Shown: positions 1-64,000 of the stretch, piece by piece
Layout of the letters: each line of letters starts with the position of its first letter
How positions within the stretch are numbered: position 1 is the first letter of the stretch
Assembly (NCBI RefSeq): GCF_005281475.1
Contig: NZ_CP040106.1
Coordinates: 2,012,501 to 2,076,500, forward strand
Direction of reading: 5' to 3'
Length of the DNA: 64,000 nucleotides
Source of the DNA: Echinicola rosea
GTDB taxonomy: Bacteria > Bacteroidota > Bacteroidia > Cytophagales > Cyclobacteriaceae
Made by a program: the position numbers and the translations under genes
Notes under the pieces: model-generated
Told to the model about the DNA's origin: nothing
The model's database searches: none
What the model saw: only the letters and a program-made list of their open reading frames with translations

Positions 1-140
1 GCTGAAAGCATCTAAGTGCGAAACCCACCTCGAGATGAGGTTTCCGTACAGGGTTGTCATAGACGATGACGTTGATAGGCTGCAGGTGTAAAGCCGGAGA
101 CGGCATAGCCGAGCAGTACTAATAGCCCGAAAGCTTGCCT
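1..140 (+). rRNA. 23S ribosomal RNA, 3' end (partial)
   Basis: The first ~140 bases match the conserved 3' terminal part of bacterial 23S rRNA, including the GATAGGCTGCAGGTGTAAAG stretch and the GTACTAATAGCCCG end. The 5' part lies outside the window. The 3' end is placed by analogy with other 23S genes and may be off by some bases. Short open frames across this region are not genes. Confidence 0.95.
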
Positions 141-236
141 GTTCGGAGTTGTATTATCTTTGGTAATGTCGAAAGACCAAAAAGGAAATAAAGATATTGT
201 TCCGTCGCCCGAGAAATGTCGATGGGACGGAGAGCT

Positions 237-348
237 TAGGGTGGTATGGCACGGGGGATCCACCTCTTCCCATCCCGAACAGAGAAGTTAAGCCCTGTCG
301 CGCCGATGGTACTGGGGTTACACCCGGGAGAGTAGGTCGCCGCCCGCT
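237..348 (+). rRNA. 5S ribosomal RNA
   Basis: The segment holds the hallmark 5S core CCCGAACAGAGAAGTTAAGC and the later GGTACTGGGGTTACACCCGGGAGAGTAGG block, with complementary ends GGTGGTATGGC and GGTCGCCGCCC. It lies about 100 bases after the 23S end, the normal 23S-5S order, with no tRNA between or after. End points are good to within a few bases. Confidence 0.95.
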
Positions 349-356
349 TTTATACA

Positions 357-384
357 GGCCCACCGCACAAGCGGTGGGCCTTTT
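357..384 (+). terminator. rRNA operon terminator
   Basis: A perfect 10-bp stem (GGCCCACCGC / GCGGTGGGCC) with an ACAA loop is followed by TTTTCATTTTT. It starts nine bases after the 5S gene. This is a textbook Rho-independent terminator and marks the end of the rRNA transcript. Confidence 0.93.
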
Positions 385-508
385 CATTTTTATATGCCCC
401 TGGCAGGACCGGGGGATCCGGCATGGGGGATTTTGATCAAGCGGAAGAGTTGGGGCTGCCGGTTTTCTTACCGGAAAAACCACCGTTTAAAAAATGCCAC
501 AAAGGTAT

Positions 509-516
509 TATGTTTG
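509..516 (+). promoter_or_regulatory. possible -7 element for the IS110 transposase
   Basis: TATGTTTG fits the Bacteroidota -7 consensus TAnnTTTG and lies 71 bases before the transposase ATG. No TTG sits at the expected -33 distance, so this is only a weak candidate. Confidence 0.3.
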
Positions 517-522
517 AAAAGT

Positions 523-590
523 GCATAAGCCAAAATTCTTAACTTAACAAGAGTATTAAATCATGTAAACGTTAAGAACCAAGCTTATGC
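523..590 (+). ncRNA. hairpin covering the transposase start codon
   Basis: Two paired arm segments form one interrupted stem: GCATAAG (523-529) with CTTATGC (584-590), and TTCTTAAC (536-543) with GTTAAGAA (571-578). An internal loop (CCAAAA / CCAAG) separates them and the apical loop is about 27 bases. The transposase ATG (587-589) lies inside the outer stem, so folding of the mRNA would hide it. A stem with an internal loop at the left of an IS110 element also resembles the guide RNA loops known for this family. The structure is seen; its role is inferred. Confidence 0.55.
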
Positions 591-1669
591 AAAGGAAAGA
601 TAGTCAAAAGATATTTGAGGGGCAATCTGTTTATGTAGGTATTGACTACCACAAGAAAAGCTGGAAGGTCAGCATCTATGGCGAGCAATACGAACACAAG
701 ACGATGAGCCGTGCCCCGGATGCGGAGCAACTGCTGCGGTATCTTGAAAAGAACTTCCCGGGAGCTGCCTATCACGCCGTTTATGAGGCGGGGTTCAGTG
801 GTTTTGGGTCCTGCCGGCGATTACGGGACCTAGGTGTAAACTGCATGGTGATAAATCCGGCAGATGTTCCCACCAGCCAGAAAGAGAAGTTGCAGAAGAC
901 CGATAAGGCCGACAGCAGAAAACTGGCGCGGTCCCTGAGAAGCGGCGCGTTGTCGGGCATCCACATACCGGACAGGCAATTGGAAGCTGACCGGGGGTTA
1001 GTCCGTCAGAGGTTCCGGATAGTAAAAGATATTGCGAGAAACAAGAACAGGGTCAAGTCGTTGTTGTTTCAATTTGGAATAAGCATGGCTGAACGTTTTA
1101 CAACAGCACAAACAAGGTATTGGTCCAGGCCCTACACAGATTGGCTGTTAAGCCTCTCCGGTGCAGATCCGATGGTAGGTCCACTCATTGACAACTATGT
1201 GCGAATTGTCAATAACCTAAGAAAGGAGCTGTTGGGCATCAACAGGCAAGTCCGTGAGCTTTCCCGGACATCCCGCTATAAGGACAGTTATAATCTTTTG
1301 GTAACCGTTCCGGGAATAGGCTTAATGTCGGCGATGGCCTTTCTGACCCAGCTGGGAGATTTTACAAGGTTTAAGCGACTTGATGAACTCTGTAATTATG
1401 TGGGATTGGTGCCAAGAATGTATGGGTCTGGCGATAAAATGGTTGTGGGCAAACTGATCAACAGAGGAAGAAAGGAGCTGAAGATCATGCTGATCGAAGC
1501 CTCCTGGGTAGCCATAAGGCAGGATCCGGCATTAATGGCCAAGTTCAATGAACTTATCAAAACAATGCCAAAGAACAAGGCCATCATAAGGATTGCCAGG
1601 AAACTGCTGAACAGGATCAGGTATGTGATCGTCCACCGGAAAGAATATGTGACCGGAGTAGTATCATAA
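587..1669 (+). CDS. IS110-family transposase
   Basis: This 360-residue protein has the two-domain layout of IS110-family DEDD recombinases. The N-terminal RuvC-like domain shows candidate catalytic acids Asp20 (GIDYHKKSW), Glu67 (VYEAGFSG), Asp106 and Asp109 (KTDKADSRKLA). The C-terminal Transposase_20 domain (about 235-320) has VPGIG, YVGLVPR and a probable nucleophilic serine at 281 (YGSGDK). Full length and intact acids suggest an active enzyme. It lies about 200 bases after the rRNA terminator. There is no Shine-Dalgarno sequence, and the ATG is within a hairpin. IS110 elements usually lack long terminal repeats, and none were found, so the ends of the element are not fixed. Confidence 0.93.
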   Translation: MQRKDSQKIFEGQSVYVGIDYHKKSWKVSIYGEQYEHKTMSRAPDAEQLLRYLEKNFPGAAYHAVYEAGFSGFGSCRRLRDLGVNCMVINPADVPTSQKEKLQKTDKADSRKLARSLRSGALSGIHIPDRQLEADRGLVRQRFRIVKDIARNKNRVKSLLFQFGISMAERFTTAQTRYWSRPYTDWLLSLSGADPMVGPLIDNYVRIVNNLRKELLGINRQVRELSRTSRYKDSYNLLVTVPGIGLMSAMAFLTQLGDFTRFKRLDELCNYVGLVPRMYGSGDKMVVGKLINRGRKELKIMLIEASWVAIRQDPALMAKFNELIKTMPKNKAIIRIARKLLNRIRYVIVHRKEYVTGVVS

Positions 1670-2030
1670 TAAGGAAAAATATACCTTGAAAATCAGGATG
1701 GGGGAAGAAATGAAATTTTGGGATTGCAGCACCCTGAACAGGGAGGACCGCTACACAAAGGTTGCATCCCCCTCCTCTTTGAAATGAAAATACGATGCGG
1801 CGAGATACAGACCGCTGATAGAAGATTGATTAAAGAGGTAAGTTTGACGGTATAAAAAAGCCGGGCCGTGAAGATCAGGTTTCACCGGTGGGGTTTTCTT
1901 AGGCATACCGCTTCTGAATTATACTGAAAACTGCGGACAGGGATTCCCAAGCCCGCAGTTAAAATGAATATAATTCATCGGAAGGACCTATCCCTGGCAA
2001 GTTGCCCCCCGGCAGAGCTTGATTCCGTTT
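1670..2030 (+). mobile_element. probable right-hand non-coding part of the IS110 element
   Basis: About 350 bases after the transposase stop contain no gene. They carry several foldable segments, the clearest being a long hairpin at 1915-1977. Members of the IS110/IS1111 families carry a non-coding guide RNA in the flank of the transposase gene. A long 3' flank and a short 5' flank would fit the IS1111-like arrangement. The right end of the element was not identified; the limits given are approximate. Confidence 0.4.
1915..1977 (+). ncRNA. candidate guide (bridge/seek) RNA stem-loop
   Basis: An outer stem TGAATTATA (1915-1923) / TATAATTCA (1969-1977) and an inner stem AACTGCGG (1929-1936) / CCGCAGTT (1953-1960) are separated by an asymmetric internal loop (CTGAA on the left, AAAATGAA on the right). 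Both stems are perfect. Guide-RNA loops of IS110-type elements have this stem, internal loop, stem form. No expression or pairing to element ends can be shown from the sequence. Confidence 0.4.
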
Positions 2031-2179
2031 CGGCCCAACACTTTCAAGTTAGTCGATTGTTTTGACAAACTATGGGAGAAAACTGTAAAAAAACACCCTA
2101 TATGAAAGGATTTTGGCTGATTCTCTTGTTTTTCAACATAGAAGGCTCCAAGTGCATGCTGGACCTGCGGTTAACCCGC

Positions 2180-2533
2180 ATTTAATGCGGTTTAGTTTAG
2201 TGTGTATTTGGAAAAATGTGTTCTGTCTTTTTTCCTTGGGCAGTTATCTTTCTTGCCAAATTCCAGGCTGGTTTTTCATCTCTCTACCGTTGTTGCCTTT
2301 TTGCTTCAGGTCAAAAAAGTAACCCGAAAAATCCGCCGCTACGCCACGGCGCACAGGTGTGCAGCTATTGGCCTAAAATTAAAACCTTCCCCCAATGCAG
2401 GCAAACTCCTCCTGTCTAAAGCCAAGTAAACTTTTCTAGCTGCCAACATTCTTTTTGGTCAGCCTTTTGTCAAACAAGCCTGCCTTTTTGCCCGCCCGCT
2501 TTTTAATTTCTTAACGTCCAATACCTGCAAGGC
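2180..2533 (+). repeat. dispersed repeat R1, copy 1
   Basis: This stretch matches copy 3 (45853-46165) closely over most of its length. Shared blocks include GCTTCAGGTCAAAAAAGTAAC, the block from CCGCCGCTACGCCACGGCGC to TGTGCAGCTAT, ATGCAGGCAAACTCCTCC, and CTTTTTAATTTCTTAACG followed by CAATACCTGCAAGGCG. The left edge (GCGGTTTAGTTTAGTGTG) corresponds to the inverted-repeat end of copy 3, but no matching right end was found here. Short frames inside it on both strands are products of the repeat, not credible genes. Confidence 0.8.
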
Positions 2534-2595
2534 GAATTCAGTTAATAAGTCCCAAAAATGTATCGCTTCCTTTTGACGGCCCTTGGTATGCCTGT

Positions 2596-2693
2596 TTTCC
2601 AGCCGATGGTGGAAGCCGTTAAGAAAGGGAGTTGGCTCGCGTCGTGGAAGAGCGAGATCCACTCGCTTTTAGGCCGTAGCCATCGGCTGGAAA
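2596..2693. repeat. REP-like nested palindrome
   Basis: A perfect 14-bp inverted repeat, TTTCCAGCCGATGG (2596-2609) and CCATCGGCTGGAAA (2680-2693), encloses a second small hairpin AGCGAG-ATCCA-CTCGCT. The layout is that of a repetitive extragenic palindrome. No second copy was noticed in the window. Confidence 0.6.
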
Positions 2694-3328
2694 TTAAAAT
2701 GGGTGACGGATCCACGTCGCAGGGGAAATCCATGTTTCATTTTAAAGGGCAGACCACCGGCCTAGATGTCCTGCCTGCCGGAAGGCATGGTTTCTTTCTT
2801 TTTTCATCAATAGCCTGCTCCGAAAGCCTTCGGGGGAAAAAGGAAAAGGATTTAAAAGACTGCACTTGAAAGCTAGCCCCCAGAGGGGTGACATGTTCAT
2901 GGTCATGGGTGAAGCCCATGGTAAATTGCCCATCCAACGTTTACGGTTCTAGCCGTATTTCCCTTCCTTTTCCCATGAATTCCCGCTAAAACCCATTCAT
3001 GCGGTTGGAGGAAGCCCATCGTTTTAACGGTATGAAATTTTCCTGAATGAGGCCAAGTCAACATTCGTTTCCCTGGAAATATGGCTTGAATCCTTAAAAA
3101 CCCTTAATAAGGGTGGCGGGGTTTTATGGGGGATAGTAGGGACCGCGCGGCTATATCTTTATAAACTGTCGCATTTGCTGGCTAATAGCAAGTGCAACAT
3201 CCAAATTTTTACTTGGTTTATGATTTCTGTTTACTATATGATTTCGTTCAATATTTCCCCTTAATCTACTAAAAGTCAGTTGTGGTTTGTATATTGAAAA
3301 TATTATTTTTAACGAAACAGATGGAACT
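2694..3328. other. gene-poor stretch between repeats and the coiled-coil gene
   Basis: No credible gene is present. A small hairpin CATGGG-TGAAG-CCCATG lies near 2905-2925. The frames of 60-100 codons here are low-complexity, overlap palindromes and lack family resemblance. The stretch looks like decayed repeat or mobile-element debris. Confidence 0.5.
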
Positions 3329-3646
3329 ATGGCCACTAAAAACACATCTTTTGAGGAAGTAGAAAAATTGCTTCAAGAAATTGGACATAAAATTGAGGAG
3401 CTGATCACCAAAGGTGCTGAAATGAGTGGTGATGCTAAAGTGGAAGTAGAGAAAAAGGTGGAAGAACTTAAAAAGGACAGATCTTCCATTGAGAAAGAAT
3501 TTCAAAAAAGAAAAAAAGAATTTGAAGAAAAGTACCATTCAAAAAGGGCATCTGTTAGCCCAATGCTTGAGAAATCAAAGGAACATTTTTTAGCTGGACT
3601 CAAAGAACTTACTGGTGCATTTAAAACGCTTATCAGTAATAGATGA
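3329..3646 (+). CDS. small charged coiled-coil protein, function unknown
   Basis: This encodes 105 residues from ATG 3329 (MATKNTSFEEVEKLL). An upstream in-frame ATG at 3287 is possible but adds an unlike, AT-rich segment. The protein is almost wholly helical and very rich in Glu and Lys, with heptad-like spacing through about residues 5-75 (KVEVEKKVEELKK, EKEFQKRKKEFEEK). There is no signal peptide or membrane segment. It stands alone between repeat-rich stretches, with no partner gene on its strand nearby. It resembles small cytosolic coiled-coil stress or histone-like proteins only in composition, so no function is assigned. Confidence 0.7.
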   Translation: MATKNTSFEEVEKLLQEIGHKIEELITKGAEMSGDAKVEVEKKVEELKKDRSSIEKEFQKRKKEFEEKYHSKRASVSPMLEKSKEHFLAGLKELTGAFKTLISNR

Positions 3647-4218
3647 TTTGATCCAGACGGTTTAAGATCCGTTTTAACTTTTTTAAAATTAAATTGTAAT
3701 GGCTTACATAATATTGGTTCTATATGATTTGCTGTGGGTAACTTTTATTTTGTTTGCAAAATTATAGCGTGACTATCACTTTGTTACCTTGTTACTTTTT
3801 GGCCTGAAGCAAAAAAGTAACCAAAAAAACCCGCTGCGGTGAGCGATTTCGGCTAAAATCAAAGCCAGCACTCGCGCAGGCAAACTCCTCCATTTGAGCA
3901 GCAAACCAACTTTTTGTGCTGATTCACGTCAGACAAGCCTGCGCCTTTTCCAGCCCACTTCTTTGATTTCTTAACGTCAAATACCTTAAGGCAGAACAGA
4001 AAATTCCCCATTGGAAAAGATTATGAATCAACGGTAAAATAACCGGCATTTTATCTTCACCCACTACAATCCATATAGAGCCATAATATTTTATAGAGCC
4101 ATTAATTTTGATATATTTTTTGTGGTTATAATGTGCATTGTTAAGATGAAGACTTCTTCCATGCCCCATATTAGAGCTTTAAGTGATTTTATGTTCCAGT
4201 TTTTCCTTATTTTTGGAC
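3647..4218. repeat. intergenic stretch with dispersed repeat R1, copy 2 (about 3775-3995)
   Basis: Copy 2 is more diverged than copies 1 and 3. It keeps the hairpin GTTACTTTTT (3791-3800) / AAAAAGTAAC (3812-3821), the GCAGGCAAACTCCTCC block, GACAAGCCTGC, and GATTTCTTAACGTCAAATACC. The rest of the gap is AT-rich and shows no gene; the short frame on the minus strand at 3924-4169 is largely repeat-derived. Confidence 0.7.
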
Positions 4219-6123
4219 ATGAATTACCTATCTGTAGAGAATCTCTCCAAGAGTTTTGGAGATAAGTCGCTTTTCCATCACATTTCGTTTGGTATAGATC
4301 AAGGGCAAAAGATAGCCTTGGTAGGCATCAATGGGGCTGGTAAATCCACCTTGATGAAGATAATTATGGGCTTAGAAATCCCTGATGAGGGAAATTTGGC
4401 CATAAACCAGAGCATTAAAGTGGCTTATGTACATCAAAATCCCGTATTTGAAGCCAACCTTTCTATTTACCAAACCTTGTTTTCTGATTCATCCAGTGAG
4501 CCATTGAAGGTCATAGACCAATATCAGAAAGCAATGCTGGCAGCCCAGTCGGGCAAAGACAATGCTGACGAGCTCAATAGTATTATGGAAAAGATGGACA
4601 GGCTTCAAGCCTGGGACTATGAATATCAAATAAAAGAAGTATTGGGTAAACTGGGGCTTCATGATACTGATCTTCCTGTAGGGAATCTTTCTGGCGGACA
4701 ACGAAAGCGTGTAGCCCTTGCCAAGGCCATCCTGGAAAAACCGGATTTACTGTTATTGGATGAGCCCACCAACCATTTGGATCTAAAAACGATTGAATGG
4801 CTTGAAGATTACCTTTCTAAAGCTAACTTGTCTCTATTTATGGTGACGCACGACCGTTATTTTTTAGAAAAGGTTACCAATGAAATTTTGGAGCTGGATG
4901 CCGGGAAAATCTTTAAATACACGGGGAACTATAGCTATTTTTTGGACAAGAAGGCGGAAAGAAGGGAAATCGAAGCGACCGAACAAGAGAAAGCCAAGAG
5001 TCTTTATAAAAAGGAACTTGAATGGATGAGAAGACAGCCTAAAGCAAGAGGTACAAAAGCGAAATACAGAATAGATGCTTTTGAAACCACCAAGGAAAAG
5101 GCTTTTCAACGAAAAGAAGAACGTGAGGTGGCACTTCAGGTATCCGCAAAAAGGCTTGGCGGGAAGATTGTTGAACTCGAAAAGCTTTTTAAAAGCTATG
5201 GAGATAAAAAAATAGTGAACGATTTTTCTTATACCTTTAAAAAAGGTGATAAGATAGGGATAGTGGGCCCTAATGGAGCCGGAAAAACTACTTTCCTGAA
5301 TATGCTTACAGGGGCGTTAGAGCCAGATAGTGGGGCTATTGTTATTGGCCAAACAACTGCTTTCGGGTATTATAGGCAGGAGGAGCATTCATTTGATGAA
5401 AACAAACGGCTGATTGATTTGGTAAAAGAAGTGGCAGAAGTCGTCACATTGTCCAATGGTAGCACCATTACGGCTTCCCAGTTTCTTAATCAATTTGGCT
5501 TTCCTCCTAAGCAACAACATACTCCAATATCCAAACTTTCTGGAGGCGAAAAGAGAAGGTTACAGCTATTGATGGTCTTGATTAAAACGCCCAATTTTTT
5601 GATTCTTGATGAGCCAACCAATGATTTGGATATTGTCACTCTAAATACTTTGGAAGAATTTTTGGAAAACTTTCCGGGTTGCATGATTATTGTTTCACAT
5701 GATCGGTATTTTATGGACCGTTTGGTGGATCATATCTTTGTGTTTCAGGGTGATGGCAGAATTAAGGATTTTCCTGGTAATTATAGTGATCTAAGAGAGT
5801 GGGAAAAGGAAGAGGAAGCAAAGATTGTAGCAGAGAAAGTTCCTGCTAAGGAGCAGGGAAAAATTCAGGAAAAGGCTTCTGCGCCAGAGAAAAAGAGCAG
5901 TAAGGCCTCTTTCAAGCAAAAGCAGGAGTTCAAAGAAGTACAGCAAAATATCAATCGCCTTGAGGAAGAGAAAGAAGGCCTTCTTCATAAAATCAATTTA
6001 GGTACAGAGGACCATGAATTGCTTTTGGAATGGTCTACCGCCATACAGGGGATTGATGAGCAACTAGAAGAACTTGAATTCAGGTGGCTCGAGCTGAGCG
6101 AGCTGAATGATATTATGGATTAG
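4219..6123 (+). CDS. uup: ABC-F family ATPase, Uup-like
   Basis: The protein has 634 residues from ATG 4219 (MNYLSVENLSKSFGDK); an upstream ATG at 4183 would add 12 atypical residues. Two ABC domains lie in tandem without membrane segments: Walker A GINGAGKS at 36-43 with signature LSGGQRKR and LLLLDEPTNHLD, and Walker A GPNGAGKT near 350 with signature LSGGEKRR and LILDEPTNDLD. The linker is rich in Arg and Lys. The C-terminal ~75 residues form a charged coiled coil, the mark of Uup rather than EttA. ABC-F proteins act on ribosomes or, for Uup, also on DNA; an antibiotic-resistance role is less likely. Only one base separates its stop from the next start, so the two genes are probably co-transcribed. 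Confidence 0.92.
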   Translation: MNYLSVENLSKSFGDKSLFHHISFGIDQGQKIALVGINGAGKSTLMKIIMGLEIPDEGNLAINQSIKVAYVHQNPVFEANLSIYQTLFSDSSSEPLKVIDQYQKAMLAAQSGKDNADELNSIMEKMDRLQAWDYEYQIKEVLGKLGLHDTDLPVGNLSGGQRKRVALAKAILEKPDLLLLDEPTNHLDLKTIEWLEDYLSKANLSLFMVTHDRYFLEKVTNEILELDAGKIFKYTGNYSYFLDKKAERREIEATEQEKAKSLYKKELEWMRRQPKARGTKAKYRIDAFETTKEKAFQRKEEREVALQVSAKRLGGKIVELEKLFKSYGDKKIVNDFSYTFKKGDKIGIVGPNGAGKTTFLNMLTGALEPDSGAIVIGQTTAFGYYRQEEHSFDENKRLIDLVKEVAEVVTLSNGSTITASQFLNQFGFPPKQQHTPISKLSGGEKRRLQLLMVLIKTPNFLILDEPTNDLDIVTLNTLEEFLENFPGCMIIVSHDRYFMDRLVDHIFVFQGDGRIKDFPGNYSDLREWEKEEEAKIVAEKVPAKEQGKIQEKASAPEKKSSKASFKQKQEFKEVQQNINRLEEEKEGLLHKINLGTEDHELLLEWSTAIQGIDEQLEELEFRWLELSELNDIMD

Positions 6124-6124
6124 A

Positions 6125-7150
6125 ATGAAAGAAATAGAGTACGTAATCATTGGTGCTGGGCAGTGTGGTTTGTCAGCCGGAAGACATTTGCAAAAAGCAA
6201 ATAAGGAATTCATCATTTTGGACCAACACCTTGAAGTAGGGGATTCTTGGCGAAATCGGTATGAATCCCTTAAGCTGTTTACTCCTGCTGCGTACTGTCA
6301 ATTACCTGATTTAAAGATGGCTTTGCCGCCTAACGTGCGGCCTACAAAAAATCAACTTGCGGATTACTTTTCTCGTTACGCTAGCCATTTTGACCTTCCT
6401 GTTCATACCAATAATAGGGTTACGGAAATTTCCAGGCAAGCAGAGACATTTCTCGTTAAGACTACTTTCGAGCAAATTAGGGCAAAAAAAGTCATTATTG
6501 CCAATGGAATGTGCCAAAAGTCCTTTATCCCTGAATGGGCTGATAAGCTGAACATTCCTTATATCCACAGTAGTCAATACCGTACGCCGATCTCTGTAAA
6601 AGGGAAAAAGGTATTGGTAGTGGGAGGAGGAAACTCTGCCGCTCAGATCATTGGCGACCTTACCAACTATTTTGACATTCACTGGTCAACACTTCGCAAA
6701 CCAAAAATGCGATCTTTAATTGTTTTTGGTAAAAACATCCTTTGGTGGGGCGATAAATTTAATAGATTGGAAAAGCCTCTTAAAGAAAAAAGAATTAAAA
6801 GGCAAGAACCCGTTTACCTGTTTGATGACCTCAAAAAGAAAATCAAAAAAGCTAAAAAACAGCCGGAGGTGATTGGAGCAGGAAGTAATCAGGTTACTTT
6901 CTCCAATCAAACAACAGAGCAGTTTGAATTTGTACTTTTTGCCACAGGATTTATTCCTGATTACAGCTTTATAAACATTGAGGGATTTGAAAATGACATG
7001 GATGTACTAAGAAAGCAGCATGGCGTTTCGAAAATTCCAGGACTTTACTTTCTGGGCATCCCCTTTCAGCGTAGTAGGAGTTCACATCTTATTTATGGAG
7101 GCCAACGGGATGCCGAGTTTATCGTAAGACATGCTAGTAATTCCGATTAA
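6125..7150 (+). CDS. FAD/NAD(P)-dependent oxidoreductase, flavin monooxygenase-like
   Basis: The protein has 341 residues from ATG 6125, one base after the uup stop. It shows an N-terminal FAD-binding Rossmann motif (GAGQCG at 10-15) and a second nucleotide-binding motif GGGNSA near residue 168, with the ATG-type motif FATGFIPD toward the end. This two-dinucleotide layout is that of the CzcO/YUCCA-like flavoprotein monooxygenases. The protein is soluble with no export signal. The substrate cannot be told from sequence. It shares a likely transcript with uup, which says little about function. Confidence 0.85.
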   Translation: MKEIEYVIIGAGQCGLSAGRHLQKANKEFIILDQHLEVGDSWRNRYESLKLFTPAAYCQLPDLKMALPPNVRPTKNQLADYFSRYASHFDLPVHTNNRVTEISRQAETFLVKTTFEQIRAKKVIIANGMCQKSFIPEWADKLNIPYIHSSQYRTPISVKGKKVLVVGGGNSAAQIIGDLTNYFDIHWSTLRKPKMRSLIVFGKNILWWGDKFNRLEKPLKEKRIKRQEPVYLFDDLKKKIKKAKKQPEVIGAGSNQVTFSNQTTEQFEFVLFATGFIPDYSFINIEGFENDMDVLRKQHGVSKIPGLYFLGIPFQRSRSSHLIYGGQRDAEFIVRHASNSD

Positions 7151-7196
7151 CAATATGTAGTCTGCAAGGATTTTTTTCAGAAAGAAAGTGCCAACG

Positions 7197-8060
7197 CTAA
7201 ATATTTTCCAACGTATGGTGGATCAGCCGTTCCACTACTTCGCTTGGATCATCCACAAATTCCTGCGTAATACGGTTGGCTACGATGGCATTGAGGCTGA
7301 GAACCTCATGTCCGAGCATTTTTCCCATAGCATAATACCCGGCTGTTTCCATCTCAAAATTGGTGAGTTGGACGCCTTCCACATCAATAGCTGCCAGCCG
7401 CTCGATAATGTCTGGGATGGCAGGCTTGAGCCGAACTTCTCTTCCCTGCGGGCCGAAAAATCCTGGGCAAGTAGCGGTATTTCCCAGTATCGTATCGTTT
7501 GTACATAACCTTTCAAGTAGTGGTTTAGAACCTTCAAAACAATAAGGACGGAATCCTAATCCCAGTGATTGCTGAACAGCATTCCCAATGGCCAGTTCTT
7601 TTTGGCTAAAGTCAGCAGCATAATATTGCATTAGGGTATCCAAGCCCACTGCAAAGTTAGAAGCAACCAATGCTCCTGCAGGGATCTCTTTACGCATGCT
7701 TCCTGATGTGCCTACGCGGACAATCTTGAGAGCCGTATGCTTGGGCTTGATCTTACGTGTGTGTAGGTCAATATTGACCAACGCATCTAATTCCGTCATA
7801 AAAATTTCAATATTATCCGTGCCCATTCCGGTACTCATCACAGAGAGTCTTTTCCCCTTGTACGTACCCGTGTGGGTGACAAACTCTCGCTTGGCTACTT
7901 TAACCTCTATGTGATCAAAGTACTGCGAAATTTTGGCCACGCGCTCAGGATCACCTACTGTAATAACACTTGAAGCCAGAAATTCTGGCTTCAAGTTTAA
8001 ATGATAGATGCTTCCATCAGGATTAATAATAAGTTCAGATGCTGGAATTACCTTTGTCAT
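7197..8060 (-). CDS. nucleoside phosphorylase (PNP/UDP family)
   Basis: The protein has 287 residues from the ATG at 8060 (MTKVIPASELIINPDG); the frame runs upstream into trhO but that part is not coding. Family motifs are VGDPERV (35-41), the phosphate-site region with STGMGTDNIEI, RVGTSGS, and LTNFEMETAGYYAMG near the end, which binds the ribose. It splits a purine or uridine nucleoside with phosphate to give a free base and ribose 1-phosphate. The motif set fits uridine phosphorylase-like members best, but base specificity is uncertain. The gene starts 10 bases after the trhO stop, suggesting an operon. Confidence 0.88.
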   Translation of the reverse strand: MTKVIPASELIINPDGSIYHLNLKPEFLASSVITVGDPERVAKISQYFDHIEVKVAKREFVTHTGTYKGKRLSVMSTGMGTDNIEIFMTELDALVNIDLHTRKIKPKHTALKIVRVGTSGSMRKEIPAGALVASNFAVGLDTLMQYYAADFSQKELAIGNAVQQSLGLGFRPYCFEGSKPLLERLCTNDTILGNTATCPGFFGPQGREVRLKPAIPDIIERLAAIDVEGVQLTNFEMETAGYYAMGKMLGHEVLSLNAIVANRITQEFVDDPSEVVERLIHHTLENI

Positions 8061-8070
8061 TGATGGTAAA

Positions 8071-9036
8071 TTATGTTTTTTCCTTTTCTGGTTTCCTGTG
8101 TAATCCTTTATAAGGATTGTAGCCGTTGGTGTTTTTTTGATAATACCCGGTGCCGTCATATGGACGCTTTTCTGGATGCTCCTTACATTCATCAGAGCAA
8201 GCTCCCTCATATTTCCACCCACATTCTTCACAAATTGGTACATGGATGTTACATTCCGGATTGGCACAATTGACCATTCGGTCAGATGGGGTTCCGCAAC
8301 AATGGCACTTGGAAATAACTTTAGGGTTTACTTTGTTGACATCTACGGCCACCCTGTTGTCAAAAACATAGCACTTTCCTTCAAAATCCGCTCCATCTGC
8401 CTCCATGCCATATTTAATGATCCCTCCGTGCAATTGGTACACGTCTTCAAATCCCTGCTCCAGCAGGTACGCAGATGCCTTTTCACACTTGATTCCTCCA
8501 GTACAATAGGTGAGTACCTTTTTGTTTTTTAAGTGCTCCAGCTCTTTTATTTTGTCTGGGAAATCCCTAAAATTATCGATGTCGAGTCTCACCGCATTTT
8601 TAAAGTGGCCAAGCTCATGTTCGTAATTTGATCTGACATCCAATATGACCACGTCTTCCTGATCTTTCAAAGCCCTAAATTCAGCAGGTTCTAGGTGTTT
8701 TCCTGTCCGTAAGTTGGGATTGATATGTCGAAGACGGGAATGGACGATCTCTGGTTTTACCCTAACGTGAATCTTAGCAAATGCATGCTTGTCAAAATGA
8801 TCTACTTTGAATTCCGTTTTAGCAAATCGTGGATCCGATTTTACATATTCCATGTATCGGCCACAATCTTCCTTCAAGCCTGAGACAGTACCGTTCAGGC
8901 CTTCGGGTGAGATGATGATTCGTCCACGGATATTGTTCTCAACGCAGAATAAGTGGTGTTCTTCTCTGTATGCCTCAGGATCCTTGATCTCAGCATAGCA
9001 GTAATAAAGTAAAACGCTGTAATCTGAATTTTCCAT
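8071..9036 (-). CDS. trhO: tRNA uridine(34) hydroxylase, rhodanese-like
   Basis: The 321-residue protein has an N-terminal acylphosphatase-like fold region (VLLYYCYAEI, ISPEGLNGTVSG), a rhodanese domain (about 120-220) with active Cys178 in YCTGGIKCE, and a C-terminal Cys-rich tail with three CxxC-like pairs (CHCCG, CEECG, CSDEC). This is the TrhO (YceA) family, which uses oxygen to hydroxylate U34 of certain tRNAs. Length and motifs are typical. The gene sits 10 bases upstream of the nucleoside phosphorylase, both on the minus strand. Confidence 0.92.
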   Translation of the reverse strand: MENSDYSVLLYYCYAEIKDPEAYREEHHLFCVENNIRGRIIISPEGLNGTVSGLKEDCGRYMEYVKSDPRFAKTEFKVDHFDKHAFAKIHVRVKPEIVHSRLRHINPNLRTGKHLEPAEFRALKDQEDVVILDVRSNYEHELGHFKNAVRLDIDNFRDFPDKIKELEHLKNKKVLTYCTGGIKCEKASAYLLEQGFEDVYQLHGGIIKYGMEADGADFEGKCYVFDNRVAVDVNKVNPKVISKCHCCGTPSDRMVNCANPECNIHVPICEECGWKYEGACSDECKEHPEKRPYDGTGYYQKNTNGYNPYKGLHRKPEKEKT

Positions 9037-9161
9037 AACTAAAGCCCTGTTTCCGGCAGGGTGTTTTGGTAAAAGGTTAAGTTAATAAGTTACTAATTTT
9101 TTTGGTTACTTGTCGCAAGCTTCCTATTAGGAAACCAATTTATATTGTGGACGCTTCAATA

Positions 9162-9809
9162 CTATTTGTTCATGGCTACGGCAGGATTACCGAATACGGT
9201 GGCCTCTTCTTCCACGTCTGCAATCACGACAGATCCTGCACCTACACGTGCATTTGCCCCGATCTTCACACCAGAAACTACTGTTACGCCTGAACCTATG
9301 AAGGCTCCCTTTTTGATGGTTACGCCTGAGTTGATGACTGCACCGGCACCGACTTGGACAAAATCATCGAGTTTGGCTCCATGGTCTATGATTGCTCCTG
9401 TGTGAAATATTCCATGGCTGCCTACCTCCGCACCAGTACCGATATGTACACGGGCATTGATAAAATTACCGTGGCCAATGATCGCATCAGAGGAAATATT
9501 GGCAGTTTTATGAATAGCATTGATCGGCTGGGTTTTCCTTCTCTCGTTGAGCAATTTTACCAGAAACTGTCTGTATTCATTGTCATCAACGGCTACAAAA
9601 GCTTCCGATTTTTTACCGATAAGCTTCAGGTAACCATCATCTTCTGGATTTCCCAATACAGGCACCACATTGATCTCCGTGCCGTGGAGACTTTCATCCT
9701 CATCCAAAAAGCCATACACTGTCACTTCATTACTATTGAATATTTCTAAAGCTGGCTGTGCAATGCCTTTTGCGCCTAATATTATTACTGGTTTTTCCAT
9801 AGTCTCCAT
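9162..9809 (-). CDS. NeuD/PglD-like sugar O- or N-acyltransferase
   Basis: The protein has 215 residues, with a second in-frame ATG three codons in at 9800. An N-terminal Rossmann-like PglD_N domain (VIILGAKGIAQPALEIF) is followed from about residue 95 by hexapeptide repeats (IGHGNFINARVHIGTG, VGAGAVINSGVTIKKG, IGSGVTVVSGVKIG). These form a left-handed beta-helix that binds an acyl-CoA donor. Such enzymes acetylate nucleotide-linked sugars for cell-surface glycans. No glycan biosynthesis genes are adjacent, so the substrate is unknown. The family call is firm. Confidence 0.85.
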   Translation of the reverse strand: METMEKPVIILGAKGIAQPALEIFNSNEVTVYGFLDEDESLHGTEINVVPVLGNPEDDGYLKLIGKKSEAFVAVDDNEYRQFLVKLLNERRKTQPINAIHKTANISSDAIIGHGNFINARVHIGTGAEVGSHGIFHTGAIIDHGAKLDDFVQVGAGAVINSGVTIKKGAFIGSGVTVVSGVKIGANARVGAGSVVIADVEEEATVFGNPAVAMNK

Positions 9810-9855
9810 CGTTTAGTCCGCAAAATTACGCTAAATTCCGGTTGGAACCAAAATA

Positions 9856-11148
9856 TCATTTTGCCGGTCTCAAGAGGTTTTGTCCAATTTTACAATCCAG
9901 GCATTTTTTAGGGTAACAATAGGAGTGGTGGATGCCGATCATCCCTTGTGTATCAAAAGCGTTTTCAGGCGACCAATCTTCCTTTTCAAAGGCTGCAATT
10001 ATCCGGTTATCTTCTGCGGGGATTTCTTGCAGAAAATCAAAACACCGTTCCCGCCAACCTTCGTCATCCGTAAACTTTCCAAAGGCGTACCAGAGGGGAA
10101 CAATGAAGTTTATGCCCAAATGATTTAAGGTACGTTTGGTCAATAGCCTGTTTTGAGGTTTTCCACTTGGTTTGCTCAATTGGTTATGGTGTTCCCAATA
10201 GGCGTTGGGTTTTGCCCTGAAAAGCCCCTCCAGGTCAGAGATGGTACGCACCTGATTGGTCAGTAATGAAAATAAATTGGGGCTTTTGGAGAGTATTGCG
10301 ACCAACTGGCTGATTCTGACAGGTGGGTAATTGCCCGGTCTTACCCTCATAAACTTCCATTCTGCTGGGTAGATGGCTTCCTTTAACTGGTATTTTTTTC
10401 GATAAAACTCATATTCTTTTTTCATGAAAAGGGTATAGTCATCTGGTTTGTCTTGGTAGCAGAAACCTGCTTGCCCCATCAGAAGTGCTTCCTGCACAAG
10501 GGGTTGATTGGCATGTTTTTTTACTAACCGGTAGGGCATTTCCCTGGCCAGTTTCAGCATCGGTAAACTGTTTACTTTAAAACCAAAACAATGGAACAGC
10601 CATCTGTAAGCCACTTCTTCCCAATCTCCCGAGGTTGACTTAACTTCTTCATGGATCAAATGTGATTTTTGCTGGAGTCGCTCTATTAATGCCCGTTCGA
10701 GCATAGAAAATTTGATGATAGGCTTTACCTCATCCAAAAAATCGCTACAAAGCAGCTGTTTACGCGTATTGATCAATCGTCGATAGTTTCTTAGCACATC
10801 CAGGAATATTTTCCCTTTGAGTGCCAAAGTTGGTATGGTGGTTCCATCCTTTCGACGCACTTCTGTATCATGCACCCAAACGACGTGCAGGATGACTGAA
10901 TCATAATTTTTATCTGATTCATGTCCGTGGACATTCCAATCGGAAGACCGGATATGGACTTCAATATTACCAAAAAAGTCCATTTGGTCGATGACAATGT
11001 GTGCTTCTGAAAAGTCTGGGCCTTCGTGGGAATTTTGAAAACCAATTTTCTTGATTTCCAGTACCGAATCAGTGACGGTGGTCAGCCCTTGTTTGTCGAA
11101 ATACTGGTACTTCCAGACCGCATGAATAAAATCTTCCTTAAAGTGCAT
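9856..11148 (-). CDS. DUF2851 family protein
   Basis: The protein has 430 residues from ATG 11148 (MHFKEDFIHAVWKYQ); another ATG lies six codons upstream. It matches the DUF2851 pattern: an N-terminal FIHAVWKYQYFD, NSHEGPDFSEAHIVID, FFGNIEVHIRSSDW, and a C-terminal cluster YCYPKKCLDCKIGQNLL with three cysteines that could bind metal. There is no signal peptide or membrane helix. The family is common in Bacteroidota and its function is not established. The EGPDFSEA and EVHIRSSDW motifs hint at a nuclease-like acidic site, but this is speculation. Confidence 0.85.
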   Translation of the reverse strand: MHFKEDFIHAVWKYQYFDKQGLTTVTDSVLEIKKIGFQNSHEGPDFSEAHIVIDQMDFFGNIEVHIRSSDWNVHGHESDKNYDSVILHVVWVHDTEVRRKDGTTIPTLALKGKIFLDVLRNYRRLINTRKQLLCSDFLDEVKPIIKFSMLERALIERLQQKSHLIHEEVKSTSGDWEEVAYRWLFHCFGFKVNSLPMLKLAREMPYRLVKKHANQPLVQEALLMGQAGFCYQDKPDDYTLFMKKEYEFYRKKYQLKEAIYPAEWKFMRVRPGNYPPVRISQLVAILSKSPNLFSLLTNQVRTISDLEGLFRAKPNAYWEHHNQLSKPSGKPQNRLLTKRTLNHLGINFIVPLWYAFGKFTDDEGWRERCFDFLQEIPAEDNRIIAAFEKEDWSPENAFDTQGMIGIHHSYCYPKKCLDCKIGQNLLRPAK

Positions 11149-11313
11149 ATCCAAACAAAAAATCAAAATTCCCTGTTGATCAATGGGAGAATTTAGGATA
11201 AAATCGATGAATCAAAAAAATATCCTCCTGAAGAGCGGTAAAGTAGGTGATTTACATCTATTCTTGGTAATAGTCAATTGGAAGAAAGAAGGGAAATCTC
11301 CTTATATCGACCT

Positions 11314-12129
11314 TCAGCAGTACCGCTCCAAGAGCTTGGCCATTTCCTTCTGAAGTTTTTCGGCCTCTAACCTTGCTTGATCTCCAAAATCCTTGCCTTC
11401 AGAGGCGTAGATGATTCCACGAGAGGAATTGACCAAAAGACCGCAGGTGGTGTTCATGCCGTATTTGGCCACTTCTTCAAGACTTCCTCCCTGAGCCCCC
11501 ACGCCAGGAACCAAAAAGAAATGTTCTGGGGCATATTTTCGCACTTCTGCAATCCGCTCTCCGCGAGTAGCTCCTACCACATACATGAGGTTATCATCAG
11601 TTCCCCACTGTTGGCTTTTTTCCAGTACTTGTTGAAATAGCGGTTTTCTTCCACTTGTTTCCAGCACCTGAAAATCCTTGCTTCCCTCATTGGAGGTCAA
11701 CGCCAAAAGGATCACCCACTTCCCTTCAAATTCCAAAAAAGGCCCTACGCTGTCCTTACCCATGTAAGGCGCCACCGTAATAGAATCAAAATCCATCTGT
11801 TCAAAAAATGCCTTGGCATACAACATAGACGTATTGCCAATATCGCCTCTTTTGGCATCAGCAATGGTAAAGATGTCCTTTGGAATGTATTCCAGGGTCT
11901 TTTGAAGGCTTTCCCAACCTTTTGGCCCTAGGGCTTCATAAAAAGCAATGTTGGGTTTGTAGGCCACTGCAAAATCAGCAGTTTTGTCGATGATCTCTTT
12001 GTTGAATGCAAAGATCGGATCATCTTCTTTTAAGAGGTGCTGGGGAATCCTTCCCAAGTCAGTATCCAAGCCAACGCATAGAAATGATGCTTTTTTCTGA
12101 ATATTGCCAAATAGGGTTTTCTTATCCAT
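11314..12129 (-). CDS. pyrF: orotidine 5'-phosphate decarboxylase, type 2
   Basis: The protein has 271 residues from ATG 12129 ([16 protein letters not shown]); the longer frame upstream is not like the family. It shows the catalytic [11 protein letters not shown] motif (Asp91, Lys93, Asp96), [10 protein letters not shown] near the start and PGVGAQGG near the phosphate site. It decarboxylates OMP to UMP, the last step of de novo pyrimidine synthesis. The length and the GLDTD start place it in the type 2 (long, mycobacterial-like) group. pyrD of the same pathway lies 3.5 kb upstream on the same strand, but ftsK and lolA stand between. Confidence 0.93.
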
Positions 12130-12347
12130 TTTTTTCGAAGGTTTCCGCAAAAATATAAAATAACCCGCCAATCTGAAACTCCCTGTTCCTAATTGAGTGA
12201 TTTTTGAACTGAGCGGCAAAGTTGAGGGGAAGCAGATAGTACAGGTTGCGTATAAACCATGGGGTTTTCCAGGAAAGGATTGGTCGGGTTGGGCGTAGTC
12301 TCCTTGACACTAGATTCAGGTCTCCTATGCGCAAAATAAGATATAAG

Positions 12348-12374
12348 AAAAAAGCCAGCACGTAAATGCTGGCT
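12348..12374 (-). terminator. lolA terminator
   Basis: Read on the minus strand, AGCCAGCA-TTTACG-TGCTGGCT is followed by TTTTTTCTTAT. It lies 31 bases after the lolA stop and should end that transcript before pyrF. Confidence 0.85.
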
Positions 12375-12404
12375 CATAGAATTATTTGGTTTAATGAAAA
12401 TGGG

Positions 12405-13058
12405 CTAACGTAAGTCAATGACTTCCACGCCGGGATGTTTGTTTGGGTCAAATGTGAAAAAGGATAATCCTAAATTGACATCAGTATCCACCTCGTTAAA
12501 CTCGTACTTGAATGTTCCCCCGTCACTATCCGATACTTCCCATGCGAGCAAATCTTTATTGGCCTTATCCACAAATAGAATGATCTTTTGAAATTGTGCC
12601 TTGGAATTTTCGGCAGTCAGCAAGATTTTTTGGGCTTTCTTGCCATTTTGAATTTTCTCGCCTTTTAATTCGTAATCATAGCCTTTTTTGTACAGGTTGT
12701 AGATACTGGATGGGGTGAGCTCGTCCGTGTCTTTACTGACGGTATTGACGGTGACTTCCTGATAATTATTGGATTTAATAAAAGTCCAGACCGTTTTGCC
12801 ATCATTATAAACCTCTTGGTCCGGCAGAACTAACTTGTATCGGTTGCCATTGACGGCCACTTCACCAGTGCTGCGCTGACTGGCTCCATCCAGGTCATTG
12901 TAATAATAATATTCAAAGGTGGCTTTTAGCCCGTCTAGAGACTGATATCGCTCACTCATCTGATCCAGCAACGCCTTAGCATCAGGATCTTTTTGTGCCC
13001 ATAAATTGGTCTGTAAACAGCCTATAAGCAGACCGAGTAGTATAATCTTTTTCAACAT
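12405..13058 (-). CDS. lolA: outer-membrane lipoprotein carrier protein LolA-like
   Basis: The 217-residue protein starts with a clear Sec signal peptide (MLKKIILLGLLIGCLQTNLWAQ, split after AQ). It continues with the LolA fold pattern: an early helix (DPDAKALLDQMSERYQSLDGLKATFEY), then beta strands, with VAVNGNRYKLVLPDQEVYNDGKTVW. LolA binds lipoproteins in the periplasm and hands them to the outer membrane, a heavily used route in this lipoprotein-rich group. It lies 30 bases after ftsK on the same strand, an arrangement often seen in Bacteroidota, so the two are likely co-transcribed. Confidence 0.87.
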   Translation of the reverse strand: MLKKIILLGLLIGCLQTNLWAQKDPDAKALLDQMSERYQSLDGLKATFEYYYYNDLDGASQRSTGEVAVNGNRYKLVLPDQEVYNDGKTVWTFIKSNNYQEVTVNTVSKDTDELTPSSIYNLYKKGYDYELKGEKIQNGKKAQKILLTAENSKAQFQKIILFVDKANKDLLAWEVSDSDGGTFKYEFNEVDTDVNLGLSFFTFDPNKHPGVEVIDLR

Positions 13059-13088
13059 AATTGTAATCCAGTTAATAAGCTCTCGCTT

Positions 13089-15569
13089 TTAGAGGCTACT
13101 CAATAACTGTTCCAAACTAACCTCGTCTTGAATTAATACTTCCCTGGCTTTGCTTCCCTCAAAAGCGCCTACTACACCTGCAGCTTCCAATTGGTCGATA
13201 ATCCTTCCTGCACGGTTATATCCAAGTTTTAACTTTCTCTGTATCAATGATGTACTTCCTTGTTGATGCATTACGATCAGTCTGGCGGCATCTTCAAAAA
13301 GCGGATCACGATCGGCCAGGTCCACTTCTCCGACGCTGCTGTCACCATCCTCTCCTTCAAATTCAGGTAAAAGATAGGCATCACTGTATCCTCGTTGTTC
13401 TCCTATCCATTCACAGACCCTTTCCACTTCGGGAGTGTCTAGGAAAGCACATTGAAGACGGATGACATCGGAGCCTTGAGAAAGCAGCATATCCCCCATA
13501 CCAATGAGCTGTTCGGCACCACCTGCATCCAAAATTGTCCTACTGTCCACTTTGGATGTCACTCTAAATGATAGCCTGGCAGGGAAGTTTGCTTTGATAA
13601 TACCGGTAATTACGTTTACAGAAGGACGCTGGGTGGCCACTACCAAGTGAATTCCGATCGCTCTTGCCAGCTGGGCCAGCCGGGCAATCGGCCCTTCAAT
13701 TTCTTTACCGGCGGTCATCATCAAGTCGGCCAGTTCGTCAATCACCAGTACAATGTATGGCATGAATTTGTGCCCCTTTTCGGGATTGAGTTTACGCGCC
13801 ACAAATTTGGCATTGTACTCTTTTAGGTTTCGGCAGCCCGCATCTTTCAGGAGGTCATACCTGTTGTCCATTTCGGTACACAGTGAGTTTAGGGTATAGA
13901 TGACCTTTTTGGTATCGGTGATGATCGCATCATCTGCATTGGGCAGCTTGGCAAGGAAATGGCGTTCGATTTTATTGAATAAAGTCAATTCCACCTTCTT
14001 GGGATCTACCAATACAAATTTCAATTGTGATGGATGTTTCTTGTAAACCAATGACGCTAAGATCACATTCAGGCCGACTGATTTACCTTGTCCCGTAGCG
14101 CCCGCCATAAGCAGGTGGGGCATTTTGGCCAGATCGAAAACAAATACTTCGTTGCTAATGGTTTTGCCCAGAGCAACAGGAAGGTCTTTGTCACTCTTCA
14201 TGAATTTTTCCGTACCGAGTACAGATCCTGCGGCTACCAATTCCCTGTTTTTGTTGGGAACCTCTATGCCGATGGTGCCTTTGCCAGGAATGGGAGCAAT
14301 GATCCTAATTCCCAAGGCAGCCAAGCTAAGGGCGATGTCGTCTTCCAAGTTTTTGATCTTGGAAATTTTCACCCCGGGATCTGGGACAATCTCATAGAGC
14401 GTCACTGTGGGGCCAATGGTCGCCTTGATTTCCTGGATGCCGATTTTGAAGTTGACCAGGGTCTCGACGATCTTGTTCTTATTTTCCTCCAGCTCTTGCC
14501 GGGTCACGGTTACTTTTTGCTGGTCGTATTCATTAAGCAGGTCAATGCTCGGATATTGGTAACTCGGAAGGTCGAGAGTGGGATCGTAGGGATCGAGGTT
14601 TTCTACTTCACTGACTTTCTTCTCCTCTTGCGCACTCGTCTCTACGGTGAACTTCTTGTCGTCAGCGGCTTTTTCTTCTTCTAGATCATCAGCGGTTTCC
14701 AACTCGTCGATATTGAAGGCAGGTTCTGAAGCAGGTGCTTTTTTCTTCTCTGCTTGGTTGGACTTGATGGTCCAACTTTGTTCGTCTTCTTCCTCTTCTT
14801 TCACCTCTTCCTCTATCATTAACTCCTCTTCTTCGACCATTTCTTCTTCGATTGGATCCTTTTTGCCCTTGGCCTCTTTTGCCAGAGGTGCAGCGGGCTC
14901 AGGATCCGATATTGGAGTATCGGATTTTAGATCGGACTGTAGCCAGTCAATATGCGTGATGTTAAAAAAGAAAACGACAAAGATCAGTAATGACCCAAAA
15001 ATCAAAATGAAAGTTCCCCAGCCCAAGAATTCATCAGCTAGTACGGCCATTTCATAGCCAAAGCCCCCACTTAGGAATTGCAAGTAGCTAAAGCCTTTCA
15101 GAATGTGTACCACATAACCGAGCAAAAGCCCCAGCCAAAACACAAAGAACAGCCCAAAAACGCTGTATTGCGTCATGGGGATCAGGGATTTTTTGAAGGC
15201 CCATTTGAAGCCAAGCAAAAATAAAAAAGGGGGCAATAAAAAGGCTGCCAATCCAAACCACCTAAATATCAACCAATGGGACACATAGGCTCCAGCATAT
15301 CCCAGCCAGTTTCTCGCTTCGGCGGCATTTTGTCGCAAAGTGACCGCTGGATCCCCTCCTGTGACCACACTCTGGTCAGCGGGGCCCGTGAATAAATATC
15401 CCAAAAAAGCAAAAAACAAAAATAGCCCGATCATCATAAACAATATCCCGAATGACAGCCCTATTTTCTTGTCTTTTAGTGCTCCTAAGGAAAAGTTAAA
15501 CGTGCTTTTCTTCTTTTTGGCTTTTTCTTTTTTTCTAAATGTATTTGATTTATAAGTGTTTGAAGCCAT
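13089..15569 (-). CDS. ftsK: DNA translocase FtsK/SpoIIIE
   Basis: The 826-residue protein has four probable membrane helices in the first ~210 residues. An acidic linker (about 225-330, with EEEEVKEEEEDEQ) comes next, then the motor. The motor has Walker A GATGQGKS near residue 490, Walker B YIVLVIDELADLMM and the ATQRPSVNVITG segment. The C-terminal ~65 residues form the winged-helix gamma domain (STSLIQRKLKLGYNRAGRIIDQLE) that reads KOPS-like sites. It pumps the chromosome termini through the closing septum and activates XerC/XerD; an xerD-like gene lies 11 kb away. All parts are present. Confidence 0.95.
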   Translation of the reverse strand: MASNTYKSNTFRKKEKAKKKKSTFNFSLGALKDKKIGLSFGILFMMIGLFLFFAFLGYLFTGPADQSVVTGGDPAVTLRQNAAEARNWLGYAGAYVSHWLIFRWFGLAAFLLPPFLFLLGFKWAFKKSLIPMTQYSVFGLFFVFWLGLLLGYVVHILKGFSYLQFLSGGFGYEMAVLADEFLGWGTFILIFGSLLIFVVFFFNITHIDWLQSDLKSDTPISDPEPAAPLAKEAKGKKDPIEEEMVEEEELMIEEEVKEEEEDEQSWTIKSNQAEKKKAPASEPAFNIDELETADDLEEEKAADDKKFTVETSAQEEKKVSEVENLDPYDPTLDLPSYQYPSIDLLNEYDQQKVTVTRQELEENKNKIVETLVNFKIGIQEIKATIGPTVTLYEIVPDPGVKISKIKNLEDDIALSLAALGIRIIAPIPGKGTIGIEVPNKNRELVAAGSVLGTEKFMKSDKDLPVALGKTISNEVFVFDLAKMPHLLMAGATGQGKSVGLNVILASLVYKKHPSQLKFVLVDPKKVELTLFNKIERHFLAKLPNADDAIITDTKKVIYTLNSLCTEMDNRYDLLKDAGCRNLKEYNAKFVARKLNPEKGHKFMPYIVLVIDELADLMMTAGKEIEGPIARLAQLARAIGIHLVVATQRPSVNVITGIIKANFPARLSFRVTSKVDSRTILDAGGAEQLIGMGDMLLSQGSDVIRLQCAFLDTPEVERVCEWIGEQRGYSDAYLLPEFEGEDGDSSVGEVDLADRDPLFEDAARLIVMHQQGSTSLIQRKLKLGYNRAGRIIDQLEAAGVVGAFEGSKAREVLIQDEVSLEQLLSSL

Positions 15570-15632
15570 AATTCTTCAATATGTCCTTGGTATAAAAGGT
15601 AAGTTAATTGTAATCGACTAATAATTAAAGCA

Positions 15633-16679
15633 TCATTTGCTGTAATGCTCTTTTAGGCCCTTTTTGATGGCTTTCATCAATCCTGGGCCCTCGTAAATCA
15701 TTCCAGAATAAACCTGTACCAATGAAGCTCCAGCTTCAAGCTTTTCGATCGCATCCTGAGCGCTGAAAATCCCTCCCACGCCGATAATAGGAAAAGTGCC
15801 TCCGGATTTTTCAGATAGGTAACGAATGACTTCTGTGCTTCTTTTACCAAGGACTTTTCCACTGACCCCTCCTGCACCCAAAGCGTCCACCTTGCTGGCA
15901 TCTGTCCTTAGCCCAGACCGGTCTATGGTCGTGTTGGTCGCTATCACGCCATCGATTCCTGTTTCTTTGACGATTTCGATGATGTCATCTAGCTGTCCGT
16001 CCGTTAGGTCTGGGGCAATCTTAAGCAAAATAGGCTTGGGATGGTCCTTTTCGTCATTGCGCACCTTTACCAAGGAAAGCAATTGTTTGAGCGGTTCTTT
16101 TTCCTGCAGATCACGGAGATTGGGTGTGTTGGGTGAGCTGACATTCACCACAAAGTAGTCCACATAGGCATGTAAAGTATCCAGGCAATACAAATAATCA
16201 GATGCCGCGTTTTCGTTGGGGGTGACCTTGTTTTTTCCAATATTGCCACCGATCAGAACCTTGGAAGTCCGCTTTTTCAATCTTTTTACAGCCTCGTCCA
16301 CACCGCCGTTGTTAAAGCCCATGCGATTGACCAGCGCCTCATCTTCAGGAAGTCTAAAAAGCCTCGGAAGTGGATTCCCATCTTGAGGTTTTGGGGTCAG
16401 TGTGCCTATTTCGATGAAGCCAAATCCTAACATAGCCATCTCATCGATCAATTTGGCATCTTTGTCAAATCCAGCTGCCAATCCCACTGGGTTTCTAAAC
16501 TTCAGGCCAAAAACCTCCCGCTCCAGTGAAGGGTGTTCGTACCCATACATACTGTTGATGACACTTTTTACCAAAGGCAAATTGAACGTGTTTTTAGTCA
16601 GTGAAAAGGTAAAGTGGTGGGCTTCCTCTGCACTTTTCTTGAATAAAAATGGCTTTAAAAGGGATTTGTACACAGACAT
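15633..16679 (-). CDS. pyrD: dihydroorotate dehydrogenase (quinone), class 2
   Basis: The 348-residue protein has an N-terminal amphipathic extension ([23 protein letters not shown]) typical of membrane-associated class 2 enzymes. The barrel follows, with [38 protein letters not shown] and NRMGFNNGG. The catalytic-base region reads [14 protein letters not shown], and the phosphate-binding end reads [14 protein letters not shown]. It oxidises dihydroorotate and passes electrons to menaquinone. Length and motifs are normal. Confidence 0.94.
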
Positions 16680-16977
16680 TGTCGATTGATTTATCCGCTA
16701 AATTAATTGAATTAGACGAAACCTTCATGATGGAATAATTAATATATAAAAATCAATGGTGAATCATCCGTACTATTTATGTGCCTAAAGCCTGAAAGGC
16801 AAGCTCCTGATGGTAGTAGGACTTTTTTGATGGTTTTTTTAATAATAGCAAAAATTGTATCATGATTGGGAAAGGCTATGGGGAATACAGGTTAAGCCAG
16901 AAGCACTATTTTTATTTATATTTACAATCCTTTCTCCATTTTATCTGATTGTTATGGTCTATAGAAAAACGATTGTT
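16680..16977. other. divergent intergenic region between pyrD and the GH95 gene
   Basis: About 300 AT-rich bases separate two divergent genes, so promoters for both should lie here. A TTG-started extension of the GH95 frame begins at 16855 but adds hydrophobic residues before a clear lipoprotein signal, so it is not taken as coding. No convincing TAnnTTTG/TTG pair was found. Confidence 0.4.
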
Positions 16978-19356
16978 ATGCATAAATTTATCATTGTTCT
17001 GGCGCTTTTTACGGGAGGTATTTTATTTTCCTGTTCTCCTGATAGTTCAGATGAGCATCAAGATACCCTTTCCACTGTGCTTTGGTATGAGCAGCCCGCA
17101 GCTGCATGGGAAGAAGCTTTGCCGGTGGGAAACGGACGGTTAGGCGCCATGGTCTTTGGGCAGACCAATACCGAAAGAATCCAGCTAAACGAGGACTCCA
17201 TGTGGCCAGGGGCAGCCGATTGGGGAGATAGCAAAGGTACGCCAGATGACTTGGCTGAGCTTAGAAACCTGGTAAAAACGGGAAAGATCCACCAAGCGGA
17301 CAAAAGCATCATCGATATGTTTTCCTATAAAGGAATCGTACGCTCCCATCAGACGATGGGAGATCTTTACATTGACTTTGATGGGGAAAGGGAGATTAGA
17401 AACTATACACGAAAGCTAAGCTTGGATGATGCCTTGGCCACGGTGAGCTATCAGTCGGGTGGAGCGCAATTCACCGAAGAGGTTTTTGCCTCTGCCGTAG
17501 ATGACGTGCTGGCCATTCGCCTCGCTACGACGGATGCGGAGGGGATGGATTTTGACCTTCGCTTAGATCGTCCAAAAGATAATGGTCACTCCACTGTACA
17601 GGTAAATGCCCTTTCAGATAATGAATTGGTCATGGATGGAGAATTGACCCAATACGAAGCGGTCAAAGGAGATCAGCCGACACCTTTGGATTATGGGGTT
17701 AAATTCCAGACTAAGCTTAAAGTCATGCTAGTCGGGGGCAGCACCTCGGCTGAAAATGGAACGTTGCGTCTGGAAGGCGTCAAGGAAGCTACGATCTATT
17801 TGGTCTGTAACACGTCTTATTATCACGAAGATTATGCTTCAATAAACGATGAGGTTCTCGATGCGTTGGAATCCAAAGGGTTCAAGGAGGTGCTTTCTGC
17901 CCATAAAAAAGACTTTAATGAGTTTTATTCAAGGGTTCAGCTGGACCTAGGAGGGCATGAACTCGATAGCTTAGCTACCGATAAGCGCTTGAAAAGGGTT
18001 CAGGAAGGGGGCAAAGACGCAGGATTAGCGGCCACTTTATTCCAATATGGTCGATACTTGCTCATTTCTTCTTCTCGTCCCGGTACCAATCCGGCAAATT
18101 TACAGGGTATTTGGAACAAGGACATCAAAGCCCCTTGGAATGCAGATTACCACCTTAACATTAACCTTCAGATGAACTATTGGCCGGCAGGCCCTACCCA
18201 TCTTTCAGAGATGCACCTTCCGTTATTTGATTATGTGGATCAATTGATAGAGAGGGGTAAGGTCACCGCGAAGGAGCAGTACGGTATCCAGCGAGGAAGT
18301 GTGGTGCACCATGCCTCAGACCTGTGGGCGGCACCTTGGATGCGTGCAAACAGGGCCTATTGGGGTGCGTGGATCCACGGAGGAGGCTGGATATCCAGGC
18401 ACTATTGGGAGCATTTCCAGTTTACTGGCGATACGACTTTTCTTAAGGAGAGAGGGTATCCAGCATTGAAAGAGTTCGCCTCTTTCTATATGGATTGGAT
18501 CCAGAAAGACGAACAGACAGGATTATACATTTCTTATCCTGAAACGTCACCGGAAAATTCCTATTTGGCTCCTGATGGCAAGCCTGCAGCGGTTTCATAC
18601 GGATCCGCTATGGGACACCAGATCATCAGTGATGTGTTTCAGAATACCCTCGCTGCTGCAAAGGTGCTCTCCGTCAAAAATGACTTTACCGAGGAACTCG
18701 AAGAAAAAATGGGCATGTTGTATCCCGGAGTGGCCATTGGTCCGGACGGTAGAATATTGGAATGGAACGAACCCTATGAGGAACCAGAGAAAGGCCACCG
18801 ACACATGTCACACCTTTATGCCCTTCACCCAGGGGATGACATTACGGAAAGCATTCCTGAAGCATTTGCAGGAGCGCAAAAGACGATCGATTACCGCCTG
18901 CAGCATGGCGGGGCAGGTACTGGCTGGAGCCGTGCTTGGATGATTAATTTTAATGCGCGATTATTGGATAAAAAATCAGCTGAAGAGAACCTGTACAAGC
19001 TTCTTGAGGTTTCCACCGGTAAGAACCTGTTCAATGAGCACCCTCCTTTTCAAATAGATGGCAACTTTGGCTATACTGCCGGGGTAGCGGAACTATTGCT
19101 GCAATCCCACGAAAGCTTCCTCCGTATTCTTCCCGCCCTGCCGGCAAGTTGGCAAAATGGCTCTGTAAAAGGCTTAGTGGCCAGGGGAAACATTGAAGTG
19201 GACATCATCTGGGAAGCCGGGCAGTTATTAAAGCTTGGGCTAAAGAGCGCGACCAACCAAACCAAGCCTATTCTGTATAATGATAAGAAACTGGCCCTAA
19301 CCCTATCGGCGAATGAATGGATTTGGTTGGATAAGGATTTGAATTTGGTGAAATAG
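16978..19356 (+). CDS. glycoside hydrolase family 95, alpha-L-fucosidase-like lipoprotein
   Basis: The protein has 792 residues from ATG 16978, chosen because it begins a classic lipoprotein signal (MHKFIIVLALFTGGILFSC, with the lipobox ending at the Cys). The mature part starts like GH95 enzymes (LWYEQPAAAWEEALPVGNGRLGAM, RIQLNEDSMWPG). It carries the active-site blocks HLNINLQMNYWPAGPTHLSE (the Asn pair), YPETSPENS (probable general-acid Glu) and PPFQIDGNFG (Asp). GH95 members remove 1,2-linked alpha-L-fucose, and some act on alpha-L-galactose. Anchored on the cell envelope, it would trim glycans beside the SusC/D pair. It is 0.9 kb upstream of susC with a terminator between, so it is a separate transcript. 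Confidence 0.9.
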   Translation: MHKFIIVLALFTGGILFSCSPDSSDEHQDTLSTVLWYEQPAAAWEEALPVGNGRLGAMVFGQTNTERIQLNEDSMWPGAADWGDSKGTPDDLAELRNLVKTGKIHQADKSIIDMFSYKGIVRSHQTMGDLYIDFDGEREIRNYTRKLSLDDALATVSYQSGGAQFTEEVFASAVDDVLAIRLATTDAEGMDFDLRLDRPKDNGHSTVQVNALSDNELVMDGELTQYEAVKGDQPTPLDYGVKFQTKLKVMLVGGSTSAENGTLRLEGVKEATIYLVCNTSYYHEDYASINDEVLDALESKGFKEVLSAHKKDFNEFYSRVQLDLGGHELDSLATDKRLKRVQEGGKDAGLAATLFQYGRYLLISSSRPGTNPANLQGIWNKDIKAPWNADYHLNINLQMNYWPAGPTHLSEMHLPLFDYVDQLIERGKVTAKEQYGIQRGSVVHHASDLWAAPWMRANRAYWGAWIHGGGWISRHYWEHFQFTGDTTFLKERGYPALKEFASFYMDWIQKDEQTGLYISYPETSPENSYLAPDGKPAAVSYGSAMGHQIISDVFQNTLAAAKVLSVKNDFTEELEEKMGMLYPGVAIGPDGRILEWNEPYEEPEKGHRHMSHLYALHPGDDITESIPEAFAGAQKTIDYRLQHGGAGTGWSRAWMINFNARLLDKKSAEENLYKLLEVSTGKNLFNEHPPFQIDGNFGYTAGVAELLLQSHESFLRILPALPASWQNGSVKGLVARGNIEVDIIWEAGQLLKLGLKSATNQTKPILYNDKKLALTLSANEWIWLDKDLNLVK

Positions 19357-19380
19357 ATTCGATGCTGTATTATAGTGTGA

Positions 19381-19443
19381 AATAAGAGGTTGCCTCATCC
19401 ATTTTGCGTTTCCAGATGAGGGTAGAGGCAGCCTTATTTTTTG
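19381..19443 (+). terminator. terminator after the GH95 gene
   Basis: AATAAGAGGTTGCCTC pairs with GAGGCAGCCTTATT with small mismatches, an inner CTCATC/GATGAG pair strengthens the fold, and TTTTTTG follows. It starts 25 bases after the GH95 stop. Confidence 0.75.
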
Positions 19444-19947
19444 TTCGGGTTAATTCTGAACTTTGAAGAAGTAGATTTTATTATTTTACGGGCTGCGCTT
19501 TGGCTAGAAGGAATAGGCTAGAGGTAATGCATGCATCTCCGAGAATAAGCCAAAAAATATGTGATTTACCAAGGGGGATGTTACTGCGTTGAAGTAATGG
19601 GCCTAATTGTAATTTTTAATAGCTGAATGGTTGATCCCTTTTCAATATTCTGTAAGGTCAGGGCTATAAGCTGGCTGTTTCTACAGGTAAATAGTTATGT
19701 TTTAAAAATATTTTCTTCGAAATCTTTTTAGTTTTGATTAGGGAGTGTTTTTGAAAATTCCATGTTTAAATGATGTGTTTTAACTGATTTTACGTTTATA
19801 GTGACTAAATATACATTGTTTTTTAGTTTTGTTTGGTTTTAAATGTAGTTTCGAAAGTTTTCCTGTTTTTATATAGTTGTGTATAGTGAAATGTTTTGAA
19901 AATAAATATTGTTTTTAGTTCATATTTTTGGTGATTAATACTATATT

Positions 19948-19978
19948 TAATTTCGATTAAACTTATGAATCGAAATTA
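19948..19978. promoter_or_regulatory. perfect inverted repeat, operator candidate
   Basis: TAATTTCGATT (19948-19958) and AATCGAAATTA (19968-19978) form a perfect 11-bp inverted repeat with a 9-base spacer. It lies about 285 bases before the susC ATG. The CG within an AT-rich setting makes chance less likely. A protein-binding site is a reasonable guess; no regulator gene is nearby. Confidence 0.5.
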
Positions 19979-19989
19979 TTCAAAAGTAA

Positions 19990-20010
19990 TTTCATTTTAA
20001 GGAAATGAAA
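19990..20010. promoter_or_regulatory. second inverted repeat upstream of susC
   Basis: TTTCATTT (19990-19997) and AAATGAAA (20003-20010) form a perfect 8-bp inverted repeat with a 5-base spacer. It starts 12 bases after the larger inverted repeat. The pair could form a compound operator, though this sequence is simple and could occur by chance. Confidence 0.35.
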
Positions 20011-20192
20011 AGTATAAAAATAGAGCGTGTTGCCGTCGAAATAAAATAAGGTGACATGTTTCAGCTGTCGGTACTTTGCCCAAAGGCAGTGTGGTCTTGT
20101 AAACCTTCTTCAAATAGCCTTGTAAAAATTATAAGAAGGAAGTAGGCCAACAGGCTAATGCCTCCACCTCTAGAATGGGGTAAGGTTTAAAG

Positions 20193-20218
20193 AATATCCA
20201 GTTTCACCCCTGGATATT
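20193..20218 (+). promoter_or_regulatory. hairpin in the susC leader
   Basis: AATATCCAG (20193-20201) and CTGGATATT (20210-20218) pair perfectly with an 8-base loop, followed by TTATAAG. The hairpin ends 44 bases before the susC ATG. It could stabilise the mRNA or act as a weak attenuator; the U-run is too short for a firm terminator call. Confidence 0.45.
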
Positions 20219-20262
20219 TTATAAGAAAATACTTCAATCATAACAACTAAACACTAAACATT

Positions 20263-23200
20263 ATGATGAAAAATGTACTCGTTTTTCTATGTACTTTTTG
20301 TTTGTATGGCATCGTTGCTGGGCAAACAGTCCCGGTGACTGGAACAGTCACCGATGCTGATTCGGGAGAGCCTATTCCCGCGGCAAATATTTTAATAAAA
20401 GGAACCGCTAAAGGGATGGTTTCAGATGTGGATGGATCCTATCGGATTTCCGTTGAAGCAGGTCAGGTCTTGGTGTTTTCCTTTATAGGATATGATTCCC
20501 GGGAAGTCGTAGTAGGAGATCAAGAGGAGGTTAATGTTGCCTTAAAATCGAGCGCGTCCGACCTTGATGAATTCGTGGTCGTTGGGTATCAGTCGGTAGT
20601 CAAAAGGGATGTGACAGGAGCTGTGAACAATATTCAAAGTGAACAGTTAGAAGCCATTCCTGTTACGAATGTAGCGACCTTGATCGGTACCCAAAGCACC
20701 GGTATTCAAAGTGTCAATATAAGTGGTGCTGCGGGTGCCAGGGGTGCTTTGGTCATTAGGGGAAATACGGCAGTATCCAGTGGTCTTGATGGAGGAGAGC
20801 GGTTTACGGCATTTAGTAGCCCGCTCTACGTAGTCGATGGTGTCCAGACCTCTCTAGAGGACTTGGCAGGTTATGGGGTTTCCAACACGGATTATTTGGC
20901 TTCACTGAATCCAAATGACATTGAAAGCATTGATATATTGAAAGATGCTTCAGCATCTGCCATTTATGGATCAAGAGGGGCGAATGGTGTGATCATTATC
21001 AAGACCAAGCGTGGACAAGCTTTGGATAAGCCTCAGTTTGATTTCTCCACAAGTATAGGGTTTCAGCCAATTCCTAATTTGGTGCCCATGCTGGTCGGGG
21101 CTGCAGAAAGAAGAGAAAAAATGGGTATGCTTGAAAAATGGTGGGATCATGAGTTCTTGCTTTCTAATCAGGTACCCATTATGCTGACGGACAGTCTCAA
21201 TCCTGCATTTAATAACAATGTGGATTACCAAGGGCTGTTTTATCAAAAAGGCGTCTCACAGCGGTACAACCTGAGCATGAGAGGAGGCAGCGAGGAGACC
21301 AATTACCGTTTGTCATTTGGGTACAATGATGACAAAGGTGTAGTGAAGGCCACAGGCTTTACGCGATACACGCTTAACGCCCATGTAAATACTAAGGTGG
21401 GAAAGAAATTCACGAACCAATTTCTGGTAAACACTTCCTTTACGGAAAACAAAACCGGCCAGGGAAACCCGGGCGGTGGATCGTTTAACTTGGACAACAG
21501 TCTCCCTACAAGTCCCAATAGCCTGAACTCATCGTTGTTTTATTTGACGGAGGCGAAGCGAAAGTCCCTGGAGGGAGAGCTGGATGAAAAGCTCAATACC
21601 GACGAACAGCTGAAAGTCACCTTCTCCAACTTTGCGCAATTGAAGATCATCGAAGGTTTGAAGCTTAATTCCCAGCTTACCTTTCAGTACGACCTGAACA
21701 AGAAGAACTTTTATGAGCCTTCTTCCATCAGGCCAAACGGCGATGGATTTGCAGCCTATTCCCTGTACACTAGGAAGAATCATGCGTCCGACCTCTATTT
21801 GGATTATTTTAAGACCTTGGGAGATCATGAGGTCATTGCTATAGTAGGTAACCGGGTGGATTATAACAAGTATGAAGACATGAGGATGTCAGCAGTAGGT
21901 TTCGGCAGTGATGCCATTCAGGTAATCAACAACAGGTATGAGAAAGACAATATCGATGGCTATACGGACATCAGTGAGAATGCCCTTCTTTCTTATTATG
22001 CCCGATTAAGTTATAAATACAAAGACAAGTACCTATTGAGTGCAAACTTCAGTACAGATGGTTCTTCTCGATTTGGTAAGGACGTCCGTTGGGCCAAATT
22101 CGGTTCCTTGTCCGCCGGTTGGGTGATTTCGGACGAGCCATTTCTGAAGGAGCTGGCCGGACATTGGTTGGATTTTGCAAAACTTCGGGCCAGCTGGGGC
22201 AGAAACGGTAAGCAATTTAGCCAAAATTACCTTCGATTCGGGGCTTATAGCTTGGGATATGGTGGTACGCCATCTGCTGGCTACAACACTAACCAAATGA
22301 ATGTCTCTTCTTACGGTGGAGTAACCGGTATTATACCAAACTATGGCTCAATTGGCAATGACAAACTGTCCTGGGAAGAATCAGAACAGTGGAACATTGG
22401 GTTTGATATCGCCATGCTGGATCAGCGGCTAAACCTTACATTTGATGCGTATCATAAGGATACGGACCAGCTGTTCTTTGATATTGATTTTCCATCCTAT
22501 TCTGGGTATAACACAGCCAAGGCTAACGTGGCCGGAGTGCTGAACTACGGTTGGGAAGGCCAGATTCGATATGATATTTTCCCCAGAGCCAGCCACTGGA
22601 AACTTCAGCTTACTGCTGGTTTTGCCAAAAACGAGAATTATGTCAGCAAATTGCCAAATGGCAACAGGGATTACCTAATCGGATCCTATGGCTATATCGT
22701 TGGGCGCCCGCTAAACCTTTACAACATCTTCCTCAATGACTATATCATTGACAACTTGGAGCAATTGCCAGTCAATCCATACACGGGAGAACCCCTCACT
22801 GGAAAATCAGCATGGGCTGCTATCCGTCCTGGGCTTCCGATTTGGAAAGATATTAATGGAGATTATTTGTTGGACGAAGCAGGTGATCAGATCATGGCCT
22901 TGGAATACTCTCCTGTTCCTGACATACAGGGCAATTTCAATATTGACCTCCGCTATAAGGGCTGGTACCTGCAGGCCTACAGTCAGTTCTCTTTTGGCGC
23001 GGATATTATGAACACGGTATTGAACAGCTATATGGATAGGTATGACAGAGGTGGTACAGACTGGGCCACATTTGGGCTTGCAGATCTTAGCGAGCATACA
23101 TTCTGGGAAAAGCCGGGTGATGGGGCTGCAGGTGTGCGCTTTCCTGCTTTGTTCCCTGCTGGTGGAGGCGAACCACCCTTTTATGCTTTCAGGGGAAATC

Positions 23201-23457
23201 AGTCTTTATGGATAGAAAGTGGAGATTACTGGAAGATCACCAATGCTTCTGTAGGCCACATGTTCAATAAGGATTCCTTCATTAAAAACTTAGGCCTGAG
23301 CCGACTAAGGGTTTATATCTCAGTGTTGAATCCTTACCAATGGCAAAAATCCAAGAACGTCGTAGATGCCTCAATGGTAGATGCCCGAGGATATGTATTG
23401 GGTAATGGCTACCCTCAAGCGCAAACTTATTTCTTTGGTCTAGATGCAAGATTCTAA
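20263..23457 (+). CDS. SusC-like TonB-dependent outer-membrane transporter
   Basis: The 1064-residue protein starts with a Sec signal (MMKNVLVFLCTFCLYGIVAGQ). A carboxypeptidase-D regulatory-like domain follows (about 25-95, VTGTVTDADSGEPIPAANI). Next come a TonB-box-like stretch (DEFVVVGYQS), the plug domain (VTGAVNNIQSEQLEAIP to ASASAIYGSRGANGVIIIKT) and a large beta-barrel ending in a terminal aromatic (LDARF). SusC proteins pull oligosaccharides across the outer membrane under SusD lids. It begins a four-gene run with 12-24 base gaps. The ligand is unknown; the GH95 neighbour suggests a fucose- or galactose-bearing glycan. Confidence 0.94.
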   Translation: MMKNVLVFLCTFCLYGIVAGQTVPVTGTVTDADSGEPIPAANILIKGTAKGMVSDVDGSYRISVEAGQVLVFSFIGYDSREVVVGDQEEVNVALKSSASDLDEFVVVGYQSVVKRDVTGAVNNIQSEQLEAIPVTNVATLIGTQSTGIQSVNISGAAGARGALVIRGNTAVSSGLDGGERFTAFSSPLYVVDGVQTSLEDLAGYGVSNTDYLASLNPNDIESIDILKDASASAIYGSRGANGVIIIKTKRGQALDKPQFDFSTSIGFQPIPNLVPMLVGAAERREKMGMLEKWWDHEFLLSNQVPIMLTDSLNPAFNNNVDYQGLFYQKGVSQRYNLSMRGGSEETNYRLSFGYNDDKGVVKATGFTRYTLNAHVNTKVGKKFTNQFLVNTSFTENKTGQGNPGGGSFNLDNSLPTSPNSLNSSLFYLTEAKRKSLEGELDEKLNTDEQLKVTFSNFAQLKIIEGLKLNSQLTFQYDLNKKNFYEPSSIRPNGDGFAAYSLYTRKNHASDLYLDYFKTLGDHEVIAIVGNRVDYNKYEDMRMSAVGFGSDAIQVINNRYEKDNIDGYTDISENALLSYYARLSYKYKDKYLLSANFSTDGSSRFGKDVRWAKFGSLSAGWVISDEPFLKELAGHWLDFAKLRASWGRNGKQFSQNYLRFGAYSLGYGGTPSAGYNTNQMNVSSYGGVTGIIPNYGSIGNDKLSWEESEQWNIGFDIAMLDQRLNLTFDAYHKDTDQLFFDIDFPSYSGYNTAKANVAGVLNYGWEGQIRYDIFPRASHWKLQLTAGFAKNENYVSKLPNGNRDYLIGSYGYIVGRPLNLYNIFLNDYIIDNLEQLPVNPYTGEPLTGKSAWAAIRPGLPIWKDINGDYLLDEAGDQIMALEYSPVPDIQGNFNIDLRYKGWYLQAYSQFSFGADIMNTVLNSYMDRYDRGGTDWATFGLADLSEHTFWEKPGDGAAGVRFPALFPAGGGEPPFYAFRGNQSLWIESGDYWKITNASVGHMFNKDSFIKNLGLSRLRVYISVLNPYQWQKSKNVVDASMVDARGYVLGNGYPQAQTYFFGLDARF

Positions 23458-23469
23458 AAACTGAATACC

Positions 23470-25008
23470 ATGAAAAAATTCCTAAAAATATATTTAACTA
23501 TTCTGACGGCCTTCACTCTTGGTTTTTCCAGTTGTTCGGGCATTTTGGATCAGGAGCCCATTACCATCACACATCCAGATGTGTACTGGAGTTCGCAGAG
23601 TGAAGCAGAACAAGCTTTGGCGGGGTCTTATGCCTTGCTTAAAAATGCATTATTGACACAATCAAGTTTCTTGATATGGGGTGAATTCCCTGCCATGACC
23701 CTTATGGACAGTCAGTTCTGGATAATGGACTATATCGAAAACAGTGGAAACTATAGCCTTCCTTATCGAGGAGAGACGGCTGAGTGGAAGTTGTTTTATA
23801 GGGCCGCCAACTGGGCCTTTACGATAGAAAAATATGTAAATGAGATGCCTGAAGAGCTATTTACTACCCGTCAGGAAAAGGACAGGATATTGGGAGAAGC
23901 AGCTTTTGTAAGGGCATTGTCTTACTTTTATTTGGCGCGAATATGGGGCGATGTCCCGATTGTCCATGAATCGATAGAGACCTCTGATCAGCTGATTACG
24001 GAGGATGGTTTTATCGTAGAAATAGGCCGATCAGACGAGAAGGAAGTGCTGCAGTACATCTTGGAAGCCACAGATAAAGCCATTAGCCTATTGCAATATT
24101 CAAACCCAAGCAATCAGCGGTGGGCTATTTTTGCCAATAAAGCTAGTGCTGAGGCCTTGAAAGCCCACGTATCACTTTGGTATGCCAGTAGGGATGGCGA
24201 AAATCCCGAAATGATCCAGCAGAGCATCGATGCGGCTACTTCGGTCATCAATAATAGTAACGCTAGCTTGATCGATTATGTAGCCGAAGGCAATGAAGGG
24301 TTTGAAAACATGGTAAGGGGTCAATCCAAAACCGGTCTTTTTGAGCTCAATGTCAGCACAGATGTCGATGAGTCGTACCGAGTGACCAATGGCAATAGCA
24401 CAGCCCCTGGATTAACCCTTAACCAACCCATCCTTGGAGGGAACAATGGGACTGCGCCGGTGGGCAACCCTGACTTCTATGGATTTGAGTTTATGGCACA
24501 GGCAGAAAGGGATACGGACGTGAGAAAGGACCTTTTCTTCTTTGATTTTGAGGATGTGGGGCCAAGTACCTTTCCAATGAAGTACGCATTGAGTTCTGAT
24601 GATCCAGATTCTGAAGATGTCTATGCTGTATTTTCGGAATCAAATATCTTGATTTTTAGATTGGCCGACATTTACCTGTTGAGAGCAGAGGCTTATACCA
24701 GACAAGGTAATTATGCGGGTGCCCTCTCAGACCTGGACTTGGTACGCAGTAAGGCGGGCGTTCCTGCGTATGAAGGGCCTTCGGACCGTCCAAGTCTCAT
24801 TAAGGCCATTTTTGATGAAAGGGCCATTGAGCTAGTTGCCGAAGGGCATGTTGCATTTGATCGGATACGGATGGACTACTTCGAAGGAGTGTCTTGGATG
24901 GGCAGTGACAGGAAAGCCAAAAAGGGGTATTTCTGGCCAGTAGCTCCAAGTATCATTATCAAAAACCCTTCCATCGTACAGACTGAGTACTGGCAAGGAC
25001 GTTTATAA
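23470..25008 (+). CDS. SusD/RagB-like glycan-binding lipoprotein
   Basis: The 512-residue lipoprotein has signal MKKFLKIYLTILTAFTLGFSSC with a lipobox before the Cys. It shows the SusD pattern: DQEPITITHPDVYWSSQSEAEQALAGSYALL at the start, GEAAFVRALSYFYLARIWGDVPIV in the TPR-like core, and the C-terminal RLADIYLLRAEAYTRQGNYAGALSDLDLVRSKAG followed by IFDERAIELVAEGHVAFDRIRMD. It caps the SusC barrel at the cell surface and binds the incoming glycan. It starts 12 bases after the SusC stop. Confidence 0.93.
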   Translation: MKKFLKIYLTILTAFTLGFSSCSGILDQEPITITHPDVYWSSQSEAEQALAGSYALLKNALLTQSSFLIWGEFPAMTLMDSQFWIMDYIENSGNYSLPYRGETAEWKLFYRAANWAFTIEKYVNEMPEELFTTRQEKDRILGEAAFVRALSYFYLARIWGDVPIVHESIETSDQLITEDGFIVEIGRSDEKEVLQYILEATDKAISLLQYSNPSNQRWAIFANKASAEALKAHVSLWYASRDGENPEMIQQSIDAATSVINNSNASLIDYVAEGNEGFENMVRGQSKTGLFELNVSTDVDESYRVTNGNSTAPGLTLNQPILGGNNGTAPVGNPDFYGFEFMAQAERDTDVRKDLFFFDFEDVGPSTFPMKYALSSDDPDSEDVYAVFSESNILIFRLADIYLLRAEAYTRQGNYAGALSDLDLVRSKAGVPAYEGPSDRPSLIKAIFDERAIELVAEGHVAFDRIRMDYFEGVSWMGSDRKAKKGYFWPVAPSIIIKNPSIVQTEYWQGRL

Positions 25009-25032
25009 TCGAATCTAAAAATTGGACAAATC

Positions 25033-25677
25033 ATGAAACGATACATATATATTCTAGCATGCACATTTGGCATGATGTCATGCATTCAGGATGACTACTT
25101 AGTGGATGGAGGAGTAAGCAGCCAAGAAATAGGAACTGATACCTATACTTTCTTACAATCTCATCCGCAATTGGACACCTTGGCGCTGCTGATTGAGCGC
25201 GCTGGGCTTATAGATGATGTTAACGGTGAAAATACCCTCTTTGCTCCCAACAATCTTTCTATTAAAAGGTATGTCGATGAGGTCCTCTCCGAAATGAGAG
25301 AAGTGGATCCAGAAGCTGAATATACCGTAAATGACATCCCCGTAGATACATTGGAAAAGTACATGGGGGGATACATCTTTCCGGGAAAGATCACCAGGGA
25401 TGATATGACATTGGAGGGGGATATCCTAACGGCCATCAATGGGGAGCAAAGAAGGATATCCTTGGAGCCAAGGGATGAGGAACCCTACGAGGACAAACTA
25501 AGCAGTTTCCCAGAGTACGTCTTCTACACCTATAAAAAAGGAGAAGACTGGGATGAATGGGACAGGATCGTAGATGATAGGCTAGTCCGTGTCAGGAGTT
25601 CAAACCTGCTGTCCACCAATGGGGTGATTCACGCTTTGCAGGGCAATCATATCTTATTTGACTACGAAGGAAATTAA
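25033..25677 (+). CDS. fasciclin-domain lipoprotein
   Basis: The 214-residue protein starts with a short lipoprotein signal (MKRYIYILACTFGMMSC). One FAS1-like domain spans about 40-210, with FLQSHPQLDTLALLIERAGLIDDVNGENTLFAPNNLSIKRY at its start and TNGVIHALQGNHILF, the usual end motif of the fold. FAS1 domains mediate binding to surfaces or glycans. Genes of this type often follow a susC/susD pair in Bacteroidota, where they probably help hold substrate at the surface. It lies 24 bases after SusD in the same operon. Confidence 0.82.
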   Translation: MKRYIYILACTFGMMSCIQDDYLVDGGVSSQEIGTDTYTFLQSHPQLDTLALLIERAGLIDDVNGENTLFAPNNLSIKRYVDEVLSEMREVDPEAEYTVNDIPVDTLEKYMGGYIFPGKITRDDMTLEGDILTAINGEQRRISLEPRDEEPYEDKLSSFPEYVFYTYKKGEDWDEWDRIVDDRLVRVRSSNLLSTNGVIHALQGNHILFDYEGN

Positions 25678-25690
25678 AAAGACCTAAACC

Positions 25691-26797
25691 ATGAAAAAGA
25701 CCATATATCAAATCATAGCGTTATCATTTTTGGGGATTGTTTCCTGTACTCCCCCAGAAATCGGATACCTAAGTGATAGCATTCACTCCGCCCAAGACAC
25801 CATTTCAGTTCCCAGAGGAGCATTTACAGTCGGCGCTCGACCAATGATCGAGAACTCAACCGCTCCGATGCATTGGGAGATCGTAGGATTTAATGATATG
25901 GATGGAAATCCCAACAATGCACTACTGGAGAAACACGAGATTAGAGTTTGGAAAGAGGCATATAACGGCGACACGGATACCACCTTGGCTCTTGCCGAGC
26001 AGAAACTGGAGCTTTCTGAAGAGCCCTCTGTATTGCTGAATGAGGTGAGCGGCGAATTTGCATTTACCCAGTCCACCAAGTTTGTAGAGGGAGACATGTT
26101 TAAAGTGGATGTAGCGGTATCCAATGTGAAAGGAGAAAAACTTCTTCAGGACTTTACTATTATCAAACTGGAGCCTTTTCAAGCTGTAGAGTTCCCTACT
26201 GAAATGAGGTCTCGTTTGTTATTGGATTCGGATAATGGCAATACAATCGCTCATACAGGGGTCATTACTGGACCAGAAGATGACAATATCCCCAGCGTGC
26301 TGGATGGAACGAATCCCTATTTCTCTATTCAGAAAGTCAGTGATGAACCTGCCAATTCTGTTCAAGTAAATATGATCATTCAGGACAGTTATGGGAATGC
26401 AGTAGATGCGGATGAAATCACCTTTTACCCAAGTGGGTCAGGATATCTTCAAAATTACCATGACAACTCCGTGGAAACTGTTGAAGGAGACCAAATGACA
26501 TCTTTCTTCCTCCCGGCACCTCCTTTTCCTCAATATGGCAGGGACTATAGTGGAAGTAGTACATATTTAATGTATTACCTTTCCAAAGGAAGTGCTTTTA
26601 TCGTGGACAAGGAGGCTTATCAAGCAGATAAAGGTCCTAAGACTGATGCAGAATGGGAGGAATTCTGGGCTCCATTTAAGGATCCTGATACCGGAGAGAT
26701 TAGAAACCATGCTTACATTCGTTGGGGTATTAAAATCAATGATACAGGGACTTGGGATTTGAGAATGAAAATTCCTTATACCAAGCGCAAGGAATAA
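25691..26797 (+). CDS. DUF5007-like surface lipoprotein
   Basis: The 368-residue protein has a lipoprotein signal (MKKTIYQIIALSFLGIVSC) and a mature start TPPEIGYLSDSIHSAQDTISVPRG. Repeated beta-rich segments suggest immunoglobulin-like folds, with no catalytic motif visible. The start and its place after a fasciclin gene match my memory of the DUF5007 family, found with SusC/SusD systems. It probably acts as an extra glycan-binding or scaffold protein at the cell surface. It is the last gene before a strong terminator, and starts 13 bases after the fasciclin gene. The family name is moderately sure; the function is a guess from context. Confidence 0.65.
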   Translation: MKKTIYQIIALSFLGIVSCTPPEIGYLSDSIHSAQDTISVPRGAFTVGARPMIENSTAPMHWEIVGFNDMDGNPNNALLEKHEIRVWKEAYNGDTDTTLALAEQKLELSEEPSVLLNEVSGEFAFTQSTKFVEGDMFKVDVAVSNVKGEKLLQDFTIIKLEPFQAVEFPTEMRSRLLLDSDNGNTIAHTGVITGPEDDNIPSVLDGTNPYFSIQKVSDEPANSVQVNMIIQDSYGNAVDADEITFYPSGSGYLQNYHDNSVETVEGDQMTSFFLPAPPFPQYGRDYSGSSTYLMYYLSKGSAFIVDKEAYQADKGPKTDAEWEEFWAPFKDPDTGEIRNHAYIRWGIKINDTGTWDLRMKIPYTKRKE

Positions 26798-26828
26798 GCA
26801 TCCTGCGAAATATTATCCGAGAATTACC

Positions 26829-26863
26829 AAGCCAATCCAATATTTAAGGATTGGCTTTTTTTG
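26829..26863 (+). terminator. terminator of the SusC operon
   Basis: AAGCCAATCC (26829-26838) pairs perfectly with GGATTGGCTT (26848-26857) and runs into TTTTTTT. It lies 31 bases after the last stop of the operon and faces the convergent xerD gene. Confidence 0.9.
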
Positions 26864-26888
26864 GACTCAACTTATCAGGGCGAAGTCT

Positions 26889-27794
26889 TCACTTCCGTGG
26901 GTGGAAATCGGTCAATACCTGCCGTAAATATTCCCTGTCCAGGTGCGTGTAGATTTCCGTGGTAGTGATGCTTTCGTGGCCCAGCATCTCTTGGACAGCC
27001 CTAAGGTCCGCTCCTCCCTCGATCAGGTGCGTTGCAAAACTATGCCTGAAAGTGTGCGGGCTTACCTTCTTCTTGATGCCGACTTCTTCTACCAGTTTTT
27101 TGATAAATATAAAGACCATAACACGGGTCAGTTTTTTTCCTCTCCTGTTCAGGAATACGTACTCTTCATGGCCTGGCGCTATCTTTTGGTGATTGCGGAC
27201 TTGCTCTAGGTATATGTTTAGGTAGTGCAGCGCATCTTTCCCCACGGGTACTAGCCTCTCCTTGTTTCCCTTGCCAATAACCCTTAGGAAACCAATGTCG
27301 GCATAAACCATTCCCAGTTTGAGTTCTACCAGTTCGGATACCCGCAGCCCGCTGCTGTACAGGACTTCTAGCATGGCCCTGTTCCGATGGCCTTCTGGCT
27401 CTCCGAGCTTTATCCCTTCGAGTAACTGGACAATTTCATCATAGCTAAGTGTGTCCGGTAGCTTTCTTCCCAATTTGGGAGCTTCCAGCAAGATGGCAGG
27501 ATCTTCCTCTAATCGATCTTCATAAACCATAAACCTGAAAAAAGCCTTGACACCTGAGATGATCCTGGCTTGGGTATATTCTGAAATGCCTAGTGCAGCC
27601 AGCTCATTTACAAAAGCCCTGAGATGGGGCAGTTGTGTGGTCATAGGAGTGATGTCAGGAAAGGTGCCGGACATAAAAGCAGAGAGCTTTTCCATATCAC
27701 TTCGGTAAGCAGAGATGGAGTTTTTGCTTAGAGAGCGTTCTATTTTCAGGTAATGCTCAAATTGCTTGATATAATTCTCCCACATATTCGACAT
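26889..27794 (-). CDS. xerD: tyrosine recombinase XerD-like
   Basis: The protein has 301 residues from ATG 27794 (MSNMWENYIKQFEHYL); a further ATG lies three codons in, and the longer frame adds a poor N-terminus. It has a SAM-like core-binding domain (about 1-95) and a catalytic domain with the RHRHY set: Arg in YSSGLRVSELVEL, HTFRHSFATHL (His and Arg), the GHESITTTEIYTH His and catalytic Tyr. With XerC it resolves chromosome dimers at dif, activated by FtsK. XerC and XerD are hard to tell apart here; the strong similarity to single housekeeping recombinases favours XerD. Confidence 0.88.
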   Translation of the reverse strand: MSNMWENYIKQFEHYLKIERSLSKNSISAYRSDMEKLSAFMSGTFPDITPMTTQLPHLRAFVNELAALGISEYTQARIISGVKAFFRFMVYEDRLEEDPAILLEAPKLGRKLPDTLSYDEIVQLLEGIKLGEPEGHRNRAMLEVLYSSGLRVSELVELKLGMVYADIGFLRVIGKGNKERLVPVGKDALHYLNIYLEQVRNHQKIAPGHEEYVFLNRRGKKLTRVMVFIFIKKLVEEVGIKKKVSPHTFRHSFATHLIEGGADLRAVQEMLGHESITTTEIYTHLDREYLRQVLTDFHPRK

Positions 27795-27838
27795 GCGCAC
27801 TTTTTTATGTCCAAAGATAAAATTAAAGCCCCGCATTT

Positions 27839-27871
27839 TTGTTCAAATCCTCCTTTCAATGCTTAACTTTG
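27839..27871 (+). promoter_or_regulatory. Bacteroidota-type promoter upstream of aroQ
   Basis: TTG (27839-27841) and TAACTTTG (27864-27871) are separated by 22 bases, fitting the TTG-N19-23-TAnnTTTG consensus. The expected start of transcription is about 30 bases before the aroQ start. Confidence 0.7.
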
Positions 27872-27911
27872 AGCAAAATTTTGGACAGTACACTATAAAC
27901 CATTAAAAATT

Positions 27912-28331
27912 TTGGAAATACTGATCATTAACGGGCCTAATCTCAATCTTTTGGGAAAAAGAGAACCGGAAATTTATGGCAGCCAATCTTTCGAAGACTA
28001 CTTCGAGCAGTTGAAATCAGCATTCCCGGAGATTTCTTTGTCTTATTACCAAAGCAATATCGAAGGGGAGCTTGTCGATAAAATTCACGAAGTGGGATTT
28101 AAATATGATGCCATATTGCTAAATGCCGGAGCTTATACGCATACTTCAGTCGCGATCTCTGATGCCATCGCCGGGGTGACCACGCCAGTAATGGAAATCC
28201 ACATCTCCAATATCTATAAAAGAGAAGAATTCAGGCATAAAAGCATCATTTCCAAAGAATGCGTCGGAATGATCTCCGGCCTAGGACTGAAAGGCTACGA
28301 GTTGGGCATTCGGTATTTTCATGAAAATTAA
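27912..28331 (+). CDS. aroQ: 3-dehydroquinate dehydratase, type II
   Basis: The 139-residue protein matches type II dehydroquinases: IINGPNLNLLGKREPEIYG at the start (catalytic Tyr in the EIYG loop with the nearby Arg), YYQSNIEGELVDKIHE, LNAGAYTHTSVAISDAI, and EIHISNIYKREEFRHKS (catalytic His). It removes water from 3-dehydroquinate in the shikimate pathway. The start codon is TTG (27912-27914); no ATG or GTG in frame gives the required N-terminus, since the conserved IINGPN begins only four codons later. The gene is preceded by a good promoter and followed 12 bases later by an aminotransferase. Confidence 0.93.
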   Translation: MEILIINGPNLNLLGKREPEIYGSQSFEDYFEQLKSAFPEISLSYYQSNIEGELVDKIHEVGFKYDAILLNAGAYTHTSVAISDAIAGVTTPVMEIHISNIYKREEFRHKSIISKECVGMISGLGLKGYELGIRYFHEN

Positions 28332-28343
28332 CTCCTACCAAAA

Positions 28344-29399
28344 ATGATTACATTCGCTCCAGGACCATCTAAGGTCTATGACCAATTAGCGCAATACCTT
28401 CAGGATGCTTTTGACCAAGGCATCATGAGCGCCAATCACAGAAGCGCTACCTTCATGAACCTCTATCAGGAAACAGAAACACTGATCAAGGAAAAACTCC
28501 ATGTCCCTGAAGATTATAAATTGCTCTTTACCTCCAGTGCTACTGAGAATTGGGAAATCATCGCCCAGTCCATCGTACAAAGTGCCAGTTTTCATATCTA
28601 TTCAGGGTCATTTGGGAAAAAGTGGTTGAACTTTGCCCAGCACTTGAATGCGGAAACAGCCTCCCTAAAGTTGGATGTTGAAACGGAGTTGGATATAGCG
28701 TCATTGGAGATCGATGAGAAATTTGACCTGATCGCGATCACCCAAAATGAAACCTCCAATGCGACAGAGGTACGCAATGAGCTGATCCGGCAAGTAGGTG
28801 ACAAATTCCCAGACAAGATGATCGCCGTGGACACTACCTCGTCTATGGCCGGGATAGCGATTGATTTTACGGCAGCGGATATTTGGTATGCTTCTGTGCA
28901 GAAGTGCTTTGGGCTTCCTGCCGGGCTGGGCCTGCTTATCCTGTCTCCCAAGGCCATCGAAAAATGCAAAAACAAAGGTGAATCAGGGCGGTACAATAGC
29001 CTGAGCTTCATGCTCGAAAATGCAGCCAATTATCAAACACACTACACGCCAAATGTGCTGGGCGTTTACCTGCTTAAGCGCAGCTTGGAAGATCGCCCTG
29101 AGATACAGGAAACCGATCAAATGCTTCGTGATCGTATGCGACAGCTAGAAAATACAATTGCTCAGTCTGATAAACTGATGATGCTGGTACAAAATGCCAA
29201 CACCAGAAGTAAAACTGTCATGGGCATTTCTGGTAAAGAAGAATTTATCCAAGAAATCAAAAAAGCCGCGGAACAGCATGGTATGCAAATGGGCAGTGGC
29301 TATGGCCCTTTAAAGCCTACTAGCTTCCGTATCGCCAATTTCCCTGCCATTACTGATGAGGAATTTCAAAAATTATTGAGATTCTTAAAGGAATATTAA
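28344..29399 (+). CDS. class V aminotransferase, SerC/phosphoserine aminotransferase-like
   Basis: This is a 351-residue PLP enzyme. The start ITFAPGPSKVYDQLAQYLQDAF and the SANHRSATFMNLYQE segment match phosphoserine or alanine-glyoxylate aminotransferases. SSATENWEI, TQNETSNATEVRNE and DTTSSMAGIAIDF (cofactor Asp) are followed by the PLP lysine in ASVQKCFGLPAGLG. It would make phosphoserine or a related amino acid by transfer from glutamate. It begins 12 bases after aroQ, likely one operon. The exact substrate is not certain; a shorter C-terminal half than classic SerC leaves room for an AGT-type role. Confidence 0.8.
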   Translation: MITFAPGPSKVYDQLAQYLQDAFDQGIMSANHRSATFMNLYQETETLIKEKLHVPEDYKLLFTSSATENWEIIAQSIVQSASFHIYSGSFGKKWLNFAQHLNAETASLKLDVETELDIASLEIDEKFDLIAITQNETSNATEVRNELIRQVGDKFPDKMIAVDTTSSMAGIAIDFTAADIWYASVQKCFGLPAGLGLLILSPKAIEKCKNKGESGRYNSLSFMLENAANYQTHYTPNVLGVYLLKRSLEDRPEIQETDQMLRDRMRQLENTIAQSDKLMMLVQNANTRSKTVMGISGKEEFIQEIKKAAEQHGMQMGSGYGPLKPTSFRIANFPAITDEEFQKLLRFLKEY

Positions 29400-29456
29400 T
29401 CCATAAATTGAAATTATTCAAAATTTAAATTCTAATTTCGCGCCAAAATTTAGATA

Positions 29457-30035
29457 ATGTTTGATTTCAAAGAGGTTGTTTCGGTTACGCTGATCTTATT
29501 TTCGGTAATTGATATCTTGGGTTCTATTCCCATCATTATCAATTTGCGCCGGAAAGCAGGGCATATCCAGTCGGAGAAAGCGACCATCGTGGCGGGGATT
29601 TTAATGGTTTTATTCCTGCTCTTAGGGAAAAATATCTTGAATCTGTTTGGGATAGGTGTGGATGATTTTGCGATTGCAGGTGCCTTGATCATTTTCGCCT
29701 TAGGGGCAGAGATGATTTTGGGGGTGGAGATTTTCAAACCTGATCCGGAAGCAGATGCTTCCAGCACGTCGATTGTGCCCATAGCCTTTCCGCTCATTGC
29801 CGGAGCAGGGACGATGACGACAATTTTGACGCTGAAGGCTGAATTTTCCCAGATCAATATCGCCGTAGGCATTTTGATCAATTTGCTGGTCGTTTACATG
29901 GTGCTGAAAAGTACTACGTGGCTGGAGAGAAAGCTGGGAAAAACAGGTTTGGACGTCCTCAGAAGGATTTTCGGGATAATTCTTTTGTCGATTGCGATCA
30001 AGATTTTCAAAACCAATTTATTTGATAACTTATAG
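29457..30035 (+). CDS. MarC-family integral membrane protein
   Basis: The 192-residue protein consists of about six hydrophobic helices: FSVIDILGSIPIIINL, IVAGILMVLFLLLG, FAIAGALIIFALGAEMI, IVPIAFPLIAGAGTMTTILTL, NIAVGILINLLVVYMVL and IFGIILLSIAIKIF. The FPLIAGAGTMTT block and its place before the fifth helix are typical of MarC/YhgN/YchE proteins. Members are thought to be transporters or channels but their substrates are unknown, and the old link to antibiotic resistance was not upheld. The gene ends with a strong terminator. Confidence 0.88.
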   Translation: MFDFKEVVSVTLILFSVIDILGSIPIIINLRRKAGHIQSEKATIVAGILMVLFLLLGKNILNLFGIGVDDFAIAGALIIFALGAEMILGVEIFKPDPEADASSTSIVPIAFPLIAGAGTMTTILTLKAEFSQINIAVGILINLLVVYMVLKSTTWLERKLGKTGLDVLRRIFGIILLSIAIKIFKTNLFDNL

Positions 30036-30068
30036 GCAATTCCTTCTGAAACAATGAACGACAATTTA

Positions 30069-30101
30069 AATGTCAGCTAGAAATGGCTGACATTTTTTTT
30101 T
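30069..30101 (+). terminator. marC terminator
   Basis: AATGTCAGC (30069-30077) pairs perfectly with GCTGACATT (30086-30094), followed by a run of T to 30101. It lies 34 bases after the stop of the MarC gene. The end of its T-run meets TACTTTTG (30101-30108), a -7 look-alike too close to the rnhA ATG to be its promoter without doubt. Confidence 0.92.
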
Positions 30102-30111
30102 ACTTTTGGGC

Positions 30112-30567
30112 ATGATTTTGATTTATACAGATGGCGCAGCCAAAGGAAATCCCGGAAATGGCGGATACGGGACGATCTTAAAATACCGTAAGCATGAAAA
30201 AGAGCTGTCAGAAGGCTTTCGACTGACCACAAATAACCGGATGGAGCTATTGGCTGTCATCAAGGGGCTGGAGGCAATCAAGGTAGATGGGATTCCCGTA
30301 AAGATCTACTCAGACAGTAAATATGTAGTAGATGCCGTAACCAAAGGCTGGATTTGGAGCTGGCAGAAGAAAGGTTTCAAGGACAAGAAAAACGTGGACC
30401 TTTGGAAGCGCTACATTCCCCTTCATAATAAATATAAACCCCAGTTTCAATGGGTCAAAGGACACGCCGGTCATCCTGAAAATGAACGCTGCGACCAGCT
30501 AGCTGTCGATGCAGCGGAATCTTCCAAGTTATCAGTGGATGAGGCCTACGAGAGAGAGGCGAAATGA
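30112..30567 (+). CDS. rnhA: ribonuclease HI
   Basis: The protein has 151 residues from ATG 30112; a TTG two codons upstream is less likely. It has all RNase HI landmarks: the first Asp in IYTDGAAKGNPG, Glu in NNRMELLAVIKGLEAI, the second Asp in IYSDSKYVVDAV, and the His/Asp end in HAGHPENERCDQLA. The basic-protrusion segment (WSWQKKGFKDKKNVDLW) is present, which helps bind the hybrid. It cuts the RNA strand of RNA-DNA hybrids. It is followed 60 bases later by trmN6 on the same strand. Confidence 0.95.
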   Translation: MILIYTDGAAKGNPGNGGYGTILKYRKHEKELSEGFRLTTNNRMELLAVIKGLEAIKVDGIPVKIYSDSKYVVDAVTKGWIWSWQKKGFKDKKNVDLWKRYIPLHNKYKPQFQWVKGHAGHPENERCDQLAVDAAESSKLSVDEAYEREAK

Positions 30568-30627
30568 AGCATTATCTGGGTTTTCCAACCTGCTCGCAAA
30601 AGTCAAACGTTACGGAATATACGTGTC

Positions 30628-31344
30628 ATGGCAAACACCTACTTTCAGTTTAAACAATTTACGGTTCACCAAGAAAATTGTGCCATGAAGGTAAGCACAG
30701 ATGCAGTCATTCTGGGTGCACTCGCCCGGCATTCCAGTCCTGGTGCTATTTTGGATATAGGGAGCGGCACGGGTGTGATCTCCCTGATGCTTGCCCAACG
30801 GTATCCTAATACGTTCATTGATGCCGTTGAGATAGATGAAGCAGCTGCCAAACAAGCTGTCGGAAATAGCCAAGCCAGTCCTTGGCGTGACCGTGTTCAG
30901 ATACACCATGTGCGCTTTCAGGAGTTTGTAAAAAATATGGCTGGCGCATACTCACTTATTGTCAGCAACCCGCCTTATTTTCCCATGCATAACAAGTCGG
31001 CTGATGCGAAGCGAAACCTCGCACTCCATAATGATGAGTTGTCCTTTGGAGATTTGATCAAAGGGGTCGTTAAGCTGCTGGATAAAGAAGGAGTCTTTTG
31101 GGTGATCTTACCGGCCCAGCAAATGCTTGAATTGGACAAGGTTGCTCGTTTTTTTGGGCTCTATACCCACGAGTGGTACGCGCTAAGGGACCGACCATCT
31201 ACCAAAGTTCTCCGGCACATCAAGGCCTATTCCTTTGCTGAGGCTCCCATGCCGGAAATCAGTACCATCTGTATTAAAAAAGAGGATTTTTCTTACGGGG
31301 ATAGCTATCGGTGTTTGCTGAAGGATTTTCTACTGGTTTTTTGA
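30628..31344 (+). CDS. trmN6: tRNA1(Val) adenine-37 N6-methyltransferase
   Basis: The 238-residue Rossmann-fold methyltransferase carries the SAM motif LDIGSGTGVISLMLAQR (residues about 42-58) and the amino-methyltransferase motif SNPPYF near residue 112. The start FQFKQFTVHQENCAMKVSTDAVILGA matches the TrmN6 (YfiC) group closely. It methylates N6 of A37 in tRNA-Val. The end of the gene overlaps the end of the convergent saccharopine dehydrogenase-like gene by 15 bases. Confidence 0.88.
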   Translation: MANTYFQFKQFTVHQENCAMKVSTDAVILGALARHSSPGAILDIGSGTGVISLMLAQRYPNTFIDAVEIDEAAAKQAVGNSQASPWRDRVQIHHVRFQEFVKNMAGAYSLIVSNPPYFPMHNKSADAKRNLALHNDELSFGDLIKGVVKLLDKEGVFWVILPAQQMLELDKVARFFGLYTHEWYALRDRPSTKVLRHIKAYSFAEAPMPEISTICIKKEDFSYGDSYRCLLKDFLLVF

Positions 31345-32676
31345 GAGAACCACTTCTTCTTCGAAATGAATGCCATTGCTTGCCAATAATTTCAGCACGG
31401 GCACGTAGATCTCATTTCTAATGGGCAGGTGTAGTCCTTTTAGCTGAATTTCTCCTTCCAAAAACAAATCTACCGCTGCTGCCAAAGGCAAACCAACGGT
31501 TTTGGCCATGGCGGTATATTCAAGGTTTTCTCCTTTGATGACCATGCTGGAGGTGATGTTTCTTTTTTCGCCGGCAGGCGTATCTGCTTCAAGCTGGTGC
31601 TGCATGACCACCATGTCCTTATCGTAAGGAGAAAGCTTCCATTTGTCTTCCAAGATGATTTGGAGAATTTCCGCTGGACTTCCTTTGAGTAGTGGAAGTG
31701 GGGTGTCATCAAACAACCCCAGCCAAGCAAGCTTTTCCATGATCACAGCGTCCACCCAAGGCAAAAGCCGCTTGATTTTTTCTTCTACGCGATGGGCAGG
31801 GTCGTAAGGTAAAAAGGAATTGGTAAACATGCGCATGGTGAAATCTCGGGGCAAATCCACCTCGAATGAATTGTCCGTCAAGCCTAGCTGCACCAGCACG
31901 TCCCAGCTTTTGCAAAAACCTGCCCTTCGAAGGGTGCCGCGTATAATGGTGGGGATGTCTTCCAGTCCATATACCTTTCTATAGTTCAAGGAATCCCTGT
32001 TGGCATATCCATCAAATTCACCCACCGTTTTGAACGTAACCAGATCAGTCCGCCTGAAAAGCATGTGGTAGGGGATGAATTTGTAACGGCCATTTCTGAT
32101 AAACCTAGAGGTGCTCTGTCCTGCCAAGACAACATTTCTGGGGTTCCAGGTAAACTTGTACCTCCAAGGATTGTCTGACTCGCTTTCAGGCGAGAGCAGC
32201 CCGCCGCAATAGGACTTAAATAGGACGATGTTATTCCCTGCTGTCGTTTCGGCATCAATCAGCTTCATGGCTGACATGTGGTCAATTCCAGGATCCAAGC
32301 CACATTCGTTTAAAAAAAACAGTCCTTTTCGGTCGATTTCTGTTGCCAATGTTCTCATTTCAGGGGATTCGTATGAGGCAGAGAAAAAATGCTTCCCTTC
32401 TTTTACACTCGCCTTGGCCACCAAAGGATGCAAAAAAGCAGGAACCATGGACACCACTATGTCTGCTTGCTGGACTAGCTTACCAAGTTTTTCGCTGTCA
32501 TGAATGTCTATGCCCGTAGCTGTTCCGGCTGGGTGCCCTTCTAGCTTCTTTTCGGCCTCATATACATCCATGTCGGCAAGGATGAGTTTCCGGTTTTTGG
32601 CTTGAGCATCCTTCAACAAGAAATCCACCAGGACTTTGGAGGACTTGCCAGCTCCGATGATCAATATTTTCTTCAT
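31330..32676 (-). CDS. saccharopine dehydrogenase family protein
   Basis: The protein has 448 residues from ATG 32676 (MKKILIIGAGKSSKVLVDFL); a GTG one codon earlier is less likely. It has an N-terminal NAD(P)-binding Rossmann motif GAGKSSK, the family block NECGLDPGIDHMSAMKLID, and the saccharopine dehydrogenase C-terminal domain with YCGGLLSPESESDNPWRYKFTWNPRNVV. Most eukaryote-type members form or break saccharopine in lysine metabolism. The strong match to LYS9-like sequences supports a lysine role, but no other gene of that pathway is adjacent. An aspartate kinase gene lies 8 kb away. Confidence 0.83.
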   Translation of the reverse strand: MKKILIIGAGKSSKVLVDFLLKDAQAKNRKLILADMDVYEAEKKLEGHPAGTATGIDIHDSEKLGKLVQQADIVVSMVPAFLHPLVAKASVKEGKHFFSASYESPEMRTLATEIDRKGLFFLNECGLDPGIDHMSAMKLIDAETTAGNNIVLFKSYCGGLLSPESESDNPWRYKFTWNPRNVVLAGQSTSRFIRNGRYKFIPYHMLFRRTDLVTFKTVGEFDGYANRDSLNYRKVYGLEDIPTIIRGTLRRAGFCKSWDVLVQLGLTDNSFEVDLPRDFTMRMFTNSFLPYDPAHRVEEKIKRLLPWVDAVIMEKLAWLGLFDDTPLPLLKGSPAEILQIILEDKWKLSPYDKDMVVMQHQLEADTPAGEKRNITSSMVIKGENLEYTAMAKTVGLPLAAAVDLFLEGEIQLKGLHLPIRNEIYVPVLKLLASNGIHFEEEVVLSKNQ

Positions 32677-32828
32677 CACGATTTTACTACTTTGGGGTAT
32701 ATGAAGATGAGCATTTAATCTTTGACCTTAAAATATTTTAGTGGAAATTAGCTGCGGGTATCGTTGTATGGGGATTAAACCCGCATAGGCATCAGCCTAA
32801 CTAATCCGCCCTTTGGCGATAAATAAAT

Positions 32829-32836
32829 ACCTTTGA
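32829..32836 (+). promoter_or_regulatory. possible -7 element for cdd
   Basis: TACCTTTG fits TAnnTTTG about 74 bases before the cdd ATG. No TTG lies at the -33 spacing; the nearest is 13 bases away. Confidence 0.3.
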
Positions 32837-32909
32837 AGGACTAGGTGCATTTGGCTTTCATGAAAAGCTGTTAAATTGCTTATCAGCTTTCATGTTAATG
32901 ATCCATGTA

Positions 32910-33392
32910 ATGGGAAAGAAAATAGAAGAAAAGGTCGTATTGCATTTGCTGGAAAAAAGTGAGCTTACCGAAAAGGAAGGGGAGCTTTTGGAAAAGGCAA
33001 AGGGGGCGGTGAAAAACGCCTATGCCCCGTATTCCAATTTTAATGTAGGCGCAGCATTGTTGTTGGAAAACGGGCAGATCCTTGTGGCCAATAACCAAGA
33101 AAATGCGTCATTTCCTGTGGGAGTTTGTGCAGAGAGGACACTTTTGAGCTATGCCAATGCCAATTTCCCCAATATAACGCCCTTGAAAATCATGATTGTA
33201 GCCAAGCGAAGCCAGGAATCGAACTATGCTACGGTCACCCCTTGTGGGCTGTGTCGCCAAACCATCAGTGAATATGAGCTTAAATTTGGCTGTGCCATAG
33301 AAATCCTAATGCTCACACCGGAGGGAAATGTCCTCAAGGCTGAAAATATCAGCCAGTTGCTCCCGTTCAAGTTCAATGATCTCAATAGCTAA
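32910..33392 (+). CDS. cdd: cytidine deaminase
   Basis: The protein has 160 residues from ATG 32910 (MGKKIEEKVVLHLLEKSEL); earlier in-frame ATGs add six residues. It shows YAPYSNFNVGAALLLENG, the zinc and catalytic motif VCAERTLL (Cys and Glu) and the second zinc pair TPCGLCRQTISEY. It deaminates cytidine and deoxycytidine to uridines. The length fits the small homotetrameric type with a short N-terminal extension. The esterase gene follows after only 6 bases, so both are probably on one transcript. Confidence 0.92.
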   Translation: MGKKIEEKVVLHLLEKSELTEKEGELLEKAKGAVKNAYAPYSNFNVGAALLLENGQILVANNQENASFPVGVCAERTLLSYANANFPNITPLKIMIVAKRSQESNYATVTPCGLCRQTISEYELKFGCAIEILMLTPEGNVLKAENISQLLPFKFNDLNS

Positions 33393-33398
33393 ATCACC

Positions 33399-34049
33399 AT
33401 GTACCAACACGTGTCTTACGAATCCATTGGCGCTTATGCTACTTCCCAATTGCCCTTGGGAGATGAGAAGAATCTTTGGGTAATTCTGCATGGATACGGT
33501 CAATTGGCTCCTTACTTTATCAGGAAATTTAAAAGTCAATTTCATGAAAAGCGTCTTTTTATTGCCCCAGAAGCACAAAATCACGGTTATTTAAAAGGTT
33601 TTGCTGGTCGTGTAGGGGCAAATTGGATGACCAGACACGAGAGGGAAAAAGCCATTGCAAACAATCACCGTTTTTTAAATCAAGTATTGGCCAAGAATTT
33701 AGAACAGTTTGCCGACTTTCCAGCGGTTCATATTTTGGGTTTCTCGCAGGGCTGTGCTACTGCCACCCGGTGGGCAGCACAACTTTCATCTCCTATTAAG
33801 AGCTTGGTTCTTTGGGGAGGTGGGTTTGCGCATGACCTGGATTTCAGCATGGTTTCTTCAAAGTTGTCAAAAACACGGATTTGGTCAGTAGAGGGTGATA
33901 GCGATGCGTTTTTGACTGATGAGCGAAAGCAGGAACAAGCGAAAATCCTTTCTAAAATGAGCATCAAAAAAGAAACGATCCTATACAGTGGCGGTCATGA
34001 TATTTATGAGGAGCCACTGGATAAGATCGTTCGTCAGGCAGAAGTCTAG
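33399..34049 (+). CDS. alpha/beta hydrolase, phospholipase/carboxylesterase-like
   Basis: The 216-residue protein has the nucleophile elbow GFSQG (LGFSQGCATATRWAA, Ser near residue 112), an oxyanion region ILHGYGQLA and the catalytic His in SGGHDIYEEPL near the end. The Asp in EGDSDAFL completes the triad. It belongs with the small esterases of the phospholipase/carboxylesterase group; no signal is present, so it acts in the cytoplasm on an unknown ester. Its stop TAG (34047-34049) lies within the first bases of repeat R2 (CTAGTGTCAA). Confidence 0.83.
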   Translation: MYQHVSYESIGAYATSQLPLGDEKNLWVILHGYGQLAPYFIRKFKSQFHEKRLFIAPEAQNHGYLKGFAGRVGANWMTRHEREKAIANNHRFLNQVLAKNLEQFADFPAVHILGFSQGCATATRWAAQLSSPIKSLVLWGGGFAHDLDFSMVSSKLSKTRIWSVEGDSDAFLTDERKQEQAKILSKMSIKKETILYSGGHDIYEEPLDKIVRQAEV

Positions 34050-34212
34050 TGTCAAACCTAAACCTACATGTAATCCGGGGTGCGTCTTTTGGTATATCTT
34101 TACGTTACAAAAAGACTTCCTTAGCTACGGATAGGCACTTTTTTTGCGTCTTGATGCCGTCCCATGTCCACTGGGGGCCTTACCCGTCATTGAAGCGTTG
34201 ACTTGACACTAG
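34046..34212. repeat. inverted-repeat element R2, copy A
   Basis: This 167-bp element is bounded by perfect 10-bp inverted ends, CTAGTGTCAA (34046-34055) and TTGACACTAG (34203-34212). Inner blocks shared with copy B (62832-63179) include GGTGCGTCTTTTGG, GACTTCCTTAGCTA, GGATAGG, TTTTTTGCG and AAGCGTTGACTTGA. It fills the whole gap between two convergent genes: its first bases give the stop of the esterase and its last base lies 3 bases before the ThuA-like stop. There is no coding capacity. It looks like a MITE-like or REP-like unit, possibly acting as a two-way terminator. Confidence 0.8.
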
Positions 34213-34215
34213 GAG

Positions 34216-34992
34216 TTACTGGATGGGATATCCTTTGGCGGCCCACCAGATGCCTCCATAGACGTGATCTAAGAAGTCATCATCTTCATAGGCTGCTTCC
34301 ACATGGCCCAGCGCGGTGTAAAATACCCGACCACTGTCGTATTCATGGTACCAGGACATCGGGTGTACGTCACCCATTGCCATTGATTTTCCATCCCTGG
34401 AACCTGGGTCATAAGATGTCTCGTCCAACTGGATAAGTATGTGGACATCTTCATTGAAGTTCTTGAAAGCATACCATTCGTCTGTCCAAAGCCACTTTTC
34501 GTTCAGGTGGTAGGTGGCGGGATGGTTGCTGTCCACTACGTTTAGCCTGGCGGTTTGCTGAGCAGGATGGTGCATGAACTGACCGCCGATCAATTTAGTG
34601 TACCAGTCCCAATTATATTCCGTGTCCGTAGCACTATGGATGCCTACCACTCCCTTTCCGCTTTGCACAAACCGCTTGAATGCGGCTTTTTGATCGTCAT
34701 TAAGAATGTCCCCTGTGGTACTGGCCATGATGATGACATCATAATCCTTTAAAGCATCATCATTGAAAATAGTAGCGTCTTCTGTAGCGTACACACTGAA
34801 CACACGGGTTTTGGCCATGTCTTTTAGGGCCTTTACGGCGTTGGGGATGGATTGGTGTCTAAACCCTTGGGTTTTGCTGAAAATAAGGGCCTTGAATTGA
34901 CCACGCTGGGCAAAGGATTGACCAGAAAATAAAAGGGTGGTGATTAGTAAAAAGGAGCCAATGAGCATCGACTTCCGGTTAATGAGCTTCAT
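34216..34992 (-). CDS. ThuA-like domain protein, exported
   Basis: The 258-residue protein has a Sec signal (RKSMLIGSFLLITTLLFSGQSFA) and then a ThuA fold of the glutamine-amidotransferase-like type. Features are KALIFSKTQGFRHQSIPNAVKAL, DYDVIIMASTTGDILNDDQKAAFKRFV, the metal-site motif GIHSATDTEYNWDWYTKLIGGQF, and HPMSWYHEYDSGRVFYTALGHVEAAYEDD. ThuA-like proteins take part in use of 3-keto sugars and glycosides in several bacteria. Here the gene is alone, but a full set of 3-keto-glycoside genes lies 20 kb away (53.3-62.7 kb). The Sec signal puts it in the same compartment as part of that set. Confidence 0.85.
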   Translation of the reverse strand: MKLINRKSMLIGSFLLITTLLFSGQSFAQRGQFKALIFSKTQGFRHQSIPNAVKALKDMAKTRVFSVYATEDATIFNDDALKDYDVIIMASTTGDILNDDQKAAFKRFVQSGKGVVGIHSATDTEYNWDWYTKLIGGQFMHHPAQQTARLNVVDSNHPATYHLNEKWLWTDEWYAFKNFNEDVHILIQLDETSYDPGSRDGKSMAMGDVHPMSWYHEYDSGRVFYTALGHVEAAYEDDDFLDHVYGGIWWAAKGYPIQ

Positions 34993-35026
34993 AGGATGGT
35001 TTTTTTTGGTTTAAAGTTATCGTTTG

Positions 35027-35803
35027 TTATTCTACAATTTCGTAGCGTTCTTTAGCTTCTCGAAGGCTAAAGGCATTAAAATGCCACCATTCTGATCCGA
35101 TTTCGGTAAATCCTGCCTTATTCATCGCCGCTCGGAGTATTTTCCTGTTCTTTACCTGCTGGGAAGTGATCTTCCCTGCTGCGAGCATTTGTGCTTCACG
35201 ATCGGGATAGGCAGGGTAGCCAAAATAGTCATAGTGCGTGCCCATGTCCAAAGGCTTGCCCGTGGCACGGTCTGCCAATGTCAGGTCCACTGCCACACCA
35301 TAGTTATGAAGACTGCCTCGTTGTGGATTGGCGACGTACAAGGGTTTCAGGCTGTCTGGTTTGTCGAGATCGTCCCATAGGATTTGTTGTACAGCCCTAG
35401 GACGGACACCGTCATAGATAAGAAATGTTAGATAAGGGTTTTCTTCCTGCAAATGTTCCAATGCCTCTTCGAGCATTTTGACCACTGCTGGCTGCAAGTA
35501 ACAATTGACCAACTCTCCGTACACGTCCTTTCCGAAAAAATTATCTGTCGTGCTGTATTTTAGGGTCACGTACACATCCGGAAGGTGAGATTTTACATTT
35601 TCAAGCCCTGCTTCTATGAGGCCTCTTTCCAGCTGGCCAATGGAATCTCGCAGGGGAATCGCTCTTTCATTGTCTGAAGTAGCAACCATGAGCGTGGAAT
35701 CTTCTTCTGTCGTATCCACCATAGCCTGGGATTGGTCGTCTTTTTTTCCATTGCATCCGACACATACGGATAGCGCTAAAATAATCAGATAAACCCGCAT
35801 CAT
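35027..35803 (-). CDS. D-Ala-D-Ala dipeptidase, M15 family lipoprotein
   Basis: This 258-residue lipoprotein (MRVYLIILALSVCVGC) carries a VanX-like M15 peptidase domain. Features are VYVTLKYSTTDNFFGKDVYG, the zinc-binding SLHNYGVAVDLTLAD (His and Asp) and GSEWWHFNAF (catalytic Glu and zinc His). It should cleave D-Ala-D-Ala or similar dipeptides from cell-wall turnover in the periplasm. Its first ATG overlaps the stop of the SDR gene (ATGA), so the two are translationally coupled, which supports this start over the ATG one codon later. A vancomycin-resistance role is not suggested; no vanA/vanH genes are near. Confidence 0.88.
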   Translation of the reverse strand: MMRVYLIILALSVCVGCNGKKDDQSQAMVDTTEEDSTLMVATSDNERAIPLRDSIGQLERGLIEAGLENVKSHLPDVYVTLKYSTTDNFFGKDVYGELVNCYLQPAVVKMLEEALEHLQEENPYLTFLIYDGVRPRAVQQILWDDLDKPDSLKPLYVANPQRGSLHNYGVAVDLTLADRATGKPLDMGTHYDYFGYPAYPDREAQMLAAGKITSQQVKNRKILRAAMNKAGFTEIGSEWWHFNAFSLREAKERYEIVE

Positions 35804-36558
35804 TTCTGGTCTTTATAAACGGTGTTGCTATTGGCCTGTTTGCCAGCTAAAATGGTGATGTCCGTCATGACCACATGTGCTGGCCTCGTGACCGCAAAGT
35901 GAACGATGTCGGCAATGTCCTCGGGTTTTAAAGGATCAAAGCCCTCATAGACTTGCTTGGCTCTTTCTTCATCACCTTTAAACCTGACCAGTGAAAATTC
36001 TGTTTCTACCAATCCTGGGTGAATGCCTGTTACGCGTATATTGTGCTTGGTCAGGTCCAGTCGCATTCCCTTGGTGATGGCATCCACGGCGTGTTTGGAA
36101 GCACAATAAACGTTGCCATTGGGATAAACCTCTTTAGCCGCAATGGAACCGATATTGACAATATGTCCAGCCTCCTTTTCGATCATGATGGGCATGATTT
36201 TTTTAGAAACATACAGCAATCCTTTGACATTAATGTCCATCATTGCGTCCCAATCTGCAGTGTCTCCCTCGTTGATCGGGGCCAGGCCATGGGCATTTCC
36301 AGCATTATTGATCAATACATCAATATTGGCCCATCGATTGGGAAGACTGTCAATGGCAGCATCTACCGCAGCTTTGTCCCGCACATCAAAAACCAAATAG
36401 GTGTAATCGACTTGTGGTGAAAGTTCATTCTTGAGTTCCTTGAGACGCTCCTCTCTTCTGCCGGTGGCGATAATATCATAGCCAGACTTGGCCAAAGCAA
36501 TGGCACACTCCTTACCGATACCCGAGGTCGCTCCTGTAATCAGCGCAATTTTGTTCAT
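35800..36558 (-). CDS. short-chain dehydrogenase/reductase, YdfG-like
   Basis: The 252-residue classical SDR has the cofactor motif TGATSGIG (8-15) followed by ATGRREERL, which favours NADP. NNAG is followed by Ser and then the YCASK pair (active Tyr and Lys), and GLVETEFSLVRF lies near the end. The match to YdfG-type enzymes suggests action on 3-hydroxy acids such as serine or 3-hydroxypropionate; the true substrate is open. It overlaps the dipeptidase start by four bases. Confidence 0.87.
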   Translation of the reverse strand: MNKIALITGATSGIGKECAIALAKSGYDIIATGRREERLKELKNELSPQVDYTYLVFDVRDKAAVDAAIDSLPNRWANIDVLINNAGNAHGLAPINEGDTADWDAMMDINVKGLLYVSKKIMPIMIEKEAGHIVNIGSIAAKEVYPNGNVYCASKHAVDAITKGMRLDLTKHNIRVTGIHPGLVETEFSLVRFKGDEERAKQVYEGFDPLKPEDIADIVHFAVTRPAHVVMTDITILAGKQANSNTVYKDQK

Positions 36559-36675
36559 GTGCTTAATTTAGCGCAAATAGGCATCTTATAAAAAGAAACT
36601 TATAAGAATGGTGGGAAATACAGCTGAAAGAATGCCCAGAGGAGGACATGTCGATTTTTGGGTATTTAAATTTGC

Positions 36676-37470
36676 CTATTGGAAATTCAAGTAAATGGTG
36701 ATGGACTTTCGACGCAGTTCATCAATGGCTCCTGCGAAACTTTGGTCTGAAGTTTCTGCTTTATAGATATTGCTCAGGCCATGTGAAAACCTGATTTCTG
36801 GCGAAAATTTAAAAAACTTAAAGTAAAAGTCGAATCCCATGCCGAGTTCAAGGGCCACATCTTTGCTATTGAGCACCAGCTGGTCTGCATCGGCTTCATC
36901 TTGGGATTTGGTACGGAACATTGGGTTGGCGCCAGCCATGAAAAACATGCGGGTATTGTCAAATCGCATGGACTTGTACTTGATGAGCAAGGGCATCTCG
37001 ACCATAGTCATTTCGGTGATCACGGTTTCTGTGTATGGTTCACCATTTCCGGGTATTATGATGTCTCCTGAAAAATCCGCTTCCTCGGCAAAGTAGGAGA
37101 CATCTGTGCGGAATTCATAAAAGCCGACCTTTGGTGTGCCCGTGAAGGTTAACTGATCATGTAAGCGCATTTTTAGTAAAAAGCCCAAGGAAAAACCAGG
37201 GGAAAATACCGGCTGAATACTTTGGATGTTGGCAAAATCAGGATTTTCGGGATCCATAAAGGCGTCACTGTACTTCAGCCTCAGGCTGGAGGTGTGCGCT
37301 GCCAGGAAGAAGCCATAGCTGAGAAACTGGTCATCCTGCCCCGATTTATTGATTGGCCTATAATTGTCTTGGGCAAAACCGTACAGCGTGATGCCAGCAA
37401 GAAGAAAAAAAGTAAGGGTTATTTTTCTCCAATATAAATCGAACTTATGCCAAATGTTAATGGTCTGCAT
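36676..37470 (-). CDS. porT: PorT-like outer-membrane beta-barrel protein
   Basis: The 264-residue protein has a long, basic N-region and signal ([22 protein letters not shown]). The [34 protein letters not shown] start and the alternating beta pattern to the end match PorT. PorT helps type IX secretion in Bacteroidota. The first 52 bases overlap the end of ubiE; the ubiE-porT order with engB nearby is a conserved arrangement, which supports the call. The start at 37470 is the only ATG before the signal, so the long overlap is accepted. Confidence 0.82.
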
Positions 37471-38141
37471 TTTGTGTTTTTAAAGCCGACTTTATCCAGT
37501 ACTGCAAGGAATTTATCCCCATCGGGAAATGCTTGTACAGATTCTGGTAAATAGGTATAAGCGGACTGATCCTTGGAGACAAGTTTTCCTATCTGGGGTA
37601 AAATATACTTGAAATAAAAGTTGTATCCTTGTTTAAGCGGAAACTTTTTCGGTTTGGAAAACTCCACGATGACCGTTTTGCCACCTGGCTTCAGCACTCG
37701 GTACATGTCCGCCAGTCCCTTTTCTAGGTTTTCGAAGTTCCTTACCCCAAATGAAACGATGACAGCATCAAATTTATTTTCTTCAAAAAGCAACTTTTCG
37801 GAATCCCCCATCTGCATTTCGATCAGGTGATCCAGCTTTTTGTTTTTGATCTTCTTTTTGCCTTCCGCGAGCATCCCTTCGGAGATGTCCACGCCGATCA
37901 CTTTTTCCGGATTGAGTGCCAAGGCTTCAATGGCAAAATCCCCCGTGCCCGTCGCAATATCCAGGATAACCTTCGGTTGGTCCTTCTGGAGCATCTTGAT
38001 GGCCTTTTTTCGCCAAGTAATGTCAATTCCCAAGCTCAAGAGGTGGTTCAGCAAATCATAACGCTTGCTGATATTGTTAAACATATTGGCCACTTGGGCT
38101 TTTTTACCTTCTTGCTGATCTTTGTAGGGAACTACTGACAT
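37419..38141 (-). CDS. ubiE: demethylmenaquinone methyltransferase
   Basis: The 240-residue SAM methyltransferase has the UbiE/MenG start ([32 protein letters not shown]), SAM motif [15 protein letters not shown] (about 63-77), and signatures [15 protein letters not shown] and [24 protein letters not shown]. It makes menaquinone from demethylmenaquinone, the quinone used by this group. It precedes and overlaps porT on the minus strand and is divergent to engB. Confidence 0.94.
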
Positions 38142-38217
38142 GGGATTAAAATACTGTTTGAGAGCGCAATATTACTAAGTAAACACGAGCAATGGAAAAA
38201 TGTTTACCATTAATTGG

Positions 38218-38250
38218 TTGTCAGGTTTTAACAGGAAAGGCTTACCTTTG
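38218..38250 (+). promoter_or_regulatory. Bacteroidota-type promoter upstream of engB
   Basis: TTG (38218-38220) and TACCTTTG (38243-38250) are 22 bases apart, fitting TTG-N19-23-TAnnTTTG. The engB ATG is 18 bases after the -7 element, giving a short leader. Confidence 0.75.
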
Positions 38251-38267
38251 TACAAAATCAATTAGAG

Positions 38268-38873
38268 ATGATAAAAAAGGCGACATTTTTAACCAGTAAT
38301 TCGGATTTCAGAAAATGCCCAGAGCCCACCAAGCCGGAGTTTGCCTTTATTGGCAGATCCAATGTAGGGAAGAGCTCTCTGATCAATATGTTGGCCAATA
38401 ATAAAAACTTGGCAAAAACTTCCGGTAAGCCGGGAAAAACACAGCTGATCAATCATTTTGATGCTGAAGGGAAATGGTGGATCGTGGATTTGCCGGGGTA
38501 TGGTTTTGCACAAGTGAGTAAGAGCCTGAAATCAGATTGGGAGAAAATGATCAAAGGGTACCTGACCAGCCGAGAGAATCTCCAAGCTACCTTTGTGCTC
38601 ATCGACAGCCGTCTGGAACCCCAAAAGAGGGACCTTGATTTTATTCTTTGGTGCGCGCAAAATGAGGTGCCCATTGTGTTGGTGTTTACCAAAGCAGATA
38701 AACTGTCTGTCAGTAAGGTGAAAGGAAATGTCAATAAGTTTTTGGCTGCATCGCAGACGATATTTGAGGAAGTGCCATTGTATTTTGTGACCTCCTCGAC
38801 TACTGCTGTAGGGAGGGAGGAACTGGTCACATTTATGGCGGAATTGTCAGAGGAATTTGATTCTGAAAATTAA
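38268..38873 (+). CDS. engB: ribosome-biogenesis GTPase EngB (YsxC/YihA)
   Basis: The 201-residue GTPase has G1 GRSNVGKSS (29-37), the G2 KPGKTQ region, G3 DLPGYG, G4 TKAD and a final SSTT segment. It opens ATFLTSNSDFRKCPEP as EngB proteins do. EngB aids late assembly of the 50S subunit. It has its own promoter and is followed by the DUF5606 gene, which also has its own promoter. Confidence 0.94.
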   Translation: MIKKATFLTSNSDFRKCPEPTKPEFAFIGRSNVGKSSLINMLANNKNLAKTSGKPGKTQLINHFDAEGKWWIVDLPGYGFAQVSKSLKSDWEKMIKGYLTSRENLQATFVLIDSRLEPQKRDLDFILWCAQNEVPIVLVFTKADKLSVSKVKGNVNKFLAASQTIFEEVPLYFVTSSTTAVGREELVTFMAELSEEFDSEN

Positions 38874-38879
38874 TTTGAC

Positions 38880-38909
38880 TTGGGCTTTTGAGTCGAAAGC
38901 CTATATTTG
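38880..38909 (+). promoter_or_regulatory. Bacteroidota-type promoter upstream of the DUF5606 gene
   Basis: TTG (38880-38882) and TATATTTG (38902-38909) have a 19-base spacer and lie 24 bases before the ATG at 38934. Confidence 0.7.
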
Positions 38910-38933
38910 CAAGCTGATTTTAAAACAAGAAAT

Positions 38934-39371
38934 ATGGAGTTTAAAGAAATAGCTACCGTGGCTGGAAAGCCTGGACTTTATAAAGTGCTCAAACCTAGCA
39001 GAAGTGGTGTGATCTTGGAATCAATGGATGCCAAGAAAGCCAAGTTGGTAGTGGGGGCAAACCACAGGGTCTCGATTCTGAGCGAGATTTCTATCTATAC
39101 CATGACCGAAGAAGGTTCCAGTCCACTTCAGGAGGTATTGATTACTGTCGAGAAAGAATTTGAAGGTGATACTGGTCTGGCAAAAGGAGCGGATAACGAT
39201 GAATATATTGCTTTTATGAAGCATATTCTTCCGGAATTTGACGAGCAGAGGGTTTACCCATCCGACATCAAAAAGCTGATCTCTTGGTATAGAATTATCC
39301 GTGAGCAGGCTCCTGAGGTCTTGCAGGAGGGAGCAGCGGATCAGGGAGACGGCGAAGAAAAAGAAGATTGA
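38934..39371 (+). CDS. DUF5606 family protein
   Basis: The protein has 145 residues from ATG 38934 (MEFKEIATVAGKPGLYKVL), preferred over a non-ATG extension because the promoter -7 element is just upstream. The N-terminal half reads VAGKPGLYKVLKPSRSGVILESMDAKKAKLVVGANHRVSILSEISIYT, a small beta-domain, and the C-terminal half is helical with an acidic tail. DUF5606 proteins are conserved in Bacteroidota; their function is unknown. There is no signal or membrane helix. A hairpin with a T-run follows the stop. Confidence 0.85.
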   Translation: MEFKEIATVAGKPGLYKVLKPSRSGVILESMDAKKAKLVVGANHRVSILSEISIYTMTEEGSSPLQEVLITVEKEFEGDTGLAKGADNDEYIAFMKHILPEFDEQRVYPSDIKKLISWYRIIREQAPEVLQEGAADQGDGEEKED

Positions 39372-39396
39372 TCTCTTGATGACAAAAAAAAGAAAT

Positions 39397-39444
39397 AGCT
39401 ACTTTTATGGATCACATAGGTGTTCCTAAAAAGTAGCTTTTTTT
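39397..39444 (+). terminator. terminator-like hairpin abutting the next start codon
   Basis: AGCTACTTTT (39397-39406) pairs with AAAAGTAGCT (39429-39438) and runs into TTTTTT (to 39444); the loop is 22 bases. The next base begins the ATG of the following gene. As a terminator it would end the DUF5606 transcript, but it would also lie in any leader of the next gene. Confidence 0.75.
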
Positions 39445-39747
39445 ATGAATACTTCAGCATATATATCAGAAAGCATCGCCCTGCTCCAAAAGGATTTTGA
39501 CCTTAGTGTTCCTGATGGAGAGGTCAGTCGAGAGCAGCTTGTCAGGTTACTTACCCCAATAGTAGGGAATTTGCTCAACAGGGATTTGGAGCGTTTGCTA
39601 CAGATCTGTTACCGCATCGATTTAGGGGAAGAGCGTCTGAAGCGATTGCTTCATGAAGCAAACCCCGAAACCATGGCTGAAGAGCTCAGCGAAGCATTGG
39701 TGGACAGACAGCTCCAAAAGATCGAAATCCGCAGAAAGTACCATTGA
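39445..39747 (+). CDS. conserved small protein, function unknown
   Basis: The 100-residue protein is all helical with no signal (MNTSAYISESIALLQKDFDL, QLVRLLTPIVGNLLNRDLERLLQICYRIDLGEERLKRLL, ETMAEELSEALVDRQLQKIEIRRKYH). The LLNRDLERLLQICYRIDLGEE stretch looks like a conserved fold found in marine Cytophagales, but I cannot name a family. The ATG follows a T-run hairpin directly, and the stop lies one base before the end of the convergent fbp gene. With no promoter of its own visible, expression would depend on read-through. Confidence 0.72.
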   Translation: MNTSAYISESIALLQKDFDLSVPDGEVSREQLVRLLTPIVGNLLNRDLERLLQICYRIDLGEERLKRLLHEANPETMAEELSEALVDRQLQKIEIRRKYH

Positions 39748-39748
39748 G

Positions 39749-40780
39749 TTACTGGCTGATCTCCGATTCTTTTAGGAATTCCTGAGACTCTTCGACCATT
39801 ACCTTAGAACCAATATAAAGTGGTGTCCTTTGGTGCAGTGAAGTGGGAATGATGTCCAATATCCTGTTCTTGCCATCCGTGGCGACAGCACCTGCCTGTT
39901 CTGCAATAAAGGCTAAGGAATTTGCCTCATACAGTAAACGCAGTTTTCCCTGAGGAGCTTTAATGGTGCTAGGATAGATATAAATCCCTCCTTTTAGTAA
40001 GTTACGGTGAAAATCCGCCACCAAGCTCCCAATATACCTTGCACTGTAATTTCTTTCTTTACAGACTTCAATGTAATTGTTTAACCCCTCATTCACTTGG
40101 GATTTTAATCCTTCATTGATGCTGTAGATGTTACCGTCTTCCGGAGCTGTCATATCAGGATGGCTGAGGAAAAACTCGCCTAATGATTGCTCATAGGTAA
40201 ATCCATTCACACCCTTGCCCGTAGTATATACCAACATGGTAGATGAGCCATACAGTACATAGCCGGCAGCTACTTGCTTGGTGCCCGGCTGCATAATGTC
40301 TTCGGGCTGGATAGGACTTCCTACTGGCGTAACGCGTCGGTAAATGGAGAAAATCGTCCCAATAGAGATGTTGACATCGATATTGGAAGAGCCGTCTAGC
40401 GGATCCATGGCCACGACGTATTTGCCGCTACTGTTTTGCAGATCGATCACCTCATCATCTTCTTCCGATACAATAGCGCAGACTTCTCCGCCTTTGGTCA
40501 GAGCGCGGCAAAAGCGAATGTTTGCCACGACGTCCAGTTTTTGCTGCTCTTCTCCCTGCACGTTGGTGTTTCCGAAAGCCCCGCTGATGTTTGAGAGTCC
40601 GGCGCGGTTGATTTCGCGGTTGACGATTTTGGATGCCAATGCAATGTCCCTGAGGATTTGTGACAGTTCTCCGGATGCAAACGGAAAATCGTCCTGTTTA
40701 CTCTTGATAAATCGGTCAAGGGTGACGCCTACTGAATAGCCTAATGCAGAGTTATTAGGCTCATATGGTTTTGTCTTCAT
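39749..40780 (-). CDS. fbp: fructose-1,6-bisphosphatase, class 1
   Basis: The 343-residue protein has the class 1 metal and substrate motifs: [78 protein letters not shown] and [25 protein letters not shown]. It hydrolyses fructose 1,6-bisphosphate in gluconeogenesis. It converges with the small helical gene, one base between the stops, and is divergent from the aspartate kinase gene with 58 bases between starts. Confidence 0.95.
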
Positions 40781-40838
40781 ATCTTTGAAAAAGTAAATTT
40801 TGAAATATAACCCAGTGTAAATTACTACTTATATTTTT

Positions 40839-42122
40839 ATGACAAAAGCAATTATATACAAATTTGGAGGGGCTTCCGTAAAAGATGCCGCAGCGATCAA
40901 AAACCTCTCAGGTATTCTATTCAATCGATTGCGGAGCCCAATGGTTATTGTCGTTTCGGCAATCGGCAAAACCACAAATGCACTGGAAGAAATTTTAAGA
41001 CTGAAATATGAGAAGGAAGATTTTTATTCGAATTTTACCATTTTGAGAAAAAACCATTTAGCAATATGTGAGGAGCTTTTTGAAGACGAAGACCTGGTGT
41101 TTGGTATGGTCGAGAATGTTTTTCTACAACTGGCGAGGGCATTGGAAGGAGAATTGACCAAGGACAATTACGATCAATTTTATGATCAAGTGGTAGGGTT
41201 TGGAGAGCTTCTTTCCTCAAAGATCATCCATGCTTACCTTTGTCTTTGCCAGCAATATTGTATTTGGCAGGATGCCAGGGATTTTATCCGCACAGACGGC
41301 AATTTCCGAGCTGCCAAGGTAGATTGGGACCAAACCGCCAAGCTGTGTCATCAGAAATTGGTACCGGTGCTCAAACAGCTGCCAGTGGTCACCCAGGGAT
41401 TTGTAGGGAGTACCCAGGAAGGAAGATCGACCACATTAGGTAGGGAAGGGTCTGATTTTACAGCGGCTATTTTTGCGAAGAGTTTAGGGGCCGAGGCGGT
41501 GACCATCTGGAAGGATGTTCCTGGTGTGCTAAATGCCGACCCCAAGCGCTTTGAAGATACGGTGAAATTTGATCAGCTTGATTATAAGGAAGCGGCAGAA
41601 ATGACTTTTTACGGAGCATCAGTGATCCATCCAAGGACCATAAAGCCATTAGCAAATGCCAAAATCCCATTGTATGTGAAATCATTTGTAGAACCCGATG
41701 GGAAGGGCACTGTTATTGGCGATTTTGGCGGCAGTAAAGTTTCTTTTCCTACCATAGTGGTGAAGGACCGACAGGTGCTGGTGACTTTCCAGGTGACCGA
41801 TTTTACCTTTATCAATGAGTCACACATGCATCAGGTGTACGCTGAATTGGATAGGCTTAAGCTACGGGCCAATTTGATCCAGTCTTCAGCGATTACGATT
41901 TCTATCTGCACCGATAGGGAAGTGTTTAAGCTTGAGCAGCTCTTGGCCGAAATGAAGTCGGTCTTTCACGTCAGGTACAATGAAAATCTTCAGCTGGTCA
42001 CTGTCAAAAATTATGATGAGCAAACCAAGAAAAGATTTTTGGATCATCGTGAAATACTGTTGGAGCAGACCACACGAAGTGCCTTCCAAATGGTCTGTAG
42101 GATGAAGAAGGGTGCTGGCTGA
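40839..42122 (+). CDS. aspartate kinase, monofunctional
   Basis: The 427-residue protein has the kinase start IYKFGGASVKDAAAIKNL, VVSAIGKTTNALEEI, TQGFVGSTQEGRSTTLGREGSDFTAAIFAKSL and WKDVPGVLNADPKRF, and the YKEAAEMTFYGASVIHPRTIKPL block. The last ~130 residues hold two ACT-like regulatory segments (VLVTFQVTDFTFINESHMHQVY). It phosphorylates aspartate for lysine, threonine and methionine synthesis and is probably feedback-controlled by one of these. No homoserine dehydrogenase fusion is present. Which isoform this is cannot be told. Confidence 0.92.
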   Translation: MTKAIIYKFGGASVKDAAAIKNLSGILFNRLRSPMVIVVSAIGKTTNALEEILRLKYEKEDFYSNFTILRKNHLAICEELFEDEDLVFGMVENVFLQLARALEGELTKDNYDQFYDQVVGFGELLSSKIIHAYLCLCQQYCIWQDARDFIRTDGNFRAAKVDWDQTAKLCHQKLVPVLKQLPVVTQGFVGSTQEGRSTTLGREGSDFTAAIFAKSLGAEAVTIWKDVPGVLNADPKRFEDTVKFDQLDYKEAAEMTFYGASVIHPRTIKPLANAKIPLYVKSFVEPDGKGTVIGDFGGSKVSFPTIVVKDRQVLVTFQVTDFTFINESHMHQVYAELDRLKLRANLIQSSAITISICTDREVFKLEQLLAEMKSVFHVRYNENLQLVTVKNYDEQTKKRFLDHREILLEQTTRSAFQMVCRMKKGAG

Positions 42123-42158
42123 CGAATGGGATCAGCGGGTATGAAACGGCAAACAGGT

Positions 42159-43031
42159 TTAGATAAGTTTTTTGACGACCTTTTTGATGCCTGGCAGGTA
42201 GCTTTGGCCGAAGAGGTTGAGGTGAACCAGCAGTGGGTAGAGGTTGTGGATATCCACCCTGGATTCGAAATCAGGTTCGAGAGGGAATATCTCATGATAG
42301 GCTTCATAGAATTCACTTCTAAAGCCTCCAAATAGCTTTGAGAAAGCCAAGTCCATTTCCCTATGGCCGTAATAGACCGCCGGATCGATCAAGCAGGGAT
42401 CGCCTTTGGAATTGACAATAACATTTCCTGACCATAAGTCACCGTGGAGCAAGGCAGGCTTTTCGCTGGGGATCAGCCCATTTAGTTTGGGGTAGATCTT
42501 CTGGAATTTCTTATAAAAATCCTTGCTGATCAGCCCATCATAATAGGCTTTTCCAGCCATAGGCTCGAGTCTTTCTTCAGCAAAAAAGTCCGCCCAATTA
42601 TCGTTTAGCGTGTTTATTTGGGGGAGCACTGCGATAAAATTATCCTCCTCCAGCCCAAAACGAGGAGAGGTGGCCATGTGCAGTTCTGCGAGTCCATGGC
42701 CTAAATTGTCCCAGTAGTTGCCGTTTGGATAGCCTCCATGGATCCATTCGATGAGCATGTAGTTTTGGGAAGCGACATGGCCAGCGCCGATGGTTTTGGG
42801 GATTTGTAGTGGAGCGTGTTTGTGCAGGAGGGTAAGGCCTTTTATTTCCTGCTGGAACATATCCGATGAGGGAAGGTGGTTGGATTTTAAAAAAAGTGCG
42901 CCCTTGTCGGTGTCCAAGAGTACACTTTGGTTCATGGTTCCGGCAGAGATCAGCCGGACAGATTTTAGTTTGGTAGGTTCCGGTATGGCATCGAGCAAGA
43001 CTTCTTCATAGAAAGAATTTGACTTATGCAT
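42159..43031 (-). CDS. fructosamine kinase family protein
   Basis: The 290-residue protein has the aminoglycoside/choline-kinase-like fold of the fructosamine kinase family. Features are SVRLISAGTMNQSVLLDTDKGALFLKS, LLIEWI-like MLIEWIHGG, the catalytic HGDLWSGNVIVN (Asp) and LIDPAVYYGHREMDLAFSKLFGGF. It would phosphorylate sugar adducts on protein amines, leading to their removal (protein repair). Its start overlaps the end of the phosphatase gene by 8 bases. This pairing of a fructosamine kinase with a low-molecular-weight phosphatase-like protein is known in many bacteria and fits a repair role. Confidence 0.9.
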   Translation of the reverse strand: MHKSNSFYEEVLLDAIPEPTKLKSVRLISAGTMNQSVLLDTDKGALFLKSNHLPSSDMFQQEIKGLTLLHKHAPLQIPKTIGAGHVASQNYMLIEWIHGGYPNGNYWDNLGHGLAELHMATSPRFGLEEDNFIAVLPQINTLNDNWADFFAEERLEPMAGKAYYDGLISKDFYKKFQKIYPKLNGLIPSEKPALLHGDLWSGNVIVNSKGDPCLIDPAVYYGHREMDLAFSKLFGGFRSEFYEAYHEIFPLEPDFESRVDIHNLYPLLVHLNLFGQSYLPGIKKVVKKLI

Positions 43032-43509
43032 ACACCTGATGTTCTTTTTTCAATTTTACAATGAATTCTTGAATGGATTCGTGGAGGATTTGATAGACAT
43101 TTTCGAATCCATCTTCTCCGCCATAATATGGGTCAGGGACTTCATCAGCGTTTGCTTGTGGCTGAAAATCCCTCATTAGATAAATACGGTCATGGCTGAG
43201 GTTGTAGCTGTCCATCAGTTGGACGATATTTTTTTTGTTTGACCTATCCATGGCAATAATGTAGTCAAAATCCCTGATGTCCGCATGGTTCAGTTGCCTC
43301 CCCCGATGGGAAATGGCAATGCCATGTTTTTTTGCACTGGCCTGACTGCGTTCATCCGGCAATTCGCCGATATGGTAATCAGAAGTGCCACAGCTATCAC
43401 TTTGAAACTTGTGTTGAAGCCCCATTTCATTGATTTGATGGTTAAAAATCGCTTCTGCAAGCGGTGATCTACAGATATTGCCTAAGCAAACAAATAAAAC
43501 TTTAATCAT
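43024..43509 (-). CDS. low-molecular-weight protein-tyrosine-phosphatase family
   Basis: The 161-residue protein shows the catalytic loop CLGNICRS (CX5R; Cys8, Arg14), DSCGTSDYHIGELPDERSQASAKKHGI, and the general acid in VPDPYYGGEDGF. It is a complete phosphatase of the low-molecular-weight family. It overlaps the fructosamine kinase start and begins 2 bases after the DUF6588 gene ends, so the three genes form one transcript. In this setting it may remove phosphate from ribulosamine or sugar adducts instead of tyrosine; that is inferred from the gene pair. Confidence 0.92.
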   Translation of the reverse strand: MIKVLFVCLGNICRSPLAEAIFNHQINEMGLQHKFQSDSCGTSDYHIGELPDERSQASAKKHGIAISHRGRQLNHADIRDFDYIIAMDRSNKKNIVQLMDSYNLSHDRIYLMRDFQPQANADEVPDPYYGGEDGFENVYQILHESIQEFIVKLKKEHQVYA

Positions 43510-43511
43510 GT

Positions 43512-44510
43512 TTATCTAATTGAAACTCCTAATCCTATATTCACGGTGTTAAACTCTTGGAAAGTATAGTCTCCATTGAGGAAGATCGGGCCAAACTTGA
43601 GTCTGGCTCCTAATGTTCCCATGGCGCCTTTAGCTTCATAATTTAATTTTACGGGATCAGTGAACGACTCAGAAGTGCCATTGATCTCATACGTTCCGAG
43701 CATGTTGTAATCGGATGATCCCGAATTATACCCGATCGCTCCATAGACTGTCAGGATAGCGATTTTCTTACTGACCAATCCTTGGACAGTCCATGTTTCT
43801 ACGTTCATAGAGGCCACTTGGCCTTGGACTTCGTCGATATGGTACCTGGCATCCAGAGAATTGTAGGCGACCAACACCGAGAAATCTACGGGGATAATGT
43901 TTATTCCTTCAAAATACTGTTTGAGGTCGTGCTTCACGCCAATTCCCCACTGGGAAACCTCCGTATCTTCAATCGTAGTCTTTGGGATAAATCTCCCGAT
44001 GACTTCAAATCCCGCAGGCAATCCCACCGCTCCTTGGATGAGTGGAGCAGGGACATATTTTACGGGAATGTCGATCCCTGGTGGGATATCAGCAGTTGCC
44101 AATGTCATTTCAGTTTCTTTGTCAAAAATCTCAAGTGTTCCACCTGTATTGGGATCACCATATAGTGTAGGAAGCTGCACAGGGCTACCATTTGCGCCTA
44201 CTACGCGGATTTTTTCAAATTCAGCAGGGTTAAAGGTGAATGTTTCATACCGGGAAGGGACAGCAGCACCACTGACCGCAAACTTCAAGTCAAATCCCAG
44301 TACCCCGTGGGGTTTGGCCGTTTGAGACCAGCCGGATCCCATGCTGTATATAAAGCCTTTTGCCGCAGGTTCTACATAGTATCCCATGTAGGTGTTCAGG
44401 TCATTTAATCCTGCCTTTAAGATTTCTTCCACATTGACGTTGCCTTGTGCCAAGGCAGATGATCCGTTGAAAATCAATCCTGCTAAACAAAAATATAATA
44501 ATTTTTTCAT
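43512..44510 (-). CDS. DUF6588 family outer-membrane protein
   Basis: The 332-residue protein has a clear signal peptide (MKKLLYFCLAGLIFNGSSALAQ). The mature part is rich in alternating beta strands, begins with LNDLNTYMGYYVEPAAKGFIYSMGSGWSQTAKPHGVLGFDLKFAV and ends with FLNGDYTFQEFNTVNIGLGVSIR with a terminal basic residue. This resembles the DUF6588 family, predicted outer-membrane barrels of unknown function in Bacteroidota. It leads an operon with the phosphatase and the kinase. Confidence 0.82.
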   Translation of the reverse strand: MKKLLYFCLAGLIFNGSSALAQGNVNVEEILKAGLNDLNTYMGYYVEPAAKGFIYSMGSGWSQTAKPHGVLGFDLKFAVSGAAVPSRYETFTFNPAEFEKIRVVGANGSPVQLPTLYGDPNTGGTLEIFDKETEMTLATADIPPGIDIPVKYVPAPLIQGAVGLPAGFEVIGRFIPKTTIEDTEVSQWGIGVKHDLKQYFEGINIIPVDFSVLVAYNSLDARYHIDEVQGQVASMNVETWTVQGLVSKKIAILTVYGAIGYNSGSSDYNMLGTYEINGTSESFTDPVKLNYEAKGAMGTLGARLKFGPIFLNGDYTFQEFNTVNIGLGVSIR

Positions 44511-44592
44511 CAGGTCAGTTGGTTTTAGAGATTAAAGGTAATGAAATTTAGAGTAAACTCTCCAAGGTAGAAACGACGGAAAGAAATAATTT

Positions 44593-44622
44593 TTGCATTT
44601 TCCCATAACTTTCTTAGTTTTG
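44593..44622 (+). promoter_or_regulatory. Bacteroidota-type promoter of the PerR-like gene
   Basis: TTG (44593-44595) and TAGTTTTG (44615-44622) have a 19-base spacer. Transcription should begin about 44629, some 30 bases before the ATG. Confidence 0.72.
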
Positions 44623-44636
44623 CGGAACTATTACTA

Positions 44637-44652
44637 GATAATAATCATTCTC
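44637..44652. promoter_or_regulatory. Fur/PerR-type operator
   Basis: GATAATAATCATTCTC resembles the known Fur/PerR boxes (compare GATAATGATAATCATTATC) and lies just after the predicted start of transcription and 8 bases before the ATG. A repressor bound here would block transcription, so self-control by the PerR-like protein is likely. Confidence 0.55.
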
Positions 44653-44660
44653 AACAAGGA

Positions 44661-45074
44661 ATGGATACGGAAGCGATAAAAGAAAAAATAGGACAAGGTG
44701 GACTGAAATTCACCCATCAGCGAATGGTGATCTATGAGGCGGTATCGAAGACCCATAATCATCCGACGGCTGAATGGGTGTATGAGCAAGTCCATAAACA
44801 GAATCCATCCATTTCGTTGGGGACCGTATATAAGACCTTGGATACCTTTGTGAATGCCAATATCATTCAAAAGTTTATAGACAATAACGGTGTGATGCGT
44901 TTTGATGCCATTTTGGAGGCGCACAGCCACCTGTATGACAAGGAAACCAATGAAATCCGGGATTACCGCAACGAAGAACTGGAGAAATTGATCAAGGAAT
45001 TCTTTGACAAAAACGAAATCCGGGACTTTGAAGTGGAGGATATCTCGGTGGTCATCAAGGGCCACAACAAGTAA
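44661..45074 (+). CDS. Fur-family regulator, PerR-like
   Basis: The 137-residue protein has a winged-helix DNA-binding part (KFTHQRMVIYEAVSKTHNHPTAEWVYEQV, ISLGTVYKTLDTFV) and a dimer domain. His34, Asp82, His88, His90 and Asp101 stand at the positions, with a constant offset of three, of the PerR peroxide-sensing metal site (His37, Asp85, His91, His93, Asp104 in Bacillus subtilis). The Asp at the last place is typical of PerR, while Fur tends to have Glu. There is no cysteine at all, so the usual structural zinc site (CxxC pairs) is missing. It is followed by a peroxiredoxin gene and preceded by an operator-like site. Function as peroxide-responsive repressor is well supported. Confidence 0.88.
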   Translation: MDTEAIKEKIGQGGLKFTHQRMVIYEAVSKTHNHPTAEWVYEQVHKQNPSISLGTVYKTLDTFVNANIIQKFIDNNGVMRFDAILEAHSHLYDKETNEIRDYRNEELEKLIKEFFDKNEIRDFEVEDISVVIKGHNK

Positions 45075-45126
45075 CGATCGAAATCAAATTTTCTAAACAT
45101 AACTAATCAATTTAAACGTAAAAAGT

Positions 45127-45756
45127 ATGTCATTAGTAGGAAAAAAAGCCCCATTATTTAGCGCACCAGCAGTAATCAATGGTGAAGAAATCGTCGAAAA
45201 CTTCTCTTTGGAGCAGTATGTCGGTAAGCAAGAAGTGATCTTCTATTTCTATCCAAAAGATTTCACTTTTGTGTGTCCTACTGAGATCCTGGCTTTCCAA
45301 GAGAAATTGGCCGAATTCGAAAAAAGAGGCGTAGCCGTAGTAGGTGCTTCTTGCGACACAGAAGAAACCCACCTTGCATGGTTGGCCACTCCTAAGGCTA
45401 ACGGTGGTATCGAAGGGGTTACTTATCCTTTGGTAGCTGATCCAGCTAAAACCATCGCCCATAACTTCGGCGTGTTGGCCGGTGAGTGGAACTATAACGA
45501 AGAAGGTGAATTGATCTATGAAGGTGCTCCAGTGGCATTCAGAGGATCATTCCTAATCGATAAAGAAGGCGTGGTAAGACACGAAACCATCAATGACCTT
45601 CCGCTTGGAAGAAACATCGACGAGATGATCAGATTGGTAGATGCCCTTCATCACGTAGAAAAGCACGGTGAGGTATGCCCTGCCAACTGGGAAGAGGGTA
45701 AGGAAGCCATGAAAGCGACCAAAGAAGGTGTATCTGAATACCTTGCGAAAAACTAA
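45127..45756 (+). CDS. 2-Cys peroxiredoxin, AhpC/Prx1 type
   Basis: The 209-residue protein has the peroxidatic Cys in FYPKDFTFVCPTEILAF (Cys near residue 51), the DTEETHLAWL segment and the resolving Cys in EKHGEVCPANW. The YLAKN tail suggests the typical, sensitive Prx1/AhpC form. It reduces hydrogen peroxide and organic peroxides. It lies 52 bases after the PerR-like gene on the same strand and ends with a strong terminator, so the two genes are likely co-expressed in the peroxide response. No AhpF follows, so electrons must come from elsewhere, for example thioredoxin. Confidence 0.95.
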   Translation: MSLVGKKAPLFSAPAVINGEEIVENFSLEQYVGKQEVIFYFYPKDFTFVCPTEILAFQEKLAEFEKRGVAVVGASCDTEETHLAWLATPKANGGIEGVTYPLVADPAKTIAHNFGVLAGEWNYNEEGELIYEGAPVAFRGSFLIDKEGVVRHETINDLPLGRNIDEMIRLVDALHHVEKHGEVCPANWEEGKEAMKATKEGVSEYLAKN

Positions 45757-45782
45757 TCATTGCTGAATGCAGCAACTATTTT

Positions 45783-45814
45783 AAAGCCCTGGAGAAATTC
45801 AGGGCTTTTTTTAG
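45783..45814 (+). terminator. peroxiredoxin terminator
   Basis: AAAGCCCTG (45783-45791) pairs perfectly with CAGGGCTTT (45800-45808) and runs into TTTTT. Confidence 0.92.
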
Positions 45815-45852
45815 TTTTTTAGCCACAAAGACACTGCAGTATCAAGGGGGGA

Positions 45853-46262
45853 TCAATGCCGTTTAGTTAGTATGTACCTGGAAATATTGGTTCTATTGTT
45901 TTTCTGCTAAATTCTAAGATGGTTTTCATCTCTTTACCTTTGTCACTTTTTGCTTCAGGTCAAAAAAGTAACCAAAAAACCCCGCCGCTACGCCACGGCG
46001 CACAGGTGTGCAGCTATTTGCCTAAAATTAAAACCTTCCCTCATGCAGGCAAACTCCTCCTTTTCTAGCAGCCAACATTCTTTTTGGCTAGTATTTCGTC
46101 AAACAAGCCTGCCTTCTTGCCCACCCGCTTTTTAATTTCTTAACGCCCAATACCTGCAAGGCGGATCCATTTTGTACATGTTTAAAAAGGCCATGGATTA
46201 AAATAATAACGCTCTCAATGGACGATCCGTATTGGAAAATCTTCTTAACTAAACGGCATTGA
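45853..46262. repeat. dispersed repeat R1, copy 3, with 17-bp inverted ends
   Basis: The 410-bp element is bounded by perfect 17-bp inverted repeats, TCAATGCCGTTTAGTTA (45853-45869) and TAACTAAACGGCATTGA (46246-46262). Its body (to about 46165) matches copy 1 (2180-2533) closely and copy 2 more weakly. A hairpin GTCACTTTTT / AAAAAGTAAC lies near 45942-45972. No transposase is present, so it looks like a MITE or a large palindromic repeat. The short frame inside (45950-46135) is repeat-derived. Confidence 0.82.
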
Positions 46263-46540
46263 AGCGGGGCTTATCTTACTTTTTCAAGCGTCAGGATTAG
46301 CTTTTCATAGGAATATGCAAAGTGTATTACCAATTGAAAAATTCAAATTACGTGGTTCTGCAGCACAGCTGTCGGGGCAACAGTTTCACAAGCACCTTGG
46401 TGTCTTTTAGCGTTTTTGTGACTTTTTATTGAAAAGTGCAATCATAAATTCTCCTAATGAGCAATTTGGTGGATTACAGGCTTGATCAGAAAACTGCTGT
46501 CCGTATAAGGTCGTTTACCTGCTTCTTGCTATTTTTGGGT
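46263..46540. other. region between R1 copy 3 and kdtA
   Basis: No gene or clear regulatory site is seen. The kdtA frame runs in from 46457 but this upstream part is not like the family. The promoter for kdtA should lie here. Confidence 0.35.
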
Positions 46541-47806
46541 ATGAAGGTACTGTATGATTTTTCGGTTTGGGCTTTTTCAGGCGTACTGAAGATGGCCAGT
46601 GGAGGGGATTCTAAATTGGCCAGGCTGGTAAAGGGCAGGAAGCCTGTTTTTGATCAGGTGACAGCTTTCAGGAAGAATTTTTCTGGCGAAGTAGCGTGGT
46701 TTCACGTGGCCTCGTTGGGCGAATACGAACAAGCGAAGCCTGTCATTGCCAAGTTAAAGCAAGCGTGTCCGGCGATGGCGGTCTTGGTGACTTTTTTCAG
46801 TCCCAGTGGTTATGAAAATGTCATAAAAAAAAACCAGCCAAATGTGGATGGGGTGACTTACCTGCCTTTTGATACAGAAGGGAATGCCAAGCAGTTTTTG
46901 ACCTTGGTGAAGCCTTCTGTAGTGTTTTTTGTGAAGTATGACCTATGGGCCAATTTTATCTTTGAAGCCAAGAAAAGGAATGTACCGTTGTTCTTGTTTT
47001 CAGCATCACTACGAAAAGAACAGGTTTATTTTCAGTTTTATGGAGGGTTTTTCAGAAAGGTCTTGAAGTGCTTTGACCATATTTACACCCAAAATGTCCA
47101 AACGCAGCAACTGTTGAAGAAAATTGGGATTCCCCAGGCTACCGTGACAGGAGATACCCGTTATGACAATGTCCAGTCCATTAGCCAATCACCAAAAGTG
47201 TTTCCTGAAATCGAAGCACTTTTCAAGGATAAGAAAGTGATGGTAGTAGGAAGTGCCTGGCAAGAAGACATGGATGTGCTCTTGCCTTTCATAAATAGCC
47301 ATGCCGATTATCATTATATCATTGCGCCACATGATATTGATGTGGGGCAAATAGCCGGCTGGCAAAAGCAAATCAAACACCAATCAATCAGGTATTCTGA
47401 ATTGGCCGATAATCCCTCGAAAGACATCAACGTGCTCTTTATCGATAACATTGGCATGCTGTCTTCTCTATACCAGTATGCCAGGGCTGCCTATGTGGGC
47501 GGAGCATTTGGTAAAGGCCTGCATAATATTTTGGAACCCTTGGCTTTTCATATCCCGGTCCTTTTTGGCAAGCTCAGGAAGGTGAGTAAATTTCCTGAAG
47601 CGGGGATTAGCCAGCAATACGGCTGTGGCTTTGAGGTGGAGAATGCCGAAGCATTTGAAAAAATAGTCTTAGCTTTGGACGAAAAGGAAACCTACACAAA
47701 AGCTGTGGCTGCGGCCGAACAACTGGTCAGGGACAACCTGGGCAGCGCGGATAAAATCATCAAAGGGGTATTAAATAACGTCCAATGGAACAAAAAGGAA
47801 GGGTAA
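46541..47806 (+). CDS. kdtA: 3-deoxy-D-manno-octulosonic acid transferase
   Basis: The protein has 421 residues from ATG 46541 (MKVLYDFSVWAFSGVLKMAS); a start at 46457 would add 28 atypical residues. It matches KdtA/WaaA: FHVASLGEYEQAKPVIAKLK (with the conserved acidic residue), VTFFSPSGYENVIKK, FVKYDLWANFIFEAKKRNVPLFLFSASLRK, the C-terminal donor-site blocks PHD and YVGGAFGKGLHNILEPLAF. It adds Kdo to lipid A, an inner-membrane step in LPS synthesis. Its end overlaps the rsgA start by 22 bases. Confidence 0.92.
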   Translation: MKVLYDFSVWAFSGVLKMASGGDSKLARLVKGRKPVFDQVTAFRKNFSGEVAWFHVASLGEYEQAKPVIAKLKQACPAMAVLVTFFSPSGYENVIKKNQPNVDGVTYLPFDTEGNAKQFLTLVKPSVVFFVKYDLWANFIFEAKKRNVPLFLFSASLRKEQVYFQFYGGFFRKVLKCFDHIYTQNVQTQQLLKKIGIPQATVTGDTRYDNVQSISQSPKVFPEIEALFKDKKVMVVGSAWQEDMDVLLPFINSHADYHYIIAPHDIDVGQIAGWQKQIKHQSIRYSELADNPSKDINVLFIDNIGMLSSLYQYARAAYVGGAFGKGLHNILEPLAFHIPVLFGKLRKVSKFPEAGISQQYGCGFEVENAEAFEKIVLALDEKETYTKAVAAAEQLVRDNLGSADKIIKGVLNNVQWNKKEG

Positions 47807-48714
47807 TAAAATCCACAGGCAGTTGGTATGAAGTAGAAACAGATGCCGGTCTGGTGAAAGCCCGTTTGAGGGGCAAGTTTAAGCAGGACGATCTGAAGCT
47901 TACCAATCCCATTGCGGTGGGTGATTTTGTGCTGTTGGCCAAAGAGGAAAACCAGGAGAGTGCAGTGATTTCAAGCATATTGCCTCGGGAAAACTACATC
48001 ATCCGTAAATCCACCAGGAAGCATAACTTTTCGCATATCCTGGCCTCCAATATTGATCAGGCATTTTTGGTGGTGACGCTGAGGCAGCCGCGGACTTCAT
48101 TGGGATTTATCGATCGGTTTATTGTGAGTACGGAGAGTTTCAGGATTCCGACGACGATTGTGATAAACAAGATGGACCTTATTAATAAAGAGAAGGATAA
48201 GGAGTTTCTTCAGGATATCCGTGAGATTTATGAGCCATTGGGTTACCCTGTATTGGAGATATCTACCCTCAATGATGAAGGACTCAAGGGGAGGTTTATG
48301 CCCAGTTTGGAAGGCAAGTCCACCTTGCTCAGTGGACATTCTGGCGTGGGGAAGTCCTCTTTGCTCAATAAGGTCGTTCCTGAAGCTTCTCAGTCCACCA
48401 AGGAGATCTCCTCTTTCACCTCAAAAGGAGTGCATACCACTACTTTTGCAGAAATGTTTCCGCTGGCTGGAGGAGGCTACTTGATCGACACTCCCGGGAT
48501 CAAGGAATTTGGAATTTTGGATATTGACGACCAAGAACTTTCGCACTATTTTGTGGAGATGAGGAAGTACCTCGGGCAGTGCAAGTACAATAATTGCAAA
48601 CACATCAATGAACCTGGGTGCAAGGTTTTGGAGGTGCTGGAGGAAGGGTATATTCATCCCTATCGCTATGACAGCTATGTGAAGATTTTGAATGAAGAGG
48701 ATACTTTCAGATAA
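47785..48714 (+). CDS. rsgA: ribosome small-subunit-dependent GTPase A
   Basis: The 309-residue protein has an N-terminal OB fold (GRVIKSTGSWYEVETDAGLVKARLRGK) and a circularly permuted GTPase domain. G4 INKMDL comes first, then G1 SGHSGVGKSSLLN, the TKEIS/TTTFAE segment and G3 DTPGIKEFG. A zinc-binding end CKYNNCKHINEPGC follows. RsgA helps the 30S subunit mature. It is translationally linked to kdtA. Confidence 0.95.
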   Translation: MEQKGRVIKSTGSWYEVETDAGLVKARLRGKFKQDDLKLTNPIAVGDFVLLAKEENQESAVISSILPRENYIIRKSTRKHNFSHILASNIDQAFLVVTLRQPRTSLGFIDRFIVSTESFRIPTTIVINKMDLINKEKDKEFLQDIREIYEPLGYPVLEISTLNDEGLKGRFMPSLEGKSTLLSGHSGVGKSSLLNKVVPEASQSTKEISSFTSKGVHTTTFAEMFPLAGGGYLIDTPGIKEFGILDIDDQELSHYFVEMRKYLGQCKYNNCKHINEPGCKVLEVLEEGYIHPYRYDSYVKILNEEDTFR

Positions 48715-48837
48715 AAACAAAACCCTGATTTCTACTTTGGTCAAAACCCTAAATCTTTCAATTTTCAAATGTTTAATCTTTGAATCCATTTCCAATTGAA
48801 GTAATTTTCGCAGGCAAAAACGATTGATAAGATCATC

Positions 48838-49341
48838 ATGAGTGAGATAAAGACATTAGTACTGAACCATAAGCAAATCCATCAAAAGATCGTAAGGATC
48901 GCCTATGAAATTTATGAAAGGAACGCTGGCGAGCAGGCATTGGTCTTTGCAGGTGTGACAGGGATGGGCAGCGTGTTGGCGGGGATATTGGCCGATAAGG
49001 TCAGGGAGATTTCCCCATTGGCAATACAGCAGATTGAGGTTTCCTTGGATAAATTTACCAAAGAGCAGCCTGAAATCACGGTAAGTCCTGCGGTGGATTT
49101 GACCGATCAGTGCCTTGTGATCATAGACGATGTGCTGAACTCCGGCCGTACGCTTACCTATGTGATGGAGCCTTTTGTGAAGTATGCTGTCAAGCAGATT
49201 GAGATTGCTGTTTTGGTCAATCGGAGTCACAAGAAATTCCCGGTATCCGCTGATTATACAGGTTATGAACTGGCCACCACATTAAGTGAAAATATAGAGG
49301 TGCACTTGGATGACCACGATTCGACTGTTTATCTTCAATAG
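48838..49341 (+). CDS. phosphoribosyltransferase, PyrR-like
   Basis: The 167-residue protein has a type I phosphoribosyltransferase fold with the PRPP loop LVIIDDVLNSGRTLTYVMEPF near residue 105 and an N-terminal helix region IRIAYEIYE-like (KIVRIAYEIYERNAGEQ). Length and motifs resemble PyrR (uracil phosphoribosyltransferase and pyr attenuator). Nothing in the flanks shows a pyr attenuator, so it may act on another base. It lies about 120 bases after rsgA and ahead of panB. Confidence 0.78.
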   Translation: MSEIKTLVLNHKQIHQKIVRIAYEIYERNAGEQALVFAGVTGMGSVLAGILADKVREISPLAIQQIEVSLDKFTKEQPEITVSPAVDLTDQCLVIIDDVLNSGRTLTYVMEPFVKYAVKQIEIAVLVNRSHKKFPVSADYTGYELATTLSENIEVHLDDHDSTVYLQ

Positions 49342-49396
49342 GCCATTACCAAAACCATATATTCGATACTAAAACCACGTAATATTCCCAAAAATC

Positions 49397-50218
49397 ATGT
49401 CCGTACACCAGTCCTCCAATGTCAAGAGAATTACGACCCACGTCTTACAGGAAATGAAGACACGCGGTGAAAAAATTTCCATGTTGACCGCTTATGATTT
49501 TTCGATGGCGGGGATTTTGGATGGTGCCGGATTGGATATCATTTTGGTGGGGGATTCCGCTTCCAATGTCATGGCGGGACATGAAACCACATTGCCCATC
49601 ACGCTGGATCAGATGATCTATCACGCTTCTTCTGTAGTGCGTGCAGTAAAACGAGCATTGGTCGTGGTGGACATTCCCTTTGGTTCCTATCAGGGCAACT
49701 CCTCCGAGGCACTTCGATCTGCGATCAGGATTATGAAAGAATCAGGAGCACATGCGGTGAAAGTAGAAGGAGGAGCTGAGATCAAGGAGTCAGTCGTACG
49801 GATATTGAGTGCAGGTGTGCCGGTGATGGGGCATTTGGGGCTTACACCACAGTCCATTTATAAGTTCGGTACTTATACGGTAAGGGCAAAAGAGGAAGAT
49901 GAAGCGACTAAATTGATTGCTGACGCCAAGGTGTTGGAGGAATGTGGCTGTTTTGCGATCACGCTGGAGAAGATTCCTGCGCAGCTCGCCAAAAAAGTGG
50001 CCGAAACAGTATCCATACCGGTCATTGGGATAGGAGCGGGACCTTATGTGGATGGCCAAGTGCTTGTGGTACATGACATGCTGGGGATTACCCAAGAGTT
50101 TAAGCCGCGTTTTTTAAGGCAGTATGCTGATTTACGCGGTATCATGACAGAAGCCGTGGAAGGCTATATCAAGGACGTCAAAGCAAATGACTTTCCGAAC
50201 GAGAAGGAGAGTTATTGA
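49397..50218 (+). CDS. panB: 3-methyl-2-oxobutanoate hydroxymethyltransferase
   Basis: The 273-residue barrel enzyme has the PanB blocks [83 protein letters not shown] and [22 protein letters not shown]. It makes ketopantoate for pantothenate and CoA. It is the last gene of a forward run and converges with a small minus-strand gene. Confidence 0.95.
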
Positions 50219-50233
50219 TGGTACTGATGAAGC

Positions 50234-50671
50234 TTAATTTTTGAAACTAGCTATGAAAATTACTGGATTTGCCTCTCCTTCTGAGGGACATAGACGCTCA
50301 TTTTTCGGGATTTTATCTTTATTAAGTTGATAGAATGCCTGGAGTTCTTCTGCCGTATGGTAATACCATGCATATTGTTGGTTTGCCCCGGAAAAACTTA
50401 TGGTTGATGGCGAGAGAAACAAATCATTTTGAAATTCTTTTAGTACATGACCTTTCTGGTGTTTCCAATCGATCAAAAGGTAACGTTGGACCTGATGGTG
50501 CTTGATTTGAAAAATTAAATTTCCAGAAGGAAGCTGAATGCCATTTCTAATGTTAGAATACCCCTTAAAGGAATTGAAGGAATGTAGCTTTTCTAATGGA
50601 TCCTTTACCTGTCCAAATGTTTCTATAGGATAAAATTGACAGATCAGCAGGGTCAAAAGAATATGTCGCAT
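50234..50671 (-). CDS. small exported protein, function unknown
   Basis: The 145-residue protein has a signal peptide (MRHILLTLLICQFYPIETFG, cleaved near GQ). The rest is beta-rich with no cysteine besides that in the signal and one near the end (NERLCPSE), and contains FKGYSNIRNGIQLPSGNLIFQIKHHQVQRYLLIDW. I recognise no family. Convergent with panB and preceded by an AT-rich region, it has no partner gene. Confidence 0.7.
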   Translation of the reverse strand: MRHILLTLLICQFYPIETFGQVKDPLEKLHSFNSFKGYSNIRNGIQLPSGNLIFQIKHHQVQRYLLIDWKHQKGHVLKEFQNDLFLSPSTISFSGANQQYAWYYHTAEELQAFYQLNKDKIPKNERLCPSEGEANPVIFIASFKN

Positions 50672-53236
<2,565 letters not shown>

Positions 53237-53253
53237 TGCTTGACTGATATTTG

Positions 53254-53298
53254 ACAAATGTAAAAAGGGCTCCATTTTGGAGCCCTTTTTACATTTGT
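53254..53298. terminator. two-way terminator between icd and the DUF1080 gene
   Basis: A perfect 21-bp stem (53254-53274 with 53278-53298) and a 3-base TTT loop include AAAAAGGGCTCC / GGAGCCCTTTTT. With an A-run before and a T-run after the GC core, it can end transcription from both sides. It lies 17 bases after the icd stop and 22 bases before the DUF1080 stop. Confidence 0.95.
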
Positions 53299-53319
53299 AA
53301 ACAATTGACTGAGTGTTTT

Positions 53320-54078
53320 CTACAACTCCTTGATCATAATATTCTTAAACCAGATGTTGTTTCCATGGTCTTGCAGGGCGATTTTGCCTTTTTGGTATTG
53401 GCCAAAGCCTTCCGTGTTTTTGAATTTACTATTGGCAATAAGTTCCTTCCAGCTATCGTCCCAAAGCGTGGTTTCAACTGTTTTTACGCCATTTAGGATA
53501 AAGGTTAACTTACCTTGGTCGATGATGATTTCGGAGGTGTTCCATTCGCCAACAGGATTTTCAGCTTCCTCAGTAGCTTTGATCAGGTCGTAAAGGTCAC
53601 CTGTACGGTGTTTTTCGATTTTGCCATCGGGATGACCGTCGTTGTCCAGCAGTTGGTATTCAGGCCCAGTATTCCAGGAATGTTTATATTTATCCAGTTC
53701 CTGTACCAAAAATATGATGCCGCTGTTCCCGTTTTCAGATATCTTCCAATCCAGTTTCAAGTGGAAGTTATCATAGGCCTTTTCAGTAACGATATCTCCG
53801 CCACCATTTACTTGCCAGTTTTCTTTATTGGAAGCGTCCAGATAGAGCACGCCATCCTCCACTTTCCAAGCAGGACCCACGGTTTCTTTATTATAGGTGG
53901 TCCATCCGTCGAGGTTTTGGCCATTGAAAAGCTTGGTCCATTCTCCCTTGGAGGATGTTTCAGTTTTTAGCGCTACTTCTTCTTTGACGGATTCGTTTTC
54001 AGTGTTTCCGTTCTCAGCAGAACCACATGCTGCGGCCATAAGGCTGATTACAGATAGGGATAATATCGTTTTTTTCAT
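53320..54078 (-). CDS. DUF1080 lipoprotein, 3-keto-glycoside hydrolase/hydratase-like
   Basis: The protein has 252 residues from ATG 54078 (MKKTILSLSVISLMAAACGS, lipobox before Cys). The DUF1080 (3-keto-disaccharide hydrolase) domain follows: WTKLFNGQNLDGWTTYN, FHLKLDWKISENGNSGIIFLVQE, GPEYQLLDNDGHPDG, DLYDLIKATEEAENPVGEWNTSEIIIDQG and a final ALQDHGNNIWFKNIMIKEL. Proteins of this family act on 3-keto glycosides in the periplasm, as hydrolase or as hydratase of the enol product. It lies last in a minus-strand set with a cytochrome c, a TIM-barrel protein and a Gfo/Idh oxidoreductase. Confidence 0.9.
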   Translation of the reverse strand: MKKTILSLSVISLMAAACGSAENGNTENESVKEEVALKTETSSKGEWTKLFNGQNLDGWTTYNKETVGPAWKVEDGVLYLDASNKENWQVNGGGDIVTEKAYDNFHLKLDWKISENGNSGIIFLVQELDKYKHSWNTGPEYQLLDNDGHPDGKIEKHRTGDLYDLIKATEEAENPVGEWNTSEIIIDQGKLTFILNGVKTVETTLWDDSWKELIANSKFKNTEGFGQYQKGKIALQDHGNNIWFKNIMIKEL

Positions 54079-54129
54079 AGAAATTAATTTATAAAAGAGG
54101 TATGTCAAAGTCCCCTTTAAGGTTTAGGG

Positions 54130-54555
54130 TTATTTCTTGAGCATTAGGACGTATTTCACCATTTTCTTGGCATCGTCTTCAGAAAGGCCCGGGTGAGCAG
54201 GCATGGGGACTTGTCCCCAAACCCCGTTATTTCCTTCGATTACTCTTTTGGCAAGGGTCTCGATGTTTTCGTCGGTGCTTTCATATTTTTCGGCCACATC
54301 TTTATAGGCGGGACCTACGATTTTTCTTTCCACCATATGGCAGCTAGGGCAGTCAGACTCCTTTACCAAGGCCAGGCCATCGACATAATCGGGATTGTCT
54401 TTGTACATTTCGTCAAAGCTCATGTCCTTTTTAGGGGCTGCTGTTTCAGTTGTTGCCGTCGTTTCTTCTGATTTTGTGTCTGACCCACCGCCACAAGCGT
54501 AGGCCACTCCTGCAAGTGCGATAGCACCTGCGCTGGCTAATTTACTTAAGTTCAT
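54130..54555 (-). CDS. c-type cytochrome lipoprotein, single haem
   Basis: The 141-residue protein has a lipoprotein-like start (SAGAIALAGVAYAC) and a spacer rich in Thr and Glu. One haem site CPSCH follows, with Met ligands likely in VPMPAHPGLSEDDAKKMVKYVLML. It is a small class I cytochrome c tethered in the periplasm. Beside the GMC/subunit 3 dehydrogenase genes of this cluster it is the obvious electron acceptor. It lies 52 bases upstream of the DUF1080 start. Confidence 0.9.
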   Translation of the reverse strand: MNLSKLASAGAIALAGVAYACGGGSDTKSEETTATTETAAPKKDMSFDEMYKDNPDYVDGLALVKESDCPSCHMVERKIVGPAYKDVAEKYESTDENIETLAKRVIEGNNGVWGQVPMPAHPGLSEDDAKKMVKYVLMLKK

Positions 54556-54582
54556 TGGTTCTATAGGTTTGTTTGTATTTAA

Positions 54583-55635
54583 TTAAATTCCTAGCACTTT
54601 TTTGTTGAGCGCATCGTCAGTACCTGCAGAGGCAAAATCGTCAAAGGACTTTTCCGTTACCCTGATGATTTTTTCACTGATAAATTTAGCTCCTTCGATT
54701 GCTCCCGCTTCAGGGTGCTTGATGGCACATTCCCATTCCAAAACTGCCCAGCCATCAAATCCGTACTGGGACAATTTACTGAAGATGGCATTGAAGTCCA
54801 CCTGTCCGTCACCGAGTGAGCGGAACCTTCCGGCACGGTCGATCCAGCTTTGGTAGCCACCATAGACGCCTTGTTTTCCTGTAGGATTGAATTCTGCGTC
54901 TTTGACATGAAACATCTTGATCCTGTCTTTGTAGAAATCGATGAATTGCACATAATCCAAGCACTGCAATACGAAGTGGCTCGGATCATAAAGGATATTG
55001 GCCCTGGGGTGGTGGTTTACTTTCTCCAGGAACATCTCAAACGTCACTCCGTCATGCAGGTCTTCTCCCGGGTGTAATTCATAGCATAAATCTACACCAT
55101 TTTTATCAAATTCATCTAAAATAGGAATCCACCTTTTGGCCAACTCCTCAAATCCTGCTTCTACCAACCCTGCTGGACGTTGTGGCCAAGGGTAAACGGT
55201 GTGCCACATCAGGGCGCCACTGAAGGTGCCATGCTTGGTCAGTCCCAAATTTTTGGATGCTTTGGCAGCATACATGAGTTGTTGTGTGGCCCAGGCTGAT
55301 TTGCCTTTGAGGTCTCCTTTAAGCTCCTCGGGAGCAAATGCATCAAACAATTCATTATAAGCAGGATTGATTGCGACGAGTTGCCCCTGGAGGTGAGTGC
55401 TCAGTTCGGAGATTTCCAAACCGGCATCCTGTACAGTTTTTTGAATTTCATCAGCATAGTTTTTGTCTTCTGCTGCTTTTTTCAAATCCATTAGTCTGCC
55501 GTCCCAAGAAGGTATCTGAACGGCCTTGTAGCCTATGCTCGCTGCCCATTCACAGATGCTTTTGAGGCTGTTGAAGGGTGCTTGGTCATCTACAAATTGC
55601 GCTAAAAATAACGCAGGGCCTTTGATGGTCTTCAT
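54583..55635 (-). CDS. sugar phosphate isomerase/epimerase-like TIM barrel, cytosolic
   Basis: The 350-residue protein belongs to the xylose-isomerase-like TIM-barrel family. Candidate metal ligands lie in DLCYELHPGEDLHDG, ANILYDPSHFVLQ, IKMFHVKDAEFNPTG and WAVLEWECAIKHPEAGA. No signal peptide is present, unlike the other two barrels of this cluster (58530 and 61748), so it should act in the cytoplasm. It sits between the cytochrome and the Gfo/Idh gene. A step after uptake, such as isomerising or epimerising the keto sugar, is likely. Confidence 0.87.
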   Translation of the reverse strand: MKTIKGPALFLAQFVDDQAPFNSLKSICEWAASIGYKAVQIPSWDGRLMDLKKAAEDKNYADEIQKTVQDAGLEISELSTHLQGQLVAINPAYNELFDAFAPEELKGDLKGKSAWATQQLMYAAKASKNLGLTKHGTFSGALMWHTVYPWPQRPAGLVEAGFEELAKRWIPILDEFDKNGVDLCYELHPGEDLHDGVTFEMFLEKVNHHPRANILYDPSHFVLQCLDYVQFIDFYKDRIKMFHVKDAEFNPTGKQGVYGGYQSWIDRAGRFRSLGDGQVDFNAIFSKLSQYGFDGWAVLEWECAIKHPEAGAIEGAKFISEKIIRVTEKSFDDFASAGTDDALNKKVLGI

Positions 55636-55819
55636 ACGATAGGGTTTTTTTAAGTTTATTAAATTAATCGTTTTAGCAAATGAATTGAGAATGCAAAATA
55701 CATTCTTTCACGCTATTCTTTAAATATTTTGATGGCTTTTTGTTACCAATGTTTTGCAAGGGAGCCTTTTTGGGGCCAAAAGGTAGTCGGTCAGGCGCCT
55801 TTTCAGGAAGAAAAACAGC

Positions 55820-56986
55820 CTAAACTTCAAGTTTTGTCCATTTTTGCTCAGACTGGCCACTTTTTACGACTTGCTCGATAAAGGCCATGCCCCTCACCCC
55901 ATCATCGGCGCCCGGGAAATCCAGCCATTCTTTTTCAGGTGTTTGACCGTTTATTTTGGCCAATAAGGTTTTTGTAAAATTGTTATAATGATTGGCAAAA
56001 GCCTCTAAATAGCCTTCCGGATGGCCGGCTGGAGTTCTGGTGTTGGCCAGGGCATAACTGGAAAGATAGGGCACATTGCCTCCTGCGCGGTAAATCTGAT
56101 CGGGTTGTTCGGGGTGGCGGAGGATCAGGGAATTGGCGTCTTCCTGTTGCCATTCCAGTCCTGCCTTGTCTCCATATACCCTTATTTTGAGGTTGTTTTC
56201 AGCGCCGGATGCCACTTGGCTGGCCATGAGGACTCCGGAGGCACCGTTGTCAAACTTCAGGAGGACGATTCCATCATCATCCAGTGTCCTGCCATCGACG
56301 ATGGTGTTGAGGTCAGCGCAGAGCTTATCGAGCTTCAATCCACTGACATATTCGGCCAGGTTCATGGCATGTGTGCCGATATCACCCATGCAGCCGGCTA
56401 CGCCACTTTTTTTAGGATCTGTACGCCAAGCCGCTTGTTTGTTTCCTTCATCAGAAAAATCCTTCCAAAGCCAGCCTTGAGGGTACTCAACATACACTTT
56501 TCTGATGTTTCCCAAGGTGCCATTGGCGATGAGCTGCCGGGCTTCCTTTACCATCGGATAGCCAGTGTAAGTATGGGTGAGGCAAAACAGCATGCCGGTT
56601 TGCTCAATGGTCTTTTCCAACTGCTTGGCTTCGTCCAGTGTAAGGGTCATGGGTTTGTCCAGGACCACATGAAAACCATTTTGAAGGGCCTTGATGGTCG
56701 GGTCGAAGTGTACGTGGTTTGGTGTCACGATACTGACAAAGTCTATTCTTTCTCCCTCGGGAAGTTGTTTTTCTTTTTCATACATTTCATCGTATGATTG
56801 ATAGACACGGCTGCTGTCGAGGGAGAGTTCCTTTCCTGCCTGCTCGGATTTTTCAGGCTTGCTACTGAATGCTCCTGCTACCAATTCAATTTTTCCGTCC
56901 ATATTGGCGGCGATACGGTGTACGGCTCCTATGAATGAGCCCGGTCCTCCACCGATCATACCCATTCGGAGTTTACGATGATTCAT
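55820..56986 (-). CDS. Gfo/Idh/MocA family oxidoreductase
   Basis: The 388-residue protein has an N-terminal Rossmann motif GMIGGGPGSFIGAVHRIAA, the family Lys in HVVLDKPMTLTLDEAKQLE, and a C-terminal substrate domain with GDIGTHAMNLAEYVSGL (His of the active site). No export signal is present, so it is cytosolic. NAD(P)-dependent enzymes of this type reduce 3-keto sugars to the parent sugar. It leads the minus-strand half of the cluster, divergent from the permease gene. Confidence 0.9.
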   Translation of the reverse strand: MNHRKLRMGMIGGGPGSFIGAVHRIAANMDGKIELVAGAFSSKPEKSEQAGKELSLDSSRVYQSYDEMYEKEKQLPEGERIDFVSIVTPNHVHFDPTIKALQNGFHVVLDKPMTLTLDEAKQLEKTIEQTGMLFCLTHTYTGYPMVKEARQLIANGTLGNIRKVYVEYPQGWLWKDFSDEGNKQAAWRTDPKKSGVAGCMGDIGTHAMNLAEYVSGLKLDKLCADLNTIVDGRTLDDDGIVLLKFDNGASGVLMASQVASGAENNLKIRVYGDKAGLEWQQEDANSLILRHPEQPDQIYRAGGNVPYLSSYALANTRTPAGHPEGYLEAFANHYNNFTKTLLAKINGQTPEKEWLDFPGADDGVRGMAFIEQVVKSGQSEQKWTKLEV

Positions 56987-57283
56987 AATTTTTGCTATTT
57001 TAGAATTTGATATGTTTTTTCAATTTGTTTTGGACACGAAAGTTATTGCTGCCTTCTCCTTGCTGTTTTTATTCGAGATCAAATGATTTTTTATTGATCA
57101 ATAGCGATATAGCAATGTGAGTGGCAATGATTCGTAATACAGAACCATTATACTTACGTCTTTGTCTCGGCAAAACTAAAATTAAGCGAAAAACACTAAA
57201 ATTTAAATTATTATTTAAGTAGTTTGGCTTTTTCTTTTTAAGTTGAGAATTAATAATTGCACAAAAAAACCTATTAAAAACCT
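56987..57283. promoter_or_regulatory. divergent control region of the 3-keto-glycoside cluster
   Basis: About 300 AT-rich bases separate the Gfo/Idh and permease starts, and promoters for both arms should lie here. No convincing TTG/TAnnTTTG pair or operator was identified, and no regulator gene is adjacent. Confidence 0.45.
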
Positions 57284-58516
57284 ATGAGTTTCAATACGAA
57301 GTTTAAGCTGTCCTTTATGATGTTCCTCGAATTCTTCATTTGGGGAGGTTGGTTTGTCACCTTGGGGTTATTCCTTGGAAACAACTTAGGGACGAATGGA
57401 GCACAGGATGCAGCTGTGTTTTCGACACAATCGCTGGGAGCCATTATCGCTCCTTTTATTATTGGGTTGATTGCCGACAAGTACTTTAATGCAGAACGGA
57501 TTTTGGGAATACTTCATCTGATTGGTGCGGTATTGATGTACCTCATGTACACCGCAACTGATTTTGAATCGTTTTACCCTTATGTGTTTGCCTACATGGT
57601 GGCCTATATGCCCACATTGGCCTTGGTGAATTCGGTTTCCTTTAATCAGATGAGCAATCCTGAAAAGGAATTTGGTGTCATCCGGGTGTGGGGAACGATT
57701 GGTTGGATCGTAGCCGGTTTGGTGATCAGTTTGGTGTTTGCTTGGGATTCCACGGAAAATGCAGCAGCTGGAATGTTGAAATATACCTTTTTGATGACTT
57801 GCATCGCCTCGTTGGTATTGGGTGTTTACAGCTTTATGCTGCCGAAGACGCCTCCAAAAATTGCCAAAGGCGAGAAAAAGTCCATCTCAGAGATTCTGGG
57901 GCTTGATGCATTTACACTTCTAAAAGACAGGAATTACTTGGTTTTCTTTTTGTCTTCGGTATTGATTTGTATCCCCCTTGCCTTTTATTATCAAAATGCC
58001 AGTAAATTTTTCGGTGAGATCGGTATGACGAATCTTACCAGTAAAATGGCCTTAGGGCAAGGCAGTGAGGTGCTCTTCATGCTGTTGCTTCCGATCTTCT
58101 TTGGTAAATTCGGTGTAAAGAAAACCTTGTTGGTAGGCATGTTGGCTTGGGTGGTCCGTTATGCGCTGTTTGCCTTTGGTAATGTCGGGGAGCTTTCTTT
58201 TATGCTTCTGACGGGAATTGCCCTTCATGGGATTTGCTATGACTTCTTTTTTGTTTCCGGGCAGATTTACACAGACTCCAAAGCAGGCGAAAAGTTCAAG
58301 AGTGCTGCGCAGGGAATGATTACCCTCGCTACCTATGGCGTGGGCATGCTGATCGGCTTTTGGGTAGCAGGATGGGCATATGACACCTATGAAATGAGTG
58401 ACAAAGTCCACGACTGGAAGACAATCTGGTTGATTCCGTCTGGAATTGCCGTATTGGTAGCCCTGATCTTTGCCGTGGCTTTTAAACAGAAAAAACCTAC
58501 GCCTGTAGAGGCTTAA
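57284..58516 (+). CDS. MFS permease, nucleoside/sugar-proton symporter-like (NupG)
   Basis: The 410-residue protein has about 12 membrane helices. The motif FMMFLEFFIWGGWFVTLGLFL at the start and IGLIADKYFNAERILGILHLIGA match NupG/XapB-type nucleoside symporters. In this cluster it probably carries a sugar, most likely a 3-keto sugar, from the periplasm to the cytosol. It begins the plus-strand arm; the TIM-barrel gene follows 13 bases later. Confidence 0.88.
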   Translation: MSFNTKFKLSFMMFLEFFIWGGWFVTLGLFLGNNLGTNGAQDAAVFSTQSLGAIIAPFIIGLIADKYFNAERILGILHLIGAVLMYLMYTATDFESFYPYVFAYMVAYMPTLALVNSVSFNQMSNPEKEFGVIRVWGTIGWIVAGLVISLVFAWDSTENAAAGMLKYTFLMTCIASLVLGVYSFMLPKTPPKIAKGEKKSISEILGLDAFTLLKDRNYLVFFLSSVLICIPLAFYYQNASKFFGEIGMTNLTSKMALGQGSEVLFMLLLPIFFGKFGVKKTLLVGMLAWVVRYALFAFGNVGELSFMLLTGIALHGICYDFFFVSGQIYTDSKAGEKFKSAAQGMITLATYGVGMLIGFWVAGWAYDTYEMSDKVHDWKTIWLIPSGIAVLVALIFAVAFKQKKPTPVEA

Positions 58517-58529
58517 ATATTTTGTCAGA

Positions 58530-59393
58530 ATGAAGCCTCGTAGATCAGCAATAAAGAAAATGATGGTGGGGTCAGCAGTGCTTAGTGGCTTGCCCTACTT
58601 GAATCTCAAAGCAAAAAATAAAGACATGTTGAAAGGAAATATAAACCATTCTGTGTGCCGATGGACATATGGCCATCTGTCACTCGATGAGTTATGTGTA
58701 CTGATTAAAGATATTGGATTTAATGCCATTGACCTGCTAGGCCCTGATGATTGGCCTACGGCCCAAAAGCATGGGGTGTACAGCTCCATGTGCAATGGTG
58801 CAGAGATCAGTCTTGAGGAGGGGTTTAGCCATTCGGAATACCACGATACCCTCATCAAAAACTATACGGAAATGATCCCCCTCGTGGCCAAAAACGGTTA
58901 CAAAAACCTGATTTGCTTTAGTGGGAACAGAAATGGTATGGACGATGAAACAGGCCTTCAAAACAGTGTAAAGGGGCTACAGAAATTATTGCCCCTAGCA
59001 GAAAAGCACGGCGTTACCCTGACCATGGAATTGCTAAACAGCAAGGTGAATCATCCGGATTATATGTGTGATAAAAGCGTTTGGGGAGTAGAATTGTGCA
59101 AGCGGCTGGACAATGAAAATTTCAACCTCCTATATGACATTTATCATATGCAAATCGATGAAGGAGACGTGATCCGTACGATTGGTGAGAATCATCAGTA
59201 TTATGGACATTATCATACAGCAGGAAATCCGGGCAGAAATGAAATCGATGATACCCAGGAGCTAAATTACCCTGCAATCATTAAAGCCATTGCGAAAACA
59301 GGCTTTAAGGGCTATATTGCCCAGGAGTTTATCCCAAAGGCTGATGACAAGGCCGCGTCACTCAGGGAGGCCATCGCCTTATGTGACATATAA
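58530..59393 (+). CDS. hydroxypyruvate-isomerase-like TIM barrel, Tat-type signal
   Basis: The 287-residue protein starts with a twin-arginine-like signal (MKPRRSAIKKMMVGSAVLSG). The barrel matches the Hyi group: TMELLNSKVNHPDYMCDKS, LLYDIYHMQIDEGDV, GHYHTAGNPGRNEIDDTQELNYP and YIAQEFIPKADD, holding the metal Glu, Asp, His and Glu. True hydroxypyruvate isomerases are cytosolic, so export suggests another job, likely acting on 3-keto glycosides by elimination or isomerisation. It lies between the permease and the GMC gene. Confidence 0.85.
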   Translation: MKPRRSAIKKMMVGSAVLSGLPYLNLKAKNKDMLKGNINHSVCRWTYGHLSLDELCVLIKDIGFNAIDLLGPDDWPTAQKHGVYSSMCNGAEISLEEGFSHSEYHDTLIKNYTEMIPLVAKNGYKNLICFSGNRNGMDDETGLQNSVKGLQKLLPLAEKHGVTLTMELLNSKVNHPDYMCDKSVWGVELCKRLDNENFNLLYDIYHMQIDEGDVIRTIGENHQYYGHYHTAGNPGRNEIDDTQELNYPAIIKAIAKTGFKGYIAQEFIPKADDKAASLREAIALCDI

Positions 59394-59428
59394 ACCAGAA
59401 TAACCTAATAAAAACCTATAGATGAATT

Positions 59429-61108
59429 ATGGCAAATCAAGAGTATGATGCAATTGTCGTCGGCTCAGGTATCAGCGGCGGCTGGGCTGCTAAGGAGTTG
59501 ACAGAGAAAGGGCTCAAGGTTTTGTTACTCGAAAGGGGGCAAAATGTGGAGCACGTAAAAGACTATAAGAATGCGACCTTACCTCCATGGGAAATACCCC
59601 ATAGAGGAAGAGCGACCACCGAAATGATCGAAAATCACCCTAACCTAAAACGTGACTATGTACTGAACGAACTGGTGTTGGATTGGTGGGCACATGAAGA
59701 TACTTCTCCCTACGTGGAGGAGAAACCCTTTACCTGGTTCAGGGGCTATCAGGTGGGTGGTAGGTCATTGCTTTGGGGCAGACAGAGTTACCGCTGGTCA
59801 GACCTGGATTTTGAAGCCAATTTGAAGGAAGGTATTGCCGTGGATTGGCCAATCAGGTATAAGGACATCGCTCCTTGGTACGATTATGTAGAGAAATTCG
59901 CTGGGATTGCAGGAAATAAAGACGGCCTGGACGTATTGCCAGATGGGCAGTTTATGCCGCCATTTGCGATGAACTGTGTGGAAAAGGACGTAAAGGAGCG
60001 GATAACAAAAAAATTCGAAGGAAAACGTCACCTGATCAATTCCCGGGTGGCCAATATTACAGAGCCACTTCCGGGAAGGCCGGGCTGTCAAGCGAGGAAT
60101 AAGTGTTGGTTAGGCTGTCCTTTTGGAGGGTATTTCAGTACACAGGCTTCTACCCTGCCGGCTGCGATGGCTACCGGAAACCTAACCCTTCGTCCATATT
60201 CCATTGTCCACCGTGTATTGTACGATAAAGACACTAAGAAAGCGACGGGAGTAGAAATCGTGGATGCTGAGACCATGGAAACCATCGAGTATAAATCCAA
60301 GATTGTATTCCTTTGTGCTTCGGCCCTTAATTCTGCTCACGTATTGATGCGCTCGGCAACCGATATCTGGCCGGAAGGACTAGGCAGTAGTTCTGGTGAG
60401 CTAGGCCATAATGTGATGGACCATCATTTTAGACTTGGAGCAAGCGGCTCCGTGGAAGGGTACGATGATAAATATTATTTTGGTAGAAGGCCAGGAGGCA
60501 TTTATATACCACGGTACAGGAATGTAGGAGACGACAAGCGTGACTACGTGCGTGGTTTTGGCTACCAAGGCGGAGCAAGTAGAAGTGGATGGGGCAGAAA
60601 TGTCGCAGAAATGAATATCGGAGGGCCATTGAAGGAAGCCCTTACCGAGCCAGGGCCTTGGAGCATGGGCATGATGGCTTTTGGCGAAATCCTGCCTTAC
60701 CACGAAAACACGATCAAGATCAGTAAAGATGTGAAGGATAAGTGGGGCATGTATGCACTGGTCATGAATGCTGAGATCAAGGACAATGAGCAGAAGATGC
60801 GTAAGGATATGATGAATGATGCCGCTGAAATGCTGGAAGCAGCAGGGGTCAAGAATATCCATACCTATGATTCTGGCTATACCTTCGGACAGGGAATTCA
60901 CGAAATGGGAACCGCTCGCATGGGCAGGGATCCCAAAACCTCCGTCCTGAACGAAAACAACCAAGTATGGGATGCCAAAAACGTGTTTGTGACTGATGGG
61001 GCAGCGATGACGTCTGCGGCTGCGGTAAATCCGTCACTGACCTATATGGCACTGACGGCCCGAGCAGCAGATTTTGCTGTGAAGGAACTCAAAAAAGGAA
61101 ACCTTTAA
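59429..61108 (+). CDS. GMC oxidoreductase, probable glycoside 3-dehydrogenase large subunit
   Basis: The 559-residue flavoenzyme has an N-terminal FAD motif IVVGSGISGGWAAKEL, VGGRSLLWGRQSYRWSDLDFEA and the active-site His in GIHEMGTARMG with Asn in AAVNPSLTYMAL. Cys220, Cys226 and Cys230 (CX5CX3C) lie where the FAD glucose dehydrogenase alpha subunit has a cysteine set for a 3Fe-4S cluster. There is no signal peptide; it probably leaves the cell by riding on the Tat-bearing small subunit encoded 18 bases downstream. Members of this type oxidise the C3 hydroxyl of glycosides. Electrons could pass to the cluster's cytochrome c. Confidence 0.93.
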   Translation: MANQEYDAIVVGSGISGGWAAKELTEKGLKVLLLERGQNVEHVKDYKNATLPPWEIPHRGRATTEMIENHPNLKRDYVLNELVLDWWAHEDTSPYVEEKPFTWFRGYQVGGRSLLWGRQSYRWSDLDFEANLKEGIAVDWPIRYKDIAPWYDYVEKFAGIAGNKDGLDVLPDGQFMPPFAMNCVEKDVKERITKKFEGKRHLINSRVANITEPLPGRPGCQARNKCWLGCPFGGYFSTQASTLPAAMATGNLTLRPYSIVHRVLYDKDTKKATGVEIVDAETMETIEYKSKIVFLCASALNSAHVLMRSATDIWPEGLGSSSGELGHNVMDHHFRLGASGSVEGYDDKYYFGRRPGGIYIPRYRNVGDDKRDYVRGFGYQGGASRSGWGRNVAEMNIGGPLKEALTEPGPWSMGMMAFGEILPYHENTIKISKDVKDKWGMYALVMNAEIKDNEQKMRKDMMNDAAEMLEAAGVKNIHTYDSGYTFGQGIHEMGTARMGRDPKTSVLNENNQVWDAKNVFVTDGAAMTSAAAVNPSLTYMALTARAADFAVKELKKGNL

Positions 61109-61126
61109 CCCAAAACGACACGAATT

Positions 61127-61678
61127 ATGGCAATGAACAGAAGAGATGCACTGAAGAGCTTTGCGCTCATGATGGGCGGGACCATGGTAGGAGCAAATGC
61201 CCTGCTGACAGGGTGTACGCCTGATAAGCAAATAGAAGGGCTGGACTTTAGCCCTGAAGAAATCGCCTTTCTGGACGAAATCGGCGATACAATCATCCCG
61301 ACCACGGATACCCCTGGGGCGAAGGCTGTGGGAATAGGTTCCTTTATGGTCATGATGGTCAAGGATACTTATTGGGAAGAGGAACAGAAGCAGTTTGTGG
61401 ATGGCTTGAACAGTCTAAGGAAGGGGTTCAAAGAGGAGGTAGGAAAAGACTTTGTGGAGGCCTCCCAGGAAGAACGAACCGCTTATCTCAATAAACTAAA
61501 TGCAGCAGCCAAAAATGAAGATGGCCCGAAGTATTTCAACATGTTAAAAGACCTCACTGTACTGGGGTATTTTACTTCTGAAATAGGCGCTACCCAAGCG
61601 CTGAATTATGTGGAAGTCCCAGGCAAGTGGGAACCATGCATCGACTACAAAAAAGGGGATAAAGCATACGCTATCTAA
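61127..61678 (+). CDS. gluconate 2-dehydrogenase subunit 3 family protein, Tat lipoprotein
   Basis: The 183-residue protein has a twin-arginine signal with lipobox (MNRRDALKSFALMMGGTMVGANALLTGC). The subunit 3 block follows: FSPEEIAFLDEIGDTIIPTTDTPGAKAVGIGSFMVMMVKDTY. Such subunits carry the GMC flavoprotein across the membrane and anchor it. It starts 18 bases after the GMC gene and is followed by a terminator. Confidence 0.93.
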   Translation: MAMNRRDALKSFALMMGGTMVGANALLTGCTPDKQIEGLDFSPEEIAFLDEIGDTIIPTTDTPGAKAVGIGSFMVMMVKDTYWEEEQKQFVDGLNSLRKGFKEEVGKDFVEASQEERTAYLNKLNAAAKNEDGPKYFNMLKDLTVLGYFTSEIGATQALNYVEVPGKWEPCIDYKKGDKAYAI

Positions 61679-61687
61679 CTCCCTGCA

Positions 61688-61723
61688 AACGGAACAACGC
61701 AGGTGCGCTGTTCCGTTTTTTTT
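61688..61723 (+). terminator. terminator after the subunit 3 gene
   Basis: AACGGAACA (61688-61696) pairs perfectly with TGTTCCGTT (61709-61717), inner CGC/GCG adds strength, and TTTTTT follows. It lies between the dehydrogenase pair and the last TIM-barrel gene, whose ATG is 25 bases on. Confidence 0.88.
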
Positions 61724-61747
61724 ACAATCATTAATCAAAACCCTATT

Positions 61748-62656
61748 ATGAACAAAAGAAGGAAGTTTTTAAAGCTGGGAGCAGCTTTTACTGCGGGATC
61801 ATTTTTGCCCTTACAGTTTTGTTCTTCTCCCAAAAGTGGAAGTGAAACGGCCGTCGTAGAGGAGGCGGTAAAGGAATCCGTTAAGGAAAAGTTGGAGAGC
61901 TTTGGGATCCAGCTGTACTCGGTAAAGGGAGATATGGCAGAGAATGCCCAAGAAGCCATTAAGAAGATAGCAGGGTATGGCTATCATCAGATCGAAGGCT
62001 TTGACGGTGGCAAAGGGATCTTTTGGGGAATGAAGAACACGGAGTTCAAGTCGTTTACGGAAGATTTGGGGCTTGACTTTGTCGCTTCCCATGCCAATGT
62101 TTTTGAGAATACAGAGAAGCTGGCTGCTGAAGCGGGGGAGATTGGGATGAAATACCTGATCGCACCATATGTGGGGGCACAGGAATCCATGGAAGATTGG
62201 AAAAAAATGGCGGATAGCTTTAATAAGGTAGGAGAGATTTGCAAGTCTAACGGACTGCGCTTTGCTTACCATAACCATGGCTATACGTTTGAAGCATTGG
62301 AAGGCCAGATGCCGCAAGATTTCCTTTTGGAAAATACCGATCCTGATTTGGTGGATTTTGAACTTGATATCTATTGGGCGGTGACAGCCGGCGCTGACCC
62401 ACAGGCATATTTTGAGAAGTACAAAAACCGTTTTAGGCTTTGCCACGTGAAAGACCGCGAAAAAGGAGCGCCAGCTGGAGAGCATAATGCCTCTACTGTG
62501 CTAGGTACGGGCACTATTGATTATGGTGAGGTACTTAGAACAGCAAAGGATAATGGTATGCAGTATTTTATAGTGGAGCAAGAGAAGTTCTCTGGTGCCA
62601 CGCCAATGGAGGCAGCGGAAAAAAATGCTTCCTATTTGAAGGGACTTGAAATTTAA
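61748..62656 (+). CDS. sugar phosphate isomerase/epimerase-like TIM barrel, Tat lipoprotein
   Basis: The protein has 302 residues from ATG 61748 (MNKRRKFLKLGAAFTAGS); earlier residues fall inside the terminator. The signal is twin-arginine with a Cys at LPLQFC that could be lipidated. The barrel has YGYHQIEGFDGG, LRFAYHNHGYTFEALEGQMPQDF, VDFELDIYWAVTAGADPQAYF, FRLCHVKDREKGA and YFIVEQEKFSGATP, with metal ligands Glu, Asp, His and Glu. Periplasmic barrels of this group with DUF1080 partners cleave 3-keto glycosides. It comes after a terminator, so it may be expressed at a lower or separate level. Confidence 0.87.
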   Translation: MNKRRKFLKLGAAFTAGSFLPLQFCSSPKSGSETAVVEEAVKESVKEKLESFGIQLYSVKGDMAENAQEAIKKIAGYGYHQIEGFDGGKGIFWGMKNTEFKSFTEDLGLDFVASHANVFENTEKLAAEAGEIGMKYLIAPYVGAQESMEDWKKMADSFNKVGEICKSNGLRFAYHNHGYTFEALEGQMPQDFLLENTDPDLVDFELDIYWAVTAGADPQAYFEKYKNRFRLCHVKDREKGAPAGEHNASTVLGTGTIDYGEVLRTAKDNGMQYFIVEQEKFSGATPMEAAEKNASYLKGLEI

Positions 62657-62682
62657 TCCGGTTTATCCAATTGAAACTTTAG

Positions 62683-62711
62683 AAAGGCAGCTCAGGTGGG
62701 CTGCCTTTTTT
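62683..62711 (+). terminator. terminator after the last TIM-barrel gene
   Basis: AAAGGCAGC (62683-62691) pairs perfectly with GCTGCCTTT (62700-62708), followed by TTTTG. It lies 27 bases after the stop. Confidence 0.9.
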
Positions 62712-62831
62712 GATGGTGTTAATGTGGAGAGGTTATGGGTTTTATGACGTCGGTCTGAGGTCAAAAGCTGGTGTTGCAGCGATTTTTAAAGCTATAGCCT
62801 TCTTGGTGAGAAACGGCATCTTGGAGGGGCT

Positions 62832-63179
62832 CTAGCGTCAAACCAAACCTAAACCTAGGTACCTGAGCTCGACTTGTTTTTAGCATTAAAAGCGTCATGC
62901 GAACCCTTTTTTAGGAGGATGTGGATTGGAAAAGGGTGTGGCCAACTCGAAATACCGAGACTGCCACGGCTTCCACCCCTCAAATCTCCCTCTAAGCCTC
63001 GCAGTGACGATTTTATAGTCGAACTGAGGTTAGGTGGGATCCGGTGCGTCTTTTGGCCTATCGCTACGTTGCAAAAATGATGACTTCCTTAGCTAGGGAT
63101 AGGGGCGTTTTTTGCGCCTTGATCTCGTCCAAAATCCACTACCGCTTTGCCCGCCAATTAAGCGTTGACTTGATACTAG
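62832..63179. repeat. inverted-repeat element R2, copy B, with nested palindromes
   Basis: The 348-bp element is bounded by CTAGCGTCAA (62832-62841) and TTGATACTAG (63170-63179), one mismatch from a perfect inverted repeat. Its outer parts match copy A (34046-34212). A central insert holds an inner inverted repeat ACCTGAGCTCGACT (62861-62874) / AGTCGAACTGAGGT (63017-63030, 12 of 14 pairs) and, within it, a REP-like unit at 62892-63009. Like copy A, it lies between two convergent genes. Confidence 0.8.
62892..63009. repeat. REP-like palindrome nested in R2 copy B
   Basis: The unit begins CGTCATGCGAA and ends CTCGCAGTGACG, with a central imperfect hairpin GTGGCCAACTCG-AAATAC-CGAGACTGCCAC. This matches the general pattern of the palindromic repeat GTCATTGCGAG...CTCGCAATGACG known from many bacterial intergenic regions. 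It forms the core of the insert that makes copy B longer than copy A. Confidence 0.6.
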
Positions 63180-63233
63180 GGCTATTAGGTGGACTGTAAG
63201 TGTTTTGGTCCAACAGGCAGTTTTTTGCCTTTA

Positions 63234-63959
63234 CTAAAGCTTTGACACAGCATTCTTTTTTACATAGGCGTCTTGTCCATCCCAGTCGATCCTGTACCAG
63301 ATGTCTTCCGAAGATTTGATGATTACCCTGTGTCCAGAATTGACCTTGTCGATAAATTTTCCTGCGGCGGTAGGTTGGGCCATGATGATTGTAGGACTTT
63401 CTTTGATGATGCCTGATTGGGGCGCTAAAAGGAAGTTGTTACTAAGAAAGGCAAGGACTATCAGAATGGCGGATGGGATCAGGTATTTCGGCTGGCGGGT
63501 TTTGTTTTTAGCCAAGACATAGATCAGGGAAAGGACCAATAGCAAAGCAAAGATCCCGGTGATGGGTTGTTGGTAGTCGGTGAGGAGCTTGAAAAACTGA
63601 GCGCTATCAGAGACAGTATATCCCTTCAGGTCGGGTTGGTCTGTGAGGGACTTGATCTTACTGATGACTTTGGGAGATGGATTGTGGTCGTAGTATTTTG
63701 AAAGATAGAGAGAGGCGTCTTCGTAGTTTCCCATTCCTTCGGTAATGTAGGCCATCTTTAGAAGCATGGCGGGAGAGTAGGCCTCTTGGTTTTGGAGGAT
63801 GTCTGTATAGAGCTTGTAGGCCTCTTGATAGCTTTGTGCGGTGAACAAAGAATCTGCTAAAATTAGCTTATCGTTATTTGCTTGACAATTAATGCTTTGC
63901 AGGATAACGATTAAAAAGACTGAAAATTTTACAATAAAGTTTCGATTGATGTTTGGCAT
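63234..63959 (-). CDS. TPR and SH3-like domain membrane protein (BatE-like)
   Basis: The 241-residue protein has a signal peptide (FSVFLIVILQSINCQA). Two TPR-like helix pairs (about 30-100, DSLFTAQSYQEAYKLYTDIL and GNYEDASLYLSKYYDHNPSP) come next, then two membrane helices (ITGIFALLLVLSLIYVLA and YLIPSAILIVLAFLSNNFLL). A C-terminal SH3-like domain ends it (GHRVIIKSSEDIWYRIDWDGQDAYVKKNAV). The layout recalls BatE of the aerotolerance operon, but no other bat gene is visible because the window ends upstream. It is the last gene on the minus strand and is divergent from whatever lies beyond. Confidence 0.75.
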   Translation of the reverse strand: MPNINRNFIVKFSVFLIVILQSINCQANNDKLILADSLFTAQSYQEAYKLYTDILQNQEAYSPAMLLKMAYITEGMGNYEDASLYLSKYYDHNPSPKVISKIKSLTDQPDLKGYTVSDSAQFFKLLTDYQQPITGIFALLLVLSLIYVLAKNKTRQPKYLIPSAILIVLAFLSNNFLLAPQSGIIKESPTIIMAQPTAAGKFIDKVNSGHRVIIKSSEDIWYRIDWDGQDAYVKKNAVSKL

Positions 63960-63983
63960 TTTTAAAATAGTCTCTTAAATTTG
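63953..63983 (+). promoter_or_regulatory. Bacteroidota-type promoter for a gene beyond the window
   Basis: TTG (63953-63955) and TAAATTTG (63976-63983) have a 20-base spacer, matching the consensus. The gene it serves begins past the right edge. Confidence 0.65.
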
Positions 63984-64000
63984 CAGTCCAATTACGACAA

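What the first reader, a model, noticed from the sequence alone, without database searches (positions are those of the whole stretch)
53320..62656. Divergent cluster for an envelope glycoside 3-oxidation pathway, with compartments that fit the reaction order
Nine genes in two divergent arms include each part of a 3-keto-glycoside route. They encode a GMC flavoprotein with Tat-bearing subunit 3, a cytochrome c, two exported TIM barrels, a DUF1080 lipoprotein, a NupG-like permease, a cytosolic TIM barrel and a Gfo/Idh reductase. Seen: the genes and their export signals. Known: these families take part in 3-keto sugar use in other bacteria. Inferred: that they form one pathway here, with oxidation, cleavage and hydration in the periplasm, import of a 3-keto sugar, then reduction in the cytosol. 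There is no glycoside hydrolase in the cluster, so it would be an alternative to classic hydrolysis.
Basis: partly seen in the sequence, partly recalled or inferred. Interest (0 to 1): 0.75.

Follow-up and report, generated by a model that had tools for sequence, protein, structure and literature searches.

The report
Known 3-keto-glycoside cluster, hydration relocated
A Bacteroidota genome carries a complete and widely conserved nine-gene set for breaking sugar bonds by oxidising the sugar first instead of hydrolysing it; this kind of pathway is already known, but the gene set suggests that the water-adding enzyme sits inside the cell, which makes the identity of the imported intermediate a testable question.

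Summary
In detail: nine intact genes in two divergent arms (53320-62656), with the stated families and export signals. The pathway reading is well supported, but the kind is not new. Price et al. [quoted passage not shown] They name Indibacter alkaliphilus LW1 as having similar genes together, and a locus of that strain fetched here holds all nine window genes in the same divergent order. The unexported TIM barrel (54583-55635) is 67% identical over its full length to AtHYD, a reported 2-hydroxy-3-keto-glucal hydratase, and shows no Tat motif or lipobox in 80 of 80 relatives. So the best-supported hydration step is cytosolic, next to Gfo/Idh reduction. The exported TIM barrel at 61748-62656 matches the 3-keto-beta-glucopyranoside-1,2-lyases AL1/BT1 in fold and active-site residues. 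[quoted passage not shown] The substrate is unknown and no activity was tested.

The parts
53320..54078 (-). DUF1080/PF06439 exported lipoprotein, '3-keto-disaccharide hydrolase' family: periplasmic cleavage (elimination or net hydrolysis) of 3-keto-glycosides
   Evidence: PF06439 179 bits vs cut-off 26.8; solved relatives 4jqt, 8rr2, 8tda; present in 70 of 84 hydratase loci; hydrophobic leader in 69 of 69 relatives tested
54130..54555 (-). mono-haem cytochrome c lipoprotein (CPSCH), inferred electron acceptor of the dehydrogenase (LacB-like role)
   Evidence: PF00034 34.4 bits; in 73 of 84 loci; a cytochrome c of Rhizobium radiobacter accepts electrons from FAD-dependent glucoside 3-dehydrogenase, passage in PMC9915066 citing Miyazaki 2018
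54583..55635 (-). HYD: cytosolic TIM barrel, close relative of 2-hydroxy-3-keto-glucal hydratase AtHYD
   Evidence: 568 bits over 1-350 to 8ro4, 67% identity; no RR and no lipobox in 80 of 80 relatives; start codon exactly at residue 1 in 78 of 80; only match in the genome at E 1e-60 or better
55820..56986 (-). Gfo/Idh/MocA reductase, cytosolic, inferred 3-keto-hexose reductase
   Evidence: Pfam; 401 bits to 3v5n; in the fetched stretch with HYD in 82 of 84 loci; Bitter 2023 proposes that the Gfo protein of the A. tumefaciens operon reduces 3-keto-glucose (passages)
56987..57283 (.). 297-bp divergent intergenic region, presumed to hold both promoters (not tested)
   Evidence: sequence
57284..58516 (+). 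NupG-like MFS permease (PF03825), inferred importer of the keto product
   Evidence: PF03825 385.6 bits, cut-off 25.9; below the nucleoside-permease cut-off of TIGR00889, 370 vs 446; found in 28 of 84 loci; other MFS or ABC importers lie among the pathway genes in some other loci
58530..59393 (+). Tat-exported hydroxypyruvate-isomerase-like TIM barrel, role open (epimerase/isomerase or accessory lyase)
59429..61108 (+). GMC flavoprotein, inferred catalytic subunit of a glycoside 3-dehydrogenase (LacA-like)
   Evidence: GMC_oxred_N/C; aligned with fructose dehydrogenase large subunits including three Cys (C-X5-C-X3-C) and a C-terminal His and Asn; no signal of its own
61127..61678 (+). Gluconate_2-dh3 subunit 3 with Tat motif and lipobox, inferred to carry and anchor the GMC subunit (LacC-like)
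   Evidence: PF13618 133.6 bits; RR in 60 of 60 and lipobox in 52 of 60 relatives
61748..62656 (+). Tat-type exported TIM barrel, inferred 3-keto-beta-glycoside 1,2-lyase (beta-eliminase) of the AL1/BT1/AtOGE group

Best explanation
The nine genes are a complete 3-keto-glycoside catabolic module of the LacABC type. In the periplasm the GMC subunit, carried out and anchored by the Tat-lipoprotein subunit 3, oxidises C3 of a glycoside and passes electrons through FAD and a probable [3Fe-4S] cluster to the cytochrome c lipoprotein. The exported AL1/BT1-like TIM barrel (for beta-linked 3-keto-glycosides) and the DUF1080 lipoprotein (probably for other linkages or anomers) then release the aglycone by elimination. 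The resulting 2-hydroxy-3-keto-glycal, and any 3-keto-hexose formed outside, enter through the NupG-like permease. The cytosolic AtHYD-like hydratase turns the glycal into 3-keto-hexose, and the Gfo/Idh enzyme encoded beside it reduces this to a normal hexose. Shown here: gene content, export signals, residue conservation, synteny and its conservation. Inferred: every reaction, the transported species, the substrate and the role of the exported hydroxypyruvate-isomerase-like barrel.
For: Family assignments. Hydratase 67% identical to AtHYD 8ro4 over its whole length. Lyase fold and residues. GMC aligned with an electron-transfer dehydrogenase including the three cysteines. Conserved compartments across relatives. 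Members of the same nine families on a Hymenobacter and a Xanthomonas sacchari plasmid. Divergent GMC-HYD arrangement in 50 of 80 loci, same strand in 5, all nine genes in 16 of 80. Genome-level association 33 of 33. Published gene-fitness data for the Caulobacter equivalent on lactose (PMC9007349 section 10). The A. tumefaciens GlycDH, AtOGE, AtHYD and Gfo pathway (PMC10628242 passages).
Against: No activity data for any protein here. The substrate and the position oxidised cannot be read from sequence, and the closest solved GMC relatives are fructose and glucose dehydrogenases, which act at other carbons (recalled). Of 80 hydratase loci 25 have no GMC of 60% or more nearby (9 for lack of flank), 4 of 80 have only HYD and GFO, and eight Chitinophaga loci keep only the left arm, so the hydratase-reductase pair also occurs without this oxidase. 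In 13 of 33 sampled genomes HYD and GMC lie apart. If DUF1080 completes a net hydrolysis in the periplasm, as the description of BT2157 as 3-ketotrehalose hydrolase implies, the cytosolic hydratase would be a side route. The NupG-like permease is in only 28 of 84 loci, and in L068, L070 and L075 nothing lies between the arms. Some relatives have glycoside hydrolase genes nearby (GH3 in Croceicoccus, GH65 in Hymenobacter). The hydratase activity of AtHYD rests on a PDB name and on what Bitter 2023 call preliminary evidence.
Confidence: 0.75

Rival explanations
1. One reading: cleavage and hydration are both finished in the periplasm, chiefly by the DUF1080 protein, and the imported species is a free 3-keto-hexose that only needs reduction. 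The cytosolic barrel is a salvage enzyme or has another job.
For: The DUF1080 leader is hydrophobic in 69 of 69 relatives tested. BT2157, a DUF1080 protein, is described as a 3-ketotrehalose hydrolase and CCNA_01705 is proposed to be a periplasmic 3'-ketolactose hydrolase.
Against: The hydratase-like barrel is kept, without Tat motif or lipobox and with the reductase, across Bacteroidota and in the Pseudomonadota examined. An exported AL1/BT1-like lyase would deliver a glycal, not a hexose.
Confidence: 0.3
2. A dedicated lactose (3-keto-lactose) pathway equal to that of Caulobacter rather than a broad glycoside route.
For: The closest genetic data are for lactose, with raffinose and salicin also affected. 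Indibacter, counted by Price et al. as a lactose user and reported beta-galactosidase negative, has the cluster.
Against: [quoted passage not shown] GlycDH is broad on O-glycosides and also oxidises C-glucosides. No lactose-specific gene lies in the cluster.
Confidence: 0.15
3. An inositol or polyol pathway: IolE-like barrels, an IolG-like dehydrogenase and a NupG-like permease.
For: IolE TIGR04379 (64 and 67 bits) and IolG TIGR04380 (60 bits) give weak hits.
Against: All are far below their cut-offs of 290 and 355. AtHYD matches at 568 bits, and the GMC/subunit 3/cytochrome c and DUF1080 genes do not fit.
Confidence: 0.04
4. A fully cytosolic Lgd-type (levoglucosan) route using the Gfo/Idh protein as the oxidase.
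For: The best NCBIfam hit of the Gfo/Idh protein is levoglucosan dehydrogenase (118 bits). Loci L106 and L112 carry two Gfo/Idh genes with the hydratase and no GMC.
Against: Score far below the 650-bit cut-off. Here an exported oxidase and two exported lyase candidates are present and only one Gfo/Idh gene is in the cluster.
Confidence: 0.05

Closest known systems
lacABC / CCNA_01705 lactose 3-dehydrogenase cluster of Caulobacter crescentus, with relatives in Indibacter, Algoriphagus, Halomonas and Pedobacter (Price et al. 2022, PMC9007349; section 10 read, Fig 6B not seen)
   Same: [quoted passage not shown] The Indibacter LW1 locus L046 holds all nine window genes in the same divergent order.
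   Different: Substrate not tested here. Whether Caulobacter has the Tat-exported hydroxypyruvate-isomerase-like barrel was not checked, and I did not compare with the Caulobacter sequences themselves.
A. tumefaciens GlycDH-AtOGE-AtHYD-Gfo operon (Bitter et al. 2023, PMC10628242; passages read)
   Same: Same four chemical steps. HYD is 67% identical to AtHYD. The lyase shares fold and metal-site motif with AtOGE 8bvk.
   Different: The window adds DUF1080, cytochrome c and an MFS importer. Its lyase is closer to AL1/BT1 than to AtOGE and has an export signal. The location of AtOGE itself was not checked.
Alistipes AL1 / B. theta BT1 3-keto-glycoside lyases (PDB 8tcd, 8tcr, 8tct titles; Nasseri et al. 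2024 Nature is recalled, not held)
   Different: The B. theta system uses a Gfo/Idh-type glycoside 3-dehydrogenase (BT2158 family, PMC11300592 passages); the window's Gfo/Idh scores 42.5 bits vs cut-off 750 for it. Here the oxidase is a GMC flavoprotein with cytochrome c.
Levoglucosan pathway LgdA/B1/B2/C of Bacillus smithii (PMC7676230, passages read)
   Same: Oxidation, elimination, hydration, reduction.
   Different: NAD-dependent oxidase LgdA in place of a GMC/subunit 3/cytochrome c complex; four soluble enzymes were used in vitro.

Membership tests
LacABC-type glycoside 3-dehydrogenase cluster | GMC flavoprotein, PF13618 subunit and cytochrome c encoded together (make-up of LacA, LacB, LacC is recalled) | tested here: met
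LacABC-type glycoside 3-dehydrogenase cluster | DUF1080 protein, transporter, epimerase-like barrels and reductase encoded beside it | tested here: met
   Indibacter LW1 locus L046 has all nine
LacABC-type glycoside 3-dehydrogenase cluster | Sequence identity to Caulobacter LacA, LacB, LacC | not tested
   the Caulobacter sequences were not fetched
LacABC-type glycoside 3-dehydrogenase cluster | C3 oxidation of a glycoside | not testable with these tools
   needs purified enzyme
2-hydroxy-3-keto-glucal hydratase (AtHYD, 8ro4) | Full-length sequence similarity | tested here: met
   568 bits, 67% over 350 aa
2-hydroxy-3-keto-glucal hydratase (AtHYD, 8ro4) | Gfo/Idh reductase gene close by | tested here: met
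   in the window, and in the fetched stretch of 82 of 84 loci
2-hydroxy-3-keto-glucal hydratase (AtHYD, 8ro4) | Hydratase activity | not testable with these tools
   needs purified enzyme
3-keto-beta-glucopyranoside-1,2-lyase (AL1/BT1/AtOGE) | Same fold | tested here: met
   [not shown]
3-keto-beta-glucopyranoside-1,2-lyase (AL1/BT1/AtOGE) | Metal ligands His, Asp, His, Glu and catalytic His of AtOGE (H132, D163, H189, E233, H134) | tested here: met
   window YHNH, D, H, E at 97% or more in 41 sequences and aligned with the same residues of AL1; matched to AtOGE by motif, not residue by residue
PF06439 3-keto-disaccharide hydrolase | Pfam gathering score | tested here: met
   179.3 vs 26.8 bits
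BT_2158 glycoside 3-dehydrogenase NF058561 | NCBIfam cut-off 750 | tested here: not met
   42.5 bits
Levoglucosan dehydrogenase NF052479 | NCBIfam cut-off 650 | tested here: not met
   118.5 bits
Nucleoside permease TIGR00889 | NCBIfam cut-off 446.1 | tested here: not met
   370.3 bits, though PF03825 is met
Hydroxypyruvate isomerase TIGR03234 (58530-59393) | NCBIfam cut-off 353.45 | tested here: not met
   94.5 bits

The most novel reading that the evidence does not exclude
A compartment-split elimination pathway: the bond is cleaved outside by an exported AL1/BT1-type lyase, and the reactive enone 2-hydroxy-3-keto-glycal, not a sugar, is the imported species, carried by the NupG-like permease (perhaps by another MFS protein in some Chitinophagaceae and Pedobacter, and by an ABC importer in Rhodobacterales) to a hydratase and reductase that stay in the cytosol. 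This would answer the question, left open by Price et al. 2022, of what happens to the 3-keto sugar after LacABC, and would name transporters for such a compound.
Probability: 0.35. Interest if true: 0.55.

Novelty: new member of a known kind. Interest (0 to 1): 0.33.

Why it matters
Price et al. [quoted passage not shown] Related routes act on glycosides such as flavonoid O- and C-glucosides (PMC10628242 passages). The conserved split, with the oxidase and two lyase candidates exported and the hydratase and reductase not, gives a direct test: delete the permease and the hydratase and see which intermediate builds up and where.

Tried and rejected
Inositol pathway: IolE and IolG models far below cut-off. 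Levoglucosan route: Gfo/Idh far below cut-off. Nucleoside transport: below the TIGR00889 cut-off. A second copy of the pathway in the genome: the three other GMC/subunit 3 pairs (L130-L132, 16-19 kb each) have none of the other seven window genes nearby at E 1e-6 (L132 holds an ORF that by eye looks like an exported Gfo/Idh protein, not matched to the window's).

Papers: Nasseri 2024 and Arellano 2010 are not held. Searches returned no paper; searches led to the papers cited. I do not claim that anything is absent from print.

Counts of 84 add four plasmid loci that I picked from 317 records. Four more plasmid loci were picked from 37 GMC records. One of these, Rhizobium lentis L128 (GMC 32%), has no annotated subunit 3 beside it and no hydratase of this type; Agrobacterium L122 and Azospirillum L124 have hydratase and reductase but no annotated GMC of this kind. 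In one search I used the best 50 of 132 GMC rows; the other 82 add no new genome to the 20.
Full report
WHAT IS THERE. The window lies at 2012501-2076500 of a 6.06-Mb single-contig genome. Its nearest named relative by the hydratase is Echinicola shivajiensis (91%), and the 10 same-genus genomes match at 87-95%, so the host is most likely an Echinicola species (inference). Nine genes in two divergent arms span 53320-62656. Left arm, - strand: Gfo/Idh, TIM barrel without signal, cytochrome c lipoprotein, DUF1080 lipoprotein. Right arm, + strand: NupG-like permease, Tat-exported TIM barrel, GMC, subunit 3 with Tat motif and lipobox, second exported TIM barrel. Families are confirmed by Pfam. The flanks are a monomeric isocitrate dehydrogenase and a small SH3-domain protein. 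The nine genes include no classical glycoside hydrolase family.

CONSERVATION. Hydratase loci were drawn from named genomes: the best 80 of 585. With four plasmid loci (84 in all) the counts within the fetched stretch are GFO 82, cytochrome c 73, DUF1080 70, GMC 58, exported barrel 57, subunit 3 55, lyase 47, NupG-like permease 28. Among the 80, a GMC of 60% or more lies divergent to the hydratase in 50 and on the same strand in 5; 25 have none, 9 of them with less than 7 kb of flank; all nine genes are found in 16; 4 have only HYD and GFO. Eight Chitinophaga loci have the left arm (GFO, HYD, cytochrome c, DUF1080) and no right-arm gene in the stretch. In a sample of 148 Bacteroidota genomes the hydratase is in 33 and the GMC in 49, with all 33 hydratase genomes among the 49 (Fisher p 3e-21); 20 of 33 have GMC within 10 kb, 13 do not. 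All 10 same-genus genomes keep the pair about 5 kb apart. On plasmids, Hymenobacter and Xanthomonas sacchari carry members of all nine families, though the DUF1080 proteins (24% and 22%), and in Xanthomonas GFO (29%) and the lyase (25%), are distant, and the Xanthomonas cytochrome c has no detectable similarity to the window's. Ketogulonicigenium and Palleronia have an ABC sugar importer and no NupG-like gene annotated in the stretch. In L095 and L073 (Pedobacter) a different MFS protein (Pfam MFS_1, not PF03825) stands among the pathway genes, and L082 and L102 hold a look-alike of it by eye. In L068, L070 and L075 nothing lies between the arms; ORFs further out were not identified.

COMPARTMENTS. 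Among relatives, the RR motif is present in the hydroxypyruvate-isomerase-like barrel in 55 of 55, in subunit 3 in 60 of 60 (lipobox in 52) and in the lyase in 33 of 35. The DUF1080 leader is hydrophobic in 69 of 69. HYD shows neither RR nor lipobox in 80 of 80, GFO no lipobox in 77 and RR in 1 of 77. HYD begins exactly at residue 1 of the window protein in 78 of 80. The scan is crude, as told under Tried and rejected. In Ketogulonicigenium, Palleronia and Xanthomonas the lyase-like protein starts with a Sec-type leader while HYD and GFO do not (read by eye).

HOW IT MOST LIKELY WORKS. Outside: C3 oxidation, then elimination of the aglycone. [quoted passage not shown] Inside: hydration and reduction to hexose. 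That remains possible for the share of substrate handled by DUF1080, because BT2157 is described as a 3-ketotrehalose hydrolase, but it leaves the conserved cytosolic hydratase without a clear purpose. Every reaction is inferred from relatives. None was measured here.

WHAT IS KNOWN. Price et al. 2022 (PMC9007349; [quoted passage not shown] They report LacA and DUF1080 encoded near each other, with other proteins similar to that cluster, in Halomonas titanicae, Algoriphagus aquaeductus and Indibacter alkaliphilus, and leave the fate of 3-ketogalactose open. The Indibacter LW1 locus fetched here (L046) holds all nine window genes in the same divergent order. I infer that it is the cluster they mean; I did not see their figure. 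Bitter et al. 2023 (PMC10628242; passages) show GlycDH and AtOGE activities and give preliminary evidence for AtHYD, with reduction by the operon's Gfo protein. The AL1/BT1 names come from PDB titles; the Nature 2024 paper is recalled, not read.

VERDICT. A real, well conserved pathway cluster and a new member of a known kind. The useful addition is the likely compartment of the hydratase, which sharpens the question of what the permease imports.

Noticed in passing
window 34216-34992 (-): ThuA-family protein (PF06283, 264.6 bits) with a signal-like leader by eye, about 18 kb from the cluster. In Chitinophaga locus L097 a ThuA domain is fused with GSDH, PKD and cytochrome c domains, the last resembling the cluster's cytochrome, near the hydratase and DUF1080 genes, so ThuA may be another part of 3-keto-sugar metabolism.
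   Followed up: partly
window 16855-25008 (+): ORFs that read like a GH95-type glycosidase followed by a SusC/SusD pair, a separate polysaccharide utilisation locus (read by eye, families not searched).
   Followed up: no
L130 7887-10169, L131 6865-9196, L132 5920-8387 (own genome): Three further GMC/subunit 3 pairs, 59%, 46% and 33% identical to the window GMC, with none of the other seven window genes matching nearby.
   Followed up: partly
G157:C1:3906660-3908036 (same-genus genome): The GMC match beside the hydratase covers only residues 101-559 of the query, so this relative may have a shortened or broken GMC gene.
   Followed up: no
L106, L112, L069, L102: Hydratase and Gfo/Idh without the GMC arm; L106 and L112 carry a second Gfo/Idh gene beside them, as in a cytosolic Lgd-type route, suggesting that the cytosolic half is a reusable core.
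   Followed up: partly
own genome G000, e.g. G000:C1:3840701-3841978: Ten places over the PF06439 cut-off, two of them in one 471-aa open frame as a tandem DUF1080 protein.
   Followed up: no
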